In this document: positions 1 through 64,000 of the stretch, piece after piece
Layout: each line of letters opens with the position of its first letter
Numbering within the stretch: position 1 is the stretch's first letter
Assembly: GCF_001570585.1 (NCBI RefSeq)
Contig: NZ_BBXF01000001.1
Coordinates: 1,047,691 to 1,111,690, forward strand
Origin: Herbidospora daliensis
GTDB lineage: Bacteria; Actinomycetota; Actinomycetes; Streptosporangiales; Streptosporangiaceae
DNA length: 64,000 bases
Direction: 5' to 3'
Position numbers and translations under genes: made by a program
Notes under the pieces: generated by a model
The model's database searches: none
What the model was told of the DNA's origin: nothing
Seen by the model: only the letters and a program-made list of their open reading frames with translations

Positions 1-1
1 G

Positions 2-346
2 TTGTTCAACGAGTCGTGGGGCGTCGACGTCGCGGTCTCCACGCCGCGCCTGATCAGCGCCCTGGTCGAAGAGGCGGTCAGCGTCGGCGACCTGGTGCGG
101 CTGATGACCTTCCGCCAGGGCCAGGCCAACCTGGTCGAGCTGACCCTGCCCGAAGACGCGCCCGTGGTGGGCCAGCGGGCCGGTTCGGTGCCGTGGCCGA
201 CCGATTCGGCGCTGGTGGCGATCCTGCGCGAGGGCCGGGTGCTGGTGCCCTCGGCCGACGACCCCCTTGAGGCCGGCGACGAACTGCTGTTCGTGGCCAG
301 CCAGGAGGTCGAGGAGGAGCTGGCCCAGCTCCTCGCGCCACACTGA
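2..346 (+). CDS. TrkA-type potassium channel/uptake regulatory protein, C-terminal fragment (5' cut by window)
   Basis: Only the last 114 codons are visible because the gene enters from the left edge; the TTG at position 2 is not a real start. The visible part contains a TrkA_C (RCK_C)-type domain near its C-terminus, with hydrophobic strands around a PLEAGDELLFVAS stretch, the usual end of these small ligand-binding domains. The preceding residues resemble the end of the NAD-binding TrkA_N domain. Such proteins sit on the cytosolic face of K+ transporters or channels and gate them in response to nucleotides. It converges on the minus-strand DUF3159 gene with a 13-bp gap. Confidence 0.75.
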   Translation: MFNESWGVDVAVSTPRLISALVEEAVSVGDLVRLMTFRQGQANLVELTLPEDAPVVGQRAGSVPWPTDSALVAILREGRVLVPSADDPLEAGDELLFVASQEVEEELAQLLAPH

Positions 347-359
347 TCTACGGGGTTTT

Positions 360-1031
360 CTACGGGGCGGTGGGCTGGGCGGTCCGGCCGCGGGCCAGCA
401 TCCAGCCCACCGTGGCCAGCGCGGCCAGGTAGACCGGCCAGCCGAGGGCGACCTTGGCGATGCCGAGCCAGAACACGTTGCCCGCGAGATAGAGCGGGAT
501 CTGCACGCCCAGCTTGATCAGGCCGGGCAGGGCCATGATCCACGAGAGCTTCACGCACAGGTCGACGATGCCCTTGTCGCGGTGCCAGGCGATCGGGTCG
601 TCGGGGTTGGTGGCCCCGAGCAGGAAGCCCAGGAACGGCCAGCGCACCAGGATCGACAGGATCATCAGCGCCTCGACGACGGCGATCCAGAGCATGCCGG
701 GCAGGAACGCGTCTTCGGCGTTGCCGCTGCGCAGCGCGAAGAACGCGCCGATGCCGATGCCGAAGAGGCTGTTGAGCACGAACTGCGGCGTCGAGCGCTG
801 CACGATGCGGGCGACCAGCAGCACCACCGACAGGGCGACCGAGAGGATCACGGAGAACTTCAGGTCTTCGGTGAAGATCCAGGTCAGGGTGAAGGCGATC
901 GTCGGCACGGCCGCCTCGACGGTGCCCCGCTTGCCGCCGAACGCCTTGGCGATCTGGGCCCTGACCACGGCCTCGACGGTCTCGTGGGCGCTCACCGGGG
1001 GTGGCGGCGCGGCCTCTTCGGCAGTGCTCAC
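360..1031 (-). CDS. DUF3159 family integral membrane protein
   Basis: A 223-residue protein starting at GTG (VSTAEEAAPP). A longer in-frame reading exists, but its extra N-terminus is arginine/proline-rich noise that overlaps the upstream OB-fold gene. After a proline-rich cytosolic head it has about five or six hydrophobic segments and a conserved cytosolic stretch with GATNPDDP and WHRDKG. This is the DUF3159 family, found in actinobacteria beside OB-fold, DUF3710 and dut genes, as here. The molecular role is not known to me; the membrane topology is all the sequence supports. Probably cotranscribed with the OB-fold gene 20 bp upstream. Confidence 0.85.
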   Translation of the reverse strand: MSTAEEAAPPPPVSAHETVEAVVRAQIAKAFGGKRGTVEAAVPTIAFTLTWIFTEDLKFSVILSVALSVVLLVARIVQRSTPQFVLNSLFGIGIGAFFALRSGNAEDAFLPGMLWIAVVEALMILSILVRWPFLGFLLGATNPDDPIAWHRDKGIVDLCVKLSWIMALPGLIKLGVQIPLYLAGNVFWLGIAKVALGWPVYLAALATVGWMLARGRTAQPTAP

Positions 1032-1051
1032 GTGTGGTTCACCGTTCCTCG

Positions 1052-1438
1052 TCACCCGGTAGGGCGAAGTTCGTACCGCGGGTTGAACATGACCTTGCGA
1101 CCGTCTTGCAGGCTCACGAGGCCCTCGGCCCGGACCACCCGGCCCGGCTCGATGCCGACGATCTTGCGTCGGCCCAGCCAGACCAGGTCGATGACGTCGG
1201 AGCCGTCGTACAGCTCGGCTTCGAGTGCCGGGGCGCCGCCTCGTGGCCGGAGGGTCACCGTACGAAGGGTACCGGCCACGCAGAAACGCTGGCGCTGGCC
1301 ACACGCCGCGATGGGGGTGGCCCCGTGACTTTCGAGGTCTTCCTGTAGCTCGGCCGCCTCCAGCTCGGCCTGGCTGGTGGCCAGCCGGCGGAAGAAGCCG
1401 CGTAGTCCGCCCTTTTTGACGGGCTCCTGTGTGCTCAT
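1052..1438 (-). CDS. OB-fold nucleic acid-binding domain protein
   Basis: A 128-residue soluble protein. Residues 1-35 form a charged helix (RGFFRRLATSQAELEA). Residues 50-125 read as a single OB-fold barrel with strands around RQRFCVAGTLRTVTL, DVIDLVWLGRRKIVGI and RVVRAEGLVS, the pattern of tRNA/ssDNA-binding OB domains related to RecG wedge or AsnRS anticodon-type folds. It is a member of the conserved actinobacterial DUF3159/OB/DUF3710/dut neighbourhood. A TAGGCT hexamer 8 nt before the ATG suggests its own leaderless promoter. The ligand is unknown. Confidence 0.8.
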   Translation of the reverse strand: MSTQEPVKKGGLRGFFRRLATSQAELEAAELQEDLESHGATPIAACGQRQRFCVAGTLRTVTLRPRGGAPALEAELYDGSDVIDLVWLGRRKIVGIEPGRVVRAEGLVSLQDGRKVMFNPRYELRPTG

Positions 1439-1508
1439 GATGCTTCAGCCTAGGCGATGGGCGTCCAGGTGCATAACGGTCCCATATCAACCGGGCCGAA
1501 GCGGGAAT

Positions 1509-2198
1509 TCACCGCGTTTCGGTGATCTCCGGGCCGCGCTCGTAGGGGTCGTAGCCCTTGTCGTCCGACTGCTCCTCCAGGGCCTGGCGGGCCTCGGGCG
1601 GAAGCTGGAGCGGGATGCCCTCGCGCGGCGCCATGGGGTCGTCGCCCCGGACGACCACGACCTCGCGCACCACGCCCTCCAGGACGGCGGCGGCGTTGGG
1701 GTCGACGGCGGCCCGGCCGGTGATCACGGCCCGCAGGAACCAGCGCGGCCCGTCGACGCCGATGTAGCGGATGGGCGCGGCGGGGCCGTCCTGCTGCGGC
1801 ACGACCGCGTGGAGCTCGGTGCCGAAGGGGCCCTGCGCCTCCTCGACGGTGCCCTTGGCCGACTCGACGTCGCGGGCGAGCTCGACCCGCAGGTCGTCCC
1901 ACAGGCCCGACCTCTTGGGCGCGGCGAAGGCGTGCAGCTGCAGGGCGCTCTCGTGGGCCAGCACGAGCGCGCCGACGATCTGGTCGCCGGCCACCTGGAG
2001 CTGGACCTCGAAGTCGGGCCCGATGGGCAGGTGGAGCCCGCCCAGGTCGACCCGGTCGGCCTGCGGGTAGCTGTCGGAGGCGTCCCAGGGGCCGGACTCG
2101 CGGGCCGGGCCCTCGGGCGCGGCGGCCGTCTGCTGGCCTGGGGTGGGGTCGGACGGGGTCTCGGCCGCGCCACGTCGGCGTCGGAACACGATGGTCAC
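1509..2198 (-). CDS. DUF3710 domain-containing protein
   Basis: A 229-residue protein starting at GTG, with a GGAAAG ribosome-binding site just upstream and only 5 bp after the dut stop codon, so it is very likely translated from the dut mRNA. It has an arginine-rich start (VFRRRRG), a disordered acidic/proline segment to about residue 50, then a globular domain with YIGVDGPRWFLRAVITG, diagnostic of DUF3710. It ends in a charged tail. The linkage to dut is conserved across actinobacteria. The biochemical function is unknown; being soluble and co-located with dut is all that can be stated. Confidence 0.88.
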   Translation of the reverse strand: MTIVFRRRRGAAETPSDPTPGQQTAAAPEGPARESGPWDASDSYPQADRVDLGGLHLPIGPDFEVQLQVAGDQIVGALVLAHESALQLHAFAAPKRSGLWDDLRVELARDVESAKGTVEEAQGPFGTELHAVVPQQDGPAAPIRYIGVDGPRWFLRAVITGRAAVDPNAAAVLEGVVREVVVVRGDDPMAPREGIPLQLPPEARQALEEQSDDKGYDPYERGPEITETR

Positions 2199-2203
2199 CT
2201 TTC

Positions 2204-2641
2204 CTATCTGCCGGTGGAGCCGAAGCCGCCGGCGCCGCGCGCCGATCCGGGCAGCCGCTCCACCTCGTAGAACGCCGCCTTCTCGACCCGCTGGATGACC
2301 AGCTGGGCGACGCGGTCACCGCGCCGCAGCCGGACGGCCTCCTTGAGGTCGGTGTTGAGCAGCGTCACCTTGATCTCGCCTCGGTATCCGGCATCGACCG
2401 TTCCAGGCGCGTTGACCAGCGTCACGCCGTGTTTCGCGGCCAGCCCCGAACGGGGGTGGACGAACGCGGCGTAGCCGTCGGGCAGCGCGATCGCCACGCC
2501 CGTGCCGACCATGGCCCGCTCGCCCGGGAGCAGCTCGACGTCTTCGGCCGCGTAGAGATCGGCACCCGCGTCACCCGGATGGGCGTAGGCGGGTAGCGGC
2601 AGCTCAGGGTCGAGCCGGTGGATCAGCACCTCGACACTCAT
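2204..2641 (-). CDS. dut: Deoxyuridine 5'-triphosphate nucleotidohydrolase (dUTPase)
   Basis: Hydrolyses dUTP to dUMP and PPi, keeping uracil out of DNA and supplying dUMP for dTMP synthesis. At 145 residues it has the usual length of trimeric bacterial dUTPases. The family motifs are visible: I (AHPGDAGADL), II (HPRSGLAAKHG), III (NAPGTVDAGYRGEI), IV (RGDRVAQLVI) and V at the C-terminus (GAGGFGSTGR). The start is the ATG preceding SVEVLIHRL; the long upstream in-frame extension overlaps the AI-2E transporter gene and is not coding. Followed immediately by the DUF3710 gene on the same strand. Confidence 0.97.
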   Translation of the reverse strand: MSVEVLIHRLDPELPLPAYAHPGDAGADLYAAEDVELLPGERAMVGTGVAIALPDGYAAFVHPRSGLAAKHGVTLVNAPGTVDAGYRGEIKVTLLNTDLKEAVRLRRGDRVAQLVIQRVEKAAFYEVERLPGSARGAGGFGSTGR

Positions 2642-2652
2642 GGATCGCAACC

Positions 2653-3834
2653 CTACCGGTTTGGACCACCCGGGACCGCGTCTCCCGCGCCTGGTGAGGG
2701 CTCTGGTTCGGGCGGGTCGGGTTCGGTGGGCACGGGCGGTTCGGCGGGCGGTTCGACGGGCCGGTCGCGGCGCAGCTCGGGCAGCGCCCGGTAGATCACC
2801 GCCGTGACCGGGACGGCCACCACGGCTCCCGCGATGCCGCCGATGATGCCGCCGACGGCCAGCACGATGATGATGGCCAGCGGGTGGAACTCCAGCGCCC
2901 GGCCGACGATCAGCGGCTGGAGCACGTGGTTCTCCAGCTGCTGCTCGACCACCAGCACGCCGACGAAGATCAGGGCGTACACCCAGCCCTGCGACCCGAA
3001 GACGACGAGGGTGGCGACGCCGCCGGCGAAGAAGATGCCGACGATCGGGATGAACGAGGCGAAGAAGATGAGCACCGCGAGCGGCGCCCACAGCGGCACC
3101 CGCATGCCGGCCAGCACGATGCCGATGACCAGCGCGTGCACGGCCGCGACCGCGACGGTGCCCAGCACGTAGTGGGACAGCGTGCGCCAGGCGGCCCGGC
3201 CGGCCCGGTCGACCCGGTCGGCCGCGCCGCCGAACGCCCGCAGGAACCACGCCCAGATGCGGTCGCCGTCCTTGAGCAGGAAGAACGTGACGAACAGCAG
3301 CAGCACGATCGCGGCCAGCGCCTCGACCAGGGCGGTCGCGCCGGTCAGCACGGTGTCGGTGATCTGGCTGCGCTGCTCGTTGATCTGCCGCGTCAGCTCC
3401 TCGACGAAGTCGGCGATCTGCGCCTCGCGCAGGTGGAGCGGTCCGGTCAGCAACCACGCCTGCACGTCGCGCGCGGTCTGCTGGATCTGCGCGACCAGGC
3501 CGGGGAACTCGTCGTTGGCCCGGTTGCCGATCAGGAAGCCGAGGCCGCCGATGAACGCCAGCGCGACCAGCATGGTCATCCAGGTCGCGTAGATCGGCCG
3601 GAACCCGGCCCGGCGCAGGCGGCTGGTGATCGGGTAGAGCAGCGCCGTCAGCAGGAAGGCGATCGCGACCGGGAGCGTGACGAAGCTCAGCCGGGCGAGG
3701 ATCATGGCGAAGAAGTAGACGACCACGCCGATGACGATGACCCGCCACGACCAGGCCGCGACGATGTTCAATGTGGGCGGTACGCTCGCCCGCCGGCCCT
3801 TCCCCGGATGGGCATGCTCACGTTCTGCGATCAC
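2653..3834 (-). CDS. AI-2E family transporter (UPF0118 permease)
   Basis: A 393-residue membrane protein with about eight hydrophobic segments arranged as in the AI-2E/PerM family: two near the N-terminus (residues 28-75), a pair around 95-110, then a soluble amphipathic region (120-180), and a C-terminal bundle. The C-terminal region carries the family signature HFHPLAI-type block (ALEFHPLAIIIVLAVGG). The C-terminus is a proline/glutamate-rich tail. Members have been implicated in small-molecule or Na+/H+ export; the substrate cannot be told here. It starts at GTG and lies 12 bp upstream of dut on the same strand. Confidence 0.9.
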   Translation of the reverse strand: MIAEREHAHPGKGRRASVPPTLNIVAAWSWRVIVIGVVVYFFAMILARLSFVTLPVAIAFLLTALLYPITSRLRRAGFRPIYATWMTMLVALAFIGGLGFLIGNRANDEFPGLVAQIQQTARDVQAWLLTGPLHLREAQIADFVEELTRQINEQRSQITDTVLTGATALVEALAAIVLLLFVTFFLLKDGDRIWAWFLRAFGGAADRVDRAGRAAWRTLSHYVLGTVAVAAVHALVIGIVLAGMRVPLWAPLAVLIFFASFIPIVGIFFAGGVATLVVFGSQGWVYALIFVGVLVVEQQLENHVLQPLIVGRALEFHPLAIIIVLAVGGIIGGIAGAVVAVPVTAVIYRALPELRRDRPVEPPAEPPVPTEPDPPEPEPSPGAGDAVPGGPNR

Positions 3835-3877
3835 GCGTCCCAGCCTGGCACGGGAACAGGCCGGGCGCGCAACCGGA

Positions 3878-6400
3878 TTAGGCTTCTTCGAGGACGGTGT
3901 TGACCACCAGCGGGCCTTCGGCCGCCTCGAGCACGAACTCCTCGACGTTGCCCGCCGCGCAGAGGTCGTCCTGGGCGAGCCTGACGAGGTCGGCCTTCTC
4001 GCCGCGGACGTCGAGCCGGGTCACCTCGGCCCGCATCGACACCTTGGCCGCCGACTTGGCCTTGCGCACCCGCGCCAGCACGTCGGCGACCGCTTCGAGC
4101 ACCTCGGGGTCGCCGCCGCGCCCGGCCACCGACGGCCAGGCGGCGGTGTGCACGGAGCCCTCCCGCCACCACGACCAGACCTCCTCGGTCACGAACGGCA
4201 GGAACGGCGCGAACAGCCGCAGCAGCGTGTCGAGGGCGGCGCGCAGCGCGGCCACCGCCGAGGCGTCGCCGTCGTAGGCGCGCGCCTTGACGAGTTCGAG
4301 GTGGTCGTCGCAGAACGCCCAGAAGAACCGCTCGGTCCGTTCGAGGGCCTTGGTGTAGTCGAACGCCTCGAAGGCGCGGGTGGCGTCGCGCACCACCTCG
4401 TCGAGGGCGGCCAGCATCGACAGGTCGAGCGGCGCGGTGACCTCGCCCTCGCCCGCCTCGAAGGACAACACGAACTTCGACGCGTTGAGGATCTTGATGG
4501 CCAGACGGCGGCCGATCTTGATCATCCCGGTGTCGAAGGTGGTGTCGGTGCCCGGCCGGCCGTTGGCGGCCCAGTAGCGGACCGCGTCGGACCCGTACTC
4601 CTCCAGCAGTCCCATGGGCGTGACCACGTTGCCCTTGGACTTCGACATCTTCTTGCGGTCGGGGTCGAGGATCCAGCCCGAGATCGCGGCGTGCTTCCAC
4701 GGCAGCACGCCCTCCTCCTGATGCGCCCTGACCAGGGTGGAGAACAACCAGGTGCGGATGATCTCGTGGGCCTGGGGCCGCAGGTCCATCGGGAAGACCC
4801 GCCGGAACAGGTCGGCGTCGCGCTCCCAGCCGCCCGCGATCTGCGGGGTCAGCGACGAGGTCGCCCAGGTGTCCATGACGTCGGGGTCGCCGGCGAAGCC
4901 GAAGGGCTTGCCGCGCAGGTCTTCGGTGAAGCCGGGCGGCACGTCGCTCGACGGGTCGACCGGCAGCATGCTCTCGGGCGGCACGATCGGGGCCTCGTAC
5001 ACGATCTCGCCGTCGGAGTCGAGCTGGTACCAGACCGGGATCGGCACGCCGAAGAACCGCTGCCGGGAGATCAGCCAGTCGCCGGCCAGCCCCTCGACCC
5101 AGTTGTCGTAGCGGACCCGCATGTGGGCGGGGTGCCAGATCAGCTCGCGGCCCCGGTCGAGCATCTCCCAGCGCAGCTTGGCGTCGCGCCCGCCGTTGCG
5201 GAGGTACCACTGGCGGGTGGTCACGATCTCGAGGGGCTTGTCGCCCTTCTCGTAGAACTTGACCGGCCGCTTCACCGGCCGGGGTTGCCCTTCGAGCTCG
5301 CCGCTCGCGGCGAGCATCTCGACCATGCGCTCGCGCGCGCCGTGCATGGTCTTCCCGGCCAGTTCCTTGTACGGCTCCGCGTCCACGCCCTCCGGGGCGT
5401 CCGGCAGCATCCGGCCGTCCCAGCCGACCACGGCGCGCGTGGGCAGTTCGAGCTCCCGCCACCAGGTGACGTCGGTGACGTCGCCGAAGGTGCAGATCAT
5501 CGCGATGCCCGAGCCCTTGTCGGGTTCGGCCAGGTGATGGGCGAGGACCGGCACCTCGGCCCCGAAGACGGGGGTGCGCACGGTCGAGCCGAACAGCGGC
5601 CGGTAGCGCTCGTCGTCGGGGTGGGCGACCAGCGCCACGCAGGCCGGGATCAGCTCGGGCCGGGTCGTCTCGATCCAGACCCGGCCGGAGAAGCCCTGCG
5701 CCTGCTGCTCGGGCGACAGGTGGAAGGCGATGCGGTGGAAGGCGCCCGGCCACTCGCGGTCTTCGAGCTCGGCCTGGGCGACGGCGGTCCGGAAGGTGAC
5801 GTCCCACAGGGTCGGGGCCTCGGCGAGGTAGGCCTGCCCGCGCTCCAGGTTCCGCAGGAACGCCCGCTGCGAGGCCGCCCGCGCGTTCGCGTCGATGGTC
5901 TGGTAGGTCATCGACCAGTCGACCGACAACCCGAGCCGCCGCCACAGCTCCTCGAACGCCTTCTCGTCGTCGACGGTCAGCCGCTCGCAGAGCTCGATGA
6001 AGTTGCGCCGCGAGATCGGCACCTGCTGCTTGCCGGGCTTGTCGGGCGGCTGGAAGCCGGGGTCGTAGGGCACCGAGGGGTCGCACCGGACGCCGAAGAC
6101 GATCTGCACCCGGCGTTCGGTCGGCAGGCCGTTGTCGTCCCACCCCATGGGGTAGAAGACGGCCTTGCCGCGCATGCGCTGGAACCGGGCGATCGTGTCG
6201 GTGTGGGTATAGGAGAAGACGTGGCCGACGTGGAGTGATCCGGAGACGGTGGGAGGCGGCGTGTCGATCGAGAAGATCTGCTCACGCGGGCGGGTCCGGT
6301 CGAACCGGTAGAGGTCGTCGGCGGCCCAGCGGGCTACCCATGCCTGCTCCAAGCCGTCGAGGGAGGGCCTGTCGGGGGGCAGTGGTCGCTGAGTCGTCAT
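3878..6400 (-). CDS. valS: Valine--tRNA ligase
   Basis: Class I aminoacyl-tRNA synthetase charging tRNA-Val. The 840-residue protein carries the HIGH-type motif as HVGH at residues 57-60 and the KMSKSKGN loop at residues 583-590, with the CP1 editing domain between them and an anticodon-binding helical domain after about residue 640. The sequence style (FYPMGWDDNGLPTERRVQ) and the absence of a long C-terminal coiled coil fit the shorter ValRS clade common in actinobacteria and archaea. Starts at ATG (MTTQRPL); a TAACAT -10 hexamer lies 8 nt upstream, with no strong Shine-Dalgarno sequence, suggesting a leaderless transcript. Divergent from DUF4235. Confidence 0.97.
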   Translation of the reverse strand: MTTQRPLPPDRPSLDGLEQAWVARWAADDLYRFDRTRPREQIFSIDTPPPTVSGSLHVGHVFSYTHTDTIARFQRMRGKAVFYPMGWDDNGLPTERRVQIVFGVRCDPSVPYDPGFQPPDKPGKQQVPISRRNFIELCERLTVDDEKAFEELWRRLGLSVDWSMTYQTIDANARAASQRAFLRNLERGQAYLAEAPTLWDVTFRTAVAQAELEDREWPGAFHRIAFHLSPEQQAQGFSGRVWIETTRPELIPACVALVAHPDDERYRPLFGSTVRTPVFGAEVPVLAHHLAEPDKGSGIAMICTFGDVTDVTWWRELELPTRAVVGWDGRMLPDAPEGVDAEPYKELAGKTMHGARERMVEMLAASGELEGQPRPVKRPVKFYEKGDKPLEIVTTRQWYLRNGGRDAKLRWEMLDRGRELIWHPAHMRVRYDNWVEGLAGDWLISRQRFFGVPIPVWYQLDSDGEIVYEAPIVPPESMLPVDPSSDVPPGFTEDLRGKPFGFAGDPDVMDTWATSSLTPQIAGGWERDADLFRRVFPMDLRPQAHEIIRTWLFSTLVRAHQEEGVLPWKHAAISGWILDPDRKKMSKSKGNVVTPMGLLEEYGSDAVRYWAANGRPGTDTTFDTGMIKIGRRLAIKILNASKFVLSFEAGEGEVTAPLDLSMLAALDEVVRDATRAFEAFDYTKALERTERFFWAFCDDHLELVKARAYDGDASAVAALRAALDTLLRLFAPFLPFVTEEVWSWWREGSVHTAAWPSVAGRGGDPEVLEAVADVLARVRKAKSAAKVSMRAEVTRLDVRGEKADLVRLAQDDLCAAGNVEEFVLEAAEGPLVVNTVLEEA

Positions 6401-6468
6401 GCCACCAGATGTTATGGCGTACGGGCCGGGCGGACGCAGCAGAATAAGGTCGTTACCGAGGAGGGATC

Positions 6469-6768
6469 ATGGCGGGTAAGGAAGAGAAACCGGACATGCA
6501 GTGGCGCATCGTCGGCGGCCTGGTGGGGCTGGCCGTCGGTTTCGTCGCCAAGAAGGCCCTGTCCTTCGCCTGGGAGAAGGCCACCGGCAGGAAGCCCCCG
6601 GCCAGCGTCGACTCCCCCGACGTGAGCCTCGGCGAGGCCATCGCCTACGCGGTCGTCATGGGCCTGGGCATGGAGGTCACCCGCATCGTCGCCACCCGGG
6701 CCGCGGCGAAGCGCTGGAAGAACTGGAAGGACATGGCCCAGGACGTCGCGGAGGAGATAAAAGATTGA
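6469..6768 (+). CDS. DUF4235 domain membrane protein
   Basis: A 99-residue protein with a strong GAGGAGGG ribosome-binding site and a TAAGGT -10-like hexamer upstream. Two hydrophobic segments are seen, near residues 12-28 (VGGLVGLAVGFVAKKAL) and 55-72 (AIAYAVVMGLGMEVTRIV), followed by a charged C-terminus with KRW and VAEEIKD. This layout is the small actinobacterial DUF4235 family. The function is unknown. It is followed by a strong hairpin shared with the convergent otsA gene. Confidence 0.85.
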   Translation: MAGKEEKPDMQWRIVGGLVGLAVGFVAKKALSFAWEKATGRKPPASVDSPDVSLGEAIAYAVVMGLGMEVTRIVATRAAAKRWKNWKDMAQDVAEEIKD

Positions 6769-6776
6769 CTTCGTTG

Positions 6777-6804
6777 AGGCGGCCTTTCCTCCGAAAGGCC
6801 GCCT
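6777..6804. terminator. Shared hairpin terminator between DUF4235 and otsA
   Basis: A perfect 11-bp stem: AGGCGGCCTTT (6777-6787) pairs with AAAGGCCGCCT (6794-6804) around a 6-nt loop. It starts 9 nt after the DUF4235 stop and its right edge reaches the first base of the otsA stop codon, so the same hairpin can terminate both convergent transcripts. The stem ends in T-rich/A-rich arms rather than a long U tract. Confidence 0.75.
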
Positions 6805-8177
6805 TACGCTTCGAGGTCCTTGAGGAAGTCGCTGGCCCAGCGGTCGACGTCGTGGGTGGCGACGCGGCGGCGCAGGGAGCGCATCCGGCGGCCCAGCTCG
6901 TGGGGCGGCTCGTGCATGGCGGTCATCATGGCCCGCTTCATGCCGTCGATGTCGTAGGGGTTGACCATGTAGGCGTGCTTGAGCTCGTCGGCGGCCCCGG
7001 CGAACTCGCTCAGCACCAGCGCGCCGCGCAGGTCGTGGCGGCAGGCGACGTACTCCTTGGCGACCAGGTTCATGCCGTCGCGCAGCGGCGTCACGACCAT
7101 GACGTCGGCCGCGCAGTAGAGGGCCGCGAGCTCCTCCCGGTTGTACGACTGGTGCATGTAGTTGACCGGCGACCAGCCGAAGAGGCCGTATTCGCCGTTC
7201 ATGCGGCCGACCTGGAGCTCGATGTCGTTGCGCAGCCGGATGTACTCCTCGACCCGTTCCCGGGTGGGCGTGGCGATCTGCACGAACACCGCCTCGCCGG
7301 GCTCGATCCGGCCCTCGGCGAGCAGTTCCCCGTAGGCCTTGAGGCGCTGGCCGATGCCCTTGGTGTAGTCGAGCCGGTCAACGCCGAGCAGCACGTGGTC
7401 GGGGTTGCCGAGCTCGGCCCTGATCTCCTTGGCCCGCGTCATGATGTGGGGTTCGCGCACGAGCTGGTCGAGGGAGCCGAAGTCGACCGAGATCGGGTAG
7501 GCCTCGGCCCGCACGATCCGGTCGTCGATCTGGATCTCGTTGCGGCTGGCCGGGAGGTTGAGCACCCTGCGGGCGAGCCGGACGAAGTTGGAGGCGCCGC
7601 CGGGACGCTGGAACCCGACGAGGTCGGCGCCCATGAGCCCTTCGAGTATCTCCTTGCGCCAGGGAAGCTGCCAGAACAGCTCGGCGGGCGGGAAGGGGAT
7701 GTGCAGGAAGAAGCCGATCTTCAGGTCGGGCCGCAGCTTGCGCAGCATCGCCGGCACCAGCTGGAGCTGGTAGTCCTGGATCCACACGACCGCCCCGGGC
7801 GCCGCCGCGTCGGCCGCCGCCCGCGCGAACCGGTCGTTCACCGCCTTGTACGCGTCCCAGAGCACCCGCGAGTAGACGGGGGTCGCCACGACGTCGTGGT
7901 AGAGGGGCCACAACGTGGCGTTGGAGAAGCCCTCGTAGTAGAACTCGACCTCGAGCTGCGACAACGGCACGGGGATGAGGTGCATCCCGTCGTGGTCGAA
8001 CGGTTTGAGCTCTTCGCCGGCCGCGCCGTGCCATCCGAGCCAGGCCCCGTCTCTCCGCTGCATCACCGGAGCGATCGCGGTCACGAGGCCGCCAGGACTA
8101 CGACGCCATTGTTTCTCGCCCACACGGTCGACCGGCAACCGGTTCGCGACGATCAGGAACGAGCTGGTGCCACGCAT
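6804..8177 (-). CDS. otsA: Trehalose-6-phosphate synthase (GT20, UDP/ADP/GDP-glucose dependent)
   Basis: Transfers glucose from a nucleotide sugar to glucose-6-phosphate, giving trehalose-6-phosphate, a stress and spore carbohydrate precursor. The 457-residue chain has the OtsA landmarks: [11 protein letters not shown] at the N-terminus, WLGWHG, the [12 protein letters not shown] block, [11 protein letters not shown], the DRLDYTKGI nucleotide-sugar loop and [12 protein letters not shown] chose the ATG at MRGTSS, preceded by GGAGGG; the 25-residue upstream extension is not OtsA-like. No otsB phosphatase lies beside it. The upstream region carries an inverted repeat and a DasR-like dre sequence, so expression may respond to carbon status. 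Confidence 0.96.
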
Positions 8178-8194
8178 GAGCCCTCCAGTTATCG

Positions 8195-8217
8195 CCTTAC
8201 GACAACCATACGTAAGG
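8195..8217. promoter_or_regulatory. otsA: Inverted repeat in the otsA leader
   Basis: CCTTACG (8195-8201) and CGTAAGG (8211-8217) form perfect 7-bp arms separated by 9 nt, 18-40 nt upstream of the otsA ATG. It could be an operator or a 5'-UTR hairpin. A TTGACG hexamer (minus strand, 8267-8262) further upstream is a possible -35. Confidence 0.45.
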
Positions 8218-8299
8218 TCCCCGGAACCGCCCATACCCCCATCGACGTGCACAATTCATTACGTCAAGTGTGAGAATGATCTCCTGCAGGTCGTGACCT

Positions 8300-8329
8300 G
8301 TTACCGAATGGTTTAGACCATATGGTAAC
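8300..8329. promoter_or_regulatory. Nested inverted repeat containing a DasR-like dre core upstream of otsA
   Basis: TGGTTTAGACCA at 8309-8320 differs by one central base from the GntR-family DasR consensus core TGGTCTAGACCA. It sits inside a larger imperfect inverted repeat, GTTACC-NN-ATGGT and ACCAT-NN-GGTAAC, with a TTAG centre. The site is about 40 bp upstream of the putative otsA -35 and 10 bp beyond the end of the EcsC-like gene. The dre resemblance is seen in the sequence; DasR binding is inferred. Confidence 0.5.
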
Positions 8330-8338
8330 GGTTTGATA

Positions 8339-9136
8339 TCAGGCCTGCGGAGCGGGGGGAAGACCACGCTGACGGCGCAGATCGGTGCGCACCGCCACGG
8401 CCAGCCGCTTGGTGGCGAGCCGGTTGAGCGCCCCGCCGGCCACGGCGCCGGTGAGGAAGGGGCCGAGGGTGGTGAGGTGGCGGCCGAGGGTCCGCATGAG
8501 CCGGTTGCGCAGCGAGGTCTTGGCCGCCGCCCCGAGGGCGAGCGTGACCGACGCGGGTTTCAGGGGGTCGACCCCCCGCTGCTTGGACCAGGCGATGGCG
8601 AACTGCGCCGCCCGGGTGGGCCCCGTGCCGGGCACCTGCACGCCGTAGACCTCGTGGAGCTCCGCCAGGAGTTTGACCTCGATGGCGGCCACGACGACGG
8701 TCTCGGCGACGAGCTGCGCCGGAGCGGAGAGGAGGAGAGGGGGCGCGGCGAACTCCGCCGCGGCCAGTGCGCCGCCCACGGCGCCGACGGCCATGGTGGC
8801 CTTCGTCGCGGTGCGGACGAGGTCGTCTGCCAGCTGTTCGCCGGTCAGACCGTAGTGGTGCTCCTGCAGGGTCGCCAGGTCGCGGATCGGCAGCCGCGTG
8901 GCGACGTTCATGAACAGGTCGGCCAGCCAGCGGCCGCGGCCGACCCCGCTGGCACTCGCCTTCCTGGCGGACGTGGCCAGTGCCCCGCTGAGGCGGCCGA
9001 GCAGCCTGCGCCGCTCGGCGCCGTCAGTTTCCCCCGGTACATCCTGGCTGACAAGCTTGCCGATGATCTCGGCGACTTCGTCGTCGCCGTCGCGATCCCT
9101 ACTCTGATCTCTGGTCTGATCCGCTTCCGAAGCCAT
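8339..9136 (-). CDS. EcsC-like protein of unknown function
   Basis: A 265-residue protein beginning at ATG after a GGGAAGGG ribosome-binding site. The N-terminal 35 residues are acidic and disordered. The central part (about 95-190) is Ala-rich with hydrophobic helices (TKATMAVGAVGGALAAAEF) followed by the segment EVKLLAELHEVYGV, a pattern like the EcsC family, where a hydrophobic helix precedes an E-L-x-x-E-x-H/YG motif. The C-terminus has further Ala/Gly-rich helices (FLTGAVAGGALNRLA) and basic residues. EcsC-type proteins are membrane-associated but poorly characterised, and I hold the family assignment only moderately. Confidence 0.6.
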   Translation of the reverse strand: MASEADQTRDQSRDRDGDDEVAEIIGKLVSQDVPGETDGAERRRLLGRLSGALATSARKASASGVGRGRWLADLFMNVATRLPIRDLATLQEHHYGLTGEQLADDLVRTATKATMAVGAVGGALAAAEFAAPPLLLSAPAQLVAETVVVAAIEVKLLAELHEVYGVQVPGTGPTRAAQFAIAWSKQRGVDPLKPASVTLALGAAAKTSLRNRLMRTLGRHLTTLGPFLTGAVAGGALNRLATKRLAVAVRTDLRRQRGLPPAPQA

Positions 9137-9155
9137 CAACGGACCCTTCCCGGAA

Positions 9156-9455
9156 TCAGGCTGCGCACTCGCGGCAGACCTGCTGTCCGTTCTTCTCGGA
9201 GGCGAGCTGGCTGCGGTGATGCACCAGGAAGCACCGTGAACAGGTGAACTCGTCGGCCTGCCGAGGGATCACTCGGAGCGAGAGCTCCTCGTTCGACAGG
9301 TCAGCCCCCGGCAGTTCGAGCGACTCGGCCAGATCGGTCTCGTCGATGTCGATGCTGCCCGACGACTTGTCGCTGCGCCGCGCCTGGAGTTCCTGAAGGC
9401 TGTCTTCGCTCAGGTCGTCGTCAGTCTTGCGCGGGCTGTCGTAGTCGGTAGCCAT
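9156..9455 (-). CDS. DUF4193 zinc-ribbon protein
   Basis: A 99-residue acidic protein. The first 75 residues are hydrophilic with many Asp/Glu and the conserved ELSLRVIPRQADEFTC stretch. The C-terminus has a zinc ribbon with CSRC and CREC pairs separated by about 20 residues. This is the actinobacterial DUF4193 family, commonly encoded near dut. A small nucleic acid- or RNA polymerase-associated role is often guessed, but the sequence shows only a probable zinc site. The start is the ATG before ATDYDSP. Confidence 0.9.
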   Translation of the reverse strand: MATDYDSPRKTDDDLSEDSLQELQARRSDKSSGSIDIDETDLAESLELPGADLSNEELSLRVIPRQADEFTCSRCFLVHHRSQLASEKNGQQVCRECAA

Positions 9456-9688
9456 TTGCGTACTCCATCCCCCTCATCTGTATCTCTGACGCTTCGGGAG
9501 GGTGGCGCCCATACCGGGCAATCGGTACCCCGGATGAATGGACGCTGAACCTCCCGCCTCGCGAGGGTGTTCCCCACCTCGGCTCCGGTTAGCCAAATAT
9601 GGCGAAACCACAGCATTGGCGGGATGACCCACCGCGTTCGACGGCACATCCAACCACATTGCGCGAGTGGATGTGCAGCAGGGCACGA

Positions 9689-11047
9689 TCACCGCGCCGA
9701 GGGAGTCGTCGCGGGGGCCGAGCCCGGCAGTCGCACCGTCACCACGAGGCCGCCGCCGTCACGCGGGACCGCCGTGACCGTCCCCCCGTGGGCGCGCACG
9801 ATGGCGCGCACGATGGACAGTCCCAGTCCGGCCCCCTTGGCCGACTCGATCCGGTCGGCGTGCAGCCGCCGGAAGGGCTCGAAGAGCGCGTCGACCTCGT
9901 AGGCCGGGACCAGAATGCCGGTGTTGGCGACCTGAACAACGGAGGCCCCGTCGACGATTCCCGATCGCACCCAGACTTTTCCGCCGGACCCGTTGTTGTA
10001 CTTGATCGCGTTCTCGACGAGGTTGCTGACGCACCGTTCGAGCAGCACCGGGTCGCCGGTGGCCTGGGCCGGGTGGAGGTCGTACTCGACGTCGACGCCC
10101 TCCTCGGCCGCGAAGGGCGCGAGCTGGTCGACGGCGGTCTTCACGACGTCCTGGACGTCGACCGCCTTGCGGACCGACAGGTCGCGTTCGCTGCGGGCCA
10201 GCAGCAGCAGGCCCTCGATGAGGCGCTCGTGGCGGGCGTTGGTGCCCAGGAGGGTCCGGCCGAGCACCTTGAGGTCGTCGGAGGCCTCCGGGTCGGACAG
10301 GGCCACCTCCAGGACGGTCCGGTTGATCGCCAGTGGCGTCCGGAGCTCGTGGGAGGCGTTGCCGACGAACCGGCGCTGGGCGTCGAAGGCGCTGTTGAGC
10401 CGGGTGAGCATGGCGTCGAAGGTGTCGGCCAGCTCCTTGAGCTCGTCGTCGGGGCCCTGGAGGTCGATGCGCTCGTGGGCCAGCGAGGTCTCCGAGAGCT
10501 TCCGGGCGGTCGCGGTCATCTGCATGACCGGCTTCAGCGCCCGGTCGGCCACGATGTAGCCGAGGATCAGGGCCAGGATGCCCACCCCGAGCAGGGCCAT
10601 CAGCGACCGCTGGAGCACGTAGGTCTGGGCCGCCTCGATGGTCGCGCTGCGCTGGCCGATCCAGTAGTCGTCCCAGATCTGGGAGAGCTCCGCCGGCACG
10701 TCGCCGCCCAGGGGCACCGGCGTCCAGGCGTCCTTGATGGCCCAGCCGACCAGCGAGTACATGACGAACACCAGCAGCGCCCCGGCGGCGAAGAACATGG
10801 CGCCGTAGGTGATGGTCAGCCGCCAGCGGATGCTGAGGCGGCTGGCCAGCTCCTTGACCTGGTCGGCGAGCGACGGCCTGACCGGGTGGGCCTCGCCGGG
10901 CGGCGGGCCGTCCCAGGCGGGCGGGCCGCTCGGCGGCGGGGGCGGCTGGCTCTTGTAGGGGCCGGTGCCCACCGGCGAGGTCATACGGTTGCCTGGCTTG
11001 GGCCGCTCCGCGGTCACCTCTTCTTTGCGTTCGGTCCAGTCGGTCAC
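9689..11047 (-). CDS. OmpR-family-partner sensor histidine kinase
   Basis: A 452-residue membrane sensor. It starts at a GTG that overlaps the response-regulator stop (GTGA), giving translational coupling. It has a proline-rich cytosolic N-terminus, TM1 near residues 85-110 (LTITYGAMFFAAGALLVFVMY), an extracytoplasmic loop with several Trp, TM2, then HAMP, the H-box SHELRTPLAINRT with the phospho-accepting His, the N-box NLVENAIKYN and the G-box GAGLGLSIVRA. The architecture resembles the CutS/MtrB-type sensors of actinomycetes; the stimulus cannot be read from the sequence. It phosphorylates the regulator encoded immediately upstream. Confidence 0.92.
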   Translation of the reverse strand: MTDWTERKEEVTAERPKPGNRMTSPVGTGPYKSQPPPPPSGPPAWDGPPPGEAHPVRPSLADQVKELASRLSIRWRLTITYGAMFFAAGALLVFVMYSLVGWAIKDAWTPVPLGGDVPAELSQIWDDYWIGQRSATIEAAQTYVLQRSLMALLGVGILALILGYIVADRALKPVMQMTATARKLSETSLAHERIDLQGPDDELKELADTFDAMLTRLNSAFDAQRRFVGNASHELRTPLAINRTVLEVALSDPEASDDLKVLGRTLLGTNARHERLIEGLLLLARSERDLSVRKAVDVQDVVKTAVDQLAPFAAEEGVDVEYDLHPAQATGDPVLLERCVSNLVENAIKYNNGSGGKVWVRSGIVDGASVVQVANTGILVPAYEVDALFEPFRRLHADRIESAKGAGLGLSIVRAIVRAHGGTVTAVPRDGGGLVVTVRLPGSAPATTPSAR

Positions 11048-11697
11048 AGCTTGTACCCCACTCCAGGCACCGTCTCGATCACCTGGGGCTCGCCCAGCTT
11101 CTTCCGCAGCGTCATCATCGTCACCCGGACCACGTTGGTGAATGGGTCGATGTTCTCGTCCCACGCCTTGTCGAGCAGGTCCTCCTGGCTGACCACGGCC
11201 CCCTCGGCGCGCAGCAGCTCCTCCAGGACGGCGAACTCCTTCTTGGTCAGCGTGATCTCGCCTCCGTCGCGGGTGACCAGGCGCTTCCCGGGGTCGAGCC
11301 GGATGCCCGCGCGCTCCAAGACCGGCGGCAGGGCGGCGGCCGACCGCCGCCCGAGCGCCCGCACCCGCGCCACCAGCTCCATGAACACGAACGGCTTGGC
11401 GAGGTAGTCGTCTGCCCCCAGCTCCAGGCCCTCGACCTTGTCGTCGACGTCGCCGCTGGCGGTCAGCATGATGATCCGCGAGGCGGTGCGCTGGGCCACC
11501 AGCCGCCGGGCCACCTCGTCGCCGTGCACCTTGGGCAGGTCGCGGTCGAGCACGATCACGTCGTAGTCGATGTAGCCCGTCTTCTCCAGGGCGGCGGCGC
11601 CGTCATAGGCGACGTCGACGGCCATCGCCTCCCGGCGCAGACCGGTCGCGATCGCGTCGGCGAGCACGCGCTCGTCCTCCACCACAAGCACCCGCAT
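11044..11697 (-). CDS. OmpR/PhoB-family response regulator
   Basis: A 217-residue regulator starting at MRVLVVEDE, six nt after a very strong AAGGAGGA ribosome-binding site. A longer reading to 11787 lacks family similarity. Receiver domain: acidic pocket E7/D8 and phospho-acceptor D51 (VIVLDRDLP), with the conserved Thr in IIMLTASG and Lys in YLAKPF. The C-terminal winged helix (about 125-217) has the TLTKKEFAVLEELL start and FTNVVRVTMMTLRKKLG recognition helix, ending VPGVGYKL. First gene of the two-gene operon with the sensor kinase; CutR-like in size and style. Confidence 0.95.
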   Translation of the reverse strand: MRVLVVEDERVLADAIATGLRREAMAVDVAYDGAAALEKTGYIDYDVIVLDRDLPKVHGDEVARRLVAQRTASRIIMLTASGDVDDKVEGLELGADDYLAKPFVFMELVARVRALGRRSAAALPPVLERAGIRLDPGKRLVTRDGGEITLTKKEFAVLEELLRAEGAVVSQEDLLDKAWDENIDPFTNVVRVTMMTLRKKLGEPQVIETVPGVGYKL

Positions 11698-11888
11698 CGG
11701 GCTTCCTCCTTCATCAGGTGGCTTCATTCTCGCGGCAGTGACCGTAAGTGCACGGTAAGCCTCACGCTGAGATGGAGAAATTTCCATGTTTAGGCGTTTA
11801 AGCGGGATGGGTAGAGGTGGTCATACCCCCGAGCCTGCGCGTCCGCTTCCGCGTCGGCTCGATGAAACCCCATAGGAAAGAAGGTGAG

Positions 11889-12053
11889 ATGGGCGAGTTC
11901 ACGACGACGATCGAAACCCGGCTCGACCAGGCCTACAAGGGACTCCAGGAGGCCGAGTCGTCCGGCGACGATTTCCTCGCCGACACCCTCACCGCCGAGA
12001 TCGAGGATCTTCGGAGGCTGGCCGACGACCACGGCATCCCTCTTCAGCGCTGA
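11889..12053 (+). CDS. Small conserved-looking hypothetical protein (54 aa)
   Basis: A 54-residue acidic, soluble peptide, MGEFTTTIETRL to GIPLQR, with an AGAAGGTGAG ribosome-binding site next to the ATG. It looks like two amphipathic helices (LDQAYKGLQEAESSGDD and TLTAEIEDLRRLADDHG), suggesting a helical hairpin. I do not recognise the family. It lies between the divergent response-regulator gene and a strong terminator hairpin, which supports its being a real transcription unit. An upstream in-frame ATG (11862) is less well supported by a ribosome-binding site. Confidence 0.6.
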   Translation: MGEFTTTIETRLDQAYKGLQEAESSGDDFLADTLTAEIEDLRRLADDHGIPLQR

Positions 12054-12082
12054 CTGACCCAGGCTGAACTCCGAGCAGCGGC

Positions 12083-12117
12083 GGACCCCGCCGGGCCCAA
12101 CAGGCCCGGCGGGGTCC
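12083..12117. terminator. 15-bp perfect hairpin, bidirectional terminator
   Basis: GGACCCCGCCGGGCC (12083-12097) and GGCCCGGCGGGGTCC (12103-12117) form a perfect GC-rich stem with a CAACA loop. It lies 30 nt after the 54-aa ORF and 7 nt beyond the stop of the convergent phosphatase gene, so it likely terminates both. There is no U tract, as is usual in high-GC actinobacteria. Confidence 0.75.
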
Positions 12118-12123
12118 CGTCTT

Positions 12124-12933
12124 CTACAGGTCCCTCTCGGGGTCGAGCGGCAGCAGCAGGTCGTGCAGCTGCCCGAACAGCTCCGGCGCGGCCGCCAGGC
12201 CCATTTCGATGTTGTACGCCGCCCCGTGCAGCCCCCCGACCCGCGCGCCCGCCTCCTGGGCGATCAGCCCGCCGGCGGCGTGGTCCCAGTAGTTGGTGCC
12301 GCGCTCGTAGTAGGCGTCCACCCGGCCGGCCGCCACCGAGCACAGGTCGACCGCGCACGACCCGCCGCGCCGGATGTCCCGCACCCGGGGCAGCACCTCG
12401 GCCAGCACCCGCGCCTGCACGGCCCGCCGCCCGGCGGCGTACCCGAAGCCGGTCGCGACCAGCGCCCGGTCGAGCGGCACCCCGGTCGAACAGTTGATCG
12501 GCCGGTCATTGAGAAAGGCCCCGCCGCCGCGGACGGCGGTGAACACCTCCCCCATCGGCGGCACGTTGACCACCCCGGCCACGACCTCGCCGTCGACCTC
12601 GACGGCGATCGACACCGCCCACGCGGGCAGCCCGTAGAGGAAGTTGACGGTCCCGTCGATGGGGTCGACGACCCACCGCGCGTCACCCGCGCCGGGGGTG
12701 TCGCCGCCCTCCTCACCGAGGATCGCGTCGTCGGGACGGTTCTCGGCGATCCGGGCCCGGATCAGATCCTCGGCGGCACGGTCGAGGGCGGTCACGACGT
12801 CGGTGGGGCTGGACTTGGTCTCCACCACTTCGGGGCGGGCGGAGAGCGCGGCCCGTTCGGCGAGGAGCAGATCGCCCGCCTCGATCGCGATGCTCCGGGC
12901 GAGATCGAGGAATTTGTCCGGGTTCAGCGGCAT
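12124..12933 (-). CDS. Inositol monophosphatase family protein
   Basis: A 269-residue Mg2+-dependent phosphatase of the IMPase/CysQ/HisN superfamily. Metal and catalytic motifs are intact: the EEGG glutamate (ILGEEGG), WVVDPIDGTVNF and the C-terminal YWDHAAG. Possible substrates are inositol-1-phosphate, histidinol phosphate or PAP; family motifs alone do not separate these. The protein starts at ATG with a TAGCCT hexamer exactly 6 nt upstream, indicating a leaderless mRNA. It is monocistronic, followed by the 15-bp hairpin. Confidence 0.93.
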   Translation of the reverse strand: MPLNPDKFLDLARSIAIEAGDLLLAERAALSARPEVVETKSSPTDVVTALDRAAEDLIRARIAENRPDDAILGEEGGDTPGAGDARWVVDPIDGTVNFLYGLPAWAVSIAVEVDGEVVAGVVNVPPMGEVFTAVRGGGAFLNDRPINCSTGVPLDRALVATGFGYAAGRRAVQARVLAEVLPRVRDIRRGGSCAVDLCSVAAGRVDAYYERGTNYWDHAAGGLIAQEAGARVGGLHGAAYNIEMGLAAAPELFGQLHDLLLPLDPERDL

Positions 12934-12939
12934 GCGCCC

Positions 12940-12945
12940 AGGCTA
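12940..12945 (-). promoter_or_regulatory. -10 hexamer TAGCCT, leaderless start of inositol-phosphatase gene
   Basis: TAGCCT on the minus strand, 6 nt before the ATG at 12933, so transcription would begin at or next to the start codon. Confidence 0.5.
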
Positions 12946-13003
12946 TCGAGGCCGGTGGAACGGAAGGTTGCGCACCGGCCTCGCGGACGTCGACGGGCGC
13001 GGG

Positions 13004-14929
13004 TCAGGCCACCGCGTCGGGGCGGCGCCACTCCTCGCCCAGTACGTGGTGGGCCAGGAAGGCGAAGATCGTCTCGTACCAGGCGAGGGTGTTGCCCGGC
13101 TTGAGGATCCAGTGGTTCTCGTCGGGGAAGTACAGGAACTTGGCATCGGCCCCCGTCCGCTGGAGGTCCCACCAGAGCCGCAGGGCCTCGCCGATCGGGA
13201 CGCGGTAGTCCTTGTCGCCGTGGATGACCAGCATCGGCGTGGTGATCTCGTCGAGCCAGCGGTGCGGCGACAGGCGCTCGTAACGGTCGGAGCCGGGCAG
13301 GCCGAACTCGCGCTGCCAGTACGACGACACGTCGGTCGTACCGGCGAACTGGTCGAGGTTCCACAGGGAGGCGTGGGTGACGATCGCCTTGAAGCGCGAG
13401 GTGTGGCCGGCCACCCAGTTGGCCATGTAGCCGCCGAACGAGCCGCCCATCGCGGCGGTGCGGGTCTCGTCGATCTCGGGGAGCTTGCAGGCGGCGTCGG
13501 TGATGGCCATCAGGTCGCCGTGGGTCACCGGGCCCCACTCGCCCCAGCCCCGGTCGATCATCTCCTGGCCGTAGCCGGTCGACATGGCGGGGTCGGGCAG
13601 CAGGACGGCGTAGCCGCGGGCGGCCATGATCCACGGGTTCCAGCGCCACGACCAGTCGTTCCAGCTGCCGAGCGGGCCGCCGTGGATCCACAACAGCAGC
13701 GGGGCGGGCGTCTCGGCGGCGGGCAGCACCAGCCAGGCGTGGATCTCGGTGCCGTCGTCGGCGGTGGCGGTGATCTCCGTGAGCGTGCCGGGGAGGTCGG
13801 GGACCGGGGTCGCCGACGGCAGCACGACGTAGCCGCCGTCGACCAGTTTCACCGGCACCGGCGGGTGGTCGACGGCGCCGCGCAGGGCGTAGACCGTGCC
13901 GTCGGGGGCCACGTTGATCTCGATGTACGCGCCGTGGTCGGGGGTGATGCGGCGGCGTTCGCCGTCGAGGGACACCGCGAAGATCGGGCGGCGGCCGCGG
14001 TCGTCGCAGGCGGCGTACAGGAAGGAGGAGTCGGGGGCCCAGGCGAGCGAGTAGGCCGAGTCGCCCAGGGCGCGCTGGTCGCCGGTCTCCAGGTCGATCA
14101 GCCAGATCTCGCCCCGGGCCGGGACCGTCTCGGAGGTGAGGCGCTCGCGGTGGCACGCGACGTAGCGGCCGTCGGGCGAGATCACGATCGGGCCCTCGAA
14201 GTTGTGGTCGTCGTCGCTCGCCAGGACCCGGCGCTCCCCGCCCGCCAGGGCGACCACACGGGCGCGGTAGTCGCCGTCGGGGAAGTCGTCGCGCCACAAC
14301 GCCACGACGGTCGTGCCGTCGGGGGTAACGTCGAAGGCGGTGCGCTGGAGGGCGTTCCCGGCGTCGGGGGCCAGGTCGCCGTGCTCCACCGAGAACAGCC
14401 GGGGGCTGCCGGGGCCGAGGTCGTGGTCCCAGAAGCGGACCGGGTAGCCCTCGTGGAGGAGCGCGGTGATGCCGGCCTCCTCGCGCTCCTTGCGGCGCTC
14501 GCGCTCCGATTCGGGGTCGCCGGGGAGGACGTCGGCGAGGTAGACGATCGCGGAGCCGCCGGCCCGCACGCCGGAGATCCCTCCGGGGCGGGTGGCCAGG
14601 CGGCGGGCCTCGCCGGTCTTCGGCAGCAGCCACAGGGCCGGCTTGTCGTCGGCGTCCTTCTCTGCGGGGTCGGGGCGGGCGGAGACGAAGAGCAGGTCGC
14701 CGCCGGGGGTGAAGACGGCGCCGCTCTCTCCCTTGGCCGACCGGGTGAGCCGGGTGGGCTCGCCGGACGGGTCGAGGGGGATGTCGTAGATCGCGGTGCC
14801 GTAACTCTTGCGGTCGGGGTTCAGGGACTGCGTGACGGCCACGAGCCGGGAGCCGTCGGGGGCGAGTCGCAGCGACGCCGTCCGTGGGACGGCGACGTAG
14901 TCACGCACATCCTGGAAGATCGAGCTCAT
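13004..14929 (-). CDS. S9 family (prolyl oligopeptidase-like) serine peptidase
   Basis: A 641-residue enzyme of the acylaminoacyl-peptidase/prolyl-oligopeptidase clan. Residues 1 to about 380 form a seven-bladed propeller, seen as repeated PDG blocks (APDGSRL, TPDGTTVV, SPDGRYVA). The C-terminal alpha/beta hydrolase has the oxyanion WIHGGPLG segment, the nucleophile in GGSFGGYM (S497), and Asp and His in VIHGDKDYRVP and DENHWI. There is no signal peptide, so it is probably cytosolic and trims peptides or N-blocked peptides. It starts at ATG only 30 bp from the divergent hemH; each gene has its own -10. Confidence 0.93.
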   Translation of the reverse strand: MSSIFQDVRDYVAVPRTASLRLAPDGSRLVAVTQSLNPDRKSYGTAIYDIPLDPSGEPTRLTRSAKGESGAVFTPGGDLLFVSARPDPAEKDADDKPALWLLPKTGEARRLATRPGGISGVRAGGSAIVYLADVLPGDPESERERRKEREEAGITALLHEGYPVRFWDHDLGPGSPRLFSVEHGDLAPDAGNALQRTAFDVTPDGTTVVALWRDDFPDGDYRARVVALAGGERRVLASDDDHNFEGPIVISPDGRYVACHRERLTSETVPARGEIWLIDLETGDQRALGDSAYSLAWAPDSSFLYAACDDRGRRPIFAVSLDGERRRITPDHGAYIEINVAPDGTVYALRGAVDHPPVPVKLVDGGYVVLPSATPVPDLPGTLTEITATADDGTEIHAWLVLPAAETPAPLLLWIHGGPLGSWNDWSWRWNPWIMAARGYAVLLPDPAMSTGYGQEMIDRGWGEWGPVTHGDLMAITDAACKLPEIDETRTAAMGGSFGGYMANWVAGHTSRFKAIVTHASLWNLDQFAGTTDVSSYWQREFGLPGSDRYERLSPHRWLDEITTPMLVIHGDKDYRVPIGEALRLWWDLQRTGADAKFLYFPDENHWILKPGNTLAWYETIFAFLAHHVLGEEWRRPDAVA

Positions 14930-14959
14930 CGTTCGAACCTACCCCCCTAAGCTGGGCAC
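14930..14959. promoter_or_regulatory. 30-bp divergent promoter between S9 peptidase and hemH
   Basis: The two ATGs are 30 bp apart. TAGGTT (minus strand, 14941-14936) is 6 nt before the peptidase start and TAAGCT (plus, 14948-14953) is 6 nt before hemH. With usual spacing, each -35 would lie inside the other gene's first codons, so the two leaderless promoters are back to back. Confidence 0.55.
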
Positions 14960-15937
14960 ATGGGGAACTACGACGCGATCGTCGTGCTGTCGTTCGGCGG
15001 GCCCGAACGGCCTGAGGACGTGCTGCCGTTCTTGGAGAACGTGGTGCGCGGACGGGGTGTGCCGCGCGAGCGGCTCCTCGAGGTGGAGGCCCACTACCAG
15101 TCGATGGGCGGGGCCAGCCCGATCAACGCGCAGAACCGGGCGCTGGTCGAGGAGCTGCGCAAGATCGTCGACCTGCCGGTCTACTGGGGCAACCGCAACT
15201 GGCACCCCTTCCTGGAGGAGACCGTCGCCCAGATGAAGGCCGACGGGGTCCGGAAGGCGGCGGCGTTCGCGACGGCGGCCACCGCGTCCTATTCGAGCTG
15301 CCGCCAGTACCGCGAGGACATCGCGCGGGCCGCCGCCGCGGTGCCCGGCGGGCCCGAGCTGGTCAAGATGCGCCACTTCTACGACCACCCGGGGTTCGTG
15401 GCGGCCATGGCCGACCGCACCCGCGCCGCCCTGGCCGAGGTCGGCGGCGACGCCCGGCTGGTGTTCACCGCCCACTCGATCCCGGTCTCGATGGCGGTGT
15501 CGGCCGGGCCGCAGGGCAACGCCTACGAGCGGCAGCTGCGCGAGGCGTCCGCGCTGGTCGCCGCCGAGGTCGGGGCCGGCGACTTCGACCTGGTCTGGCA
15601 GAGCCGCAGCGGCCCTCCGCACATCCCGTGGCTGGAGCCCGACGTCTGCGACCACCTGGAGACCCTCCACGCCAAGGGCGTCGAGTCGGTCGTGCTGGTG
15701 CCGATCGGGTTCGTCTCCGACCACATGGAGGTGCTCTACGACCTCGACGTGGAGGCCAGGAACCTGGCCGGCGAGCTCGGCCTGCGGCTGGCCCGCGCGG
15801 GCACGGCCGGCACCCACCCGAGGTTCGTCGAGATGATCCGCGACCTGGTGAACGAGCCCGAGCCGACGGCCTGCCCGGTCACCTGCTGCCCGGCGCCCTC
15901 ACGGGTACGCCCGGGCGTAGGCGGCGGCCAGTCCTAG
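14960..15937 (+). CDS. hemH: Coproporphyrin/protoporphyrin ferrochelatase, [2Fe-2S] type
   Basis: Inserts Fe2+ into the porphyrin ring; in actinobacteria this enzyme acts on coproporphyrin III (CpfC) before decarboxylation to haem b. The 325-residue chain has the family N-terminus (DAIVVLSFGGPE), the active-site His in FTAHSIP and the C-terminal Glu region SDHMEVLYDLD. Four cysteines fit the actinobacterial [2Fe-2S] cluster: C114 (SYSSCRQY) plus CPVTCC near the C-terminus. The last ~13 codons overlap the convergent transglycosylase gene, so the tail after the cysteines may simply be read-through of that overlap. Leaderless promoter upstream. Confidence 0.95.
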   Translation: MGNYDAIVVLSFGGPERPEDVLPFLENVVRGRGVPRERLLEVEAHYQSMGGASPINAQNRALVEELRKIVDLPVYWGNRNWHPFLEETVAQMKADGVRKAAAFATAATASYSSCRQYREDIARAAAAVPGGPELVKMRHFYDHPGFVAAMADRTRAALAEVGGDARLVFTAHSIPVSMAVSAGPQGNAYERQLREASALVAAEVGAGDFDLVWQSRSGPPHIPWLEPDVCDHLETLHAKGVESVVLVPIGFVSDHMEVLYDLDVEARNLAGELGLRLARAGTAGTHPRFVEMIRDLVNEPEPTACPVTCCPAPSRVRPGVGGGQS

Positions 15938-17053
15938 CACCTTGTTCACGTAGTCCCACGAGTGGTTGTACGCCCACACGGCCTTCCTGAGGCTCTCGCC
16001 GCCCCCGGCCGCGCCGGTGGCGCACAGGTAGTTGGCCGCGCCGGGCACGGCGTCGTAGGCGTTCCAGATGTCGGCCACCCCGTCGCCGTCGCCGTCGACG
16101 CCGTAGGCGCGCCAGGTGGCCGGCATGAACTGCATCGGGCCGAGCGCGCCGGCCGACGAGGGGCCGTTGTTGCGCCCGTGGCTGCTCTCGACCTGGCCGA
16201 TCGCCGCCAGGACCGTCCACGACAACCCCGGGCAGACCCCGGCCGCCTTCTGGTAGAGCTCCAGGTAGCTGGAGGGGCGGCCGACCAGGGTGGTCCGGGC
16301 GGCGGGCTGCTGCTCCTTCTCCTCCTTGACCGCGCCGATGGGCACCACGCTGGAGCCGTCGCCCATCAGCTTGCGCACCCGCGTCCCGCTGACGTTGTCT
16401 CCGTGGACGAGCACGACGACGCCGTCGGAGAAGCCGAGGCGCGCCCCGAGGTCCTTGGAGATCAGTCCGTCGATGTTGGGGAAGCCGAGGTTCGCCGAGG
16501 CGGCGATGCGCAGCCGGGGGCCGTTGTCGACCTGGTACTCCTTGCCGAGGACCATGCCGAGCCGCTTCATGACGGCCGGGTCGGCCACCACCTCGCCGCG
16601 CGCGATGGCGCTCCACACCTCCGGGTGCTGGGCGACCGGTTCGGGCGTCCACGACCGGAACTGGGCCGGTTCGACCGCCAGCAGCTGGAGCGGGTGTCCC
16701 GACAGCTTGACCCCGCCGCCGCCCACCAGGGCGACCTTCTGGACGTGCTTCACCTTGGCGATGCGCAGCACCGTCTCCTGCGGCACCGGCCGCGGCGCGA
16801 TGCCGAGCAGCTGCGGCGGGGTGACCGGCACGCCGGGCCCGCCGATCTGCCGGGGCGGCGCCGACGGCGCGAGCGGGCCGGGCAGGACGGTCGGCGAGGG
16901 CGGGGGTGAGGCGGCCGCCCCCGCGACGGGACGGCCGGCGTCGTTGAGGAGGAACACACCGCCGGCGGCGACCGTCACCACGATGGTCGCGGCGAGCCCG
17001 GTGACGAGGGCAAGAAGCGGCGTGAACCGGGGATGACGGGGAGCCTGGTTCAC
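15899..17053 (-). CDS. Lytic murein transglycosylase with N-terminal membrane anchor
   Basis: A 384-residue protein with one TM or signal anchor (residues 12-36), then a Pro/Ser-rich linker. A ~200-residue middle region (about 90-265) looks like an extracytoplasmic alpha/beta domain, somewhat reminiscent of MacB/FtsX-type periplasmic core domains (inference). The C-terminal SLT domain contains the catalytic Glu in AIGQVESSHG and the block GALGPMQFMPATWRAYG, followed by DGDGDGVADIWN, typical of MltB/SLT_2-type enzymes that cleave peptidoglycan to 1,6-anhydro-muropeptides. Its 3' end overlaps hemH by 39 bp on the opposite strand. Confidence 0.9.
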   Translation of the reverse strand: MNQAPRHPRFTPLLALVTGLAATIVVTVAAGGVFLLNDAGRPVAGAAASPPPSPTVLPGPLAPSAPPRQIGGPGVPVTPPQLLGIAPRPVPQETVLRIAKVKHVQKVALVGGGGVKLSGHPLQLLAVEPAQFRSWTPEPVAQHPEVWSAIARGEVVADPAVMKRLGMVLGKEYQVDNGPRLRIAASANLGFPNIDGLISKDLGARLGFSDGVVVLVHGDNVSGTRVRKLMGDGSSVVPIGAVKEEKEQQPAARTTLVGRPSSYLELYQKAAGVCPGLSWTVLAAIGQVESSHGRNNGPSSAGALGPMQFMPATWRAYGVDGDGDGVADIWNAYDAVPGAANYLCATGAAGGGESLRKAVWAYNHSWDYVNKVLGLAAAYARAYP

Positions 17054-17226
17054 GTTGGTACCTTATCGACCGGAAACTCACTTGCCATCCATATCGGCGG
17101 TGAGCCAAGGTCAGAAGAGTTTCAAGGGGAGTAAGCAGTAGTCGTCCGCGTGCCATCCCATTCCCCCATGGCCGCAGCCGTCATCGGTTCGCCCGGACAC
17201 TTGAGAACGGGTAGAGGACTGCTCTC

Positions 17227-18429
17227 ATGCGTACGTACCGAGGTCTGTTCCGCACGCCAGGTGCGAGGGGCTTCGTCATCTCCGGTTTCGTCGGGCGCAT
17301 CCCCATGTCCATGCTGGGCATCGGGATCACGCTGCTCGTCTCGGCGGTCACCGGATCCATCGCGACGGCGGGCGCCGTCGCCGCCGCCTTCAGTCTCGCC
17401 ACCGCCGTCGGCGCGCCCGTCATGGGGCGGCTGAGCGACCGCTTCGGCCAGGCCCGCGTCGTCGTGCCGGCCGTGCTCTCGCACGGCGGCGCGCTGGTGG
17501 CGCTCATGCTGCTGGCCCACGGCGAGGCCCCGGTGTGGACGTTGTTCGCCGCCGCCGCCCTCGCCGGCATGTCGGCGGTGCAGCTCGGGTCGATGGTGCG
17601 GGCGCGCTGGTCGCACCTGCTCGACGACCCGGCCAAGCTGCACACCGCCTTCTCCTTCGAGTCGGTCGCCGACGAGGTGATCTTCGTCACCGGCCCGGCC
17701 TTCACCGCGGTGGTGGCCACCTCTCTGAACGTGTACGCCGGCCTGATCGTCGCCGTCGTCCTGGCGGTGTCGGGCACGATCGCGTTCTCGCTGCTCAAGT
17801 CGAGCCAGCCGCCGGTCGTGCGGCACCGGGAGCACAGGGGGTCGCCGATCGCGATCCCGGGCGTGGCGCTGCTGTCGGTGGTGCTGCTCGGCATGGGCGC
17901 GGTGTTCGGCACGGTCGACATCGTCACCGTGGCCTTCGCCGAGGAGCACGGCCACAAGGGCGTGGCGGGGCTGCTGCTGGCCTCGTTCAGCGCCGGGTCG
18001 ATGGTCTCGGGTCTCTGGTACGGCTCCCGCGCCTGGAAGATCACCCTGCGCAGCCGGTTCGTGCGCGGCCTGGGCGTCTTCGCCGTGGGCCTGACCCCGA
18101 TCGTGCTGATCGGGGAGCTGGCCCCGATGGCGCTCGCGCTGTTCTTCGCGGGCCTGGCCATCTCGCCGACCCTGATCACCGGCTTCTCGCTGATCGAGCG
18201 GCTGGTCCCGGCCCCGCAGCTCAACGAGGGCATGTCGTGGTTGTCGACCTCGATCGGGTTCGGCGTGGCCATCGGCGCCTGGGCCGGCGGCCACCTGGCG
18301 GAGACCTTCGGGGCCTCCAACGCCTACGGCTTCGCCTTCGTCTGCGCGCTGCTGGCGGCGCTCGTGGGACTGCTGGGATCCGGATGGCTACGCACCCCGG
18401 TCGTTTCTGAGTATCGTTCACATTCATGA
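17227..18429 (+). CDS. Major facilitator superfamily transporter
   Basis: A 400-residue, 12-TM permease. The first half has the MFS loop 2-3 motif in MGRLSDRFGQARVV; the second half repeats the fold, with a cytosolic loop around residues 190-215 (KSSQPPVVRHREHRG). It resembles the drug/sugar efflux branch, but the substrate cannot be told. Its stop overlaps the next gene's start (ATGA), so the transporter and the FAD oxidase are translationally coupled and may serve one pathway. Divergent from the transglycosylase gene, with 173 bp between the starts. Confidence 0.9.
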   Translation: MRTYRGLFRTPGARGFVISGFVGRIPMSMLGIGITLLVSAVTGSIATAGAVAAAFSLATAVGAPVMGRLSDRFGQARVVVPAVLSHGGALVALMLLAHGEAPVWTLFAAAALAGMSAVQLGSMVRARWSHLLDDPAKLHTAFSFESVADEVIFVTGPAFTAVVATSLNVYAGLIVAVVLAVSGTIAFSLLKSSQPPVVRHREHRGSPIAIPGVALLSVVLLGMGAVFGTVDIVTVAFAEEHGHKGVAGLLLASFSAGSMVSGLWYGSRAWKITLRSRFVRGLGVFAVGLTPIVLIGELAPMALALFFAGLAISPTLITGFSLIERLVPAPQLNEGMSWLSTSIGFGVAIGAWAGGHLAETFGASNAYGFAFVCALLAALVGLLGSGWLRTPVVSEYRSHS

Positions 18430-19703
18430 CGTTCACGAACTGGGCGGGCAACCAGTCGATCACTCCGGCTGAGACGCGCACGCCCCGTTCGCCCGCCGAC
18501 GTCGCCCAGGCGGTGACCGACGCCAAGCGGCAGGGCCGCACGGTCCGCATGATCGGCACGGGCCACTCCTTCACCGGCGTGGCCCTCACCGACGGGATCA
18601 TGCTCCGGCCCGAGGGCCTCAGCGGGGTCCTGTCGTTCGGCGACGACACCGTCACCGTGGCCGCCGGCACGCCGATCCACCGGCTGAACGTCGAACTCGA
18701 CCGGCGCGGGCTGGCGCTGGCCAACATGGGCGACATCACCCTCCAGACCGTGGCGGGGGCCGTCCAGACCGGCACCCACGGCAGCGGCCGGGCGGTCGGC
18801 GGGCTGGCCGACCAGGTGACCGCCCTCGATCTGGTCCTGGCCGACGGCTCCACGGTGACCGTCTCCGAGGGCCACCTGTTCGACGCGGCCCGGGTCGGGC
18901 TTGGGGCCCTCGGGGTCGTGACGGCGGTGACGTTCCGGGTCGAGCCCGCGTTCCTGCTGCGCAACCAGCGCTCGCCGATGCGGTTCGACGAGATCCTCGA
19001 CGCCCTCGACGCGCTCACCCTGGAGAACGAGCACCTCGACTTCTTCTGGTTGCCGCACACCGACCTGTGCCTGGTGAAGCGGAACAACCGGGCCGACGGC
19101 GAGCAGTTCGCGCCCGGCCGGATCCGCACCTGGATCGACGACGTCTTCGTGGAGAACACCCTGTTCGGGGTGGCCAACCGGGTGGGGGCGCGGTTCCCCG
19201 CGATCATCCCGCCGGTCAACCGGCTCTCCGGGATGGTGCTGGGCACGTCGGAGAGCTCCGACACGGCGTACAAGGTGTTCACCAGCGTGCGCGAGGTGCG
19301 GTTCCTGGAGACCGAGTGGGCGATCCCGCGCCGCCACCTGGCCGACGCCCTCCGGGAGGTGCGGGCGCTGATGGAGCGGTCGCCGTGGCGGATCTCGTTC
19401 CCGGTGGAGGTGCGGGTCACGCCGCCCTCGACGGCCTGGCTCTCGACCGCCTACGACCGCGACTCGGCGTACATCGCCTGCCACGTCTACCGGCGCACGC
19501 CCAACCCCGGCTACTTCGCCGCCGTCGAGGAGATCATGACCGGGCTGGGCGGCCGGCCACACTGGGGCAAGCTGCACGACACGGACGCCGCCTATCTTTC
19601 CCAGGTATATCCTCGTTTCACTGACTTCGTCGCGCTACGTGACCGGCTCGACCCCGACCGGCTCTTCGCCAACGCCTACCTGGAGCGTGTCCTGGGGGCC
19701 TAG
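18426..19703 (+). CDS. FAD-linked D-arabinono-1,4-lactone/L-gulonolactone oxidase family protein
   Basis: A 425-residue VAO/PCMH flavoprotein oxidising an aldonolactone or alditol with O2. The N-terminal FAD domain has the GTGHSFTG loop, whose His is the usual covalent FAD attachment site, and the GTHGSG motif. The ALO C-terminal domain (about 185-425) ends with RFTDFVALRDRLDPDRLFANAY, the family's terminal signature. The exact substrate is uncertain (gulono-, arabinono- or xylitol-type). It overlaps the MFS gene by 4 bp, suggesting joint sugar-acid or alditol handling. Confidence 0.92.
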   Translation: MTFTNWAGNQSITPAETRTPRSPADVAQAVTDAKRQGRTVRMIGTGHSFTGVALTDGIMLRPEGLSGVLSFGDDTVTVAAGTPIHRLNVELDRRGLALANMGDITLQTVAGAVQTGTHGSGRAVGGLADQVTALDLVLADGSTVTVSEGHLFDAARVGLGALGVVTAVTFRVEPAFLLRNQRSPMRFDEILDALDALTLENEHLDFFWLPHTDLCLVKRNNRADGEQFAPGRIRTWIDDVFVENTLFGVANRVGARFPAIIPPVNRLSGMVLGTSESSDTAYKVFTSVREVRFLETEWAIPRRHLADALREVRALMERSPWRISFPVEVRVTPPSTAWLSTAYDRDSAYIACHVYRRTPNPGYFAAVEEIMTGLGGRPHWGKLHDTDAAYLSQVYPRFTDFVALRDRLDPDRLFANAYLERVLGA

Positions 19704-19960
19704 TTCTCCGTTCAGTTGACCCAAGTTCACCTCCATCCGGTACGTCTCACGCGAGAATCCGACGAGGACCCTGAATCGCTTGCTCAACCAGCCTGTCTAT
19801 AGCAGGGTGAACGCGACAAATGTGACTGGCTTCATGTCGCCTCCGCAGCCCCTGGAGAAGGCGATGTTCGGACATGCCGGGTACGGTGCTTGGAAGGCAA
19901 CCGGCTCACGCGAGAGACTCAAGGGTCCGGGGGAAGATTTCGCACGACGAAGGGACTCGC

Positions 19961-22072
19961 ATGCAGGAGCTCCGTCTCGTCGCGGTGAGTGAAGACGGCA
20001 CCTATCTCGTCCTGGCCACGGCCGGGAGGGGTACCCGTTTCACGCTGCCCGTCGACGATCGGCTCCGTGCTGCCGTCCGCGGCAACTTCTCCCGTCTCGG
20101 TCAATATGAGATCGAAGTGGAGAGCCCGTTGCGTCCCAAGGAGATCCAGGCCCGGATCCGTGCCGGCGAGACCGCCGAGGAGATCGCCGCCACGGCGGGC
20201 ATCCCGGTCGAGCGGGTGCGCTGGTTCGAGGGGCCGGTGCTCCAGGAACGCGAATACATGGCCCAGCAGGCCCAGCGCTGCGCCGTCCGCCTGCCCGGCG
20301 AGGCGGCCGCCCGCCCCACGCTCGGCGAGCTCGTCGCCGAGCGCCTCACCCGGCGCGGCGTGCCCGCCGACGAGATCGACTGGGACTCCTGCAAGCGCGA
20401 CGACAACCTGTGGCGCATCAAGCTCGGGTACGTCTGGAACGGCCACACCCGCCACGCCGAGTGGCTCTTCGACCCGCGCCGCCGCCACGTCTCCCCCTAC
20501 GACGACGAGGCCATGCGCCTGTCGGCCGACGACTACGTCGAGCCGCAGACCGAAGAGGCGACGGTCCGGCCGTTCGTGCCCCGGATAGCGGGCAAACTCG
20601 CCCCCGTCCCGCCGCGCGACTACGACTACGACCTGGCCGAGCCCCCGCCGTTAAGGGTCGCCCCGACCGGCAACCTGCCCGACCACTTCTCCCCTCGCTT
20701 CACCCCCGAACCCGCCGCCTTCCACGAGCCCGAGCCGCCCCGCGTCGCCGCGCCCCACCCGGAACCGCGCTACGCGGAACCGCCGGTCAGCGCGCCCACG
20801 AGCTACGCGACCCCGGCGCCCCACCATGCGGCCGAGCCGCAGATCAGCGCGCCTCCGGTGCGCCCGCCGGCCGAGCCGCCCACGGTCCATCGCGCCCCGG
20901 AGCCGCAGGTCGGCGCACCCGCGACTCACCGCGCACCCGACCCGCAGGTCAGCGCACCGGCGGCTCACCGCGCACCCGAACCGCAGGCCGACGCCGCCCA
21001 CCGCGCGCCCGACTCGCAGGTCAGCGCATCCACGGTTCACCACACGTCTGACCCGCAGGCCGACGCATCCACCGCCCACCGCGCCGCCGATTCGCAGGCC
21101 GCCGCGTCTGCGACGCAGCACGCACCCGCGCCTGCGGCCGCTCCGGAACCGCAGGAGCCCGCGCCCGCCGCATCACCCGAGGTGCCGAGCGCGGTTGAGC
21201 CGTCGGCGGGTGCCTTCGCATCGGCAGGGCCGGAAAGCAACCCGCCTGCCGCGCCAGGAGCAGGTGCGCCCGGTTCGGAGTCGAGCCCCGGCGTGCCCGC
21301 TTCCGAGTCGAGCCCTGGTGCACCCGGTCAGCCGGGTTCCGCCCAGGCCGCGCCCGAGAACGGATCGGCCACGTCCGGCAACGGGTCGGCGACGGCTGAG
21401 GACCGGCAGGTCGCGGCGGAGCAGCAGGCCCGCGCGACCGTCCACCAGGCCGCGGCCGCTCCTCAGGCTGCCACCGTTTCCCCGGCGCCAGCGGCTACCC
21501 CGCAGGCCAGTGACCCGGCGACTGCACCGGCCGCCGATGCCTCCGCCGCTGCGACCGCTCAGGAGGCCGCCTCTCCGGTGACCGCTCCGGCCGCCGCCGC
21601 GACGCCCTCTCCCCAGACCGTTCCCCAGACCGCATCGGAGACGCCCGGCCCTGCCGAGCCGGAGGCCGCTCCGGCCGCCGCCGCGTCGAAGGGTGCCGAG
21701 GCACAGGGCGGCGCTGCCGTTCCGGCGGTGGACCGTGCCGTCGAGGAGGCGCCGGCGTTCGTCGCGCCCGAGGCGCCCGTGGTGCCGCCGCAGGCCGCGC
21801 CCGAGCCGGTCGCCGAGGAGCCCGCCAAGGTCGAGGAGCTGCCGACCCCCGCCGTCATGCCGAAGGCGGTCAAGCCGCGGCCCCCGGTGCCGCAGCCGAA
21901 GCCGCCCGCGCAGCGGCCGGCGCCGAAGGAGGAGAAGCCGGCCGAGCCGGTGCCCGCCGGCGCCGCGCCCGCCCCGGCGCCCAAGCCGGCTCCGCGCCGC
22001 AAGTCGCGGGCCCGCCGGGCCTCGGTGCCGTCGTGGGACGAGATCATGTTCGGCGCGCCCAAGCAGGACTAG
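19961..22072 (+). CDS. sepH: SepH, FtsZ-assembly cell-division regulator (DUF3071)
   Basis: Cytosolic cell-division protein known in Streptomyces and mycobacteria to stimulate FtsZ assembly. The conserved N-terminal region (residues 1 to about 190, from MQELRLVAVSEDGTYLVL) includes a helix-turn-helix-like segment (AEEIAATAGIPVERVRWFEG) and the KLGYVWNGHTRHAEW block. A ~480-residue Ala/Pro/Glu-rich disordered linker follows, with six ~13-residue repeats, then a conserved basic tail (RRKSRARRASVPSWDEIMFG). At 703 aa it is about twice the 340-350 aa typical of Streptomyces; the difference is linker. The start is the ATG at 19961; the upstream extension is not SepH-like. The stop shares CTAG with the convergent gene. 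Confidence 0.94.
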   Translation: MQELRLVAVSEDGTYLVLATAGRGTRFTLPVDDRLRAAVRGNFSRLGQYEIEVESPLRPKEIQARIRAGETAEEIAATAGIPVERVRWFEGPVLQEREYMAQQAQRCAVRLPGEAAARPTLGELVAERLTRRGVPADEIDWDSCKRDDNLWRIKLGYVWNGHTRHAEWLFDPRRRHVSPYDDEAMRLSADDYVEPQTEEATVRPFVPRIAGKLAPVPPRDYDYDLAEPPPLRVAPTGNLPDHFSPRFTPEPAAFHEPEPPRVAAPHPEPRYAEPPVSAPTSYATPAPHHAAEPQISAPPVRPPAEPPTVHRAPEPQVGAPATHRAPDPQVSAPAAHRAPEPQADAAHRAPDSQVSASTVHHTSDPQADASTAHRAADSQAAASATQHAPAPAAAPEPQEPAPAASPEVPSAVEPSAGAFASAGPESNPPAAPGAGAPGSESSPGVPASESSPGAPGQPGSAQAAPENGSATSGNGSATAEDRQVAAEQQARATVHQAAAAPQAATVSPAPAATPQASDPATAPAADASAAATAQEAASPVTAPAAAATPSPQTVPQTASETPGPAEPEAAPAAAASKGAEAQGGAAVPAVDRAVEEAPAFVAPEAPVVPPQAAPEPVAEEPAKVEELPTPAVMPKAVKPRPPVPQPKPPAQRPAPKEEKPAEPVPAGAAPAPAPKPAPRRKSRARRASVPSWDEIMFGAPKQD
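20888..21115 (+). repeat. sepH: Six degenerate ~39-nt coding repeats in the sepH linker
   Basis: Units of the form HRAPxPQVxAPAx, mostly 13 residues with one of 11, drifting toward the 3' side (HHTSDPQADASTA, HRAADSQAAASAT). They lie entirely within the disordered linker and are in frame, so copy-number change would alter linker length only. Confidence 0.8.
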
Positions 22073-23517
22073 CGCTTCAGGAAGGGCGCCATCCAGTCGG
22101 GGGTGACCTCGGCGGCGAACGCGGCCGCCTGGGTCTCTCCGGCGTCGATCGCCTTGTAGCCGCCGGCGCCCGCGCCGACTCCGGCGATCACGGTCACCAG
22201 ACCGGCCTGGCGCTGGAACCACGACTGCTCGATGGTCCAGCCGACGACGGCCCGGCGTTCGACGACCGCCTGGGCGCGGCGCAGCGATCCGGAGCGGACC
22301 GACAACCGGGTGCCGTCGTAGGTGTGGCCCAGTGACCGGTATCGGTCGAGACCGAGGGCGATTCCGGCCACGGCCAGGACGGTGGCGGCGATCCCGATGA
22401 GGGCGTAGCCCAGGGCGTACATGACCAGGGCGAGGACCACCCACGGCGCGATCGCCCGGAACAGGCGGCGGCGGCGCGCGGCGGGCGGGTGGGGGCGCAG
22501 CGCCTCGCTGAACGGGCCGACGGCCTCGGCGGCGATGTCGTCGACGGCGGCGCGGGGGGCCACGGGGAGCAGCTGGCCCCGGGTCTGGGAGTCGCCGAGG
22601 CCGGTCACCACCGCCCACAGGCGGGCCACGCGGGCCTGGCGCTCCAGCGGGCTTTCTGCGATCTCGTAGCCGCGGATGCGGCGGCGTTCGAGGGAGACCA
22701 CCCGCCGGTTGACGAGGCCGCGTTCGGCCACCAGGTGGTCGCCCCGGCCGAACAGCACGAAGTTCCAGTTGAAGACGGCGTACATGGCGGCGCCCAGGAA
22801 CGGCATCAGGACGACCAGCACGACGGCGGCGCCGACGAGGAGCAGCGGGTGGCCCCAGAGCCACTCGCCGACGGCGACCGCGTCGTCTTCGTCGAGGCCG
22901 AGCTCGCCGCCCCACTGGAAGGCCAGGCCGACGGCGCCGGCGACCAGCGCGAACGGGGTGAACAGGTAGGCGCCGGACAGCGGACCGTAGCGCAACCAGG
23001 CCCGGGGGACCCGGAGGAACACGTGGTCGCCGGGCGCGGCGGGCCGTTCCTGGACGATCGGGGCGTGGCGGGACAGCAGCACCGCGCGCAGGCGTTCGGC
23101 CTCCTCGACGGTGATGCCGTCGAGCTCGCCCTCCTGCTTGTCGCCGCCGGCGCCGGTGTCGAGCTTGAGCACGGCCAGGCCGAGCAGCCGGTGGAGGAAG
23201 GGCGTGGTGACGTCGACGCCGCGGATGCGCTCCAGCGGGATGACGCGGGTCGAGCGGCCGATGAAGGCGCGGGACAGTTCGAGCCGGCCGCCGGTGATGG
23301 TGTAGGAGAAGGTGGCCCAGCGCACGACGGCGTACAAAACCGAACCGGCGACGCCCAGCGCGGCCCAGATGAACGAGCGCGGCGAGAAGCCCCCGGCCAC
23401 CAGCACCCCGGCGAGCGGCACGAGCAGCGAGGGCAGCACCCTGATCGGGTCGATGAGCAGCAGCTTGGGACTGAGCCGGGCGGCCTCGGGCACCGGCTCC
23501 TGGAAGGGCAGGCTCAC
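22069..23517 (-). CDS. Bacterial PH-domain (YdbT-like) membrane protein
   Basis: A 482-residue protein starting at a GTG that overlaps the upstream gene's stop. Hydrophobic pairs near residues 23-60, 165-200 and 240-275, and again near 355-390, alternate with bacterial PH (bPH_2) domains; the first carries STRVIPLERIRGVDV, and others are seen at RRVVSLERRRIRGYEI and DRYRSLGHTYDGTRL. This is the two-gene ydbS/ydbT arrangement of Firmicutes and actinobacteria. In Bacillus the pair is linked to resistance to exogenous bacteriocins; here the role is inferred at most. It ends sharing CTAG with sepH. Confidence 0.9.
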   Translation of the reverse strand: MSLPFQEPVPEAARLSPKLLLIDPIRVLPSLLVPLAGVLVAGGFSPRSFIWAALGVAGSVLYAVVRWATFSYTITGGRLELSRAFIGRSTRVIPLERIRGVDVTTPFLHRLLGLAVLKLDTGAGGDKQEGELDGITVEEAERLRAVLLSRHAPIVQERPAAPGDHVFLRVPRAWLRYGPLSGAYLFTPFALVAGAVGLAFQWGGELGLDEDDAVAVGEWLWGHPLLLVGAAVVLVVLMPFLGAAMYAVFNWNFVLFGRGDHLVAERGLVNRRVVSLERRRIRGYEIAESPLERQARVARLWAVVTGLGDSQTRGQLLPVAPRAAVDDIAAEAVGPFSEALRPHPPAARRRRLFRAIAPWVVLALVMYALGYALIGIAATVLAVAGIALGLDRYRSLGHTYDGTRLSVRSGSLRRAQAVVERRAVVGWTIEQSWFQRQAGLVTVIAGVGAGAGGYKAIDAGETQAAAFAAEVTPDWMAPFLKR

Positions 23518-24023
23518 GTCGCGTCGTCTCGCAGTTCCTGGGCCCGGCGCGACAGCTCCTCGGCCAGCCGCGCGGCCACCTCGTAGTCGAGGCCCTTGAT
23601 CGTGGACGACCCCGCGTAGGAGGCGGTCCGGATCTCGACGGTCGCCAGCCCGAAGAAGCGCTCCAGCCAGCCCTGCGCCTTGTCGACGGTCTGGATGCGG
23701 GACACCGGCACGAACACCCACTTGCGCGACAACCAGCCGGACCGCGCGTAGACGACGTCGGCGGCCAGTTCCCAGCGGTGCACCGCGAACCGGACGACCG
23801 GCTCGGCGAGCACGAACGGGATCAGCAGCAGCCCGATGACCAGACCGGCCACCCAGGTGCGGTCGAGCAGCCACTGGGGCAGGAACTCCCACCCCGTCAT
23901 CCACATCGAGAGCAGCACCAGGCCGCCCACCAGCAGCACCGTCACGATGACGGCCTCCGCGAACCAGAGCGACCTGGCCCTCGGCGACACCTGGTTGGCG
24001 GGGTCACGCAGCGCGTCACGCAT
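23514..24023 (-). CDS. Bacterial PH-domain (YdbS-like) membrane protein
   Basis: A 169-residue protein with two TM segments (about residues 25-45 and 55-78) followed by one bPH_2 domain carrying SRKWVFVPVSRIQTVDKAQGW and ERFFGLATVEIRTAS, the diagnostic YdbS pattern. It is the first gene of a coupled pair with the YdbT-like protein (4-bp overlap), implying a membrane complex. Starts at ATG (MRDALRDP); the 238-bp upstream gap is shared with the divergent PEBP lipoprotein gene. Confidence 0.9.
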   Translation of the reverse strand: MRDALRDPANQVSPRARSLWFAEAVIVTVLLVGGLVLLSMWMTGWEFLPQWLLDRTWVAGLVIGLLLIPFVLAEPVVRFAVHRWELAADVVYARSGWLSRKWVFVPVSRIQTVDKAQGWLERFFGLATVEIRTASYAGSSTIKGLDYEVAARLAEELSRRAQELRDDAT

Positions 24024-24261
24024 CTGGCATCACGATCCCACCCTAAATCGTCGGGATGTGCCGTTGGTCACCCCCCAACCCGCCCTTGAAGATTTCTACC
24101 GGCGAGTACCACTTCCCCACCAGAATCATAGGAATCCCAGGTCACACGGGTCCGGCCGGGGTGGACCATGGTACGAACCCGGCGAATATGGAGATTCTTC
24201 TCGCTGTGGATCATCGCGATCGGGTCGGCGCACCTGCGGGATCCGCGTAGCATCATCGGGC

Positions 24262-24819
24262 ATGGGGTCGCTGACGAAGTCCGTTCGCACGCGCCGAGCC
24301 GCTCTCATTCCGGCGGCCGTCGCGGCGCTGACGGCATCGGCCTCGGGCTGCGGAATCGTGGGCGGAGGATCGCCCGCCGACCTCGACGTGCTGAGTGTGT
24401 CGAGCCCGCAGTTCCGTGACGGCGACCCGCTGCCGCCGGGCTACTCGTGCAAGGGAGACCTGGGCAATCCGCCCCTCCGCTGGTCGGGTACGTCGGGCGC
24501 CAAGTCGGTGGCCCTGGTGGTCGACGACAACGCCGCGGGAGAAAAGGCGATGGTGCACTGGGTGGTGTTCAACATCGAGCCCGACACCACCGAACTCGCG
24601 GAGAACGGCATCCCCCGGGGTGCGCGGCAGGGGCAGACGACTAGTGGAAAAGTCGGATATGTACCCCCCTGCCAGCCCAATGACAGCTACCGTTTCACCG
24701 TCTACGCCTTGAACGAGAAACTGGACCTTCCGCAGGGCGCCCCCCTCTCGAAGAGTCTGGCCGAGATCGCGTCGCACACGATCGCCCGAGGTCGCCTCAC
24801 TGCGGCTGACATCGAGTGA
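24262..24819 (+). CDS. YbhB/YbcL-family (PEBP) putative lipoprotein
   Basis: A 185-residue protein. Residues 1-30 form a signal peptide with basic N-region (VRTRRAA), an Ala-rich core and a lipobox-like SASGC, so the Cys near residue 30 may be lipidated; the -3 position is not the usual Leu. The mature part is a phosphatidylethanolamine-binding-protein fold with DGDPLPPGYSC, NPPLRW, ALVVDD, VHWVVFNI and RFTVYALN. Bacterial members are small ligand-binding proteins of uncertain role. TAGCAT lies 8 nt upstream of the ATG. Divergent from the PH-domain operon. Confidence 0.88.
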   Translation: MGSLTKSVRTRRAALIPAAVAALTASASGCGIVGGGSPADLDVLSVSSPQFRDGDPLPPGYSCKGDLGNPPLRWSGTSGAKSVALVVDDNAAGEKAMVHWVVFNIEPDTTELAENGIPRGARQGQTTSGKVGYVPPCQPNDSYRFTVYALNEKLDLPQGAPLSKSLAEIASHTIARGRLTAADIE

Positions 24820-25004
24820 CATGCTGATGACCGGAGGTAGTAGTGGTGGACCAATCTTCGCCTAGGGTGTGACAACGGTCATTGTGGTCGAGCAGAATCG
24901 GATCCTGAATTGCTGAGCGCAGGTGATCACAGGGGGCAGGTCGCGTCGATGGCCGCGCGATCTCACCGGCGCCGCTGGAAGGCCATGGCCTTGAGGGTGG
25001 TGCT

Positions 25005-26534
25005 ATGACCGCGGTCATTTTGGGCCTTGTCGCCGTTGTGCTGTTGGTGCTGATAGTCGTGGCACTCGGCATGCGGTCGATGAACCGGAGAGAGAGCGCG
25101 CTCTCCTCCGAGCGCATCAAGGCGATGGCCGAGGGCGCCGCGAAGAAGAAGGGCAGCCGGCCCGCCGAAGAAACCTTTTTCGAAAGCTTCCCCGAGGGCT
25201 TCGACGCCTTCGAGGAGCCGAAGAAGGCCCCGCCGAAACCGGCCGCCAAGGCCCCCGGCGCGCCGCCCCGTCCCGGCAGCCGCCAGGGCGCCAAGCAGCA
25301 GCCCGCCCAGCGTGGCGGCAAGCAGCCCGCCGGCGCCGGCGTGCCCCGCGGCAAACGCGGGGTCGACGAGTGGGGCGCCGACGACGACTACGACGACGAC
25401 TACTGGTCCCGGGTCCGCGCCGACGACGGGGCGTTCGGCGGCACCATCAAGCAGCGCATGGCCACCCCCCGCCCGCTCGAGGCCGAGCCCGCCCCGGCCG
25501 GCCCCGCCCCCGTCGCGTCGGTCACCCCCATCAGCGCCGTCGACCCCAACGCCGCGACCGTCCAGGGCGTCCTCCCTCAGCGCCCGGCCGCGCAGCCGCC
25601 CGTCCAGCCCGCCCCGACCCCGGGCGTCGTGACCCCGATCGCCGCCGCGCTCACCCCCGGGGTGGTCACCCCGATCGCCGGTCTGTCGACCGGCCCGCTC
25701 ACCGCCGGCACCCCGTCCAACGGGTTCCTGTCCCCGGAGACCGGCGTGGTCGACGGGCTGCGCGCCACCCCCTCCTCGCAGCTGGCCGAGCAGAAGACCG
25801 TCACCTTCTCCGCGCCGACCCCCGATCTGAGCAGCCCCGCGACCGGGCCCTTCGTCCCGCCCGGCGCCTCGACCGGTCCCTTCTCGTCGGGTCCGTCGAC
25901 CGGCATGTTCGAACGGCCGGCCAGTTACGACCAGCCCCCGACAGGCCCGTTCCCCAGCCGGCCCGCCTACGAGGGCGGCTACGACACCGGCTACACCAGC
26001 GGCAACTTCCCCGTCCCGGCCGCGCCGCAGCCCGAGCCGATCCCGCCGGCCTACCCCGAACCCGCGGGCTGGCCCGCCCCGCCCGCAGGCGGCGCCTTCC
26101 CGCCGCCGGCCGCCGCCCCCTCCTGGGGCAGCACCAGCGGCGACGTGTTCGACGACCCCGAGCCGCCCCGTCCGGGCAGCGGGTCGACCTGGTCGACCGG
26201 TGAGGCGGCGGGCTACCAGATGCCCGCAGCGCAGCCCTCCTACAACGACTTCTCGACCGGCGCCTACCAGACCGGCAACCTGCCGACCCCGGCGCCCGGC
26301 TCCTACGAGGTCAGCGCCGGCTGGGCGACAATCGACGACTCCGACTCGGTGGCCGGATCCTACGGCTACGACCAGCAGGCCTATCCCGGGGCCGTCCCGC
26401 CCGCCCCGCCGCAGAACAACGGCGGCAGCTGGCCCTCCTACGACGAGCTCTACGGCGAGCAGACCACCCGCAGCGGGGGCGGGCGCCGTCACCGCGGCAA
26501 CCCCGAGACCGACCAGCCCGACTATTACCGCTGA
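25005..26534 (+). CDS. Proline-rich single-pass membrane protein, unknown function
   Basis: A 509-residue protein with a TM helix at residues 3-24 (VILGLVAVVLLVLIVVALGM), then a short basic/amphipathic region and a ~440-residue Pro/Ala/Gly/Thr-rich disordered cytosolic tail. Within it are a very acidic patch (DDDYDDDYW) and recurring TGPF/TGMF/TGNF/TGNL/TGAY tetrapeptides, often preceded by S or P, about nine in total. A GAGGGTGG ribosome-binding site precedes the ATG, and TAGGGT at 24863 is a possible -10. No enzymatic domain is visible. It may be a scaffold or cell-envelope/division-associated protein, but that is a guess. Confidence 0.75.
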   Translation: MTAVILGLVAVVLLVLIVVALGMRSMNRRESALSSERIKAMAEGAAKKKGSRPAEETFFESFPEGFDAFEEPKKAPPKPAAKAPGAPPRPGSRQGAKQQPAQRGGKQPAGAGVPRGKRGVDEWGADDDYDDDYWSRVRADDGAFGGTIKQRMATPRPLEAEPAPAGPAPVASVTPISAVDPNAATVQGVLPQRPAAQPPVQPAPTPGVVTPIAAALTPGVVTPIAGLSTGPLTAGTPSNGFLSPETGVVDGLRATPSSQLAEQKTVTFSAPTPDLSSPATGPFVPPGASTGPFSSGPSTGMFERPASYDQPPTGPFPSRPAYEGGYDTGYTSGNFPVPAAPQPEPIPPAYPEPAGWPAPPAGGAFPPPAAAPSWGSTSGDVFDDPEPPRPGSGSTWSTGEAAGYQMPAAQPSYNDFSTGAYQTGNLPTPAPGSYEVSAGWATIDDSDSVAGSYGYDQQAYPGAVPPAPPQNNGGSWPSYDELYGEQTTRSGGGRRHRGNPETDQPDYYR

Positions 26535-26572
26535 TTTCCCGGTCCTTGCAGAACCCCCGGGTGACCTTGGCA

Positions 26573-26578
26573 TAAGGT
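26573..26578 (+). promoter_or_regulatory. -10 hexamer TAAGGT, leaderless start of the SulP-carbonic anhydrase gene
   Basis: TAAGGT is followed by exactly 6 nt and the ATG at 26585, with no ribosome-binding site between. Confidence 0.5.
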
Positions 26579-26584
26579 CGCCGC

Positions 26585-28762
26585 ATGACCGGGGGTAACA
26601 GTTCGACAACGCAGCGTGTCATGTCCGTGTTGCGGCATGACGTACCGGCCTCACTCGTGGTGTTCCTGGTGGCGGTTCCGCTGTCACTGGGCATCGCGGT
26701 GGCGTCCGGGGCGCCGATCGCGGCCGGGCTGGTCGCGGCGATCGTCGGCGGCATCGTGGCGGGCGCGCTGGGCGGCTCCGTCGTCCAGGTGAGCGGCCCG
26801 GCGGCCGGGTTGTCGCTGGTGGTGGCCGATCTCGTGCAGGTCTACGGCTGGCGGGCCACCTGCGCCATCACGCTCGCGGCGGGGCTGCTGCAGATCGTGC
26901 TCGGCGCGTTCCGGGTGGCCAGGGCCGCCCTCGGGGTCTCCCCCGCCGTCATCCACGGCATGCTGGCCGGGGTCGGCGTCGTCATCGCGCTGTCGCAGCT
27001 GCACATCGTGCTGGGCGGCAGCCCGCAGCGGTCGGCGCTCGACAACCTGCTGGAGGTGCCGGCCCAGGTGGCCGGCCTCCACGGCGACGCGGTGATGATC
27101 GGGCTGCTGACGATCGGCGTGCTGCTGATCTGGGACCGCATCCCCAAGGTGCGGCTGGTGCCCGCCCCGCTGGCCGCGCTGACCATCGCGACGGTGACGG
27201 CGGCGCTGGCGGGCTGGAGGTTCACCGAGGTCGACCTGGCCAACGGGCTGAGCCAGCTCGCCGGGCCGATCCTGCCCACCGGCGACTGGCACGCCGTCGC
27301 GGCCTCGATCCTGCTGGTGGCCGTGCTGGCCGGCGTCGAGTCGCTGCTGACCTGCGTCGCGGCCGACCGCATGCACGACGGGCCGCGCGCCGACCTCGAC
27401 CGGGAGTTGTGCGCGCAGGGCGTCGCCAACGTGGTGTCGGGCGGCCTGGGCGGCCTGCCGGTGTCGGGCGTGGTGGTCCGGACGACCACGAACGTCCGGG
27501 CGGGCGCGCGGTCGCGCTGGTCGACGGTGCTCCACGGTGTGTGGGTGCTGGTCGCCACGATCGCGTTCGCCTCGGCGCTCGGGCTGATCCCGATGGAGGC
27601 GCTGGCGGCGCTGCTGCTGTTCATCGGCGTGAAGATGGTCAACCTGGGCACCGCGCGCGGGCTGCGCGGCCACGGCGAGATGCCGATCTACTTCCTGACC
27701 ATGGGCGCGGTCGTGCTGGTCGGGCTGGCCGAGGGCATCGTGATCGGGCTGGGGCTGGCCGCGCTGCTGGCGCTGCGGCGGCTGACCTGGGTGTCGGTCG
27801 AGGTGACCGAAGGCGGCGGGCGCTGGCGGGTGGTGGTCACCGGGTCGCTGATCTTCATCGGGGTGCCCCGGCTGACCGACTCGCTGCGCACGATCCCGCG
27901 CGGCGCCGAGGTCGACCTGCTGCTCAACGTCGACTTCATGGACAACGCGGCGTTCGAGGCGCTGCACAACTGGCGGCTGGAGCACGAGCGCGGCGGCGGC
28001 ACCGTCGACATCGACGAGCTCCACGACGACTGGTACACCGCCGCCGCCGCCGGGACCCGGGTGTTCCCGGCCAAGACGCCGCCCAAGCTCGACTGGTCGT
28101 GGTTGCCGTGGGCCTACCGGCGGCCGCCGGCGGCCGTGCCGGGCGACCTGCTGGAGGGCACCCGCGAATACCAGCGCCGGACCGCGCCGCTGATCCGGCC
28201 GCTGCTGACCCGCATGGCCCGCAAGCAGTCGCCGTCGCACCTGTTCATCACCTGCGCCGACTCGCGGGTGATGCCCTCGCTGATCACCGCGAGCGGGCCG
28301 GGCGACCTGTTCATGGTGCGCAACGTCGGCAACCTGGTGCCGAGGTTCGAGTCGGTGCCGGCCGACGACTCGGTGGCGGCGGCGATCGAGTACGCCGTCG
28401 GCGTCCTGGGCGTCAGCACGATCACGGTGTGCGGCCACTCGGGCTGCGGCGCGATGGCGGCGCTGCTCGGCGACGCGCCCACGGGCCTGACGGCGGTCGG
28501 CAACTGGCTGCGCCACGGGCACCACTCGGTCGAGCGCTTCGAGAACACGCCGCACGGGCCGGAGGAGGCGCCGCTCGACCACCTGTGCCGGGTCAACGTG
28601 ATCCAGCAGCTGGAGAACCTGCGCAGCCATCCGATGGTCGACCGGCTGGAACGTTCCGGGAAGCTGGAGTTGTCGGGGCTGTGGTTCGACATCGCGACCG
28701 CCCGGGTCCACGTGCTGAACGAGGAGGGCTTCACGCCCGTGCCGGAGCTTCGCACAGGGTGA
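26585..28762 (+). CDS. SulP-family anion permease fused to beta-carbonic anhydrase
   Basis: A 725-residue bifunctional protein. Residues 1 to about 400 form a SulP transporter (10-14 TM helices; opening VFLVAVPLSLGIAVASGAPIAAGL and later ADRMHDGPRADLDRELCAQG), followed by a STAS-like remnant (about 410-480). Residues about 510-725 are a beta-carbonic anhydrase with all zinc ligands: C557 in CADSR, H618 and C621 in HSGCG, plus the Asp-Arg dyad. CO2 and bicarbonate interconversion is thus tethered to a presumed bicarbonate (or sulfate) importer at the inner membrane. The fusion is known in several bacteria. Leaderless promoter at 26573. Confidence 0.95.
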   Translation: MTGGNSSTTQRVMSVLRHDVPASLVVFLVAVPLSLGIAVASGAPIAAGLVAAIVGGIVAGALGGSVVQVSGPAAGLSLVVADLVQVYGWRATCAITLAAGLLQIVLGAFRVARAALGVSPAVIHGMLAGVGVVIALSQLHIVLGGSPQRSALDNLLEVPAQVAGLHGDAVMIGLLTIGVLLIWDRIPKVRLVPAPLAALTIATVTAALAGWRFTEVDLANGLSQLAGPILPTGDWHAVAASILLVAVLAGVESLLTCVAADRMHDGPRADLDRELCAQGVANVVSGGLGGLPVSGVVVRTTTNVRAGARSRWSTVLHGVWVLVATIAFASALGLIPMEALAALLLFIGVKMVNLGTARGLRGHGEMPIYFLTMGAVVLVGLAEGIVIGLGLAALLALRRLTWVSVEVTEGGGRWRVVVTGSLIFIGVPRLTDSLRTIPRGAEVDLLLNVDFMDNAAFEALHNWRLEHERGGGTVDIDELHDDWYTAAAAGTRVFPAKTPPKLDWSWLPWAYRRPPAAVPGDLLEGTREYQRRTAPLIRPLLTRMARKQSPSHLFITCADSRVMPSLITASGPGDLFMVRNVGNLVPRFESVPADDSVAAAIEYAVGVLGVSTITVCGHSGCGAMAALLGDAPTGLTAVGNWLRHGHHSVERFENTPHGPEEAPLDHLCRVNVIQQLENLRSHPMVDRLERSGKLELSGLWFDIATARVHVLNEEGFTPVPELRTG

Positions 28763-28808
28763 AATCGGCTCCCGGTGAAACAGGGCAGACCGCCCGACAC
28801 CGGGCGCC

Positions 28809-28814
28809 CAGGAT
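28809..28814 (+). promoter_or_regulatory. -10-like CAGGAT, leaderless start of epimerase gene
   Basis: CAGGAT is followed by 6 nt and the ATG at 28821. It is a weaker match than the TANNNT sites elsewhere, but the spacing is identical. Confidence 0.35.
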
Positions 28815-28820
28815 GGGGCC

Positions 28821-29822
28821 ATGAGAATTCTGGTGATCGGCGGCTCGGTGTTCCTCGGCCGGGCCGTCGTCGATGAGGCCCTCGCCCGGGGCCACGACGT
28901 GACCGTGTTCAACCGGGGGGTGAGCCGCGCCGACCGTCCCGACGTCGAGTCGGTGCACGGCGACCGCGGTAACCATGACGACCTGCTGCGCCTGGTCGAG
29001 GGCCGCGCGTGGGACGCCGTCGTCGACGTGTGCGGCTACACCCCGGCGACGGTGCTCGACGGGGTGCGGGTGCTGAACGGGCACGCCGCCCACTACACGT
29101 TCGTCTCCAGCATCAGCGCCTACCGGGGTTTCCCGGGTGAGATCGGCGTCGACGAGGAGTCGGAGCAGTTCCCGGGCGACCCCGAGGCCACCGAGGGCGA
29201 CTACGGCACGCTCAAGTCGGGTTGCGAGCTGGCCGTCAGCGAGAACTTCACGGGCGGCGTGCTGATCGTCCAGCCGGGCCTGATCCTCGGCCCCCACGAG
29301 AACGTCGGGCGGCTGCCGTGGTGGCTGACCCGGATCGAGCGCGGCGGCCGGGTGGTCGCGCCCGGGAACCCCGACCGGGAGATGCAGCTCATCGACGCCC
29401 GCGACATCGCCGCGTTCACGATCGCGCAGGTCGAGAAGGGCACGACGGGCAAGTTCCTGACCGGCGGGGTGCCGGCCAACACCACCTACGGCCAGTGGCT
29501 GCGTGAGTGCGTCGAGGTCACCGGGTCGGACGCCGAGCTGGTCTGGGTCGACGACGCGGTGCTGCACGAGCACGGGGCGCAGATGTGGACGGAGTTCCCG
29601 CTGTGGGCCGACGACAGCATGCCCGGCGTGTGGCTGAGCGACTCCTCCAAGGCGCACGCGGCCGGGCTCACCTGCCGCCCGGTGAGCGAGACCGTGCGCG
29701 ACACCTGGGAGTGGCTGCGGCACGTCCCGGTGGAGGAGCGGGTGTTCGGGGCGCGGTTCACCCACGGGATCGATCCGGACAAGGAGGCCGCGATCCTCGC
29801 CGACTGGGACAGCCGGGGCTGA
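28821..29822 (+). CDS. NAD(P)-dependent epimerase/reductase (extended SDR)
   Basis: A 333-residue Rossmann protein with the nucleotide-binding loop at the very start (ILVIGGSVFLGRAVVDEAL), then VFNRG, which favours NADP(H), and DVCGYTPATV. The catalytic Tyr/Lys pair is not a standard YxxxK: the nearest equivalent is YGTLKSGCE, with Y and K four apart. Overall it resembles isoflavone-reductase/CSP41-like atypical SDRs annotated as NAD-dependent epimerases. The substrate is unknown. It is probably monocistronic with a leaderless start. Confidence 0.85.
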   Translation: MRILVIGGSVFLGRAVVDEALARGHDVTVFNRGVSRADRPDVESVHGDRGNHDDLLRLVEGRAWDAVVDVCGYTPATVLDGVRVLNGHAAHYTFVSSISAYRGFPGEIGVDEESEQFPGDPEATEGDYGTLKSGCELAVSENFTGGVLIVQPGLILGPHENVGRLPWWLTRIERGGRVVAPGNPDREMQLIDARDIAAFTIAQVEKGTTGKFLTGGVPANTTYGQWLRECVEVTGSDAELVWVDDAVLHEHGAQMWTEFPLWADDSMPGVWLSDSSKAHAAGLTCRPVSETVRDTWEWLRHVPVEERVFGARFTHGIDPDKEAAILADWDSRG

Positions 29823-29925
29823 CGACTTTCCCGGCATCCCCACCGAGAGCGGAACGCTGCCCCTAGGATTCACGAGCCGCGTTCAGGCGGCTACGCCACG
29901 TGATGATTCGGGGAGAGGCGTTTCC

Positions 29926-31674
29926 ATGGCAAGGTCCATCAAGGGGAACTCCGCCCTTGCCCGGCCCTACCGCGACCTCGTGTGGCTCGCCTATCTGACG
30001 CTGCCGCCCGACAGCGGCGAGCGGCGGGTGCTGCTCGCCCACCGCCTCGCCGCGCGGGCGCTGCTGCGGCGTCCCGGCGACCCCGCGCAGGCCCGTCTCG
30101 ACGTGCTGAAGCGGGTGCTGAAGCGGCGTCCCTATCCGCTGATCGGGTTCGGCCGCCGCCTGGAAGTGGTGCCCGCGGTGGTCCGCAGCGACGAGCGGGC
30201 CTTCACCGCCGCGCTGGAGGAGCTGCCGCCGGCCGCCCGCGCCGGTTACGCGCTCACCCGCATCGAGGGCCTCGACGCGGGCGAGGCCCGCCGCCTGCTG
30301 GGCGCGGCCGGGGTGGCCGAGCCGACGATCGCGCTGGCCCTGATCGACGCGCTCGACGACGAGCACGGCCGCCTCGACGACCACCGCCCGGCCGCCGACC
30401 CGACGCTGGCCCGCATCTACGGCCGGGGGCCGTCCAAGGTCCTGATCGCGCTGGCCGCCGCCGGAGGGCTGCTCGCCGTCTCGGGCGTGCCCCACCTGCT
30501 GGGTCTGGACGACGTCCGCGCGGCCGCCGCCGCGCCCGCGTTACCCGAGGTCAGCCGGGTCTCGCCGGGCACGTGGCGGACCACCACCACCCTCGACCTG
30601 CACACCTGGGAGCCCCGGGGCGAGCTGACCGGCGACGACGGGCTCGTCGTGCGCGCGGTCAGGGCCTGGCAGGGCGAGGTGACCCCGCAACCGGTGTCGG
30701 GCGCGCTGCCCAGCCCGCCGGTCGCGCCCCAGCTGCTCTACGCGGGCCGCCTCGACGGCACCACGGTCGTGCTGCTGCGCGACTCCGGCCGGGTCGCCCG
30801 CTACGCCGAGACCGGCCGGTCGCGGTCGCTGGAGGTGTTCCCCGAGCCCCGGCTGAAGGCCGACGGGTCGACCCCGCTGAAGTTGTCGGGCGGCCGCTAT
30901 CTGGTGCCGCCGTGGGTGACCGAGGTGTCGGCGGCCAACCTGAGCCGGCTGGGCGCGAAGTGGCGTCCGGTGGCCCTGGCCGGCGGGGTGACCGATCCGG
31001 TGCCGCAGGTCACGGCCGGTCCGTGCTGGCGCGGCCCGGTGCTGCGGCTACGCGCGCCGGGGGTGGCCCACGGGATGGCGTACACGATGCTCGATCTGGG
31101 GCGGCTCGCGCTGGCGAACGTGACCCACCAGGCGCCGCCGCCCGCCGAGATCAACCGGATGGGGCCCGAGGAGATCGACGTGTCGCCGGGCGGGTTCAGC
31201 GCGTGGGCGCACCTGTCGTGCGCGTTGCCGTTCCCGCCGGTCGAGGCCGAGGCGGCGACGGCCTGGGAGTTCTGGTCGGGCGAGCTGCCCGAGTCGGCGC
31301 GGGCGCGCTGGATGTGCGCCCGGTTCGGCAACGCCGACGGCACCAGCTCGGTCAGGGCGGTGCTGGCCGTCGCGACGCCCGGCCGGACCGTGACGATCCC
31401 GACCGGCTCCCGAGCCGGGACCTGGGACTGCAGCCGCCTGAAGCGCCACGTGGTGGCGGCGACCTGGTGGCAGGCCCCGTCGGGCCAGTGGTACTACCTG
31501 GTCGCGGGCAGCCGCGACGTCGCCCGCATCACGGTGACCGGCCCGACGGTGAAGGACGTCCTGGCCGGTCGCGGCCTCGTCGCGGCCCTCGGCCCGAACG
31601 GCGGCGCCCAGCCGAGCGGAGAGGTCACGGTGACGGCCGGCACGACGACCGTGCTCCGCGAGACCGCCCCCTGA
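29926..31674 (+). CDS. Single-pass membrane protein with sigma-factor-like cytosolic domain
   Basis: A 582-residue protein I do not recognise as a named family. The cytosolic part (1-165) looks like a degenerate sigma-70-type region 2/4: helices to about residue 60, then ALEELPPAARAGYALTRIEGLDAGEARRLLGAAGV (about 97-130), which matches the LP-x-x-R...G-x-x-x-x-E-[AI] layout of sigma region 4. A single TM follows at 171-187, then a ~390-residue extracytoplasmic domain rich in beta-strands, Trp and Cys (GPCWRGP, LSCALPF, RWMCARF, TWDCSRL). ATG start with a GGGGAGAGG ribosome-binding site. This layout suggests a membrane-tethered transcription regulator. Confidence 0.7.
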   Translation: MARSIKGNSALARPYRDLVWLAYLTLPPDSGERRVLLAHRLAARALLRRPGDPAQARLDVLKRVLKRRPYPLIGFGRRLEVVPAVVRSDERAFTAALEELPPAARAGYALTRIEGLDAGEARRLLGAAGVAEPTIALALIDALDDEHGRLDDHRPAADPTLARIYGRGPSKVLIALAAAGGLLAVSGVPHLLGLDDVRAAAAAPALPEVSRVSPGTWRTTTTLDLHTWEPRGELTGDDGLVVRAVRAWQGEVTPQPVSGALPSPPVAPQLLYAGRLDGTTVVLLRDSGRVARYAETGRSRSLEVFPEPRLKADGSTPLKLSGGRYLVPPWVTEVSAANLSRLGAKWRPVALAGGVTDPVPQVTAGPCWRGPVLRLRAPGVAHGMAYTMLDLGRLALANVTHQAPPPAEINRMGPEEIDVSPGGFSAWAHLSCALPFPPVEAEAATAWEFWSGELPESARARWMCARFGNADGTSSVRAVLAVATPGRTVTIPTGSRAGTWDCSRLKRHVVAATWWQAPSGQWYYLVAGSRDVARITVTGPTVKDVLAGRGLVAALGPNGGAQPSGEVTVTAGTTTVLRETAP

Positions 31675-31675
31675 C

Positions 31676-31681
31676 TATCGT
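31676..31681 (+). promoter_or_regulatory. -10 hexamer TATCGT before the small zinc-ribbon gene
   Basis: TATCGT overlaps the upstream gene's tail and is followed by 6 nt and the GTG at 31688, consistent with a leaderless transcript. Confidence 0.4.
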
Positions 31682-31687
31682 GAGCCC

Positions 31688-31963
31688 GTGGAGCAGTGTG
31701 CGTGCGGGCACGACCGGCATCGGGCGCCGCGGGACAAGGCCGAGGGACTGGTGCTGGCCGGGCACCTGCGGGTGATCGAACCTCTGCTCGACGTGGTCGC
31801 CCGCGACGACTCGCGGTGGCTGGGCATCCTGCGCTGCGGGTCGTGCGGCCGCCACTGGGCCGAGGACAGCATGACGTCGGGCCACGCCGACCTGTTCTTC
31901 GTCTATCCGGTCGACACGGCCGACCCGCACGCCTGGCTGGCGGCGGCCCGGCCGCTCTTCTAG
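31688..31963 (+). CDS. Small CxC/CxxC zinc-ribbon-like hypothetical protein
   Basis: A 91-residue soluble protein starting at GTG. Cysteine pairs CAC (residues 4-6) and CGSC (about 50-53), with flanking His (GHDRH, GRHW), suggest one zinc site. The rest is a small alpha/beta fold ending FVYPVDTADPHAWLAAARPLF. I do not recognise the family. It starts only 13 nt after the sigma-like membrane protein gene and its stop overlaps that of the convergent cupin gene (CTAG). Confidence 0.65.
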   Translation: MEQCACGHDRHRAPRDKAEGLVLAGHLRVIEPLLDVVARDDSRWLGILRCGSCGRHWAEDSMTSGHADLFFVYPVDTADPHAWLAAARPLF

Positions 31964-32334
31964 GCGATCCAGGGCGGGGTGCCGTGGACGGTCCCGTCGG
32001 GCAGGATCGCCTTCGCGTCCCCGGCGGCGGTCACGACGGCGGTGAAGCCGCCGGCCGCGGCGGTGACCCGGCGGGCGGTGTGCGGCGGCATGACCACGGT
32101 GTCGCCCCCGGCGACCTCGAAGGTCTCGCCGCCGAGTTCGACGGTGGCGCCGCCGGTGACGAACGCCCAGATCTGCTCCCGGTCGAAGTCGTGTCTCGGT
32201 CCGGCGGTGCCGGGAGTGGCCTCGACCCGCCAGACCGACTGGGCCGACCCGCCCTGGCCGGGCGAGGCGAAGGTGGTCATGACCCCGGCCGGGGTCGCGG
32301 AGCGGCGGGTCTCGGCGGCGCGGATGACGGTCAT
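31960..32334 (-). CDS. Cupin domain protein
   Basis: A 124-residue single-domain cupin. Motif 1 is partial (GPRHDFDREQIWAFVTGGATVELGGE) and motif 2 reads GDTVVMPPHTARRVTA. The metal-ligand set is incomplete: one His in each motif plus Asp/Glu, so catalysis is uncertain and it may be a binding or sensing protein. It is divergent from a MarR-family gene across an operator-like palindrome, so it is likely that regulator's target. Starts at ATG (MTVIRAAET). Confidence 0.85.
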   Translation of the reverse strand: MTVIRAAETRRSATPAGVMTTFASPGQGGSAQSVWRVEATPGTAGPRHDFDREQIWAFVTGGATVELGGETFEVAGGDTVVMPPHTARRVTAAAGGFTAVVTAAGDAKAILPDGTVHGTPPWIA

Positions 32335-32344
32335 TTCGATCCCC

Positions 32345-32377
32345 TAAGATAGACAATGTCGTTGTCCATATAGTCAA
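32345..32377. promoter_or_regulatory. MarR-type operator and cupin promoter region
   Basis: GACAA (32352-32356), N5, TTGTC (32362-32366) is a perfect inverted repeat with flanking partial symmetry (ATA...TAT). The minus-strand TTGACT (32377-32372) is a good -35 for the cupin gene, placing the palindrome inside the spacer, where a bound MarR dimer would block transcription. A related CAAC-N3-GTTG repeat overlaps the -35. Confidence 0.6.
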
Positions 32378-32391
32378 CCGGGTTGTCTTTC

Positions 32392-32847
32392 ATGTCAAAC
32401 GGGTTCGAGTTGCCGCTGCGGTTGCTGATGGCCTTCCGCGTGCTCATCGACGCCCTGCACGAGGAGCTCGCCGAGCGCGGCCACCCCGACATGCGGCCCA
32501 TGCACGGGTTCGTGCTGCAGGCGGTCGCGCGGGGGGCCGACTCGGCCGCGTCGCTGGGCCGCACGCTGGGCGTCTCGAAGCAGGCGGCCGGGAAGACCAT
32601 CGAGACGCTGGAGGGGCTCGGGTACGTCACCCGCGTCCCCGACCCGGCCGACTCCCGCCGCAAGACGGTCGTGCTGACCGGCCGGGGAACCGACGCCCTG
32701 CGGCAGTCGGCCGAGGTGTTCGACGAGCTGCGGGCGCGGTGGGCCGCCGAGCTCGGCGCGGGGCGGCTCGACGACCTGGAGGACACGCTGCGCCGGATGA
32801 CCCCCGGCGACCTGTTCCGGCTCGACGTGCCCGGCTGGTTCGGCTAA
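32392..32847 (+). CDS. MarR-family transcriptional regulator
   Basis: A 151-residue winged-helix regulator. Recognition features: the HTH DSAASLGRTLGVSKQAAGKTIETLEGLGYV, followed by the wing with DPADSRRKTVVLTGRG, the classic MarR DxRxxxxxLT signature. N- and C-terminal helices form the dimer interface. I chose the ATG before SNGFEL; an in-frame TTG 9 nt upstream is possible. It is divergent from the cupin gene and probably represses both through the palindrome between them. The ligand is unknown. Confidence 0.9.
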   Translation: MSNGFELPLRLLMAFRVLIDALHEELAERGHPDMRPMHGFVLQAVARGADSAASLGRTLGVSKQAAGKTIETLEGLGYVTRVPDPADSRRKTVVLTGRGTDALRQSAEVFDELRARWAAELGAGRLDDLEDTLRRMTPGDLFRLDVPGWFG

Positions 32848-33806
32848 CTCCCCCAGCCCGGCACCGTCTTCTCCAGGATCACCAGGGGCAGGTCGCGGGG
32901 GGCTTTGGCCTCGTAGGAGGCGTACAGGGGGAAGATCGCGGTCATCGTCGGCCAGAGGGCGCGTTTCTCCTCCGGGGTCGCGGTGCGGGCGCGGGCGGTG
33001 AAGACCTCCGGGCCGACCTGGACCGTCACGTGGGGGTCGGCGGTCAGGTTGAGATACCAGGCGGGGTGGGCCGCGGAGCCCGCGTTCGAGGCGACGAGCA
33101 GGTGGCGGGGGCCGTCGACGCCGTAGAAGAGGGCGGTGCGGCGGGGGCGGCCCGACTTCCGGCCGGTCGTGGTGAGCAGGAGGGCCGGTTTGCCCTGGTA
33201 GGTGTGGCCCGTCCGGCCGCCCGACTCGACGTAGGTCGCCACGTGGCTCGCCACCCAGCCCGTGGGGCTGGACTCGATGTCGGCGCGGGGTCTGATGGGG
33301 GCGTACCGGCGGAAACCACCGCTGGTCATGCCGGGGAAGTCGTAGACGCGCCGCCAGGCCGGGCTGCGGTGGCTGATCGCCTCTTCATGGGCCTCGGCGC
33401 CGGTCCAGCCTGCGAGGTTGAGCATGCGGGTGCCGTCGAGGCTCGTGTGGAAACGTCCCGAGACGCCGCCGGGATGGGGTTCCTCCTCGGCCATGGCCTC
33501 GAAGACGGTGTCGATCCAGCGGCGCAGCCGGTCGGGGTCGGGGCCGTCGAACTCCGCCTCGACCGCGACCACGCAGCCGGGCTCGCGTCCGTCGGCCGCG
33601 TGCCGATAGAGGTGGTAGGCGGTGGGCTCGGCGCCGGTGAGGTCCTTGAGGAAGGCGCCGCCGTCGGCGGTCCATCGGCTGTACGTCATGACGGTGGCCG
33701 CGTCGAGGCTCTCGTACACCTCGAAGGAGACGAGCCCCTCGGGCCACGGCGCGGGCGGCCAGCCGTCGGCGGCGTTCGACTCGGTGGTGAAGAACAGGTC
33801 AGGCAA
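32844..33806 (-). CDS. ABM-like monooxygenase domain fused to F420-dependent nitroreductase (DDN-like) domain
   Basis: A 320-residue fusion. Residues 1 to about 165 resemble an antibiotic-biosynthesis-monooxygenase (ABM) dimeric alpha/beta-barrel unit (TVMTYSRWTADGGAF, GRFHTSLDGTRMLNLAGW). Residues about 185-320 match the deazaflavin (F420)-dependent nitroreductase family (ALLLTTTGRKSGRPRRTALFY, NAGSAAHPAWYLNLTADP, APRDLPLVILE). The start appears to be a TTG overlapping the last codons of the FMN-reductase gene, so the two are coupled. A redox-cycling detoxification or quinone-metabolism role under SoxR control is inferred. Confidence 0.8.
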   Translation of the reverse strand: MPDLFFTTESNAADGWPPAPWPEGLVSFEVYESLDAATVMTYSRWTADGGAFLKDLTGAEPTAYHLYRHAADGREPGCVVAVEAEFDGPDPDRLRRWIDTVFEAMAEEEPHPGGVSGRFHTSLDGTRMLNLAGWTGAEAHEEAISHRSPAWRRVYDFPGMTSGGFRRYAPIRPRADIESSPTGWVASHVATYVESGGRTGHTYQGKPALLLTTTGRKSGRPRRTALFYGVDGPRHLLVASNAGSAAHPAWYLNLTADPHVTVQVGPEVFTARARTATPEEKRALWPTMTAIFPLYASYEAKAPRDLPLVILEKTVPGWGS

Positions 33807-34323
33807 CGGGGACTCCGTAGGGGTGGGCCCGGCGGGCCGACGCAAGGGCGCGTCCCCACCAGGTGAGCTGGTCGAGCAGCCGGTCGGCGGCGGCGCCGCA
33901 CGGTCCGGGGTCGAGCGGGCGGCCGTCGTCGCCGAACTGCCCCGGCGCCCAGATGAAGGAGACCGTCTCCCGGACGGTGACCGCGTGCAGCTCGGCGAAG
34001 ACCTGCCGCAGGTGCTCGACCGCCCGCAGGCCGCCCGAGATGCCGCCATAGGAGACGAACCCTACGGGTTTGGCCTGCCACGGCGTGACGTGCCGGTCGA
34101 TGGCGGTCTTCAGCGGGCCCGGGAAACTGTGGTTGTACTCGGGCGTGACCACGACGAACATGTCCGCCGCCGACAACGACTCCCCTCCCGGCTCGCCATC
34201 CACCAGGTCGGCGACCTCCACGGTCAGGCCGGTCCGCTGCCGGGCGTGGCCGGTGAACCACTCGGCCACGACGGGCCCGAACCGGCCCTGGCGGGTGCTG
34301 CCGACGATCACGACGAGTCTCAT
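33799..34323 (-). CDS. NADPH-dependent FMN reductase family protein
   Basis: A 174-residue flavodoxin-fold reductase. It has the phosphate-binding loop VIVGSTRQGRFG at the N-terminus and the family signature TPEYNHSFPGPLKTAIDR, followed by GFVSYGGISGG. It supplies reduced flavin or reduces quinones and azo compounds. The start is the ATG before RLVVIVG; CAGGGT is 6 nt upstream. Together with TTGACC 19 bp further up, it forms a MerR-type promoter spanning a perfect SoxR box, so the gene should be induced by redox-active compounds. Coupled to the downstream ABM-F420 reductase fusion. Confidence 0.93.
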   Translation of the reverse strand: MRLVVIVGSTRQGRFGPVVAEWFTGHARQRTGLTVEVADLVDGEPGGESLSAADMFVVVTPEYNHSFPGPLKTAIDRHVTPWQAKPVGFVSYGGISGGLRAVEHLRQVFAELHAVTVRETVSFIWAPGQFGDDGRPLDPGPCGAAADRLLDQLTWWGRALASARRAHPYGVPVA

Positions 34324-34329
34324 GGCTCC

Positions 34330-34368
34330 ACCCTGGGACCTCAACCGGGCTTGAGGTCAAGCTAGGGT
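34330..34368. promoter_or_regulatory. SoxR box in a 19-bp-spacer divergent promoter
   Basis: GACCTCAA (34337-34344) and TTGAGGTC (34351-34358) form a perfect inverted repeat around CCGGGC; CCTCAA-N6-TTGAGG is the SoxR operator consensus. On the minus strand it lies between -35 TTGACC (34360-34355) and -10 CAGGGT (34335-34330), a 19-bp spacer as in MerR-activated promoters. On the plus strand TAGGGT (34363-34368) is 7 nt before the soxR ATG. Confidence 0.88.
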
Positions 34369-34375
34369 GCCGGGC

Positions 34376-34759
34376 ATGACCCCGGAGATCACGATCGGCG
34401 AGCTGGCCGACCGCAGCGGCGTGCCCCACTCGGCGCTGCGCTTCTACGAGAGCCAGGGCCTCATCCACAGCCGCCGGACCGCCGGCAACCAGCGGCGCTA
34501 CGTGCGCGCCACCCTCCGGCGGGTGGCGTTCATCCGCGCCGCCCACCACCTCGGCATCCCGCTCTCGCAGGTCGGGGAGGTGCTGGCGCTGCTGCCGTCC
34601 GACGGGGCGCCCAACCGCGAGTTCTGGGAACGCGCCTCGCAGTGCTGGCGCGCCCACCTCGACTCGCGCATCGACCGGCTGGAACGCATGCGCGACCGGT
34701 TCACCCGCTGCGCCGGGTGCGGCTGCTTGTCGTTCGACGGCTGCGCGCTGCTCGACTGA
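34376..34759 (+). CDS. soxR: Redox-sensitive MerR-family activator SoxR
   Basis: A 127-residue regulator with the MerR HTH at the N-terminus (TIGELADRSGVPHSALRFYESQGLI), a dimerisation coiled coil, and the [2Fe-2S] ligand motif C-x2-C-x-C-x5-C at C112, C115, C117 and C123, which defines SoxR. Oxidation of the cluster by redox-cycling molecules switches the protein to an activator. I chose the ATG, with TAGGGT 7 nt upstream (leaderless); a GTG 9 nt earlier is the alternative. Divergent from its likely target operon (FMN reductase and ABM-F420 reductase). Confidence 0.96.
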   Translation: MTPEITIGELADRSGVPHSALRFYESQGLIHSRRTAGNQRRYVRATLRRVAFIRAAHHLGIPLSQVGEVLALLPSDGAPNREFWERASQCWRAHLDSRIDRLERMRDRFTRCAGCGCLSFDGCALLD

Positions 34760-34794
34760 GAACTGTCGGTGGCGGCCGGCAGCATGGGCGGGTT

Positions 34795-35862
34795 ATGGCT
34801 GAACCGCTGAAAGACCAGATCAACGCCGCCTCGGTGACCGTGCTCGCCGACGGCCTCGCCGCCTGCTCCCCCGCCTTCCCGCGCGACCGCTTCGTCGCCT
34901 CGGCCCTGTCGGGCCTCGACGGTCTCGAACTCAAGGATCGCGTACGTTCCGTCGCCGCCGCCCTCGCCCCCGCGATGCCGGCCGACTTCCCCGAAGCCGC
35001 CGCGCTGCTGCGGGCGGCGACCACGCGGGTGCGGCTCGACCTGTGGAGCGGCTGGCCCGCGACCGAATGGGTCGCGCTCGCCGGGCTCGGCCACCTGGCC
35101 GACGCGATGACGACGCTGGGCGTGCTGACCCCCTACGCGACCGGCGAGTTCGCCGTCCGCCCCTTCCTGGCCCGGCACCGGGAGGAGGCCCTGGCGGTCA
35201 TGCGCGGCTGGGCCGATTCCGGCGACGAGCACCTGCGGCGGCTGGCCTCGGAGGGCAGCCGCCCCCGGCTCCCGTGGGGGTCGCGGGTGCCGTGGCTGAT
35301 GGGCGGCCCGACCGTGCCGATCCTCGACGTACTGCGCGACGACCCGAGCGAATACGTGCGCCGGTCGGTCGCCAACCACGTCAACGACCTCACCAAAGAC
35401 CACCCCGACCTGGCGCTCGACGTGCTCGACCGCTGGCGGGCCGAGCCGGGCGAGCACACCCGGGCCGTGCTCCGCCACGCGCTGCGCGGGCTGCTGCGGG
35501 CCGGCCATCCGCGCGCGCTGACCCTGGTGGGCGCCACCCCGGGCGGCGGCTCGGTCGACGCGCTCAGCGCCGAGTCGGCGACCGTCGAGATCGGCGGGCA
35601 CCTGCGGTTCACGGTCACCGTCCGGGCCGACGCCCCCGGCCCGCTCGTGCTGCGTTACGCCGTCACCAGGGAACGTTCACGGCGCGTCTTCCACCTGGGC
35701 GAACGGGTCGCGACGACCGCCGGGCAGACGTTCACGCTGACCAAGGCCCATTCGTTCCGCCCGGTCACGACGCGCAGCGAGCCCGCCGGGGCCCGCCGTC
35801 TGGAGATCATGGTGAATGGCGAGACACGGGCGGGGTTGCCGTTCGAGCTGACCGGTCAGTAA
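34795..35862 (+). CDS. AlkD-like DNA alkylation repair (HEAT-repeat) protein
   Basis: A 355-residue protein made of HEAT-like helical repeats. Family features include LWSGWPATEWVALAG near the N-terminal third and DDPSEYVRRSVANHVNDLTKDHPDLALDVLDRW in the middle, typical of AlkD-related DNA glycosylases that excise alkylated bases without base flipping. A C-terminal ~90-residue beta-rich extension (VEIGGHLRFTVTVRADAPG to GLPFELTG) occurs in many actinobacterial members. Whether it is catalytically active is not certain. It starts 35 bp after soxR on the same strand; its stop overlaps the convergent lipoprotein gene by 7 bp. Confidence 0.88.
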   Translation: MAEPLKDQINAASVTVLADGLAACSPAFPRDRFVASALSGLDGLELKDRVRSVAAALAPAMPADFPEAAALLRAATTRVRLDLWSGWPATEWVALAGLGHLADAMTTLGVLTPYATGEFAVRPFLARHREEALAVMRGWADSGDEHLRRLASEGSRPRLPWGSRVPWLMGGPTVPILDVLRDDPSEYVRRSVANHVNDLTKDHPDLALDVLDRWRAEPGEHTRAVLRHALRGLLRAGHPRALTLVGATPGGGSVDALSAESATVEIGGHLRFTVTVRADAPGPLVLRYAVTRERSRRVFHLGERVATTAGQTFTLTKAHSFRPVTTRSEPAGARRLEIMVNGETRAGLPFELTGQ

Positions 35863-36638
35863 CCCGGGACCACCCGGCCCGCGAAGTCGACCACGACCCG
35901 GTTGCCGAGCGGTTCCTGCAACGTGAGCGTCGCCTTGGTGAGCGGCGCGGCCACCCGCTGGTCGCAGTCGCCCATCTCGGTGCTCGACACCTTGAGCCCG
36001 ATCGAGACGAACGACGGATACTCGACGGCCGTCGGCACGATGCGCGGCTCGGTCGTCCCGGGGCAGGGCATGCCCCAGCTGACGGTGAAGGTCGCCGACA
36101 CCGTACGGCCGTCGACGGACAGGTCGCCGACCAGCGTCGACGGCACGATCGAGCCCAGTTGCCAGAAATGGCTCGCCGCGAGGGCCGGCCACCGCACCGT
36201 GCCGCCCTCGGCCAGGCGGAACTCCCAGGCCGGCAGCTCGACCGGCCCCCGGTCGGTGCGGAACGGCGAGACGGTCAGCGCGGTCCCCGTCACGTGGGCC
36301 TCCTGGGCGGCGTGCGCGGTCTGGGAACGGATGGCGGCCAGCGCGTCGCGGGCGCTGGTGAGGGTGACGTACCGGGACAGGCCCTGAACGGTGAGCTGCC
36401 TCGACGGCGGCGCGGCCGACGACACGGCCGATGAGGCGGGCACCCGCCCCCGGGCTGCCTCGTCGGCGAGCGGCAGCGGGTCGAGCACGATGAGCGGGCG
36501 GTCGAGCGCCGAGGTGACGGGGAAGTCGCGCCAGAGGTCGGCGACCTTCGGGCCGGGGGCCTTCGGCGGAGCCTTGGGGTCGGGGGTGCACGCGGCGACG
36601 GCGACCACGACGGTCAGGAGCACCAGGAACCTGCGCAT
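35856..36638 (-). CDS. Putative lipoprotein of unknown function
   Basis: A 260-residue exported protein. The signal peptide MRRFLVLLTVVVAVAAC ends in a good lipobox (VAAC at residues 14-17), followed by a Pro/Lys-rich linker (TPDPKAPPKAPGPK). The mature domain is beta-rich with SWGMPCPGTTEP and MGDCDQR, whose cysteines may pair. I do not recognise the family; it looks like the actinomycete lipoproteins that bind small ligands or assist envelope processes. Likely monocistronic. Confidence 0.75.
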   Translation of the reverse strand: MRRFLVLLTVVVAVAACTPDPKAPPKAPGPKVADLWRDFPVTSALDRPLIVLDPLPLADEAARGRVPASSAVSSAAPPSRQLTVQGLSRYVTLTSARDALAAIRSQTAHAAQEAHVTGTALTVSPFRTDRGPVELPAWEFRLAEGGTVRWPALAASHFWQLGSIVPSTLVGDLSVDGRTVSATFTVSWGMPCPGTTEPRIVPTAVEYPSFVSIGLKVSSTEMGDCDQRVAAPLTKATLTLQEPLGNRVVVDFAGRVVPGY

Positions 36639-36708
36639 GACGCCTCCCGTTTCTGGCTCCCCACTGAAGAGACGGATTCCGGGCAGGTGAGGTTCGGAAT
36701 TCCGCCGT

Positions 36709-37206
36709 TCACTCGGCGAAGAAAAAGCCGTAAGCGAGGGCGCAGGCGTAGAGCGCGAAAAAGAAGGCGACGGCGACGATGAGCACTTTTCTGGAGATGT
36801 GCGGCATGGCGAGCCACGCCGCCACCGGATATGCGATCACTCCGCTGACGATGATGAGGCCGATGGACTCGAAGAACAGGTGGAGCGGCATCGCCAGGGC
36901 GACCTGCCAGATGGCGATCAGGAAAAGGGTGGCCAGGGCCGCCACGGGCAGGGCGGGCCGCACCCGGAGAAGGTGCAGCAGCGGCCAGGCGAGCACGACC
37001 GCGATCCAGCGCCCCACGTCAAACGCCAGCACCAGATAGCCGAAACATCCCGTGTAATGACCGCAATACTGAGACTCGGGATAATTATTCGTCAGCCAGG
37101 ACACCCCTGCCAGGAGAAGCGCCGGCAGGACGATCCCGACCACGACCGCCATGGCGATTCGAAAGAACGGCTTCGCCCGGGCCAAGGGCGGATTCATTTC
37201 GATCAT
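36709..37206 (-). CDS. Four-to-five-TM membrane protein, unknown function
   Basis: A 165-residue hydrophobic protein ([10 protein letters not shown] to YGFFFAE). TM segments are seen near residues 15-35, 55-80, 88-108, 112-132 and 140-160; an extracytoplasmic loop has [15 protein letters not shown], with two Cys that may pair. I do not recognise it. The local base composition is noticeably less GC-rich than its neighbours, which may point to later acquisition. The start is MIEM or the ATG three codons later; an 18-bp perfect palindrome overlaps the first of these. It follows the NarL-type regulator gene on the same strand, 43 bp away. Confidence 0.65.
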
Positions 37207-37218
37207 TCGCGAATGATC
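37201..37218. promoter_or_regulatory. 18-bp perfect palindrome at the start of the membrane-protein gene
   Basis: GATCATTCGCGAATGATC is fully self-complementary. It covers the first possible start codon of the membrane-protein gene and lies between it and the upstream response regulator's stop. An autoregulatory operator, or a processing hairpin within the operon mRNA, would both fit. Confidence 0.45.
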
Positions 37219-37249
37219 GCATGCGAATACGACACTTTCCATGGGGTGT

Positions 37250-37879
37250 TCACAGGTTGTCGCGCGCGTACCCGGCGGCCTCCGTGCGGTTCCGGACGCC
37301 GATCTTGGCGAAGGCGTTGTTGATGTGCGTCTTGACGGTCGTCTCCGCGATGAACAGGGCGGCGCCGATCTCGGTGTTGCTGAGCCCGCGCGCGACCAGC
37401 CGCAGCACCTCGGCCTCCCGCGCGGTCAGCCCGTCGGGGAGGTCGGCCGGTGGCGGCGGCGCGGCGCGGGTCAGCGCCTCGACCAGCCGCCGCGACACCG
37501 ACGCCGTGAAGGTCGACTGCCCGGCGGCGGCCGACCGGAGCGCGGCGGCGATCTCGGCCCGCCCGGCGTCCTTGGTGAGATAGCCGCGCGCCCCGGCGAG
37601 CAGCGCCGCGTCGACCGATCGATCGTCGTCGTAGGTGGTCAGCACCACGACCGCCGTGCCCGGGTACCGCCGGGTGATGCGCCGGGTCGCCTCGACGCCG
37701 TCCACGACGGGCATGCGCAGATCCATCAGCACGACGTCGGGACGCGCCTCCGCGACCAGGCGCAGGGCGTCCTCCCCGTTCCCGGCGTCGCCGACGACCT
37801 CCACCCCGTCGACCAGCCCGAGCAGCGCCACCAGCCCCTCGCGCATGACCTGCTGGTCGTCGACGACCACGACCCTCAC
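37250..37879 (-). CDS. NarL/FixJ-family response regulator
   Basis: A 209-residue regulator starting at a GTG that overlaps the kinase stop (GTGA). Receiver domain: acidic pair D7/D8, phospho-acceptor D53 (VLMDLRMP), Thr in VVLTTYDDD and Lys in YLTKDAG. The C-terminal LuxR HTH (about 145-205) contains [25 protein letters not shown] and [14 protein letters not shown]. It responds to the DesK/NarX-type kinase encoded just upstream. The targets are unknown; the membrane-protein gene 43 bp downstream is a candidate. Confidence 0.95.
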
Positions 37880-38976
37880 TCGGGCACCTCCGCGCGCACC
37901 ACCCAGTCTCCGTTCACCACTCCGGCGGTCAGCGTCCCGCCCGCCAGCGCCAGCCGCTCCCCCATGCCGCGCAACCCGTGCCCGGCGGCTCGCGGGAGTC
38001 CGGCGCACGGATTGCGCACCACCAGAGCGACCGCGTCGTCGCCGTAGGCGAGTTCGACCGTGACCGGCGTGTTCGCGGCGTGCCGGGCCGCGTTGGTCAG
38101 CGCCTCCCGCGCGGTCCGCAGCAGGCACACCTCCGCCGCCGGGGTGATCGGCCGGCGCACGCCCCTCGTGCTGAGCTCGGCCGCGGCGTCGTGGTCGCGG
38201 CGGTGCTCGGCGACGAGCAGGCCCAGCGCGTCGGGCAGCGGCGGCACGTCCTCCCGCAGCGCCGCCACCGCCGACCTAGCCTCCAGCAGCCCTTCCCTGG
38301 CCAGCGCCCGTGACCTGCGGATCCGCGCCGCCGCCCCGTCGACGTCGCCCTTCTCGGTGAGCAGCGCCTCGGCGACCTCCAGCTGCACCCCGAGGGCCCC
38401 GAGAGAGTGCGCGAGGACGTCGTGGAGCTCCCGCGCGATCCGGGCCCGTTCGTCGAGGGCCATCGCGCGCGCCCGGTCGTGCTGCGCCCTGCGGTAGTGG
38501 CGGCGGTGCAGGGCGAACAAAACCGTGCACGTCATGACGGCGCCGCTGACGACGATCGCCGACCGTGGCTGCGTCCACCAGACCATGCTCGCGGCCATCA
38601 GCCCCAGATCGGCGCCGGTGACCACGACGATCGCCGCCATGGACGGCGTGCCGTGCGCCGCGAACAGCAGCAGCGTGGCGAACAGGAAGATCGTCGGCGC
38701 CGCCTCGGCCGACCCCGAGACCGCCGCGGCCGCGCCCGACGCGGCCGCGAGCAGGACCGCGGCCGTGCGCGGCCGGCGGGAGTCGACGACGACGAAGGCC
38801 AGCCAGCAGGCCATCGACGTCGCCAGGGCCGACCAGACGAAAGCCGGAGCGCGCTCGGGCGAGGCGGTCGCCAGCGACCAGGCCAGGACCAGCGTGATCA
38901 GCAGCCTGACCAGGCGGCCCGTCTCCGGGTCGTCGGCCGCCAGCAGGCGCAGGACCCGTGCGCGCACCTCGGACAT
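37876..38976 (-). CDS. HisKA_3 (NarX/DesK-type) sensor histidine kinase
   Basis: A 366-residue membrane kinase. The N-terminal half holds about five or six TM helices (residues 20-155) with short loops and no large sensor domain, so it probably senses a membrane or intramembrane signal. A short coiled segment leads to the HisKA_3 dimerisation domain with ARELHDVLAHSLGALG, where the His is phosphorylated. The HATPase_c domain has REALTNAARHA (N-box) and HGLRGMGERL (G-box). It lies in an operon: 63-aa TM protein, kinase, regulator. Confidence 0.93.
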   Translation of the reverse strand: MSEVRARVLRLLAADDPETGRLVRLLITLVLAWSLATASPERAPAFVWSALATSMACWLAFVVVDSRRPRTAAVLLAAASGAAAAVSGSAEAAPTIFLFATLLLFAAHGTPSMAAIVVVTGADLGLMAASMVWWTQPRSAIVVSGAVMTCTVLFALHRRHYRRAQHDRARAMALDERARIARELHDVLAHSLGALGVQLEVAEALLTEKGDVDGAAARIRRSRALAREGLLEARSAVAALREDVPPLPDALGLLVAEHRRDHDAAAELSTRGVRRPITPAAEVCLLRTAREALTNAARHAANTPVTVELAYGDDAVALVVRNPCAGLPRAAGHGLRGMGERLALAGGTLTAGVVNGDWVVRAEVPE

Positions 38977-38980
38977 CGGC

Positions 38981-39172
38981 TTAGCCGGCGTCCTTCAGGG
39001 TCAGAATCATGTCCACCAAGATAAGGCGGAAGGCGACGAAGCCGACCACCACCAGGACGGCTACCAGCACGATCGCGAGCAGGAGCTTGCCGTTCATCTT
39101 TCCCCCGTTGGCGTCCAGAAGCCGGTGCATGAGGTCGAGCCAGAGGGCCGACCGATTTGGGCGTTTGGTCAT
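38981..39172 (-). CDS. Small single-pass membrane protein upstream of the kinase (63 aa)
   Basis: A 63-residue peptide with a basic/amphipathic head (MTKRPNRSALWLDLMHRLL), then one long TM helix (about residues 30-55, LLLAIVLVAVLVVVGFVAF). The gap to the kinase ATG is only 4 bp, so it appears to be the first gene of the two-component operon and could be an accessory sensor or modulator of the multi-TM kinase. An internal ATG (MNGKLLL) is an alternative start. Not recognised as a named family. Confidence 0.55.
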   Translation of the reverse strand: MTKRPNRSALWLDLMHRLLDANGGKMNGKLLLAIVLVAVLVVVGFVAFRLILVDMILTLKDAG

Positions 39173-39246
39173 GGCTTGGACGGTAGGGAGGGGGTGGGGT
39201 GGAGTTGGCCCTTCGTTGGGTGGAGACGGGGGTGGAGGCCGTTGGT

Positions 39247-39252
39247 TAGGTT
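39247..39252 (+). promoter_or_regulatory. -10 hexamer TAGGTT, leaderless start of the 111-aa gene
   Basis: TAGGTT is followed by 7 nt and the GTG at 39260, which favours this GTG over the ATG two codons later. Confidence 0.45.
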
Positions 39253-39259
39253 GGGCCCC

Positions 39260-39595
39260 GTGGCCATGCCGGGGAAGGGCTCGCGGCTCATCACCGTGGA
39301 CGGGGCGGTTTACCGGTGGCGGGTCCGGCACAAGCCGACGTACTGCGAGGGGCTGTGCTGGGGGGCGTTGTCGTTCTGCGTGGAGCTTGCTGAGCGGCCG
39401 GGGGGTGTTCTCAGGGTTACGCTGCCTTCTGCTCGGCCTGACAACTGGCTTGGGGAGCCGGGTATGGCGGTGCGGCCTTTGCTGGTGGCTTCGGTGATTC
39501 GGCGGGCGCTGGGCGAGGGATGGACGCCTGGAGGTGGGACTGTCGACCTTGTCGTCGCGGAGAACGAGTTGCCGGGGTTGCTGGGCGAGGCGTGA
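39260..39595 (+). CDS. Hypothetical protein (111 aa)
   Basis: A small soluble protein. It opens with basic residues and beta-strands (RLITVDGAVYRWRVRHKP), has two Cys near residue 30-40 (YCEGLCW) and ends with RPLLVASVIRRALGEGWTPGGGTVDL and VAENELPGLLGEA. The last part resembles short actinomycete proteins of unknown function that assemble as an alpha/beta sandwich; I do not recognise a named family. The start is the GTG placed 7 nt after TAGGTT. It stands alone, divergent from the two-component operon. Confidence 0.6.
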   Translation: MAMPGKGSRLITVDGAVYRWRVRHKPTYCEGLCWGALSFCVELAERPGGVLRVTLPSARPDNWLGEPGMAVRPLLVASVIRRALGEGWTPGGGTVDLVVAENELPGLLGEA

Positions 39596-39687
39596 TCGCA
39601 TGTCCGGCCAGGTGTTTCGCAGCGCACAGAGCAGGACGTTGAGGCTCGCCCACCCGGGCGCGTTCACGGGCCTGACCGGTTGCCGGG

Positions 39688-40239
39688 TCACCCCGAGCGG
39701 CGTGTCCGGGCCCGGTAGGCGGCCACGTTGGCTCGGTTTCCGCACATCTCGTAGGAGTGCCACCGCTGGGTGCGGCTGCGCGTGGTGTCGTAGAAGGCGT
39801 GTGAGCACTCCGCGTTGGCGCAGACGCGGACCCGCGCCAGCCGCCCGTCGGCGGCGAGTTCCGCCACGGCGCGGACGACGCCGCCCACCACCGGCGAACC
39901 GGACACCTGCCGCAGGGTGACCCGCCCGTCGTCGGAGAAGACGTGGTGGAACGCCACGGATTCGGCCAGCCGGTTGACCTCAGCCCACGCGTCCGGAGTA
40001 GAGACGACCTTGACCAATGCGTCCCGGAGCACGGTCACCTGGACGATGTCGTGCTCTGAAGGGGCCGGTGTTCCGGGCTCGCGGAAGGGGAGCAGCAGCC
40101 GTTCGGCCGTGGCGGGGTCGGCGAGGGTGTCGGGCAGTTGCGGGGTGGCGTGCGGGCGGGAGTTCAGCAAGTCCACGACCGCTTCGGCGAGCGCGGGCAC
40201 CTGCCGCGCCGCCACGCCCGTCGTCTCCTGGCCGTCCAC
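39688..40239 (-). CDS. CGNR zinc-finger (ABATE domain) putative stress-induced regulator
   Basis: A 183-residue protein. The N-terminal ABATE-like domain (1-130) carries VDLLNSRPHATPQLPDTL and a Arg/Leu-rich helical core. The C-terminal zinc finger has CANAECSHAFYDTTRSRTQRWHS followed by the eponymous CGNR (MCGNRANVAAYR). Such proteins are presumed DNA-binding regulators in actinobacteria. It starts at GTG with TACACT 7 nt upstream. It is divergent from a quinone-oxidoreductase-like MDR gene 120 bp away, a probable target. Confidence 0.9.
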   Translation of the reverse strand: MDGQETTGVAARQVPALAEAVVDLLNSRPHATPQLPDTLADPATAERLLLPFREPGTPAPSEHDIVQVTVLRDALVKVVSTPDAWAEVNRLAESVAFHHVFSDDGRVTLRQVSGSPVVGGVVRAVAELAADGRLARVRVCANAECSHAFYDTTRSRTQRWHSYEMCGNRANVAAYRARTRRSG

Positions 40240-40246
40240 GGCCCTC

Positions 40247-40252
40247 AGTGTA
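40247..40252 (-). promoter_or_regulatory. -10 hexamer TACACT, leaderless start of the CGNR gene
   Basis: TACACT on the minus strand is followed by 7 nt and the GTG at 40239, in the 120-bp region shared with the divergent MDR gene. Confidence 0.45.
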
Positions 40253-40359
40253 TGCCGACATGGTCATCAGCAGAAGACCTTTACTCGGCCTCTTGGTCAT
40301 GCTAAAACGGACAGCGTCAAAACTCGAAAGACCATTACATCTGCGGAGGGCTCCCCATC

Positions 40360-41367
40360 ATGAGCCGGCTCATCCTCACCGCCGTCGGCGGCGACCTCAC
40401 CGACACCGTCTCGCTGACCGAGACCCCCGACCTGGACCTCGACCCACATGACGTGCTGGTCGACGTGGACGCCGCCCCGATCAACAACGCCGACCTGCTG
40501 TTCACCATGGGCTGGTTCTCCGCCCAGCCGCGATTGCCGCAACCCCTGGGCGCCGAAGGCGTCGGCCGCGTCCTTCGGGTCGGCGCTGACGTGGACGAAG
40601 GCCTGGTCGGCCGCCGCGTGCTCATCCTGCCGACCTTCGTCCACGGCACCTGGACCGAACAGGTGGTGGTGCCGGTGAGCCACGTCGTCCCGCTCTCTGT
40701 CGGCGACGCGGCCGACACGTTGCAGCTCGCCATGCTGCCCGTCAACCCGGCGACGGCCTACGCGCTGCTGCACGACTACGCGACCCTCCGGCCCGGCGAC
40801 TGGATCGGCCTCAACCTCGCCAACTCCGCCGTCGGCCACCACGTCATCGCCCTCGCCAAGCAGGCCGGGATCAGGACCCTGGCCGTCGTCAGACGCGAGG
40901 CGGCCGCCGACCAGGTTCGGGCCCTCGGAGCGGATGCCGTCATCGTCGACGGAGCCGACCTGGGCGAACGCATCGCCGCCGCGCTGGGCGGCGAGCGGTT
41001 GCGGCTGGCCCTCGACGGCACCACCGATCCGGCGCAGACCGCGGCGCTGGTGCAGTCGCTGGAGGACGGCGGCACGGTCGTCACCTTCGCGGCTGCCACC
41101 GGGCAGGCGCCTTCGGTCCCGTTGGGCGACCTGATCTATCGCGGCATCGTGTTGCGTGCCTTCTTCATCCTCAACTGGCTTCGCGACACTCCGCGGGAGG
41201 AGATCGAGCGGGTGTACGGGGAATTGGCCGGGCTGGTGGAGAAGGGGGTGCTCAGGGCGCCGGTCGAGGCGACGTATCCGCTGAAGGACTACCGGGCGGC
41301 GCTGGAGCATGCGTCCAGGGCCGAGCGCTCGGGCAAGGTGCTGTTCGTGCCCCGCGATCAGGGCTGA
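40360..41367 (+). CDS. MDR-family zinc-independent quinone oxidoreductase/alcohol dehydrogenase-like protein
   Basis: A 335-residue medium-chain reductase. The GroES-like N-terminal domain has PINNADLLFTMG and PLGAEGVGRVLRVG; the Rossmann domain begins about residue 145 (RPGDWIGLNLANSAVGHHVIALAKQ), with an atypical ANSAVG in place of GAAGGVG. Catalytic-zinc cysteines are absent, which points to the quinone-reductase/trans-2-enoyl reductase branch using NADPH. An SD-like CGGAGGG precedes the ATG. It is divergent from the CGNR regulator. Confidence 0.9.
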   Translation: MSRLILTAVGGDLTDTVSLTETPDLDLDPHDVLVDVDAAPINNADLLFTMGWFSAQPRLPQPLGAEGVGRVLRVGADVDEGLVGRRVLILPTFVHGTWTEQVVVPVSHVVPLSVGDAADTLQLAMLPVNPATAYALLHDYATLRPGDWIGLNLANSAVGHHVIALAKQAGIRTLAVVRREAAADQVRALGADAVIVDGADLGERIAAALGGERLRLALDGTTDPAQTAALVQSLEDGGTVVTFAAATGQAPSVPLGDLIYRGIVLRAFFILNWLRDTPREEIERVYGELAGLVEKGVLRAPVEATYPLKDYRAALEHASRAERSGKVLFVPRDQG

Positions 41368-41621
41368 GCCGGGGGTCGACCGCCCTAAGAGCGAGCACCG
41401 CTCTGTGCGAGCGGTAGACCAACAGCCGTAGCGCTTAACGTGGTGTGCCCACACCAGGCCGCAGCGACCAGGACGGCGCGTGCTACTGCGGCTACGTTCA
41501 TGTGATAGCCGTGCGGTGCGCCTGATTGCGCATCGGCAAGCGCATGATGCCTGCACCGATCGGGAACTGCGGCGGAATGAAGATAACTAAGAAAGTCCCG
41601 TTGCTGGCAGAAGGCTTATTA
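41368..41621. other. Non-coding stretch between the MDR gene and rnpB
   Basis: A 254-bp region without a convincing gene. A short minus-strand frame overlaps rnpB and is not supported. Its right part (about 41570-41621) is less GC-rich than the surroundings, with no obvious repeat, integrase remnant or attachment site. Confidence 0.5.
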
Positions 41622-42020
41622 GCGGACGAGTCGGCCTGTAGGCCGGGTTCTGTGGTCATTGCTGACCGACGGCCATCCATCTAGGCCCACGATTGCTCGT
41701 GGTCTCAAGCGGTCTACCCGCGTGCCATCGGACGGGCAGTCCTCAAGCGGCGCGCGCGGGAACCCGGAGGTTCCCTTCTTGACCTTGCTCCGGGTGGGGT
41801 TTACCTAGCCGCCCCCGTCACCGGGGGCGCTGGTGGTCTCTTACACCACCGTTTCACCCTTACCTCCCCCGCAAGGGGAAGGCGGTCTGTTCTCTGTGGC
41901 ACTGTCCCGCGGGTCACCCCGGGTCGGCGTTACCGACCACCCTGCCCTGTGGAGCCCGGACCTTCCTCGGCGGGATCCCGTAAAAGGGTCCCGACGCGGC
42001 CGTCCGGCCGGCTCGTCCGC
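41622..42020 (-). ncRNA. rnpB: RNase P RNA component (bacterial type A)
   Basis: About 399 nt, read on the minus strand. The universally conserved RNase P elements are present: GAGGAA-GTCCGGGCTCC near the 5' end (CR I), the ACAGAGAACAGACCGCC block, GGTAAGGGTGAAA, AGGTAAACCCCACC and AGATGGATGGCCGTC followed by ACAGAACCCGGCCTACAG at the 3' end. The ends pair as a long P1 helix (GCGGACGAG with CTCGTCCGC), which sets the approximate boundaries. It processes the 5' leaders of pre-tRNAs with the RnpA protein. TAGGGT lies 10 nt upstream of the predicted 5' end. Confidence 0.97.
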
Positions 42021-42030
42021 CGTACGTCCA

Positions 42031-42036
42031 ACCCTA
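42031..42036 (-). promoter_or_regulatory. rnpB: -10 hexamer TAGGGT of rnpB
   Basis: TAGGGT on the minus strand, 10 nt before the end of the P1 helix. No good -35 is seen at 17-18 bp. Confidence 0.5.
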
Positions 42037-42249
42037 TCGGCTCTCCAAGCCCCCCTTGTGGCCCACTCCAAGTGGCCCGCCGGGCAGCAGACCGGAGACC
42101 TGGGGCAACGCAAAGTGGCACCCCGTCAAGTGGCCCGATTCTCAAGTGCACCCCAACCGTAAGGCAAGCGGTTACGCGTCCAATGTCACAGAACGTGGTC
42201 GCGGTTGCGGCTACACAGGTGTGCACGTAATCCACAGGGGGGGCAGACG

Positions 42250-42834
42250 ATGAACGCCACGAACCGGCCGCCGAGGGGGCCACGCCCGATAAGGGTGAAC
42301 AAGCCCCAGCCTCGGCACCAGGTCGACGGGATCGAGCTGGTGACCAGGCCCATGACGCTCGACGACGCCCAGGGCGTCCGGGAGATGCACGAGAGGTGTT
42401 CTCCGGAGTCGCTGCGGTCGCGTTACTTCGGGCCGGTGCCGCGGCTCAGTGACGCGGTCATGCGGTTGTTCACCAATCCCGAGCGGGGGGTGACGCTGGT
42501 GACGCATCTGGCCGGGGAGCCGGGGCGCGTGGTCGCGATGACAAACCTGATGGACCTCGGGGCCGGGGAGGCCGAGGTGGCGATGCTGGTCGAGGACCGG
42601 TGGCAGGGGCGGGGGCTCGGGCGGGTGCTGATGCGGTGTGCGGTCGCGCTCGCGCCGTCGCGGCGGGCGCGGGTGATAACCGCCAGTGTGTACGCCACCA
42701 ACGCGCGCATGCTGGCGATTCTGGAGGGCGCGGGGGCCGAGAAGCCGTCGATGACCGGGTTGGTGCTCGACGTCCGGCTCCCGCTCGTCTCCTCCGATGT
42801 CAGCGCTGGAGCGTCAGGTGGGCCGTGTCGTTGA
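42250..42834 (+). CDS. GNAT family N-acetyltransferase
   Basis: A 194-residue acetyltransferase with a ~35-residue Pro/Arg-rich N-terminus, then a GNAT fold. It has the arm LVTRPMTLDDAQGVREMHERCSPESLRSRYFG, as in Pat-type/Rv0998-like acetyltransferase modules, and the acetyl-CoA loop LVEDRWQGRGLGRVLMR (R/Q-x-x-G-x-G/A). The beginning resembles the GNAT module of protein lysine acetyltransferases, but no cNMP-binding domain is present. The substrate is unknown. It starts at ATG 9 nt after a GGGGGG tract. Its 3' end overlaps the RNase HI gene by 35 bp. Confidence 0.85.
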   Translation: MNATNRPPRGPRPIRVNKPQPRHQVDGIELVTRPMTLDDAQGVREMHERCSPESLRSRYFGPVPRLSDAVMRLFTNPERGVTLVTHLAGEPGRVVAMTNLMDLGAGEAEVAMLVEDRWQGRGLGRVLMRCAVALAPSRRARVITASVYATNARMLAILEGAGAEKPSMTGLVLDVRLPLVSSDVSAGASGGPCR

Positions 42835-44002
42835 AGACGCGCAGCACCGACGGGCCGTCGCTGTAGTAGTCGATCGCCGACAGGCAGGCCAGGTCGAGGT
42901 GCATCCTGTAGAGCGCTTCGGGGGGCGCGTTCAGGGCGTACCTGACCAGCAGTTTGATCGGGGTCACGTGGGAGACGACCAGGACCGTCTCCCCGGGGTG
43001 GCCGGCCAGGATGCGTTCCCGTGCCCGTTGCACCCGGTGGCCGGCCGCGACGAAGCTCTCGCCGCCCGGCGGGGCAACCGCCGGGTCGGCCAGCCAGGCG
43101 TTCATCTCGTGGGGCCAGCGGTCTCTGATCTCGGCGAAGGTGCGGCCTTCCCAGGCGCCAAAGTCGGTCTCGCGCAGATCTTCGTCGACGTGGACGCGCA
43201 GGCCGGTGGCCTGGGCCACGGCCTCGGCCGTCTGGCGGGCGCGGCCCAGGGGGGACGACACGATGGCGTCGAGTTTCGCGCCGGCCAGCCGGGCGGCGGC
43301 CTTCTCGGCCTGGCTCTCGCCCAGTTCGGTGAGGGGCGGGTCGCCCAGGCCGGAGAAGCGTTTCTCGACGGAGAGAGCCGTCTGGCCGTGGCGCAGCAGG
43401 ACCAGCGTGGTGGCGACGCGGGTGGCGCCGGTCCACGCGTTGCCCGTCAGAACAGTCGTCTCAGCAGTCGTGTGAGCAGTCGTGTGAGCAGTCGTCTCAA
43501 CGGACTCCGGCGGCGGCCCTTCCCCACCCGGATCCGGACCCGGGTCGACGAACCGCGTCGTCGTATGCGTACTCGTACTCGTCCATTTTTCGCCACGTGC
43601 CGCCGCATCCATCGCTTCGTTGGCCAGCGCGTCGGCGTGGGTGTTGCGTTCGCGGGGGATCCACGTCCACGTCACGCGGAAGCGGCGGGCCAGTGCCGCC
43701 GCCTCGGTGGCCAGGGGCCGGAGGCCCTCGTTCTTGATCTTCCAGCGGCCGGCCATCTGCTCGATGACCAGCTTCGAGTCCATCCGGACCTCGACCGGGA
43801 CGCCGTCGAGGCCGAGGCCCGACAGCGCGGTCAGGCCGGCGATCAGGCCGCGGTATTCGGCCACGTTGTTGGTGGTCACGCCGATCGACTCTGCCGCCTC
43901 GGCGACGACCTCGCCGTCGGGGGCGTAGACGACCGCGCCGTAGCCCGCCGGGCCCGGGTTGCCCCGGGAGCCGCCGTCGGCCTCGATGGAGTAGGTCGTC
44001 AC
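42800..44002 (-). CDS. Bifunctional RNase HI / histidine (acid) phosphatase
   Basis: A 400-residue fusion corresponding to mycobacterial Rv2228c. The N-terminal RNase HI (1 to about 135) has catalytic D9 (EADGGSRGNPGP), E49 (VAEYRG), D75 (RMDSK) and a C-terminal Asp in THADALANEA. The C-terminal phosphoglycerate-mutase-like domain (about 205-400) begins LVLLRHGQT, with the His nucleophile, and ends VVSHVTPIK; the CobC-type activity would be alpha-ribazole phosphatase. The linker carries a Thr/Ala/His repeat. It starts at a GTG overlapping the zinc-ribbon stop. It removes RNA from RNA-DNA hybrids and has a presumed cobalamin role. Confidence 0.95.
   Translation of the reverse strand: MTTYSIEADGGSRGNPGPAGYGAVVYAPDGEVVAEAAESIGVTTNNVAEYRGLIAGLTALSGLGLDGVPVEVRMDSKLVIEQMAGRWKIKNEGLRPLATEAAALARRFRVTWTWIPRERNTHADALANEAMDAAARGEKWTSTSTHTTTRFVDPGPDPGGEGPPPESVETTAHTTAHTTAETTVLTGNAWTGATRVATTLVLLRHGQTALSVEKRFSGLGDPPLTELGESQAEKAAARLAGAKLDAIVSSPLGRARQTAEAVAQATGLRVHVDEDLRETDFGAWEGRTFAEIRDRWPHEMNAWLADPAVAPPGGESFVAAGHRVQRARERILAGHPGETVLVVSHVTPIKLLVRYALNAPPEALYRMHLDLACLSAIDYYSDGPSVLRVFNDTAHLTLQR
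43453..43500 (-). repeat. Four tandem 12-bp repeats in the RNase HI-phosphatase linker
   Basis: Four in-frame 12-nt units (CAGTCGTSTSAR on the plus strand) encode TTAH/TTAE-type tetrapeptides on the minus strand. They lie in the interdomain linker, so expansion or contraction would change linker length without disturbing the frame. Confidence 0.85.
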
Positions 44003-44739
44003 AGGCCCGACTCGTTGGTGCGGACCAGGATCCGGCGGCACTCCTCACACCGCACGACCTCGTCGGGCTTGGCGGCCCTGATGGCGTTCAGGTCGGCGAT
44101 CGACATGGTGGTGCGGCAGCCGAGGCAGCGGCCGCCGTGGAGGAGGGCGGCGCCGACGCCGCTGGACTCGCGCAGCTTCTCGTAGAGGGCGAGCAGGTCG
44201 GCGGGGATCTCGCCGGCGATCGTCTTGCGGCGGGCGGTGACCTCGGAGCCGTCCTTGTCGATCTCGGCGAAGGCGGTGTCGCGGCGGCTCTCGGCGCCGA
44301 CGAGGTCGGCGGTGATGGTCTCGCGTTCGCCGCGCAGGCCGTCGACGCGGGCGTCGGCCGTCTCGCGGCGTTCCATGATCTCCAGCACGACCTCTTCGAG
44401 GTCGCCCTGGCGGCGGTGCAGCGAGGCGATCTCGGACTGGAGGCCGGCCAGGTCGCGCGGGGAGGAGACGGCGCCGGAGTCGAGGCGCTTCTGGTCGCGT
44501 TCGGCCCGCTGGCGCACGGCGTCGACGTCGGACTCGGCCTTCGACTGCTCGCGGCCCAGGTCGGCGGCCTCGGTCTCGGCGGCGATGATCTGGGTGGCGA
44601 TCTGGGCGAGGCGTTTGCTCAGGTCGTCGATGCCGGCCAGTTCGGGGAGGGTGCGGCGGCGGTGGCGGAGCCGGTCGAGGGCTGCGTCTTGCTCAGCCAG
44701 GTCAAGGAGGCGCTTCTGTGCGTCCGGTGCTGCTTTCAT
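43999..44739 (-). CDS. CT398-like coiled-coil C4 zinc-ribbon protein
   Basis: A 246-residue protein. Residues 1 to about 180 form a long antiparallel coiled coil (heptads in AETEAADLGREQSKAESDVDAVRQR). The C-terminal zinc ribbon has CLGC and CEEC, about 33 residues apart. This is the CT398/DUF164 family (mycobacterial Rv2229c), often next to RNase HI and Nif3 as here. It has been linked to secretion or flagellar assembly elsewhere and is otherwise uncharacterised in actinobacteria. It overlaps the RNase HI start by 4 bp and follows the Nif3 gene by 2 bp. Confidence 0.93.
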   Translation of the reverse strand: MKAAPDAQKRLLDLAEQDAALDRLRHRRRTLPELAGIDDLSKRLAQIATQIIAAETEAADLGREQSKAESDVDAVRQRAERDQKRLDSGAVSSPRDLAGLQSEIASLHRRQGDLEEVVLEIMERRETADARVDGLRGERETITADLVGAESRRDTAFAEIDKDGSEVTARRKTIAGEIPADLLALYEKLRESSGVGAALLHGGRCLGCRTTMSIADLNAIRAAKPDEVVRCEECRRILVRTNESGL

Positions 44740-44741
44740 CC

Positions 44742-45572
44742 CTATCCTCGCTGTGCTGTTGTGGTCCAGGCGTCGGTGACCCTCTCGGAGACGCGCGCCT
44801 CCACATTATTGCCCGTCGCCGCGAGAGCCTGGGTCAGTCGTTCGGCGGCATCGGCCAGCCACGGCCACTCGGTCGCCCAGTGGGCGGCGTCGATCAGGGC
44901 GGGGCCGTCGTCCTCGGCGTACTCGCTGGCGGGGTGGTGGCGCAGGTCGGCGGTGAGGAACACGTCGACGGCGGCCCGCCTGGCCGCTCTGAGCAGGGAG
45001 TCTCCGGCACCGCCGGAGACCGCGACGGTCTTGACCAGGCGGTCGAGGTCGCCGGAGACGCGCAGGCCGCCGGCGGTGCGGGGCAGGCCGTGGGCGGCCA
45101 GGGCGGCGAACTTGGCCAGCGTCATCGACACCGGCAGCTGCCCCACCCGGCCCAGGCCCAGGTTCGGGCGGTCGGGCATCGGGACCAGCGGGCGCAGCGG
45201 GCCGGTGAGGCCGACCGCGCGGGCCAGCGCGTCGGAGACGCCGGGGTCGGCGACGTCGGCGTTGGTGTGGGCGGTGTAGAGGCCGACGCCGGCCCTGATC
45301 AGGCGGTGGACGATCCGGCCCTTGGCGGTGGTGGCGGCGACCGAGGTGACGCCCTTGAGGTAGAGGGGGTGGTGGGTGACGATCAGGTCGGCACCCCAGT
45401 CGAGGGCCTCCTCGGCGACGGCGGTCACCGGGTCGACGGCGAACAGCACCTTGCCCACCGGCTGGGCGGGGTCGCCGCAGACGAGGCCGACGGCGTCCCA
45501 CGATTCCGCGGTGGCGGGGTCGTAGGCCGACTCCAGCGTGCGAATGACCGTTTGCAGGGTGGTCTCAGTCAC
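44742..45572 (-). CDS. Nif3-like dinuclear metal centre protein
   Basis: A 276-residue protein of the Nif3/YqfO/GTP cyclohydrolase-I type 2 family. Metal ligands are seen in IVTHHPLYLKG (His-His) and the C-terminal Asp/His-Glu region (ALIDAAHWATEWPW). The N-terminus has SWDAVGLVCGDP, typical of the family. Members bind two divalent metals and form toroidal hexamers. It is the first gene of the conserved three-gene operon Nif3, zinc ribbon, RNase HI-phosphatase. The GTG start is 6 nt after TAACCT. Confidence 0.94.
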   Translation of the reverse strand: MTETTLQTVIRTLESAYDPATAESWDAVGLVCGDPAQPVGKVLFAVDPVTAVAEEALDWGADLIVTHHPLYLKGVTSVAATTAKGRIVHRLIRAGVGLYTAHTNADVADPGVSDALARAVGLTGPLRPLVPMPDRPNLGLGRVGQLPVSMTLAKFAALAAHGLPRTAGGLRVSGDLDRLVKTVAVSGGAGDSLLRAARRAAVDVFLTADLRHHPASEYAEDDGPALIDAAHWATEWPWLADAAERLTQALAATGNNVEARVSERVTDAWTTTAQRG

Positions 45573-45578
45573 CCTGGG

Positions 45579-45584
45579 AGGTTA
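45579..45584 (-). promoter_or_regulatory. -10 hexamer TAACCT, leaderless start of the Nif3 operon
   Basis: TAACCT on the minus strand is followed by 6 nt and the GTG at 45572. It lies in the 38-bp gap shared with the divergent monooxygenase gene. Confidence 0.5.
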
Positions 45585-45597
45585 CCGGCCCCCGGGT

Positions 45598-45603
45598 TAG
45601 CGT
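45598..45603 (+). promoter_or_regulatory. -10 hexamer TAGCGT, leaderless start of the monooxygenase gene
   Basis: TAGCGT is followed by 7 nt and the ATG at 45611, back to back with the Nif3 promoter. Confidence 0.5.
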
Positions 45604-45610
45604 GGACTCC

Positions 45611-47032
45611 ATGCGCGTCGCCATCGTCGGAGCCGGGTTCGGCGGCCTGTGCATGGCCGTGAAACTGGCGCACAGAGGGATCCCCCACGTCGTCTTCGAG
45701 AAGGGCCCCGGGGTCGGCGGGACCTGGCGGGACAACACCTATCCGGGGGCGGGCTGCGACATCCCCTCCCACCTCTACTCCTATTCCTTCGAGCCCTACA
45801 GCGACTGGTCGCGGAGGTATCCGGGCCAGCCCGAGATCCTCGCCTACCTGGAGATGATCGCGGCCAAGCACGGGATCAGGCCCCGGTTCGGCACCGAGGT
45901 GAGCGAGCTCGCCCACGACGGCGCGGGCTGGCTGGTGACCACGCCCGGGTCGGTCGAGCGGTTCGACGTGGTGGTCACCGCCGTCGGGCAGCTCAACCGG
46001 CCCCACGTGCCCGCCCTCACGGGGGCCGAGACGTTCGCGGGCGACGCCTTCCACTCGGCCCGCTGGGCCGGCCGCGACCTGGCGGGGCGGCGGGTTGCCG
46101 TCATCGGCACGGGCTCCTCGGCGGCCCAGCTCATCCCGCCGGTGGCCGAGACCGCCGCGCACGTCGACGTCTACCAGCGCACCCCCAACTGGGTGCTGCC
46201 GAAGGCCGACGCCGTGTTCGAGCCGCTGACCAGGGCAGCCTTCAGATGGGTGCCGGGGGCCCATCGGGCGTACCGGCGATGGCTCTTCGACTACGTCGAG
46301 AAGACGTTCTGGCCCGCGCTGGTCGGCGGGTGGAGCAGCGACCTGGTCAGGCAGCGGGGGCTTTCGCACCTGCGCCGCCAGGTGCCCGATCCGGCGCTGC
46401 GCCGCGCGCTGACCCCCGGCTATCCGCCCGGCTGCAAGCGGGTGGTCTTCGACAGCCTCTTCTATCCGGCGCTGACCAGGCCCAATGTCGACCTGGTCAC
46501 CGAGCCGATCGTCCGGATCGCCCCCGAAGGGGTGGAGACGCCCTCCGGGCTCAGAAGAACCGACGCCATCGTGTACGCCACCGGCTTCCACTCCACCGAG
46601 TTCCTGATGCCGATGGCCGTCACCAACGCCGCCGGCCGCGACCTGCACGACCAGTGGAAGGACGGCGCCGAGGCCTACCTGGGCCTGGCCGCCCCCGGCT
46701 TCCCCAACCTGTTCTTCCTGTACGGCCCCAACACCAACCTGGGCCACAACTCCATCGTCTACATGCTGGAGGCCCAGGTCGGCTACGTGATGGGCTGCCT
46801 CGACCTGATCGCCCGGCGGGGCCAGATGGAGGTGACGGAGGGGGCGCTGTCGGCGTACACGAGCGCTCTGAACAGGGCACTGGCCGCCACGGTCTGGAAC
46901 CGCGACTGCCACAGCTGGTACAAGACGGAGAGCGGGAGGATCACCACCAACTGGCCGCGGACCGCCCGCGAATACGGGCGGCTCACCCGGCGTCCCAGGC
47001 CAGGGGCATACAAGTTCGGGGCGGGGCGGTAA
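45611..47032 (+). CDS. Flavin-containing (Baeyer-Villiger-type) monooxygenase
   Basis: A 473-residue class B flavoprotein monooxygenase. FAD loop VAIVGAGFGGLCMAV at the N-terminus, the GGTWRDNTYPGAGCD block, NADPH loop VAVIGTGSSAAQ (about 165), and the BVMO fingerprint F-x-G-x-x-x-H-S-x-x-W (FAGDAFHSARW) between them. It inserts oxygen into ketones or hydroxylates N/S atoms using NADPH and O2. The natural substrate is unknown. It is first in a plus-strand series with two peptidases and a GNAT protein; the gap to the dipeptidase gene is 36 bp, which has its own strong ribosome-binding site. Confidence 0.93.
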   Translation: MRVAIVGAGFGGLCMAVKLAHRGIPHVVFEKGPGVGGTWRDNTYPGAGCDIPSHLYSYSFEPYSDWSRRYPGQPEILAYLEMIAAKHGIRPRFGTEVSELAHDGAGWLVTTPGSVERFDVVVTAVGQLNRPHVPALTGAETFAGDAFHSARWAGRDLAGRRVAVIGTGSSAAQLIPPVAETAAHVDVYQRTPNWVLPKADAVFEPLTRAAFRWVPGAHRAYRRWLFDYVEKTFWPALVGGWSSDLVRQRGLSHLRRQVPDPALRRALTPGYPPGCKRVVFDSLFYPALTRPNVDLVTEPIVRIAPEGVETPSGLRRTDAIVYATGFHSTEFLMPMAVTNAAGRDLHDQWKDGAEAYLGLAAPGFPNLFFLYGPNTNLGHNSIVYMLEAQVGYVMGCLDLIARRGQMEVTEGALSAYTSALNRALAATVWNRDCHSWYKTESGRITTNWPRTAREYGRLTRRPRPGAYKFGAGR

Positions 47033-47068
47033 CGTCCGGTAGACGCTTTCCCCGGAAGGAGCCCCGCC

Positions 47069-48091
47069 ATGCTGCACTTCGACGCGGTGGTGGCCGACAC
47101 CCACAACGACCTGCTGATGTCCGTGGCCCCCCGCCCGCCGAAACAGTGGGCCCGGTACTTCCGCGACACCTGGCTCCCCCAGCTCACCGAGGGCGGGGTG
47201 GACGTCCAGGTGCTGCCGGTGTTCATCGACGACTGGTACCGCCCCGAGGGCGCGCTGCGGCAGACCCTCCGCATGATCGAGGCCGCCCACGTGATCGCGG
47301 CCGAGGTCGACGAGGTGCGCCTGTGCCTCGACGGCGCCGAGATCGACGCCGCCCTGGCCGATGGAAGGATCGCGCTGGTGCTGGCCCTGGAGAGCATGCC
47401 GGGCCTCGACGCCAGCGTGGAGCTCATCCCGACGCTGCACCGGCTCGGCGTGCGGGTCGCCTCGATCGCCCACTGGGGCCGCACGCCCCTGGCCGACGGC
47501 AGCGGCGAGGACGCCACCGGCTCGCGGCTGACCGCGGCGGGCGTCGAGGCGCTGGCGACCATGGAGGAGCTGGGAATCGTCTTCGACGTGTCCCATCTGG
47601 GCGCCTCCGGCGTCGCCCACGTGCTGGAACTGGCCCGGCGGCCGGTGATGGCGACCCACTCCTCGGCGCGGGCGCTGCTCGACCACCACCGCAACCTCAC
47701 CGACGACCAGCTCAGGGGCGTCGCCGCCACCGGCGGCGTGATCTGCGTGAACTTCCTGCCGGCGTTCCTCACCGAGCATCCGCGCCGGGTCACGGTCGAC
47801 GACCTGGTCGACCACATCGCCCACATCGCCTCGGTGGCCGGCATCGAGCACGTGGGCCTCGGCCCCGACTTCATCCGCGAGGTGCTCCACGACGTGACCC
47901 CGCCCTGCTGCGAGCCCTCGAAGTCGGGCGTCGACGTCGACGCGGTGATCCCCGACCTCGACGGCCCGCGCGGCCTGCCGCTGGTGACCGAGGCGCTGGA
48001 GAAGCACGGCTTCGCCCCCGAGGAGATCCGGCTGATCCTGGGCGAGAACGTCATGCGCCTGTTCCGCGCCGAGCTGGGAGTGCGCCGGTGA
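47069..48091 (+). CDS. M19 family membrane-type dipeptidase
   Basis: A 340-residue zinc dipeptidase (renal dipeptidase family). Metal ligands: DTHND near the N-terminus (H and D), Glu in ALESMPG, and His in VFDVSHLG and ATHSSARAL. The C-terminal HVGLGPDF and ILGENVMRLF are characteristic. It hydrolyses dipeptides, including some with D-residues at the C-terminal position, and is soluble here (no signal peptide). GGAAGGAG precedes the ATG. Its stop overlaps the next gene's GTG by 4 bp, so it is translationally coupled to the M20 peptidase. Confidence 0.94.
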   Translation: MLHFDAVVADTHNDLLMSVAPRPPKQWARYFRDTWLPQLTEGGVDVQVLPVFIDDWYRPEGALRQTLRMIEAAHVIAAEVDEVRLCLDGAEIDAALADGRIALVLALESMPGLDASVELIPTLHRLGVRVASIAHWGRTPLADGSGEDATGSRLTAAGVEALATMEELGIVFDVSHLGASGVAHVLELARRPVMATHSSARALLDHHRNLTDDQLRGVAATGGVICVNFLPAFLTEHPRRVTVDDLVDHIAHIASVAGIEHVGLGPDFIREVLHDVTPPCCEPSKSGVDVDAVIPDLDGPRGLPLVTEALEKHGFAPEEIRLILGENVMRLFRAELGVRR

Positions 48092-49191
48092 ACCTCGACG
48101 AGATGGTCGGCGACCTGGAGGAACTGGTCGGCTGCGAGTCGTTCTCGGCCGACCACGCGGCGGTGGCGAAGAGCGCCGAGGTGGTCGCCGAGGTCGGGGC
48201 CCGCCGGTTGGGCGCGGCCCCCGAGCGGGTGACCGTCCGGGGGGTGTCGCATCTGAAGTGGACGTTCGGTCAGCCCCGCGTGCTGCTGCTCGGCCACCAC
48301 GACACGGTCTGGCCGGTCGGCACCCTGCGCGACATGCCGTGGAGCTGCCGCGACGGCATCGCGCGGGGGCCGGGCGTCTTCGACATGAAGGCCGGGCTGG
48401 TGCAGCTCTTCCACGCCCTGTCGGGCCTGCCGTCCCTCGACGGGGTGTCGGTGCTGGTCGTGGGCGACGAGGAGCTCGGCTCCCCCACCTCGCAACCGCT
48501 GATCGAGGAGGCCGCGCGGGGCCTGCGCGCCGCGTTCGTCCTGGAGGCCAGCGCCGACGGCGGGGCGCTGAAACTGGCGCGCAAGGGCATCTCCCGGTAC
48601 GAACTCCTGGTGCACGGCCGGGCCGCCCACGCCGGCCTCGAACCGGAGAAGGGCGCCAACGCCGGAATCGAGCTGGCGCACCAGATCATCGCCATCACGC
48701 GGATCGCCGGGAACGTGGCGTCGTCGTCCCAACCGGGGTCGTTGTCGGTGACGCCGACGCTGATGTCGGCCGGCACGTCCACGAACACCATCCCCGCCCT
48801 CGGGCGGGTGGCGATCGACGTGCGGGTGCCCGACGTCGCCTCCCAGCAGCGGGTCGACGAGCTGATGCGGGCGCTCACCCCGGTCGTCGAGGGCACCCGG
48901 CTCGAACTGCTGGGCGGCCCGAACCGGCCGCCCTTCGACGGCGAGGCGTCGGCCGCCCTGTTCGAACGGGCCGTGGCGATCGCCGCCGGGCTGGGCATGC
49001 CCCCGCTGACCGGGGTGTCGGTCGGCGGCGCCTCCGACGGCAACTTCACCGCCGGGGTCGGCACCCCCACCCTCGACGGCCTGGGCGCCCTCGGCGGCGG
49101 CGCGCACGCGCCCGAGGAGCACGTCCTGGTGGAGCACATGCCCATCAGGGCCCGGCTGCTGACGGAACTGGTGCGGTCGGTGCTGGCGTGA
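48088..49191 (+). CDS. M20 family metallopeptidase (carboxypeptidase G2-like)
   Basis: A 367-residue zinc hydrolase of the M20 family. Metal ligands appear in order: LLGHHDTVWPVG (His, Asp), GVFDMKAGL (bridging Asp), GDEELGS (catalytic Glu-Glu), a Glu in VLEASADGG, and the dimerisation-domain His in GRAAHAGLEPEKG. Most similar to CPG2/ArgE-type enzymes removing C-terminal Glu or N-acyl groups. It starts at a GTG overlapping the dipeptidase stop and is itself coupled to the GNAT gene, making a three-gene peptide-processing unit. Confidence 0.94.
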   Translation: MNLDEMVGDLEELVGCESFSADHAAVAKSAEVVAEVGARRLGAAPERVTVRGVSHLKWTFGQPRVLLLGHHDTVWPVGTLRDMPWSCRDGIARGPGVFDMKAGLVQLFHALSGLPSLDGVSVLVVGDEELGSPTSQPLIEEAARGLRAAFVLEASADGGALKLARKGISRYELLVHGRAAHAGLEPEKGANAGIELAHQIIAITRIAGNVASSSQPGSLSVTPTLMSAGTSTNTIPALGRVAIDVRVPDVASQQRVDELMRALTPVVEGTRLELLGGPNRPPFDGEASAALFERAVAIAAGLGMPPLTGVSVGGASDGNFTAGVGTPTLDGLGALGGGAHAPEEHVLVEHMPIRARLLTELVRSVLA

Positions 49192-49862
49192 TCGTGCGGG
49201 AGCTGACCACCCTGGCCGAGTTCGAGGCGCTCCACGGGGTGTTCGACGAGATCTGGCGGCCCGACCCGGCCAACCCTCCGGTGACCGTGGAGCTGATGCG
49301 GGCCTTCTCCCACGCGGGCAACTACGTGGCGGGGGCCTTCGTCGACGGACGGCTGGCCGGCGGGTCGGTCGGCTTCTGCTCCCCACCCCGCGAGGCGACC
49401 CTGCACTCCCACGTGACCGGGGTGGTCGCTCCGGGTGCCGGGCTGGCGCTGAAGCGCCACCAGCGGTCGTGGGCGCTGGCCCGCGGCATCGCCACGATCA
49501 CGTGGACGTTCGACCCGCTGGTCCGCCGCAACGCCTACTTCAACCTGGTGAAACTGGGCGCCCGGCCGGAGCGCTACTACGAGAACTTCTACGGCGAGAT
49601 GGCCGACGGGGTGAACGCGGGCGACGAGTCCGACCGGGTGCTGGCGGTGTGGCGGCTCACCGACCCCCGGCCGGCCGACGACGGCGTGGTCGTGGTCGCG
49701 CTGCCGGAGGACATCGAACGGCTGCGGCGCGACGACCCGGCCGAGGCGCGGCGGTGGCGGCTGACCGTCCGGGAGGAACTGGGCGGGCGGCTGCGCGACG
49801 GGTGGCGGGTGACCGGGTTCCGCGACGGCGGCTACGTGCTGGCGTCGCCCCCGGCCAGGTAG
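49188..49862 (+). CDS. GNAT-like protein (COG3375 type)
   Basis: A 224-residue predicted acetyltransferase starting at a GTG overlapping the M20 stop. It contains AGAFVDGRLAGGSVGF, LHSHVTGVVAPGAGLALKRHQRSWALARGI and TWTFDPLVRRNAYFNLVKLGA, the signature of the COG3375 family. This family often neighbours peptidases and o-succinylbenzoate-synthase-like N-acylamino acid racemases. The acetyl-CoA loop is weak, so activity is uncertain. Its last 31 bp overlap the convergent acyl-CoA synthetase gene. It is the third gene of the dipeptidase-M20-GNAT unit. Confidence 0.85.
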   Translation: MIVRELTTLAEFEALHGVFDEIWRPDPANPPVTVELMRAFSHAGNYVAGAFVDGRLAGGSVGFCSPPREATLHSHVTGVVAPGAGLALKRHQRSWALARGIATITWTFDPLVRRNAYFNLVKLGARPERYYENFYGEMADGVNAGDESDRVLAVWRLTDPRPADDGVVVVALPEDIERLRRDDPAEARRWRLTVREELGGRLRDGWRVTGFRDGGYVLASPPAR

Positions 49863-51280
49863 CCCTCCCTGACCCTCGTCCGCGACAACTTGCCCGTCGG
49901 CGTGCGGGGCAGTTCGTCGCGGAACTCGATCACCCGGGGATGCTTGAACCGGGCCAGCCGAGGCCCCAGATGCTCCCTGAGCTCGTCCTCCGTCACCTTC
50001 TCCGCCGCCTGGACGAGCGCCACCACCGAGTGCCCCCACTCCTCGTCGGGCACCCCGATCACCGCCGCGTCCACCACGCCGGGATGCGCGAGCAGGGCGG
50101 CCTCGATCTCGGCCGGGTAGATGTTCACGCCGCCGCTCACGATCAGGTCGGTGCGGCGGTCGAGCAGGAACAGGTAGCCGTCGGCGTCGAGGTAGCCGAT
50201 GTCGCCGGGGGTGTACCAGTCGCCGCGTTTGGAGGCGGCGGTCTTCGCCGGGTCCTTGCGGTACTCGAAGGTGCCCAGCGACGACTTCACGTAGATCATT
50301 CCGGGGGTGCCGGGCGGGACGTCGTCGCCGTTCTCGTCGAGGACGCGGGCCTCCGTGCCGGGGACCGGGCGGCCGACCGTGCCCGGGTGGGCGAGCCACT
50401 CGTGGGGCTTCACGGCGAAGGCGATGGTCGACTCGGTCGAGCCGTAGTACTCGTAGAGGACCGGGCCGAACCAGTCCATCATCGCCTGTTTCACCGCGAC
50501 CGGGCAGGCGGCGGCCGTGTGGGTGACCTGGCGCAGCGAGGAGACGTCGAAGCGCTCCCTGGTCTCGGCCGGGAGGCGGAGCATGCGGTGGAACATGGTC
50601 GGGACCATCATCGTGTCGGTCACCCGGTGGCGTTCGATCAGTTCCAGCACGGGTTCCGGGTCGAACTTGGGCGCGATCACGACCGTGTGGCCCAGGTGGA
50701 GGGCGAACTGCGCGTGGGCGCAGGGGGCCGAGTGGTACATCGGCGAGGTCACCAGGTGCACGCCGTCGCCCTGGCGCAGGTCGAGCACCTCCTCGATGAA
50801 CCACAGGTAGAGCGGCATGATCTCTTCGGGGGTCTTGGACGTCCGGGGCCGCTGGACCCCCTTCGGGAAGCCCGTGGTGCCGCTCGTGTACCACATGACC
50901 TGGCCGTACGTCCGGTCGGGCGGGTCGGTGACCGGGTTGCCGAGGGCCAGGGCGGCGACGTCCTCCGGGGTCCGGACGACCAGTTTCGCGTCGCTGTCGG
51001 TGACGATGTAGCCGATCTCGGCCTCGGTCAGGTGCCAGTTGACCGGCACGTAGTAGAGGCCGGTCTGGCCGGTGGCCAGGAGCATGACGAGGGCGTCCAG
51101 GCCGTTGCGGAGCGTGCCGGCGACCACGTCGCCGGCCTGCAGGCCCTGGGCGCGCAGGCCGTGGGAGACCTGGTTGGCGAGGGCGAGCAGCTCCCCGGCG
51201 CGGACCTCGGCGCCGTCGACGTCGATCGCGGCGAGGCGGCCGGGGTCGGTCCGGGCGATCAGGTAGAAGCTCGGGTCCAT
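49832..51280 (-). CDS. Acyl-CoA synthetase (AMP-binding enzyme)
   Basis: A 482-residue ANL-superfamily ligase. P-loop YTSGTTGFPKGV, the A5 block YEYYGSTES, the A7 GDWYTPGDIGYLD, the hinge DRRTDLIVSGGVNIYP and the catalytic Lys in LPRTPTGKLSRTRVR. It activates a carboxylic acid as acyl-AMP and transfers it to CoA; it resembles medium/long-chain or steroid-type FadD enzymes. It starts at ATG (MDPSFYLIARTD). The upstream in-frame stretch is not homologous. It faces the orphan histidine kinase divergently with a 72-bp gap containing TTGAGTAGC, the half-site seen in the 61.5-kb operator. Confidence 0.93.
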   Translation of the reverse strand: MDPSFYLIARTDPGRLAAIDVDGAEVRAGELLALANQVSHGLRAQGLQAGDVVAGTLRNGLDALVMLLATGQTGLYYVPVNWHLTEAEIGYIVTDSDAKLVVRTPEDVAALALGNPVTDPPDRTYGQVMWYTSGTTGFPKGVQRPRTSKTPEEIMPLYLWFIEEVLDLRQGDGVHLVTSPMYHSAPCAHAQFALHLGHTVVIAPKFDPEPVLELIERHRVTDTMMVPTMFHRMLRLPAETRERFDVSSLRQVTHTAAACPVAVKQAMMDWFGPVLYEYYGSTESTIAFAVKPHEWLAHPGTVGRPVPGTEARVLDENGDDVPPGTPGMIYVKSSLGTFEYRKDPAKTAASKRGDWYTPGDIGYLDADGYLFLLDRRTDLIVSGGVNIYPAEIEAALLAHPGVVDAAVIGVPDEEWGHSVVALVQAAEKVTEDELREHLGPRLARFKHPRVIEFRDELPRTPTGKLSRTRVREGYLAGGDAST

Positions 51281-51352
51281 ACGTCGAGCATTACGCCAGA
51301 CGACCTGTTTGCCCAGCCTTGACCACCTTGAGTAGCCGCGAACGGACGTTCT

Positions 51353-52726
51353 GTGATCATCTGGGACATCAGGGGGAACAGGTTGTTCGGATGGCGCCGA
51401 TGGTCGATGCGGGGCCGGTTGACTGTGGTCGCCGGTCTGGTCATGACGCTCCTGTGCCTGGCCGTGCTCGCGACCGCCCTCATCGGCCTGCGGGGGCTGG
51501 CGAGCCAGTACAACGTCGACCGGATCGTCCGGGTCACCCTCAAGACCATCCACATGCTGAAGAACGACCAGATCCCCGACGTGCTGCCGGCCCAGGGCAT
51601 CGCCGGGCTGCAGGTGATCCGGCCCGACGGGACGGTGGAGTCGTCCAGCGTGCTGCTCCAGGGCAAGCCCCGCATGGCCTTCTTCCAGCCGCCCGACACG
51701 ACCGTGCGGCAGGACATGGTGCACTGCGACTCCACCTTGTGGCCCGACCAGTGCATGGTGATCGTCGCGATACGGGTCTACAGCCCCGAGGGCGACTACC
51801 TGATCTACGCCGCCGACCCGGTGGTGCCCTGGTACGTCGACCCGCGCGTCGACCTGCTGCTGTTCCTCGGGGCGGGGCTCATCGTCACGGTGACGACCTT
51901 CGGCACGTACGTGCTGGTGGGCAAGGCGCTGCGGCCCGTCGACGCGATCAGCGAGGAGCTGGCCACCATCACCGGCAGCGAACTCGACCACCGGGTGCCG
52001 GTGCCCCGGAACCACGACGAGATCCGCCGCCTCGCCGAGACGGCCAACGCCACCCTCGACCGCCTGGAGGAGGCGGTCGAGCAGCAGCGCCGGTTCGCCT
52101 CCGACGCCTCCCACGACCTGCGCAGCCCGCTGACCGCCATGCGCGCCGAGGTCGAGTCGGCCCTCCTCGACGTCGAGTCGGCCGACTGGGAGCACACCGG
52201 CGAGGCCATCCTCGCCAGCATCGACCGCCTTCAAGCCCTCGTGGACGACCTGCTCCAGATCGCCCGCCTCGACTCGGGCGCCCCGGGGCGGATGGACCCC
52301 GTCGACCTCGGCCAGCTCGCCGCGACCGAGCTCGACCGCCGCAGGCGCCGGGTCAGGATCATCAGGGAGCTCCAGTCAGGCGTGATCATCATGGGCGACC
52401 GGCTGCGGCTCGCCCGCGTGCTGACCAACCTGCTCGACAACGCCGAACGCCACGCCAACTCGGTCGTGATCGTCAAGGTCTACGAGGAGGCGCTCTGCGG
52501 CGTGCTGGAGGTCGTGGACGACGGCGCGGGGGTGCCGCGCGACAAGTGGGAGCACGTCTTCCAGCGCTTCACCCGCCTCGACGCGGCCCGGTCCCGCGAC
52601 GCGGGCGGCACCGGCCTGGGGCTCGCCATCGCCCGGCAGATCTGTGAGGGCCACGGCGGCACGCTCGCCATCGAGGACAGTGTGAAGGGCGCCCGATTCG
52701 TGCTGCGAATCCCCGTGTCACGCTAG
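51353..52726 (+). CDS. Orphan sensor histidine kinase
   Basis: A 457-residue two-TM kinase with TM1 near 25-48, an extracytoplasmic PAS-like sensor (about 50-170; GLQVIRPDGTVESSS and MVHCDSTLWPDQCMV), TM2, HAMP, H-box ASDASHDLRSPLTAM, N-box NLLDNAERHA and G-box GGTGLGLAIARQI. No response regulator adjoins it; the next gene is a TetR regulator. The start is uncertain: GTG at 51353, or TTG at 51383, which has AGGGGG 6 nt upstream, or ATG at 51407. The two Cys in the sensor loop may form a disulfide. Confidence 0.88.
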   Translation: MIIWDIRGNRLFGWRRWSMRGRLTVVAGLVMTLLCLAVLATALIGLRGLASQYNVDRIVRVTLKTIHMLKNDQIPDVLPAQGIAGLQVIRPDGTVESSSVLLQGKPRMAFFQPPDTTVRQDMVHCDSTLWPDQCMVIVAIRVYSPEGDYLIYAADPVVPWYVDPRVDLLLFLGAGLIVTVTTFGTYVLVGKALRPVDAISEELATITGSELDHRVPVPRNHDEIRRLAETANATLDRLEEAVEQQRRFASDASHDLRSPLTAMRAEVESALLDVESADWEHTGEAILASIDRLQALVDDLLQIARLDSGAPGRMDPVDLGQLAATELDRRRRRVRIIRELQSGVIIMGDRLRLARVLTNLLDNAERHANSVVIVKVYEEALCGVLEVVDDGAGVPRDKWEHVFQRFTRLDAARSRDAGGTGLGLAIARQICEGHGGTLAIEDSVKGARFVLRIPVSR

Positions 52727-52729
52727 GGT
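52724..52729 (+). promoter_or_regulatory. -10 hexamer TAGGGT, leaderless start of the TetR gene
   Basis: TAGGGT overlaps the kinase stop codon and is followed by 6 nt and the GTG at 52736, so the TetR gene may be transcribed separately from the kinase. Confidence 0.5.
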
Positions 52730-52735
52730 GCCGAT

Positions 52736-53338
52736 GTGGCACGGGGAATCAGCCGGATGCGCAGGGAGGATCTGCTCAAGGTCGCCTGCGAGGTCATCGC
52801 GGCCCAGGGATTCGGGCACACCCGGACCATCGACATCGCCCAGGCGGCCGGGGTCAGCCAGGCGCTGCTCTTCTACCATTTCGAGACCAAGGAGAAACTG
52901 TTCGCCGCGGCTTTCGGATACGCGGCCGAACGCGATCTCGACAATCTCGAGGCGCTGCTCGAATCGGCCGGGGGGCCGATGGAGAAACTGCGGGCGATGC
53001 TCAAGTTGTATTCGCCGAGCGGCAAATCGAAATCGTGGGCGTTGTGGATCGACGCCTGGTCGGAGTCGATGCGCAACCCGTCGCTCGAAGACGTCTCCCG
53101 GGCCCTCGACCTGCGGTGGAAGGACGCCCTGCGGGGGATTCTGGCGGCCGGCGCCGAAGCCGGCGTCTTCGAATGCCCCGATCCCGAAGGGGCCGCCTGG
53201 CGGTTGATGTCGCTGATCGACGGGCTGACCGTTCAGGTGACCGTACACAAGAGGATGTTGACCCGGGCGCGGTTGTTCGAACTGGTGCGGACCGCCGCCG
53301 CCGTCGAACTCGGGCTCGCGCCCGATCAGCTGGCGTAG
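52736..53338 (+). CDS. TetR/AcrR-family transcriptional regulator
   Basis: A 200-residue regulator starting at GTG. The N-terminal HTH (about 10-57) has MRREDLLKVACEVIAAQGFGHTRTIDIAQAAGVSQALLFYHFETKEKLF, the TetR signature including YHFxxKExL. The C-terminal ligand domain resembles BetI/TetR_C_6 types (WIDAWSESMRNPSLEDVSRAL). Its 3' end overlaps that of the catabolic operon by 13 bp. A regulator this close to a six-gene operon with an inverted-repeat operator is its natural candidate controller; the ligand may be an acyl-CoA or an amino-acid derivative. Confidence 0.92.
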   Translation: MARGISRMRREDLLKVACEVIAAQGFGHTRTIDIAQAAGVSQALLFYHFETKEKLFAAAFGYAAERDLDNLEALLESAGGPMEKLRAMLKLYSPSGKSKSWALWIDAWSESMRNPSLEDVSRALDLRWKDALRGILAAGAEAGVFECPDPEGAAWRLMSLIDGLTVQVTVHKRMLTRARLFELVRTAAAVELGLAPDQLA

Positions 53339-55275
53339 GCGTCGAGCGCGACTCCGTCTTTCAGCGGGTTGATTTCGATTTCGGTGATTTCCGGGTGGGC
53401 GTCGAGAATTCGTCCCAGTACGACCATCGCGTGCGCGACGGCGCCGATGTCGGCGGGCGGCGCGCCGCGCCAGCCGTGCAGCAGACGGGAGACGCGGGTC
53501 GTCGCGATCACCTCTGCGGCCTCCTCGTGGGTGAGCGGGGCGAGGGCCGTGACGGTGTCGGCGATGAGTTCGGCGAGCACTCCCCCGGCGCCGAACGTGA
53601 CGACCGGCCCCACGTGGGGGTCGCGGTGCGCGCCGACGATCAGCTCCACGCCCGGCGTCGTGACCTGCTCCTCGACCCAGAGCGGCAGGCCGCCGAGCGC
53701 GGCCCGCATCCGCGCCGCCTCCCGGTGGAGTTCGGCCGGGAGGCGGATGCCGAGCACGACCCCGCCGACGTCGGTCTTGTGGGCCGGGCCCAGCGCCTTG
53801 AGCACCAGCGGGTAGGCCAGACCGGGGTCACCGCCGTCGTAGAGCAGCCCGGCGGGGAAGGCGACGCCGGCGGCCATGAGGGTGCGGCGCAGGGCGACGA
53901 ATCCGGAGATGTCGCCCGGGAAGGGCGTCGTCTCCCTCGGCCCCGGCGTGGGCACGTGCGTGAGTGATCGCAGCGCGCTCAGGCCGGTCATGACGGCGTC
54001 GATCGTGCCGTGGACGGGCACTCCGGCCGCCCGCAGGAAGTCGACGGTCGGGCCCTCGGGGCGCATCGTGTGGATCAGGCACGGCCGGGTGGTGAGCGTC
54101 TCGGCCAGGCGGGCGGCGGCGGCCAGCTCCGCGCCCTCCAGGGCCGGGCTGTCGGCGGCGTAGCTGCCGAAGTAACCGGTCAGGACGACGGCGTCCACCT
54201 CGGGCGCGACGATCTCCGCGATCCTCGGGTACGTCGCCAGGTCGGCCTCCCCCGCCCCCGCGAGGTCGACCGGGTTCGACAGGCCCGCGTCGGGCGGCAG
54301 GAGGGCCCGCAGCGCGCCGACCGTGGCCGGGGTGAACGCCGGGACCTCCAGGCCGAGGCGTTCGGCCAGTTCGGCGGCGAGCGCGCCCTGGCCGCCGCTG
54401 TCGGCCACCACCGCGACCCGCCGCACGGCGGCCGGGACGGCCAGGCACGCCTGCGCGATGTGGATCGCCTCCTGCGGGGTGCGGGCGCGCAGCACGCCCG
54501 CCGCCCGGCACAACGCGTCGACGACGGCGTCGGGGGTGGCGAGCGCGCCCGTGTGGGAGGTGACCGCGCGGCGGCCCGCCGCCGAGCCGCCGACGGTCAG
54601 CAGGATCACCGGCTTGCCGCCCGCCAGGGCGATCAGGTCGCGGCCGATCGACAGGTCTTCGAGGTAGAGGATCACGACGCGGGTGTGCGGGGCCGCGGCG
54701 ACCGCTCCGGCCAGCTCCCGCACGCCCAGGTCGGCCGCCGCGCCGACGGAGACGAACCGCGACAGGCCCAGGCCCTCCTTGGCGGCCAGGTAGCCGAGTT
54801 CGAGCCCGACCGAGCCGCTCTGGGAGACGACGCCGATCGGGCCGGGGGTGAGCGTGCCCCAGGTGAGGGCCAGGGCGGAGGCGGAGTCGTACACCCCCAT
54901 GCTGGTCGGGCCCACGAGACGGGCGCCCGCCGAGCGCACCCGCTCGGCCAGCGCGGGCAGGCCGCCGGGGTAGACGACCCCGGCGGTGATCGCGACGAGG
55001 TGGCGGGCCCCGGCGTCGAGGGCGTCGCCGACGACCTGCTCGTAGGTGTGCGGCGGGGTCGCGACGGCGACCAGGTCGGGCGTCTCGGGGAGGTCGCGCA
55101 GCGAACGGTACGTGGCGTGGCCGAGGACGTCGGCGCCCCGGGCGTTGACCAGGTGGACCGGCCGGCGCGACGCGCCGCTGAGCGCGCCCTTCGCCAGCCA
55201 GTAGCCCCATTTGGCCGGGTCGCCGGAGGCGCCGACGACGGCGACCGAGCGGGGGTCGAACAGCGCCTCGGTCAT
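53326..55275 (-). CDS. Acetate--CoA ligase (ADP-forming)-type acyl-CoA synthetase
   Basis: A 649-residue single-chain enzyme of the ACD/NDP-forming family, with CoA-binding domain (1 to about 135, SVAVVGASGDPAKWGYW), two succinyl-CoA-ligase-like domains (SQSGSVGLELGYLA, SHTGAL with its phospho-His candidate, and NPVDLAG) and a C-terminal ATP-grasp domain (about 450-649; ALGPAHKTDVGGVVLGI, IEINPLKDG). It reversibly interconverts acyl-CoA plus ADP with acid plus ATP; substrates in the family include acetate, branched-chain and aromatic acids. It overlaps the upstream dehydrogenase gene (ATGA). Last gene of the six-gene operon. Confidence 0.93.
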   Translation of the reverse strand: MTEALFDPRSVAVVGASGDPAKWGYWLAKGALSGASRRPVHLVNARGADVLGHATYRSLRDLPETPDLVAVATPPHTYEQVVGDALDAGARHLVAITAGVVYPGGLPALAERVRSAGARLVGPTSMGVYDSASALALTWGTLTPGPIGVVSQSGSVGLELGYLAAKEGLGLSRFVSVGAAADLGVRELAGAVAAAPHTRVVILYLEDLSIGRDLIALAGGKPVILLTVGGSAAGRRAVTSHTGALATPDAVVDALCRAAGVLRARTPQEAIHIAQACLAVPAAVRRVAVVADSGGQGALAAELAERLGLEVPAFTPATVGALRALLPPDAGLSNPVDLAGAGEADLATYPRIAEIVAPEVDAVVLTGYFGSYAADSPALEGAELAAAARLAETLTTRPCLIHTMRPEGPTVDFLRAAGVPVHGTIDAVMTGLSALRSLTHVPTPGPRETTPFPGDISGFVALRRTLMAAGVAFPAGLLYDGGDPGLAYPLVLKALGPAHKTDVGGVVLGIRLPAELHREAARMRAALGGLPLWVEEQVTTPGVELIVGAHRDPHVGPVVTFGAGGVLAELIADTVTALAPLTHEEAAEVIATTRVSRLLHGWRGAPPADIGAVAHAMVVLGRILDAHPEITEIEINPLKDGVALDAYAS

Positions 55276-56390
55276 CGCCCGGCCGCCATGTTCCGGGCGC
55301 TCAGGTCGTGGGCGACCTCGCGCGGCGTGCGGGCCGGGTCGGACATGATCTCGGTCGTCACCCGGCGCATCCAGGAGCGGATCTTCGCGAAGGCGGCGTC
55401 GGCGTCGGCCGGGATGTCGCCGAACAACGTCCACCACCACCAGGAGTTGGTCGCCGAGTTGGCGACCACGTCCGGGACGACCACCACGCCCCGGGCGGCG
55501 AGCAGCCGCTCGGCCTCCGGGGTGACCGGCACGTTGGCCGCCTCCACCACCAGCCGGGCCCGCACCCTCGGGGCCTGCTCGGCGCCGACGCAGTAGGAGA
55601 CCGCGGCCGGGATCAGCAGGTCGCAGTCGACGTCGAGCCACTCGTCCCGGGGCCGTTTCACGCCGGGAACCCGCCCGAAGGGGTCGCGGGCACGCAGCAG
55701 CGCCTCCACGTCGAGGCCGCCGGGGTCGGCGAGCAGCCCGTCGGCGTCGGCGACGCCGACGATCCGCACCCCCGCCCGCGCCAGGAACCGCGCGGTCGCG
55801 CCGCCCATGGAGCCGAAGCCCTGGACGACCGCCGTCGGATTCCGGATGCCGAGCCGGTCGAGCGCCGTCAGCGCCGACTCGGCCACGCCGCAACCCCCCG
55901 CGAGGTCGCCCAGGCCGATGCCGTCGACCGTGACGGCGAAGGCGGCGTCCAGGCGCTTCAGGGCCGTGTCAGGATCGTCGAGCAGCGGCAGCACGGCGTC
56001 GATCGAGGTCCGCAGCCCGGCGGCGTGGCACGCCTCCTCGATCGACTCCTGGCGCAGTCCGAGATCCTCGCCGGTCGCCCAGTAGGTGCTCAGCAGGGGC
56101 TTCATCGCGGCGATGTAGCGGTGCAGCATCCCGGTGGCCTCCGGGTCGAGCGGATCGCAGTCGATGCCGCCCTTCGCGCCGCCGAGCGGCTGGTAGGCCA
56201 GCCCCGGCTCGTAGGCGATGGCCTCCTTGCGCGACATGCCCCGGGCCAGGTCGGCGACCTCGTCGAGGGTGACGCCGGCGCGCATCCGCAACCCGCCGCT
56301 GCTGACACCCCGTCCCAGCCGGTCGATGACGAGGTAGCCGGGCCGGCCGGTGACGTCGTCGGTCCAGACGACCTGGAGGAACGGGGTCAT
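55272..56390 (-). CDS. Glu/Leu/Phe/Val dehydrogenase family protein
   Basis: A 372-residue amino-acid dehydrogenase. The catalytic Lys region reads YQPLGGAKGGIDCDP, the family PROSITE motif; a Rossmann domain follows with VVQGFGSMGGATARFLARAG and a typical EAANVPVTPEAERLL. The length fits the leucine/phenylalanine/valine dehydrogenases rather than hexameric GDHs. It oxidatively deaminates an L-amino acid to the 2-oxo acid, probably with NAD+. Start and stop both overlap neighbours by 4 bp (ATGA), placing it in the middle of the coupled operon. Confidence 0.93.
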   Translation of the reverse strand: MTPFLQVVWTDDVTGRPGYLVIDRLGRGVSSGGLRMRAGVTLDEVADLARGMSRKEAIAYEPGLAYQPLGGAKGGIDCDPLDPEATGMLHRYIAAMKPLLSTYWATGEDLGLRQESIEEACHAAGLRTSIDAVLPLLDDPDTALKRLDAAFAVTVDGIGLGDLAGGCGVAESALTALDRLGIRNPTAVVQGFGSMGGATARFLARAGVRIVGVADADGLLADPGGLDVEALLRARDPFGRVPGVKRPRDEWLDVDCDLLIPAAVSYCVGAEQAPRVRARLVVEAANVPVTPEAERLLAARGVVVVPDVVANSATNSWWWWTLFGDIPADADAAFAKIRSWMRRVTTEIMSDPARTPREVAHDLSARNMAAGR

Positions 56391-58120
56391 GACTGCTCCT
56401 GGATGACGATCACCGTGGGGCACACGGCGGCGAACGCCGCGCCGATCTCACCCGCCAGATCTGCGGGCCGGGCCACGGCGCGGGCGCCGAACGCCCGCGC
56501 GAGCTGAACGAAGTCGGGGGCGTGCAGGTCGACGGCGACCGGGGTCATGGGCCGGGCTTGCATCTCGGCGCGGATCTCGCCGTAACCGCCGTTGACCGCG
56601 ACGACGATCGGCAGGTTGAGCCCCAGCTCCACGGCGGTCGCCAGTTCTTGGACGCTGAACTGAAGCGCCCCGTCCCCTGCCAGGACGGCGACGGGGAGGT
56701 CGGGGTTCGCGACCTTGGCGCCGATGGCGGCGGGGAGCGCGTAACCGAGGGTGCCGAAGCCGGTGGGGAACAGGAACCGGTGCGGGAGGACGGCGAGGGC
56801 GCCGTAGTAACAGAACATCGAGTTGTCGGCGGCGACGACGGCGTGGCTGGGGAGGGCCTTGGCGATGGCGTCGAGCTCGGCCCGCCAGGGGGCGGAGAGG
56901 GCGGCACGCTCTTCACCGATCCGAAGCGCGACCTGAGCGAGAGAAACGTGCTGATCATCGATCTCCCGGGTGATCACGGGCAGGTCGGAACCGGGCGCAT
57001 CCACAGCGGCCGTGCTCCGCTCGTCACCGACCTGCCTGATCGCGGCGAGGCCGGGGCTCGTGGGACCTGCGTGTCCGGCCGTTGTGCTGTGCTCCGCAGA
57101 CAGATCGGGGTCGGCGTGCAGTGTGTGTCCAGCGGTCATGCCCTGCTCGTCACTGGCTTCTTGAAGGATCGCGGGCCAGTCGGGGGCGGTGCGCGCAACG
57201 AGTGTGGCCAACGTTGGGAGGGCGGTTTCCGCTCGCGCGGTGATGGGGATCGTCGCGTTCGTCGTCTGGGCCGGGTCGACGTCGATTCGGATGAGGGTGC
57301 CCTCGTAGGCGAAGTCCGTCCACAGATCTGAGGGGGCCAGTTCCGTTCCCACGGCCAGCAGCACGTCGCAGGACTTCAGCCACGCCTGGGTCGCCTTGAG
57401 GAAGAGCGCGGGGCCGAGGTTGCGGGGATGCGCCGGGAGGATGCCCGTCCCGTTGATGGTGGTGACGATCAGAGCGTCTACCGCGTCGGCGAGTTGGAGG
57501 GCCGCTTCGCCCGCGTGCCGGGCGCCGCCGCCCAGGACGATGCCCACCCGTCCGGCCCCGGCCAGGGCCGCGACGGCTTCGGGGAGGCCACCCCGCCCCG
57601 GGAGGGTGACGTCGCCCTCGGCGTCGAGGAGGTCGGCGGGGATCTCGATGTGGACGGGCCGGGGGCGCCCCGATGCGAAGAAGGTGAACGCCGCCGCGAG
57701 CGCCGACGGGATCTCGGCCACGGTCGTCACGCGGTGGCTCCAGGCGCAGACCGCGTCCATGGCCGCCGACTGGTTCTTCGTCTCGTGCAGGTAGCCGGTG
57801 CTCCGGCGCGGGTGGGTCGTCGGGACTCCCGGCGAGATCAGGAGCAGGGGGATCGAGTCGGAGTAGGCCTGCCCGGCCGCCGTGGCCGCGTTCAGGATGC
57901 CGGGGCCGGTCGTGGTCAGCACGACCCCCGGACGGCCCGTGATCCGGGCGTAGCCGTCGGCGGCGTAACCGGCTCCCTGTTCGTGCCGGGGGGTGACCAG
58001 CCGGGTGCCCTGGCGGGCGAGGGCGTCGTACAGGGCGAGGTTGTGGGTGCCCGGGATGCCGAACACCGTGTCGACCCCGTGGGCGGCCAGGGTGGCCGCG
58101 ACCGCCGTCGCGCCGGTCAT
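56387..58120 (-). CDS. Thiamine diphosphate-dependent decarboxylase/acetolactate synthase-like enzyme
   Basis: A 577-residue ThDP enzyme, most like 5-guanidino-2-oxopentanoate decarboxylase or benzoylformate-decarboxylase types. N-terminal Pyr domain with the cofactor-activating Glu (TPRHEQGAGYAADGYAR) and TTTGPGILNA; middle domain; C-terminal PP domain with GDGALQFSVQELATAVE and NGGYGEIR. An unusual ~80-residue hydrophilic linker (about residues 320-405) lies between the middle and PP domains. The next enzyme in the operon is an amino-acid dehydrogenase, so decarboxylation of its 2-oxo acid product is plausible. ATGA overlaps on both sides. Confidence 0.88.
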   Translation of the reverse strand: MTGATAVAATLAAHGVDTVFGIPGTHNLALYDALARQGTRLVTPRHEQGAGYAADGYARITGRPGVVLTTTGPGILNAATAAGQAYSDSIPLLLISPGVPTTHPRRSTGYLHETKNQSAAMDAVCAWSHRVTTVAEIPSALAAAFTFFASGRPRPVHIEIPADLLDAEGDVTLPGRGGLPEAVAALAGAGRVGIVLGGGARHAGEAALQLADAVDALIVTTINGTGILPAHPRNLGPALFLKATQAWLKSCDVLLAVGTELAPSDLWTDFAYEGTLIRIDVDPAQTTNATIPITARAETALPTLATLVARTAPDWPAILQEASDEQGMTAGHTLHADPDLSAEHSTTAGHAGPTSPGLAAIRQVGDERSTAAVDAPGSDLPVITREIDDQHVSLAQVALRIGEERAALSAPWRAELDAIAKALPSHAVVAADNSMFCYYGALAVLPHRFLFPTGFGTLGYALPAAIGAKVANPDLPVAVLAGDGALQFSVQELATAVELGLNLPIVVAVNGGYGEIRAEMQARPMTPVAVDLHAPDFVQLARAFGARAVARPADLAGEIGAAFAAVCPTVIVIQEQS

Positions 58121-59283
58121 GAGCGGGCCAGGGACCGGGAGATGATCAGCCGCTGGATGTCGGAGGTGCCCTCTTCGAGCTCCTCCAGTTTGGCGTCGCG
58201 CAGCCACTTCTCCACGAGGAACTCGCGCGAGTAGCCCCATCCGCCGAACGTCTGCATCGCCGCCCACGCGCACCACACCGCGTTCTCCGACGCCGTCAGC
58301 TTGGCGATGGCGGCCTCCTCGGTGATGGAATGGCCGAGGTCGTGGAGGTCGGCGGCCCGGCGGGTGAGCAGCGCCGACACGTCGGTCCTGGCGGCCATGT
58401 CGGCGAGCCGGAACGCCACCGCCTGGTGGCCGATGATGGGCGTGCCGAACTGCTCTCTCTCCTTCGCGTACGCCAGCGACGCGTCCAGAGCGGCGCGCGA
58501 CAACCCCGTGCAGGCGGCGGCGATGAGGACCCGGGAGGCGTCGAAGGTCCGCATGAGCCCCCGGAACCCCTGCCCTTCGTCGCCGAGCCGGTCGGACACC
58601 GGCACGCGCACCCCGTCGAGGAAGAGCTCCGCGCATGCGATGCCGCGCTGGCCCATCTTCGGCATCGGCGACCCGACCGTGAAGCCGGGTGCGTCGCGGT
58701 GGACGACGAAGGCCGTCACCCCTTTGGCGCGGGTGCCGGGCGCGACCGTCGCGAAGACGACGAACCATTCGGCGAACGGCGCGTTGGAGATCCACGTCTT
58801 CTGGCCGGTCAGCACGTAGTGGTCGCCGTCGCGTTCGGCCCGGGTGGTGATGGCGGCCGCGTCGGAGCCGACGCCGGGCTCGGTCGTGGCCAGCGCGGTC
58901 AGCGGCGGGTCGTCACCGGTCAGCGGCGCGAGCAGCCGTTCCTGCTGCTCCCGGGTGCCGAGTTCGAGCACCGGCGAGGCGAAGAAGCCCCCGGACGTGA
59001 TCAGGTTCCCGATGGAGATGTCTCCGTGGCACAGCTCCTCCTGCACGAGGCACTGGGTGACCAGGTCGGTGACCCCGCCCCCGCCGAACTCCTCGGGGAT
59101 CATGAACGACGTCAGCCCGGCCCGCGCCGCCTTCGCCCAGATCTCCCGGGGGAACACGTGATCGCCCTCGTCGACCTCGCGGGCCCGGGGCCGGATCTCC
59201 TCGGCGGCGAACCGTCGGGCCAGCGCGACGACGTCGGCCTGCTCCGGGCTCAGCTCACGGCCGAGACGCGGGACTCTGGACAT
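58117..59283 (-). CDS. Acyl-CoA dehydrogenase
   Basis: A 388-residue FAD enzyme of the acyl-CoA dehydrogenase family. N-terminal helices, then the flavin/substrate region ALATTEPGVGSDAAAI, KTWISNAPFAEWFVVFA, and the C-terminal helical domain with QTFGGWGYSREFLVEKWLRDAKL; the catalytic Glu is in ELEEGTSDIQR. It introduces an alpha,beta double bond into an acyl-CoA, passing electrons to ETF. Substrate length is unknown; the operon suggests a short branched or aromatic acyl-CoA. The start overlaps the EamA gene's 3' end by 34 bp. Confidence 0.94.
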   Translation of the reverse strand: MSRVPRLGRELSPEQADVVALARRFAAEEIRPRAREVDEGDHVFPREIWAKAARAGLTSFMIPEEFGGGGVTDLVTQCLVQEELCHGDISIGNLITSGGFFASPVLELGTREQQERLLAPLTGDDPPLTALATTEPGVGSDAAAITTRAERDGDHYVLTGQKTWISNAPFAEWFVVFATVAPGTRAKGVTAFVVHRDAPGFTVGSPMPKMGQRGIACAELFLDGVRVPVSDRLGDEGQGFRGLMRTFDASRVLIAAACTGLSRAALDASLAYAKEREQFGTPIIGHQAVAFRLADMAARTDVSALLTRRAADLHDLGHSITEEAAIAKLTASENAVWCAWAAMQTFGGWGYSREFLVEKWLRDAKLEELEEGTSDIQRLIISRSLARS

Positions 59284-60293
59284 GGTCTCTCCTCGGGTAC
59301 GGGCCGGGCCACGATCCCCATGGCGGCCAGCATGCAGCCGCCCCCGACGAGGACGGTCCAGGTGAGCGGCTCGCCGTACAGGACGGCGGCGAACGCGGTC
59401 GCCCACACGGGCTCGACCGCGATGACGACGGCGGCGGCGGTCGGCGGCACGTGCGCCTGCGCCCACGTCTGGGCGAGAAACGTGCCGGCCCCGGCGACGG
59501 TGGCGAGGTAGACCACCCCGGTCCAGTCGACCGCGCTGTCGGGCAGCGCGATCCCGTCGGGCGCGGCGGCGACGGTCATCACGACGGCCAGCGTGAGGAT
59601 CTGCACCACGGAGAGCGCATAGGCGTCTTGCGGCCGTGACCACTTCCCGAGGGCGACCAGATGGACGGCGTACAACGCCGCTGACACGGCGGTCAGCGCG
59701 ACCGCGCCGGCGGGTGCGCTGGCGGGCCCGCTGAGCAGACTGAACGAGGCGGTGCCGACAGTGGCGAGCCCGACGGCCGCCCAGGTCGACCGGCCGACCC
59801 GCGTCTTCAGCCAGACCAGCGCGATCAGCGGCGTCATGACGAGATAGGAGCCGGTGACGAACCCGGAGACCGACGAGGGGAGCTCGGCCAGCCCGATGGT
59901 CTGCAACGTCAGCGCGACCCCGTAGACGAGCCCGAGGAGCGCCCCGACCGCCCACAGACGGGCGGGCAGGTTGCGCAGCGCCTTCGGCCGGATGGCGACG
60001 AGGACCACGACGGCGATCCCGAACCGCGCGGCGTAGAGGTCGGCGATAGGCAGGCGGGCGACGAGATCCTTGGTCAGCGGGAACGTCGATCCCCAGATGG
60101 CGGTGACCGAAACGAGCGCCAGCACCCCCAGGTGATAGTGACGCCTGCCGGATGACCCGGGCGGACTTGGGAGGCCCCCACCGGTCGCGGACGTATTGGT
60201 CGCTTCAGGGTGGGCGCGCGCGGTTGCGGGCACCGTCGCAACAACCTCAGTCGGCACCGAAAGCGGCACCGAGTGCTGGTCGCCGGTTGTCAT
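59250..60293 (-). CDS. EamA (DMT) family transporter
   Basis: A 347-residue permease with ten hydrophobic segments (about residues 55-330) in two EamA repeats: SVTAIWGSTFPLTKDLV and AALYAVHLVALGKWSRPQDAY mark the start and middle, and AVVIAVEPVWATAFAAVLYGEPL is the diagnostic end of the second repeat. The ~50-residue N-terminal tail is hydrophilic and unlike typical members. Members export or import amino acids, metabolites or nucleotide sugars. Its position in the catabolic operon suggests substrate uptake or export of a toxic intermediate. Its ATG overlaps the amidohydrolase stop. Confidence 0.92.
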   Translation of the reverse strand: MTTGDQHSVPLSVPTEVVATVPATARAHPEATNTSATGGGLPSPPGSSGRRHYHLGVLALVSVTAIWGSTFPLTKDLVARLPIADLYAARFGIAVVVLVAIRPKALRNLPARLWAVGALLGLVYGVALTLQTIGLAELPSSVSGFVTGSYLVMTPLIALVWLKTRVGRSTWAAVGLATVGTASFSLLSGPASAPAGAVALTAVSAALYAVHLVALGKWSRPQDAYALSVVQILTLAVVMTVAAAPDGIALPDSAVDWTGVVYLATVAGAGTFLAQTWAQAHVPPTAAAVVIAVEPVWATAFAAVLYGEPLTWTVLVGGGCMLAAMGIVARPVPEERPCPESRVSAVS

Positions 60294-61513
60294 GAGGCGG
60301 CCCGCAGGGTGTTCTCGACCACCTCGCCGCCCTTCATCACGAAGGCCACGTCGGCGAACTTCGTGATGTCGAGCTCTCCCGGCACCGCGACCAGGTCGGC
60401 GTACAGGCCAGGAGCGATGGAGCCGACCCGGTCAGCCCATCCCATGCACTCGGCGCTGGTCAGCGTCGCGGCTTTCAGTGCCTGGATCGGGGTGAGGCCG
60501 TGCTCGACCATGGTGGCCAGTTGCCGCCCCTGCAAACCGTGGGGGAAGCCGCCCGCGTCGGTGCCGAAGCCGATCTTCACCCCGGCCCGCACCGCCTTGC
60601 GGAAGCCCTCGCGCTGGGCCTCGGCGGTCTCGTCGTTCTTGCGGAGTTGTTCGGCGTCGTAGCCCTGCGACGGGCCCGTCTCTCGGATCCAGTCGGCCCA
60701 CCAGATGTCGGCCGACAGGTAGGTCCCGTGGGCGGCCATCAGGTCGGCGGCCTCGTCGTCGAGGAAGCAGGCGTGCTCGATCGACCGCACGCCGGCGCGC
60801 ACCGCCCGTTTGATGCCCTCGGTGCCGTGGGCGTGGGCGGCGACGTAGCGGCCGTACCAGGACGCCTCCTCGACGGCGGCGCGCATCTGGGCCTCGGTCA
60901 GCTCGGGCGCGCCGGGCACGGTGCCGTTGGCCAGCACCGCGCCGGTGGCGATCAGCTTGATCAGGTCGGCCCCGTGGAAGACGATCTCGCGGACCCGCTC
61001 CCTGATGTCGTCCACGGAACGCGTCTCGCCGAACCGGAACTCCTTGGGCACCTCGACGTCGGGGGCGAATCCGGTCAGCATCCCGCCACCGCCGCGAACC
61101 GTCACATAGGCCCCGGCGACGGCCATGCGCGGGCCGAGGACGTGCCCGGCGTCGATGGCGTCGCGCAGCGCCACGTCGACGAACGCCCGGAACGTGCCGA
61201 CGTCGCGCACGGTGGTGAAGCCGGCGAGCAGCGTGTCGCGGGCGTTGGGGATGGACGCGAACGCCTGCCGGGCGGCGCTGTGCTTGAGCTCCTGGGCGTA
61301 GTCGCCGCACGCCGCCACCCCGACGAGATGGGTGTGCAGGTCGATCAGCCCGGGGGCCACGGTGACGTCGCCGAGGTCAACAACCTCTCCGTCGAACCCG
61401 GCGGCCGGACCGGTCGAGACGATCCGGTCGCCCTCGATGACGATGAGCTGATCGGTCAGCACCCGCTCGCCCACGACGTCGACGAGCCGGGCGCACCGCA
61501 CCGCTCTGGTCAC
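60290..61513 (-). CDS. Amidohydrolase family protein (Xaa-Pro dipeptidase/imidazolonepropionase-like)
   Basis: A 407-residue metal-dependent hydrolase. Metal-site residues appear in the usual order: DLHTHL (two His), a Lys candidate in IKLIATGA, HAHG, IEHACF and the late GFGTDAGGF Asp. This is the subtype including Xaa-Pro dipeptidases and organophosphate prolidases (Sgx9260-type). It starts at a GTG preceded by GGAGGGGAGG. As first gene of the operon, just downstream of the TGAGT-N4-ACTCA operator, it is probably the entry enzyme that frees an amino acid from a cyclic or N-blocked substrate. Confidence 0.92.
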   Translation of the reverse strand: MTRAVRCARLVDVVGERVLTDQLIVIEGDRIVSTGPAAGFDGEVVDLGDVTVAPGLIDLHTHLVGVAACGDYAQELKHSAARQAFASIPNARDTLLAGFTTVRDVGTFRAFVDVALRDAIDAGHVLGPRMAVAGAYVTVRGGGGMLTGFAPDVEVPKEFRFGETRSVDDIRERVREIVFHGADLIKLIATGAVLANGTVPGAPELTEAQMRAAVEEASWYGRYVAAHAHGTEGIKRAVRAGVRSIEHACFLDDEAADLMAAHGTYLSADIWWADWIRETGPSQGYDAEQLRKNDETAEAQREGFRKAVRAGVKIGFGTDAGGFPHGLQGRQLATMVEHGLTPIQALKAATLTSAECMGWADRVGSIAPGLYADLVAVPGELDITKFADVAFVMKGGEVVENTLRAAS

Positions 61514-61535
61514 CGGTCCTCCCCTCCTGTTTTAC

Positions 61536-61549
61536 TGAGTCGCTACTCA
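61536..61549. promoter_or_regulatory. TetR-type operator between the catabolic operon and the S9 peptidase gene
   Basis: TGAGT (61536-61540), CGCT, ACTCA (61545-61549): a perfect 5-4-5 inverted repeat in the 75-bp divergent gap. The pattern resembles operators of acyl-CoA-responsive TetR regulators such as FadR/PsrA types. On the minus strand it sits about 25 nt upstream of the operon's GTG. Confidence 0.6.
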
Positions 61550-61588
61550 AACACAGCAGGGTTTACCTTGGCAATAACGGGAGCGGCG

Positions 61589-63373
61589 ATGCAACCGAAG
61601 GACCTGGCGACCGACCGTCTGCTCACCGAACTGGCCGTCTCGCCCGACGGCCGCCACGTCGCCGTCGTCGAACGCCGCGTCGTCGCCGGCCGCGAACGCC
61701 ACCGCCTCCTGCTGGTCCCGACGACCGGCGGCCGGCCCAGAGTCCTCACCGCCGAGGCGTCCGCGCCGTCGTTCTCTCCTTCGGGCACGTCCATCGCCTA
61801 CCTGCACAAGAACCAGGTCCGTGTACGCCCCCTCGCCGGCGGCCCCGCCCGCACGGTGACGGCGTTCAAACGGGGCGTCGTGGAGTTCGCCTGGCTCGAC
61901 GACACCCGCTTCGCCGTGCTGGCCCCCGACGACGAGTCGCCCGTGATGCGCGGCGACGTCGCCCGCGTCGTCCGCCGCCTCGACTGGCGCGAGGAGGGCC
62001 ACGGCCTGCGCCTCCATCCGACCCACGTCCACGTGGTGGGCGACGAGGTGACGCGACTGACGCGGGGCGACTGGTGGGCGTCGTGCCTGCGCGTCCGCGG
62101 AGAGAAGATCGGTTTCATCGCCGACCGGGGCGACGACCGCGACCCGAACCCGCAGGTCCACGAGGTGACCCTGGCGGGCGAGCTGACCCAGCGCACCAGC
62201 CTGAAAGGCCCGGTCGTGCGCTTCACCTACACCGAGGACGGCGACGTCGTCGCGGTCGCGCCCCCGGTCCGCCGCCCCACCGACTGGGACCCGGAGACCG
62301 TCTGGCACGAGGACGCTCCGCTCACCGCCCACCTCGACAGGTTCGCCGGCCAGGCCCCCACCACCGACGAACGCCTGACGGTCGTCTGCGACGACGGCCG
62401 CGAATACGCCCGCGACCTGCGAACCGGCCGCGACCTGACTCCAAGGGAACTCGACCCGGTGGTGCACGCCCTGGCAGAAGGCGGCGGCGTCGTGTGCGCC
62501 ATCGCGTCGTTCGGCGGCGCGGCCCGCCCCGACCTCTACCGCCTCGACCCGCTCGAACGCCTCATGTCATCGGGCTCGGCCTGGCTGGCCGACCACCCAG
62601 CCCCCGTCGAACGCGAAATGGAGATCGAGGGCATCCAGGTCTTCCTCACGGCCCCGCCCGGCACCGACCTCGACACCGCCCGCGGCCTCCCCACGGTGCT
62701 GGCCCTGCACGGCGGCCCGGCCTGGGCCTGGCCGGTCGCCCCCGACTCCGACGCGCTGCTGCTGGCGTCGGCGGGCTACCTGGTCGTCCGCCCCAACATC
62801 CGCGGCTCCTTCCACCGGGGCCGCGCGTGGGGCGACGCGCTCGGCGCGGACTGGGGCGGCCCGGACGCCGACGACTGCCACACCGTCGTCGACCACCTGA
62901 CGGAGTCGGGCCTGGCCGGGAAACTGGCCTGCTACGGCAACTCCTACGGCGGCTTCCTGGTCAACTGGCTCATCGGCGTCAGCGACCGCTTCGCCGCGGC
63001 CATCAGCCAGAACGGGGTGACGAACCAGGTGTCGGGTTTCGCCGCCTGCGACCTCGGAGCCGTCTACGACGTGGACTCGGGCCTGGGCGACACCTGGACG
63101 GAAGAGGGGGTGGCCCACCTCTGGAAGATCAGCCCCCTGCGCAACGTCGCGAGGATCACCACGCCGCTGCTGCTCCTGCAGGGAGAACAGGACTTTCGCT
63201 GCCCGCCGTCGGACGCCGAGCAGATGTTCGTCGCGTTGCGACGGTTGAGGAGGGATGTGGAGTACGTCCTCTATCCGGACTCGGGCCACTCGATGACCCA
63301 CGACGCCCGCCTGGATCGACGCGTCGACCGCTCAGAGAGGATGCTCCACTGGCTCAACCGCCACCTGCGCTGA
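61589..63373 (+). CDS. S9 family peptidase (prolyl oligopeptidase-like)
   Basis: A 594-residue serine peptidase. N-terminal propeller (1 to about 340; SPDGRHVAVVERR, SPSGTSIAYLHK), then an alpha/beta-hydrolase domain with LHGGPAWAW, the nucleophile in GNSYGGFL (S452), Asp in QGEQDFRCP and His in DSGHSMTH. No signal peptide, so cytosolic. It is divergent from the six-gene operon and shares its TGAGT-N4-ACTCA operator, suggesting it liberates N-terminal peptides or amino acids feeding that pathway. The ATG is preceded by GGGAG. Confidence 0.93.
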   Translation: MQPKDLATDRLLTELAVSPDGRHVAVVERRVVAGRERHRLLLVPTTGGRPRVLTAEASAPSFSPSGTSIAYLHKNQVRVRPLAGGPARTVTAFKRGVVEFAWLDDTRFAVLAPDDESPVMRGDVARVVRRLDWREEGHGLRLHPTHVHVVGDEVTRLTRGDWWASCLRVRGEKIGFIADRGDDRDPNPQVHEVTLAGELTQRTSLKGPVVRFTYTEDGDVVAVAPPVRRPTDWDPETVWHEDAPLTAHLDRFAGQAPTTDERLTVVCDDGREYARDLRTGRDLTPRELDPVVHALAEGGGVVCAIASFGGAARPDLYRLDPLERLMSSGSAWLADHPAPVEREMEIEGIQVFLTAPPGTDLDTARGLPTVLALHGGPAWAWPVAPDSDALLLASAGYLVVRPNIRGSFHRGRAWGDALGADWGGPDADDCHTVVDHLTESGLAGKLACYGNSYGGFLVNWLIGVSDRFAAAISQNGVTNQVSGFAACDLGAVYDVDSGLGDTWTEEGVAHLWKISPLRNVARITTPLLLLQGEQDFRCPPSDAEQMFVALRRLRRDVEYVLYPDSGHSMTHDARLDRRVDRSERMLHWLNRHLR

Positions 63374-63378
63374 GAACG

Positions 63379-64000
63379 CTAGACGAAGAGCTCAGCCGCG
63401 TCGTCGATGAAGGCCGCGCGCCTCACCCACTCGAGGATCTGGGTGGAGTCGGTGCACTCGGTCACCATCTCGCGCTGGACATCGTCGAGGGTCACCCCGC
63501 GCACGTCGAGGACGGCGAGCAGCGACTTGATCTCACCCTGGGTCTCCCCCACGGCGACGCCCTTGCCGAAGTGCTCCTTGGCGAACGGGCTGTACACGGG
63601 CCATTCGGTGGTCACGATCTCCTCCAGTTTGGTTCGGAGCGCTTCGGCGACGATGTTGTAGGCGTGTTCATAGTAGAACGCAGAGTGAGGACGGGGCATG
63701 TCCGCGAAGCCCCGCACGATCCCCAGAGCCACCTCGGGATCCTGGCCGTGGGCCATGAGCGACAGGGCGGCCAGGTGCGGGGCCTCGGGTACCTGCCGCC
63801 GGCCGACCACGGGGATGCGGTCAGGGCCGATGGCGATCGGATCGATGTGGAAGGTGTCGAGTTCGGTGGCGATCCGGCCGGCCGCCCATCCCGCCGTGTT
63901 CTGGTCGGGGCAGATGACCACCACCCAGACGGGACAGCTGTAGTGGAGCCACGTGGCCGCGACGTAGCGGGGTAGCTGCGGACGCTTCTCCGCGCTGGCG
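63379..64000 (-). CDS. Actinobacterial Rpn/PD-(D/E)XK nuclease-like hypothetical protein (5' end beyond window)
   Basis: The visible part is 206 codons and remains open to the right edge, so the start lies outside the window. The upstream codons read YVAATWLHYSCPVWVVVICPDQN, continuous with the rest. The sequence (IAIGPDRIPVV, HGQDPEVALGIV, and the C-terminal LLAVLDVRGVTLDD...WVRRAAFIDD) matches a large actinomycete family in which a PD-(D/E)XK/Rpn-like domain precedes a GEAKGE-type charged linker. The function is unknown; a DNA-cleavage or recombination-related role is inferred from the fold only. It converges on the S9 gene with a 5-bp gap. Confidence 0.75.
   Translation of the reverse strand, partial: ASAEKRPQLPRYVAATWLHYSCPVWVVVICPDQNTAGWAAGRIATELDTFHIDPIAIGPDRIPVVGRRQVPEAPHLAALSLMAHGQDPEVALGIVRGFADMPRPHSAFYYEHAYNIVAEALRTKLEEIVTTEWPVYSPFAKEHFGKGVAVGETQGEIKSLLAVLDVRGVTLDDVQREMVTECTDSTQILEWVRRAAFIDDAAELFV

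What the first reader, a model, noticed from the sequence alone, without database searches (positions are those of the whole stretch)
53326..63373. Six-gene fully overlapping catabolic operon with divergent peptidase: possible undescribed peptide/amino-acid degradation pathway
Seen: amidohydrolase, EamA transporter, acyl-CoA dehydrogenase, ThDP decarboxylase, Glu/Leu/Phe/Val dehydrogenase and ADP-forming-type acyl-CoA ligase are joined by overlaps of 4 or 34 bp at every junction, opposite an S9 peptidase. Known: the dehydrogenase family yields 2-oxo acids, ThDP enzymes decarboxylate them, ACD-type ligases interconvert acids and acyl-CoA, and ACADs oxidise acyl-CoA. Inferred: together they take a peptide or N-blocked amino acid to an enoyl-CoA. 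No aldehyde dehydrogenase is present, so the oxidation step after decarboxylation is missing or done elsewhere. I do not recognise the combination as a named pathway.
Basis: partly seen in the sequence, partly recalled or inferred. Interest (0 to 1): 0.72.

Follow-up and report, generated by a model that had tools for sequence, protein, structure and literature searches.

The report
Actinobacterial cationic amino-acid breakdown operon
A tightly packed set of six soil-bacterium genes looks like a reusable kit for taking an amino acid, probably one with a positively charged side chain, out of peptides and oxidising it step by step, but its exact substrate is unproven.

Summary
In detail: six minus-strand genes joined by overlaps of 4, 34, 4, 4 and 4 bp, opposite an S9 peptidase. 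The genome is Herbidospora-like. All 11 further Streptosporangiaceae loci keep the set, with an invariant 34-bp overlap and a conserved divergent promoter block. ACAD, ThDP enzyme and ligase accompany the dehydrogenase in 24 of 96 loci, in two MAGs in window order. The "missing" aldehyde dehydrogenase sits with the core in L084 and L138. Two enzymes hint at a cationic amino acid: the amidohydrolase leans to L-Arg/Lys carboxypeptidases, and the ThDP enzyme is AruI-like; 5 of 11 scanned relatives pass the 2-ketoarginine decarboxylase cut-off, the window's own does not. Some relatives add an N-methyl amino-acid oxidase, a formaldehyde-handling enzyme and a dienoyl-CoA-reductase-like protein. Against a strict arginine route: one mycobacterium has a separate AruI-like gene beside an agmatinase-type gene. 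Against a fixed pathway: 31 of 85 other loci have the dehydrogenase alone. Verdict: a real, recurrent, modular catabolic operon; new variant of a known kind, substrate unproven.

The parts
60290..61513 (-). amidohydrolase, COG1228-type metallo-carboxypeptidase, closest solved relative L-Arg/Lys carboxypeptidase Cc2672
   Evidence: Pfam PF01979 183.4 bits; PDB 3mtw 313.5 bits, 3be7 251.1; subgroup residues
59250..60293 (-). EamA-family permease
   Evidence: PF00892 92.9 bits; 34-bp overlap with ACAD in 11 of 11 loci
58117..59283 (-). acyl-CoA dehydrogenase (short/medium-chain type)
   Evidence: PF00441, PF02770, PF02771 over cut-off; best PDB match 1ukw 329 bits
56387..58120 (-). ThDP-dependent AruI-like 2-oxo acid decarboxylase with a long variable linker
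   Evidence: PF02776, PF00205, PF02775 over cut-off; NF005712 435.4 bits, cut-off 500; relatives up to 537.6
55272..56390 (-). ELFV-family amino-acid dehydrogenase with invariant W317-W320
53326..55275 (-). ADP-forming-type acyl-CoA ligase, fused subunits, 649 aa
   Evidence: PF13380, PF13607, PF13549 over cut-off
61589..63373 (+). S9 prolyl-oligopeptidase-family peptidase, divergent
   Evidence: PF00326 139.9 bits
61514..61588 (.). divergent promoter/operator region with conserved ATTGCCAAGGTAAA and GTGTTTGAGT blocks and a TGAGT-N4-ACTCA dyad
   Evidence: both blocks in 12 of 12 aligned rows, perfect dyad in 8 of 12; 13-mer TTGCCAAGGTAAA once in 8.52 Mb
52736..53338 (+). TetR-family regulator (BetI-type C-terminal domain), candidate regulator
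   Evidence: PF13977 90 bits, PF00440 51.5

Best explanation
The operon is a catabolic unit for an amino acid with a bulky, probably cationic (Arg/Lys-like) side chain. Peptidase S9 and the amidohydrolase free the C-terminal amino acid; the ELFV dehydrogenase deaminates it to the 2-oxo acid; the AruI-like ThDP enzyme decarboxylates this to the aldehyde; an aldehyde dehydrogenase coded elsewhere in this genome makes the acid; the ADP-forming-type ligase makes the acyl-CoA; the acyl-CoA dehydrogenase makes the 2-enoyl-CoA. EamA moves substrate or by-product; a TetR protein probably acts on the conserved divergent promoter. Shown here: gene identities, conserved order, the ALDH in relatives, subgroup residues of the amidohydrolase. 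Inferred: every reaction, the substrate, the direction and the regulation.
For: ThDP gene, ligase and ACAD all accompany the dehydrogenase in 24 of 96 loci, in varied orders across Streptomyces, Streptacidiphilus, Kibdelosporangium, Lentzea, Speluncibacter and MAGs. L100 and L109 have window order ACAD-ThDP-dehydrogenase-ligase; in L109 two junctions overlap by 4 bp by ORF limits. L138: ACAD-ligase-SDR-ThDP-dehydrogenase-ALDH-D2HDH-EamA-TetR beside ABC transport genes (PotA model over its cut-off, PotB model below). Amidohydrolase: nearest solved structures are Arg carboxypeptidases; at 53 positions where two Arg enzymes agree and differ from two ochratoxinase-type ones it sides 23 to 9 with Arg, 21 with neither; D269, D274, K292, Q300, R301 in 16 of 16 cluster amidohydrolases. 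ThDP: 5 of 11 scanned module relatives pass the 2-ketoarginine decarboxylase cut-off. Two Streptomyces plasmids carry the set together, their annotation naming the ThDP enzyme 5-guanidino-2-oxopentanoate decarboxylase.
Against: The window's own ThDP protein is under the AruI cut-off (435.4 of 500); 6 of 11 relatives miss it too, and AruI homologues can prefer other 2-oxo acids (S. meliloti IlvB1, PMC7268258 passages). Mycobacterium aquaticum has a separate AruI-like gene next to an agmatinase-type gene besides a ThDP-dehydrogenase pair. 31 of 85 other loci have the dehydrogenase without any of the three partners; of 24 genomes searched for a strong ThDP match 4 had one, two of them already known from the locus. 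Two Lentzea genomes (L043, L053) have ACAD, ligase and dehydrogenase but no strong ThDP match. The Arg lean of the amidohydrolase is partial: 21 of 53 positions fit neither type, and E302, one of the Arg-type matches, is kept in only 8 of 16 cluster members; 2qs8, a hydrophobic-specific enzyme, also has an acid (E) at 274 and Q at 300. Its best NCBIfam model is Xaa-Pro dipeptidase (460 of 500); that such names are often misannotations is recalled. No acidic residue was shown in the dehydrogenase pocket.
Confidence: 0.48

Rival explanations
1. Same route but for a neutral hydrophobic or sulfur amino acid (Leu/Val/Met type or an N-methylated form), with the AruI and Arg-carboxypeptidase likenesses being only ancestry.
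For: ELFV enzymes mostly act on neutral or acidic amino acids (general knowledge); the best ACAD models are short-chain types; the residue aligned with a substrate-binding lysine of glutamate dehydrogenase is small, S31 (alignment; its role is recalled); Streptomyces members add an N-methyl-L-tryptophan oxidase-type enzyme (L048: one copy over its cut-off, 285.9 of 257, a second below, 232.4).
Against: Amidohydrolase subgroup residues; PotA-type transporter gene in L138.
Confidence: 0.25
2. Strict L-arginine pathway: arginine, 2-ketoarginine, 4-guanidinobutanal, 4-guanidinobutanoate, 4-guanidinobutanoyl-CoA, 4-guanidinobutenoyl-CoA: a dehydrogenase- and CoA-linked version of the arginine transaminase pathway.
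For: AruI-like ThDP, Arg-leaning amidohydrolase, aminobutyraldehyde dehydrogenase as top model of the ALDH in L084 and L138 (394.7 and 400.1 of 615, both under cut-off).
Against: No ureohydrolase among the six genes; a mycobacterium has a separate AruI-like gene beside an agmatinase-type gene; a dienoyl-CoA-reductase-like partner has no obvious use on a C4 chain (inference).
Confidence: 0.15
3. No single pathway: a general amino-acid dehydrogenase and an acid-oxidising set are merely co-transcribed.
For: Dehydrogenase alone or in other gene sets (L139, L140, L086).
Against: The ThDP gene is in 49 of 96 dehydrogenase loci, and all three partners in 24 of 96 in differing orders.
Confidence: 0.12

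Closest known systems
Arginine transaminase pathway (AruH/AruI; S. meliloti AspC/IlvB1, PMC7268258 passages)
   Same: 2-oxo acid made from an amino acid, then an AruI-family ThDP decarboxylase, then aldehyde dehydrogenase
   Different: here an ELFV dehydrogenase stands in place of the transaminase, and the acid seems to go to a CoA thioester and ACAD instead of a ureohydrolase
ScyB-ScyA of scytonemin biosynthesis
   Same: an ELFV-family dehydrogenase paired with an acetolactate-synthase-like ThDP enzyme
   Different: ScyA condenses two 2-oxo acids (PMC2726228 passages); here ligase and ACAD follow, and the ScyB model scores 27.8 of 600
L-Arg/Lys carboxypeptidases Cc2672 and Sgx9359b
   Same: nearest solved amidohydrolases and shared subgroup residues
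   Different: 45% identity (177 of 393 aligned) to Cc2672; a Trp-rich SADIWWADW stretch replaces SMDIYNTDY
ADP-forming acyl-CoA synthetases (acetate--CoA ligase family)
   Same: CoA-binding, ligase and ATP-grasp domains
   Different: 649 aa, far below named equivalog cut-offs (251.3 of 567 for the best)

Membership tests
5-guanidino-2-oxopentanoate decarboxylase (AruI, NF005712) | score at or above the NCBIfam cut-off of 500 bits, window protein | tested here: not met
   435.4 bits, still the best model by 104 bits
5-guanidino-2-oxopentanoate decarboxylase (AruI, NF005712) | cut-off reached by relatives in the module | tested here: inconclusive
   5 of 11: L136, L131, L054, L160, L093 pass; L084 494.8, L064 499.6, L072 480.9, L101 438.3 miss; L109, L046 no match at E <= 1e-130
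5-guanidino-2-oxopentanoate decarboxylase (AruI, NF005712) | decarboxylates 2-ketoarginine | not testable with these tools
   needs enzyme assay
L-Arg/Lys carboxypeptidase (Cc2672 group) | residues shared by Cc2672 and Sgx9359b but not by two ochratoxinase-type enzymes | tested here: inconclusive
   of 53 such positions 23 match Arg type, 9 the other, 21 neither
L-Arg/Lys carboxypeptidase (Cc2672 group) | cleaves Xaa-Arg or Xaa-Lys | not testable with these tools
   needs enzyme assay
ELFV amino-acid dehydrogenase | both Pfam domains over cut-off | tested here: met
glutamate dehydrogenase (named NCBIfam equivalogs) | equivalog cut-off | tested here: not met
   120.1 of 620 and 116.7 of 750 for the best two
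acyl-CoA dehydrogenase | N, middle and C domains over cut-off | tested here: met
ADP-forming acyl-CoA ligase | CoA_binding_2, Succ_CoA_lig, ATP-grasp_5 over cut-off | tested here: met
arginine transaminase pathway | arginine:pyruvate transaminase with the decarboxylase | tested here: not met
   no aminotransferase among the six genes; a dehydrogenase is there instead
scytonemin ScyA/ScyB pair | ScyB equivalog cut-off | tested here: not met
   27.8 of 600

The most novel reading that the evidence does not exclude
The module degrades N-methylated basic amino acids such as trimethyllysine. The chain would be: amidohydrolase with a Trp-rich stretch at its substrate side, dehydrogenase with the invariant WWWW, AruI-like decarboxylase, betaine/aminobutyraldehyde-type ALDH, ligase making delta-valerobetaine-CoA, ACAD making its 2-enoyl-CoA, loss of trimethylamine to 2,4-pentadienoyl-CoA, and reduction by the dienoyl-CoA-reductase-like partner. 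The SolA-type oxidase and mycothiol-dependent formaldehyde dehydrogenase of Streptomyces members would handle the methyl groups. All of this is inference. The one search for delta-valerobetaine with trimethyllysine and gene cluster listed one review, whose passages name no bacterial gene for making it.
Probability: 0.12. Interest if true: 0.8.

Novelty: new variant of a known kind. Interest (0 to 1): 0.5.

Why it matters
If true, it is a recurring route that links an amino-acid dehydrogenase, an AruI-type decarboxylase and acyl-CoA chemistry, and it would give substrates to protein families that databases name only by domain. It also lies on two Streptomyces plasmids (both typed non-mobilizable), so it can sit outside the chromosome as a block. 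It supplies a testable case of a dehydrogenase of the glutamate-dehydrogenase fold with a Trp-rich signature that may bind cationic side chains.

Tried and rejected
Prevalence by the window ThDP gave 4 of 396 genomes, but only three candidates per genome were scored and the variable linker splits the match, so this count is an underestimate and was not used; the plasmid search with it found nothing, and a canonical relative found the same two plasmids as the dehydrogenase. The first S9 scan was off frame and empty and was replaced. The promoter 13-mer as a regulon finder: one copy in the genome, so no co-regulated ALDH found, and none within one mismatch in 24 other clusters scanned; the looser TTNCCNNGGNAA matched in 3 of those 24. 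Paper searches for the combination found none that describes it: 0 papers; one search listed 12 of 169, none relevant by title; (2-ketoarginine names) listed 3 and 8; some searches were for single parts. 4-guanidinobutyryl-CoA with Streptomyces gave four papers, listing only. The ThDP tree (52 rows, L036 and L038 dropped) leaves the base unresolved and has long branches; it shows the ureohydrolase-linked L162 outside the starred module clades, but L131, a module member, also hangs at the base. Treating L064 (Rhodococcus rhodnii) as independent was rejected: its ThDP is nearly that of Kibdelosporangium, so label or strain may be wrong; it is still counted among the 24. Gene calls in relatives came from a simple GC-frame script and contain false ORFs.

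Full report
What is there. The window lies in an 8.52-Mb genome whose nearest named loci are six Herbidospora records, 93-97% identical in the dehydrogenase. Six minus-strand genes run amidohydrolase, EamA, ACAD, ThDP enzyme, ELFV dehydrogenase, ligase with overlaps of 4, 34, 4, 4 and 4 bp; an S9 peptidase runs the other way from a 75-bp gap. Pfam backs all names. By eye, likely metal ligands of the amidohydrolase (DLHTHL, IKLIATG, HAHG, IEHA, GTDAGG), two ligase histidines (SHTGALA, HKTDVGG), the ThDP glutamate (RHEQGA) and the ACAD glutamate (EEGTSDIQ) are present; their roles are recalled from the families, not tested.

Conservation. The full set with S9 is in six Herbidospora, four Acrocarpospora and one further Streptosporangiaceae locus. 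All 11 keep the order; the EamA/ACAD overlap is 34 bp in 11 of 11. Between the amidohydrolase and S9 starts, ATTGCCAAGGTAAA and GTGTTTGAGT are kept in 12 of 12 aligned rows (window plus 11), while the dyad TGAGT-N4-ACTCA is perfect in 8 of 12. The 13-mer TTGCCAAGGTAAA occurs once in the genome and, with up to one mismatch, in none of 24 other clusters scanned.

Wider spread. Two MAGs, L100 and L109, have ACAD-ThDP-dehydrogenase-ligase in window order. The dehydrogenase is in 17 of 396 phylum genomes at E <= 1e-70, own included, and in 37 of 120 family genomes at E <= 1e-30, of which 12 are 55% or more identical, own included and one over 218 residues only. So this is an accessory module.

The missing step. 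L138 has ACAD-ligase-SDR-ThDP-dehydrogenase-ALDH-D-2-hydroxyacid dehydrogenase-EamA-TetR next to ABC transport genes (PotA subfamily model 362.7 of 355.6; PotB model 190.7 of 348). L084 has TetR-dehydrogenase-ThDP-ligase-SDR-ALDH-ACAD. ALDH-like genes at 35% identity or more are in 9 of 96 loci, some of them loci without the rest of the core. The own genome holds 18 ALDH matches at E <= 1e-40, none in the window, best 47% identical.

Other partners. A dienoyl-CoA-reductase-like SDR (L054: best model PRK07677, 291.7 of 318) is in 6 of 96 loci at 60% identity or more. N-methyl-L-tryptophan oxidase-type genes are in 4 of 96, and S-(hydroxymethyl)mycothiol dehydrogenase (scored in L048: 685.7 of 512.9) in 3 of 96. 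Amidohydrolase relatives are in 13 of 96 and EamA in 14 of 96. Two Streptomyces plasmids carry ACAD, ThDP (named 5-guanidino-2-oxopentanoate decarboxylase), SDR, ligase, SolA, dehydrogenase and an amidohydrolase within about 15 kb.

Substrate. Amidohydrolase: the two nearest solved chains are L-Arg carboxypeptidases (3mtw 313.5, 3be7 251.1 bits). PMC11342369 (passages) states that Cc2672 (3MTW) cuts Xaa-Arg/Lys, Sgx9359b (3DUG, listed with 3be7) Xaa-Arg, and 2QS8 is an enzyme for hydrophobic ends. Of 53 positions where the Arg pair agrees and differs from 9kov and 8ihq, the window matches Arg at 23, the others at 9, neither at 21; of 67 positions where 9kov and 8ihq agree against the Arg pair, the split is 24, 9 and 34. 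2qs8 has T at 269, E at 274 and S at 301 but keeps Q at 300. D269, D274, K292, Q300 and R301 are in 16 of 16 cluster amidohydrolases; E302 in 8 of 16. ThDP: see the membership test. A caution is that S. meliloti IlvB1, an AruI homologue, is seven times more active on 5-amino-oxopentanoate (PMC7268258 passages).

Evidence against arginine itself. Mycobacterium aquaticum (G521) has a ThDP-dehydrogenase-TetR-permease set (L161) and, apart, an AruI-family gene (505.7 bits) one base after an agmatinase-model ORF (229.6 of 174.3) (L162). Two paralogues suggest two substrates. A dienoyl-CoA reductase also makes more sense on a C5 or longer chain. I therefore name the class (cationic) and not the compound.

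Verdict. A real and recurrent operon, a new variant on the AruI-type theme with a dehydrogenase in front and acyl-CoA chemistry behind. The substrate class is a moderate inference; the reactions are untested.

Noticed in passing
window 45602-51280: A second catabolic-looking set next door: FAD monooxygenase (best model a Baeyer-Villiger type, far under cut-off), a dipeptidase-like protein (M19 by my reading, no NCBIfam match), M20 hydrolase, GNAT-like protein (by reading) and an AMP-forming acyl-CoA ligase; relatives of all five are in the flank of four Herbidospora loci (L032, L033, L034, L078).
   Followed up: partly
window 51353-52726: Sensor histidine kinase ending 9 bp before the TetR gene; I noticed no response-regulator ORF beside it but did not search for one.
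   Followed up: no
window 56387-58120, residues about 300-445: The ThDP enzyme has a long, fast-changing linker between its middle and C-terminal domains (69 to 151 residues in the window and four relatives; 8 of 13 rows could not be measured); best-stretch identity to six Herbidospora is 73-78%, against 79-97% for the ligase, dehydrogenase and ACAD.
   Followed up: partly
L093, L097, L098, L104: ThDP-dehydrogenase pair in Streptomyces near an AMP-ligase-like gene and, by reading of L093, L097 and L104, a ketosynthase and reductases: a possible biosynthetic use of the same pair.
   Followed up: partly
L162:7995-12116: Agmatinase-model gene, AruI-family ThDP gene and a transporter-like ORF (by reading) in a row in Mycobacterium aquaticum.
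   Followed up: partly
L139 and L140: Same dehydrogenase subfamily in other gene sets: arylmalonate-decarboxylase-family, amidase and BCCT genes in L139, an ectoine-hydrolase-like gene in L140.
   Followed up: partly
L064: Record named Rhodococcus rhodnii has module genes nearly identical to Kibdelosporangium; the label or culture may be wrong.
   Followed up: no
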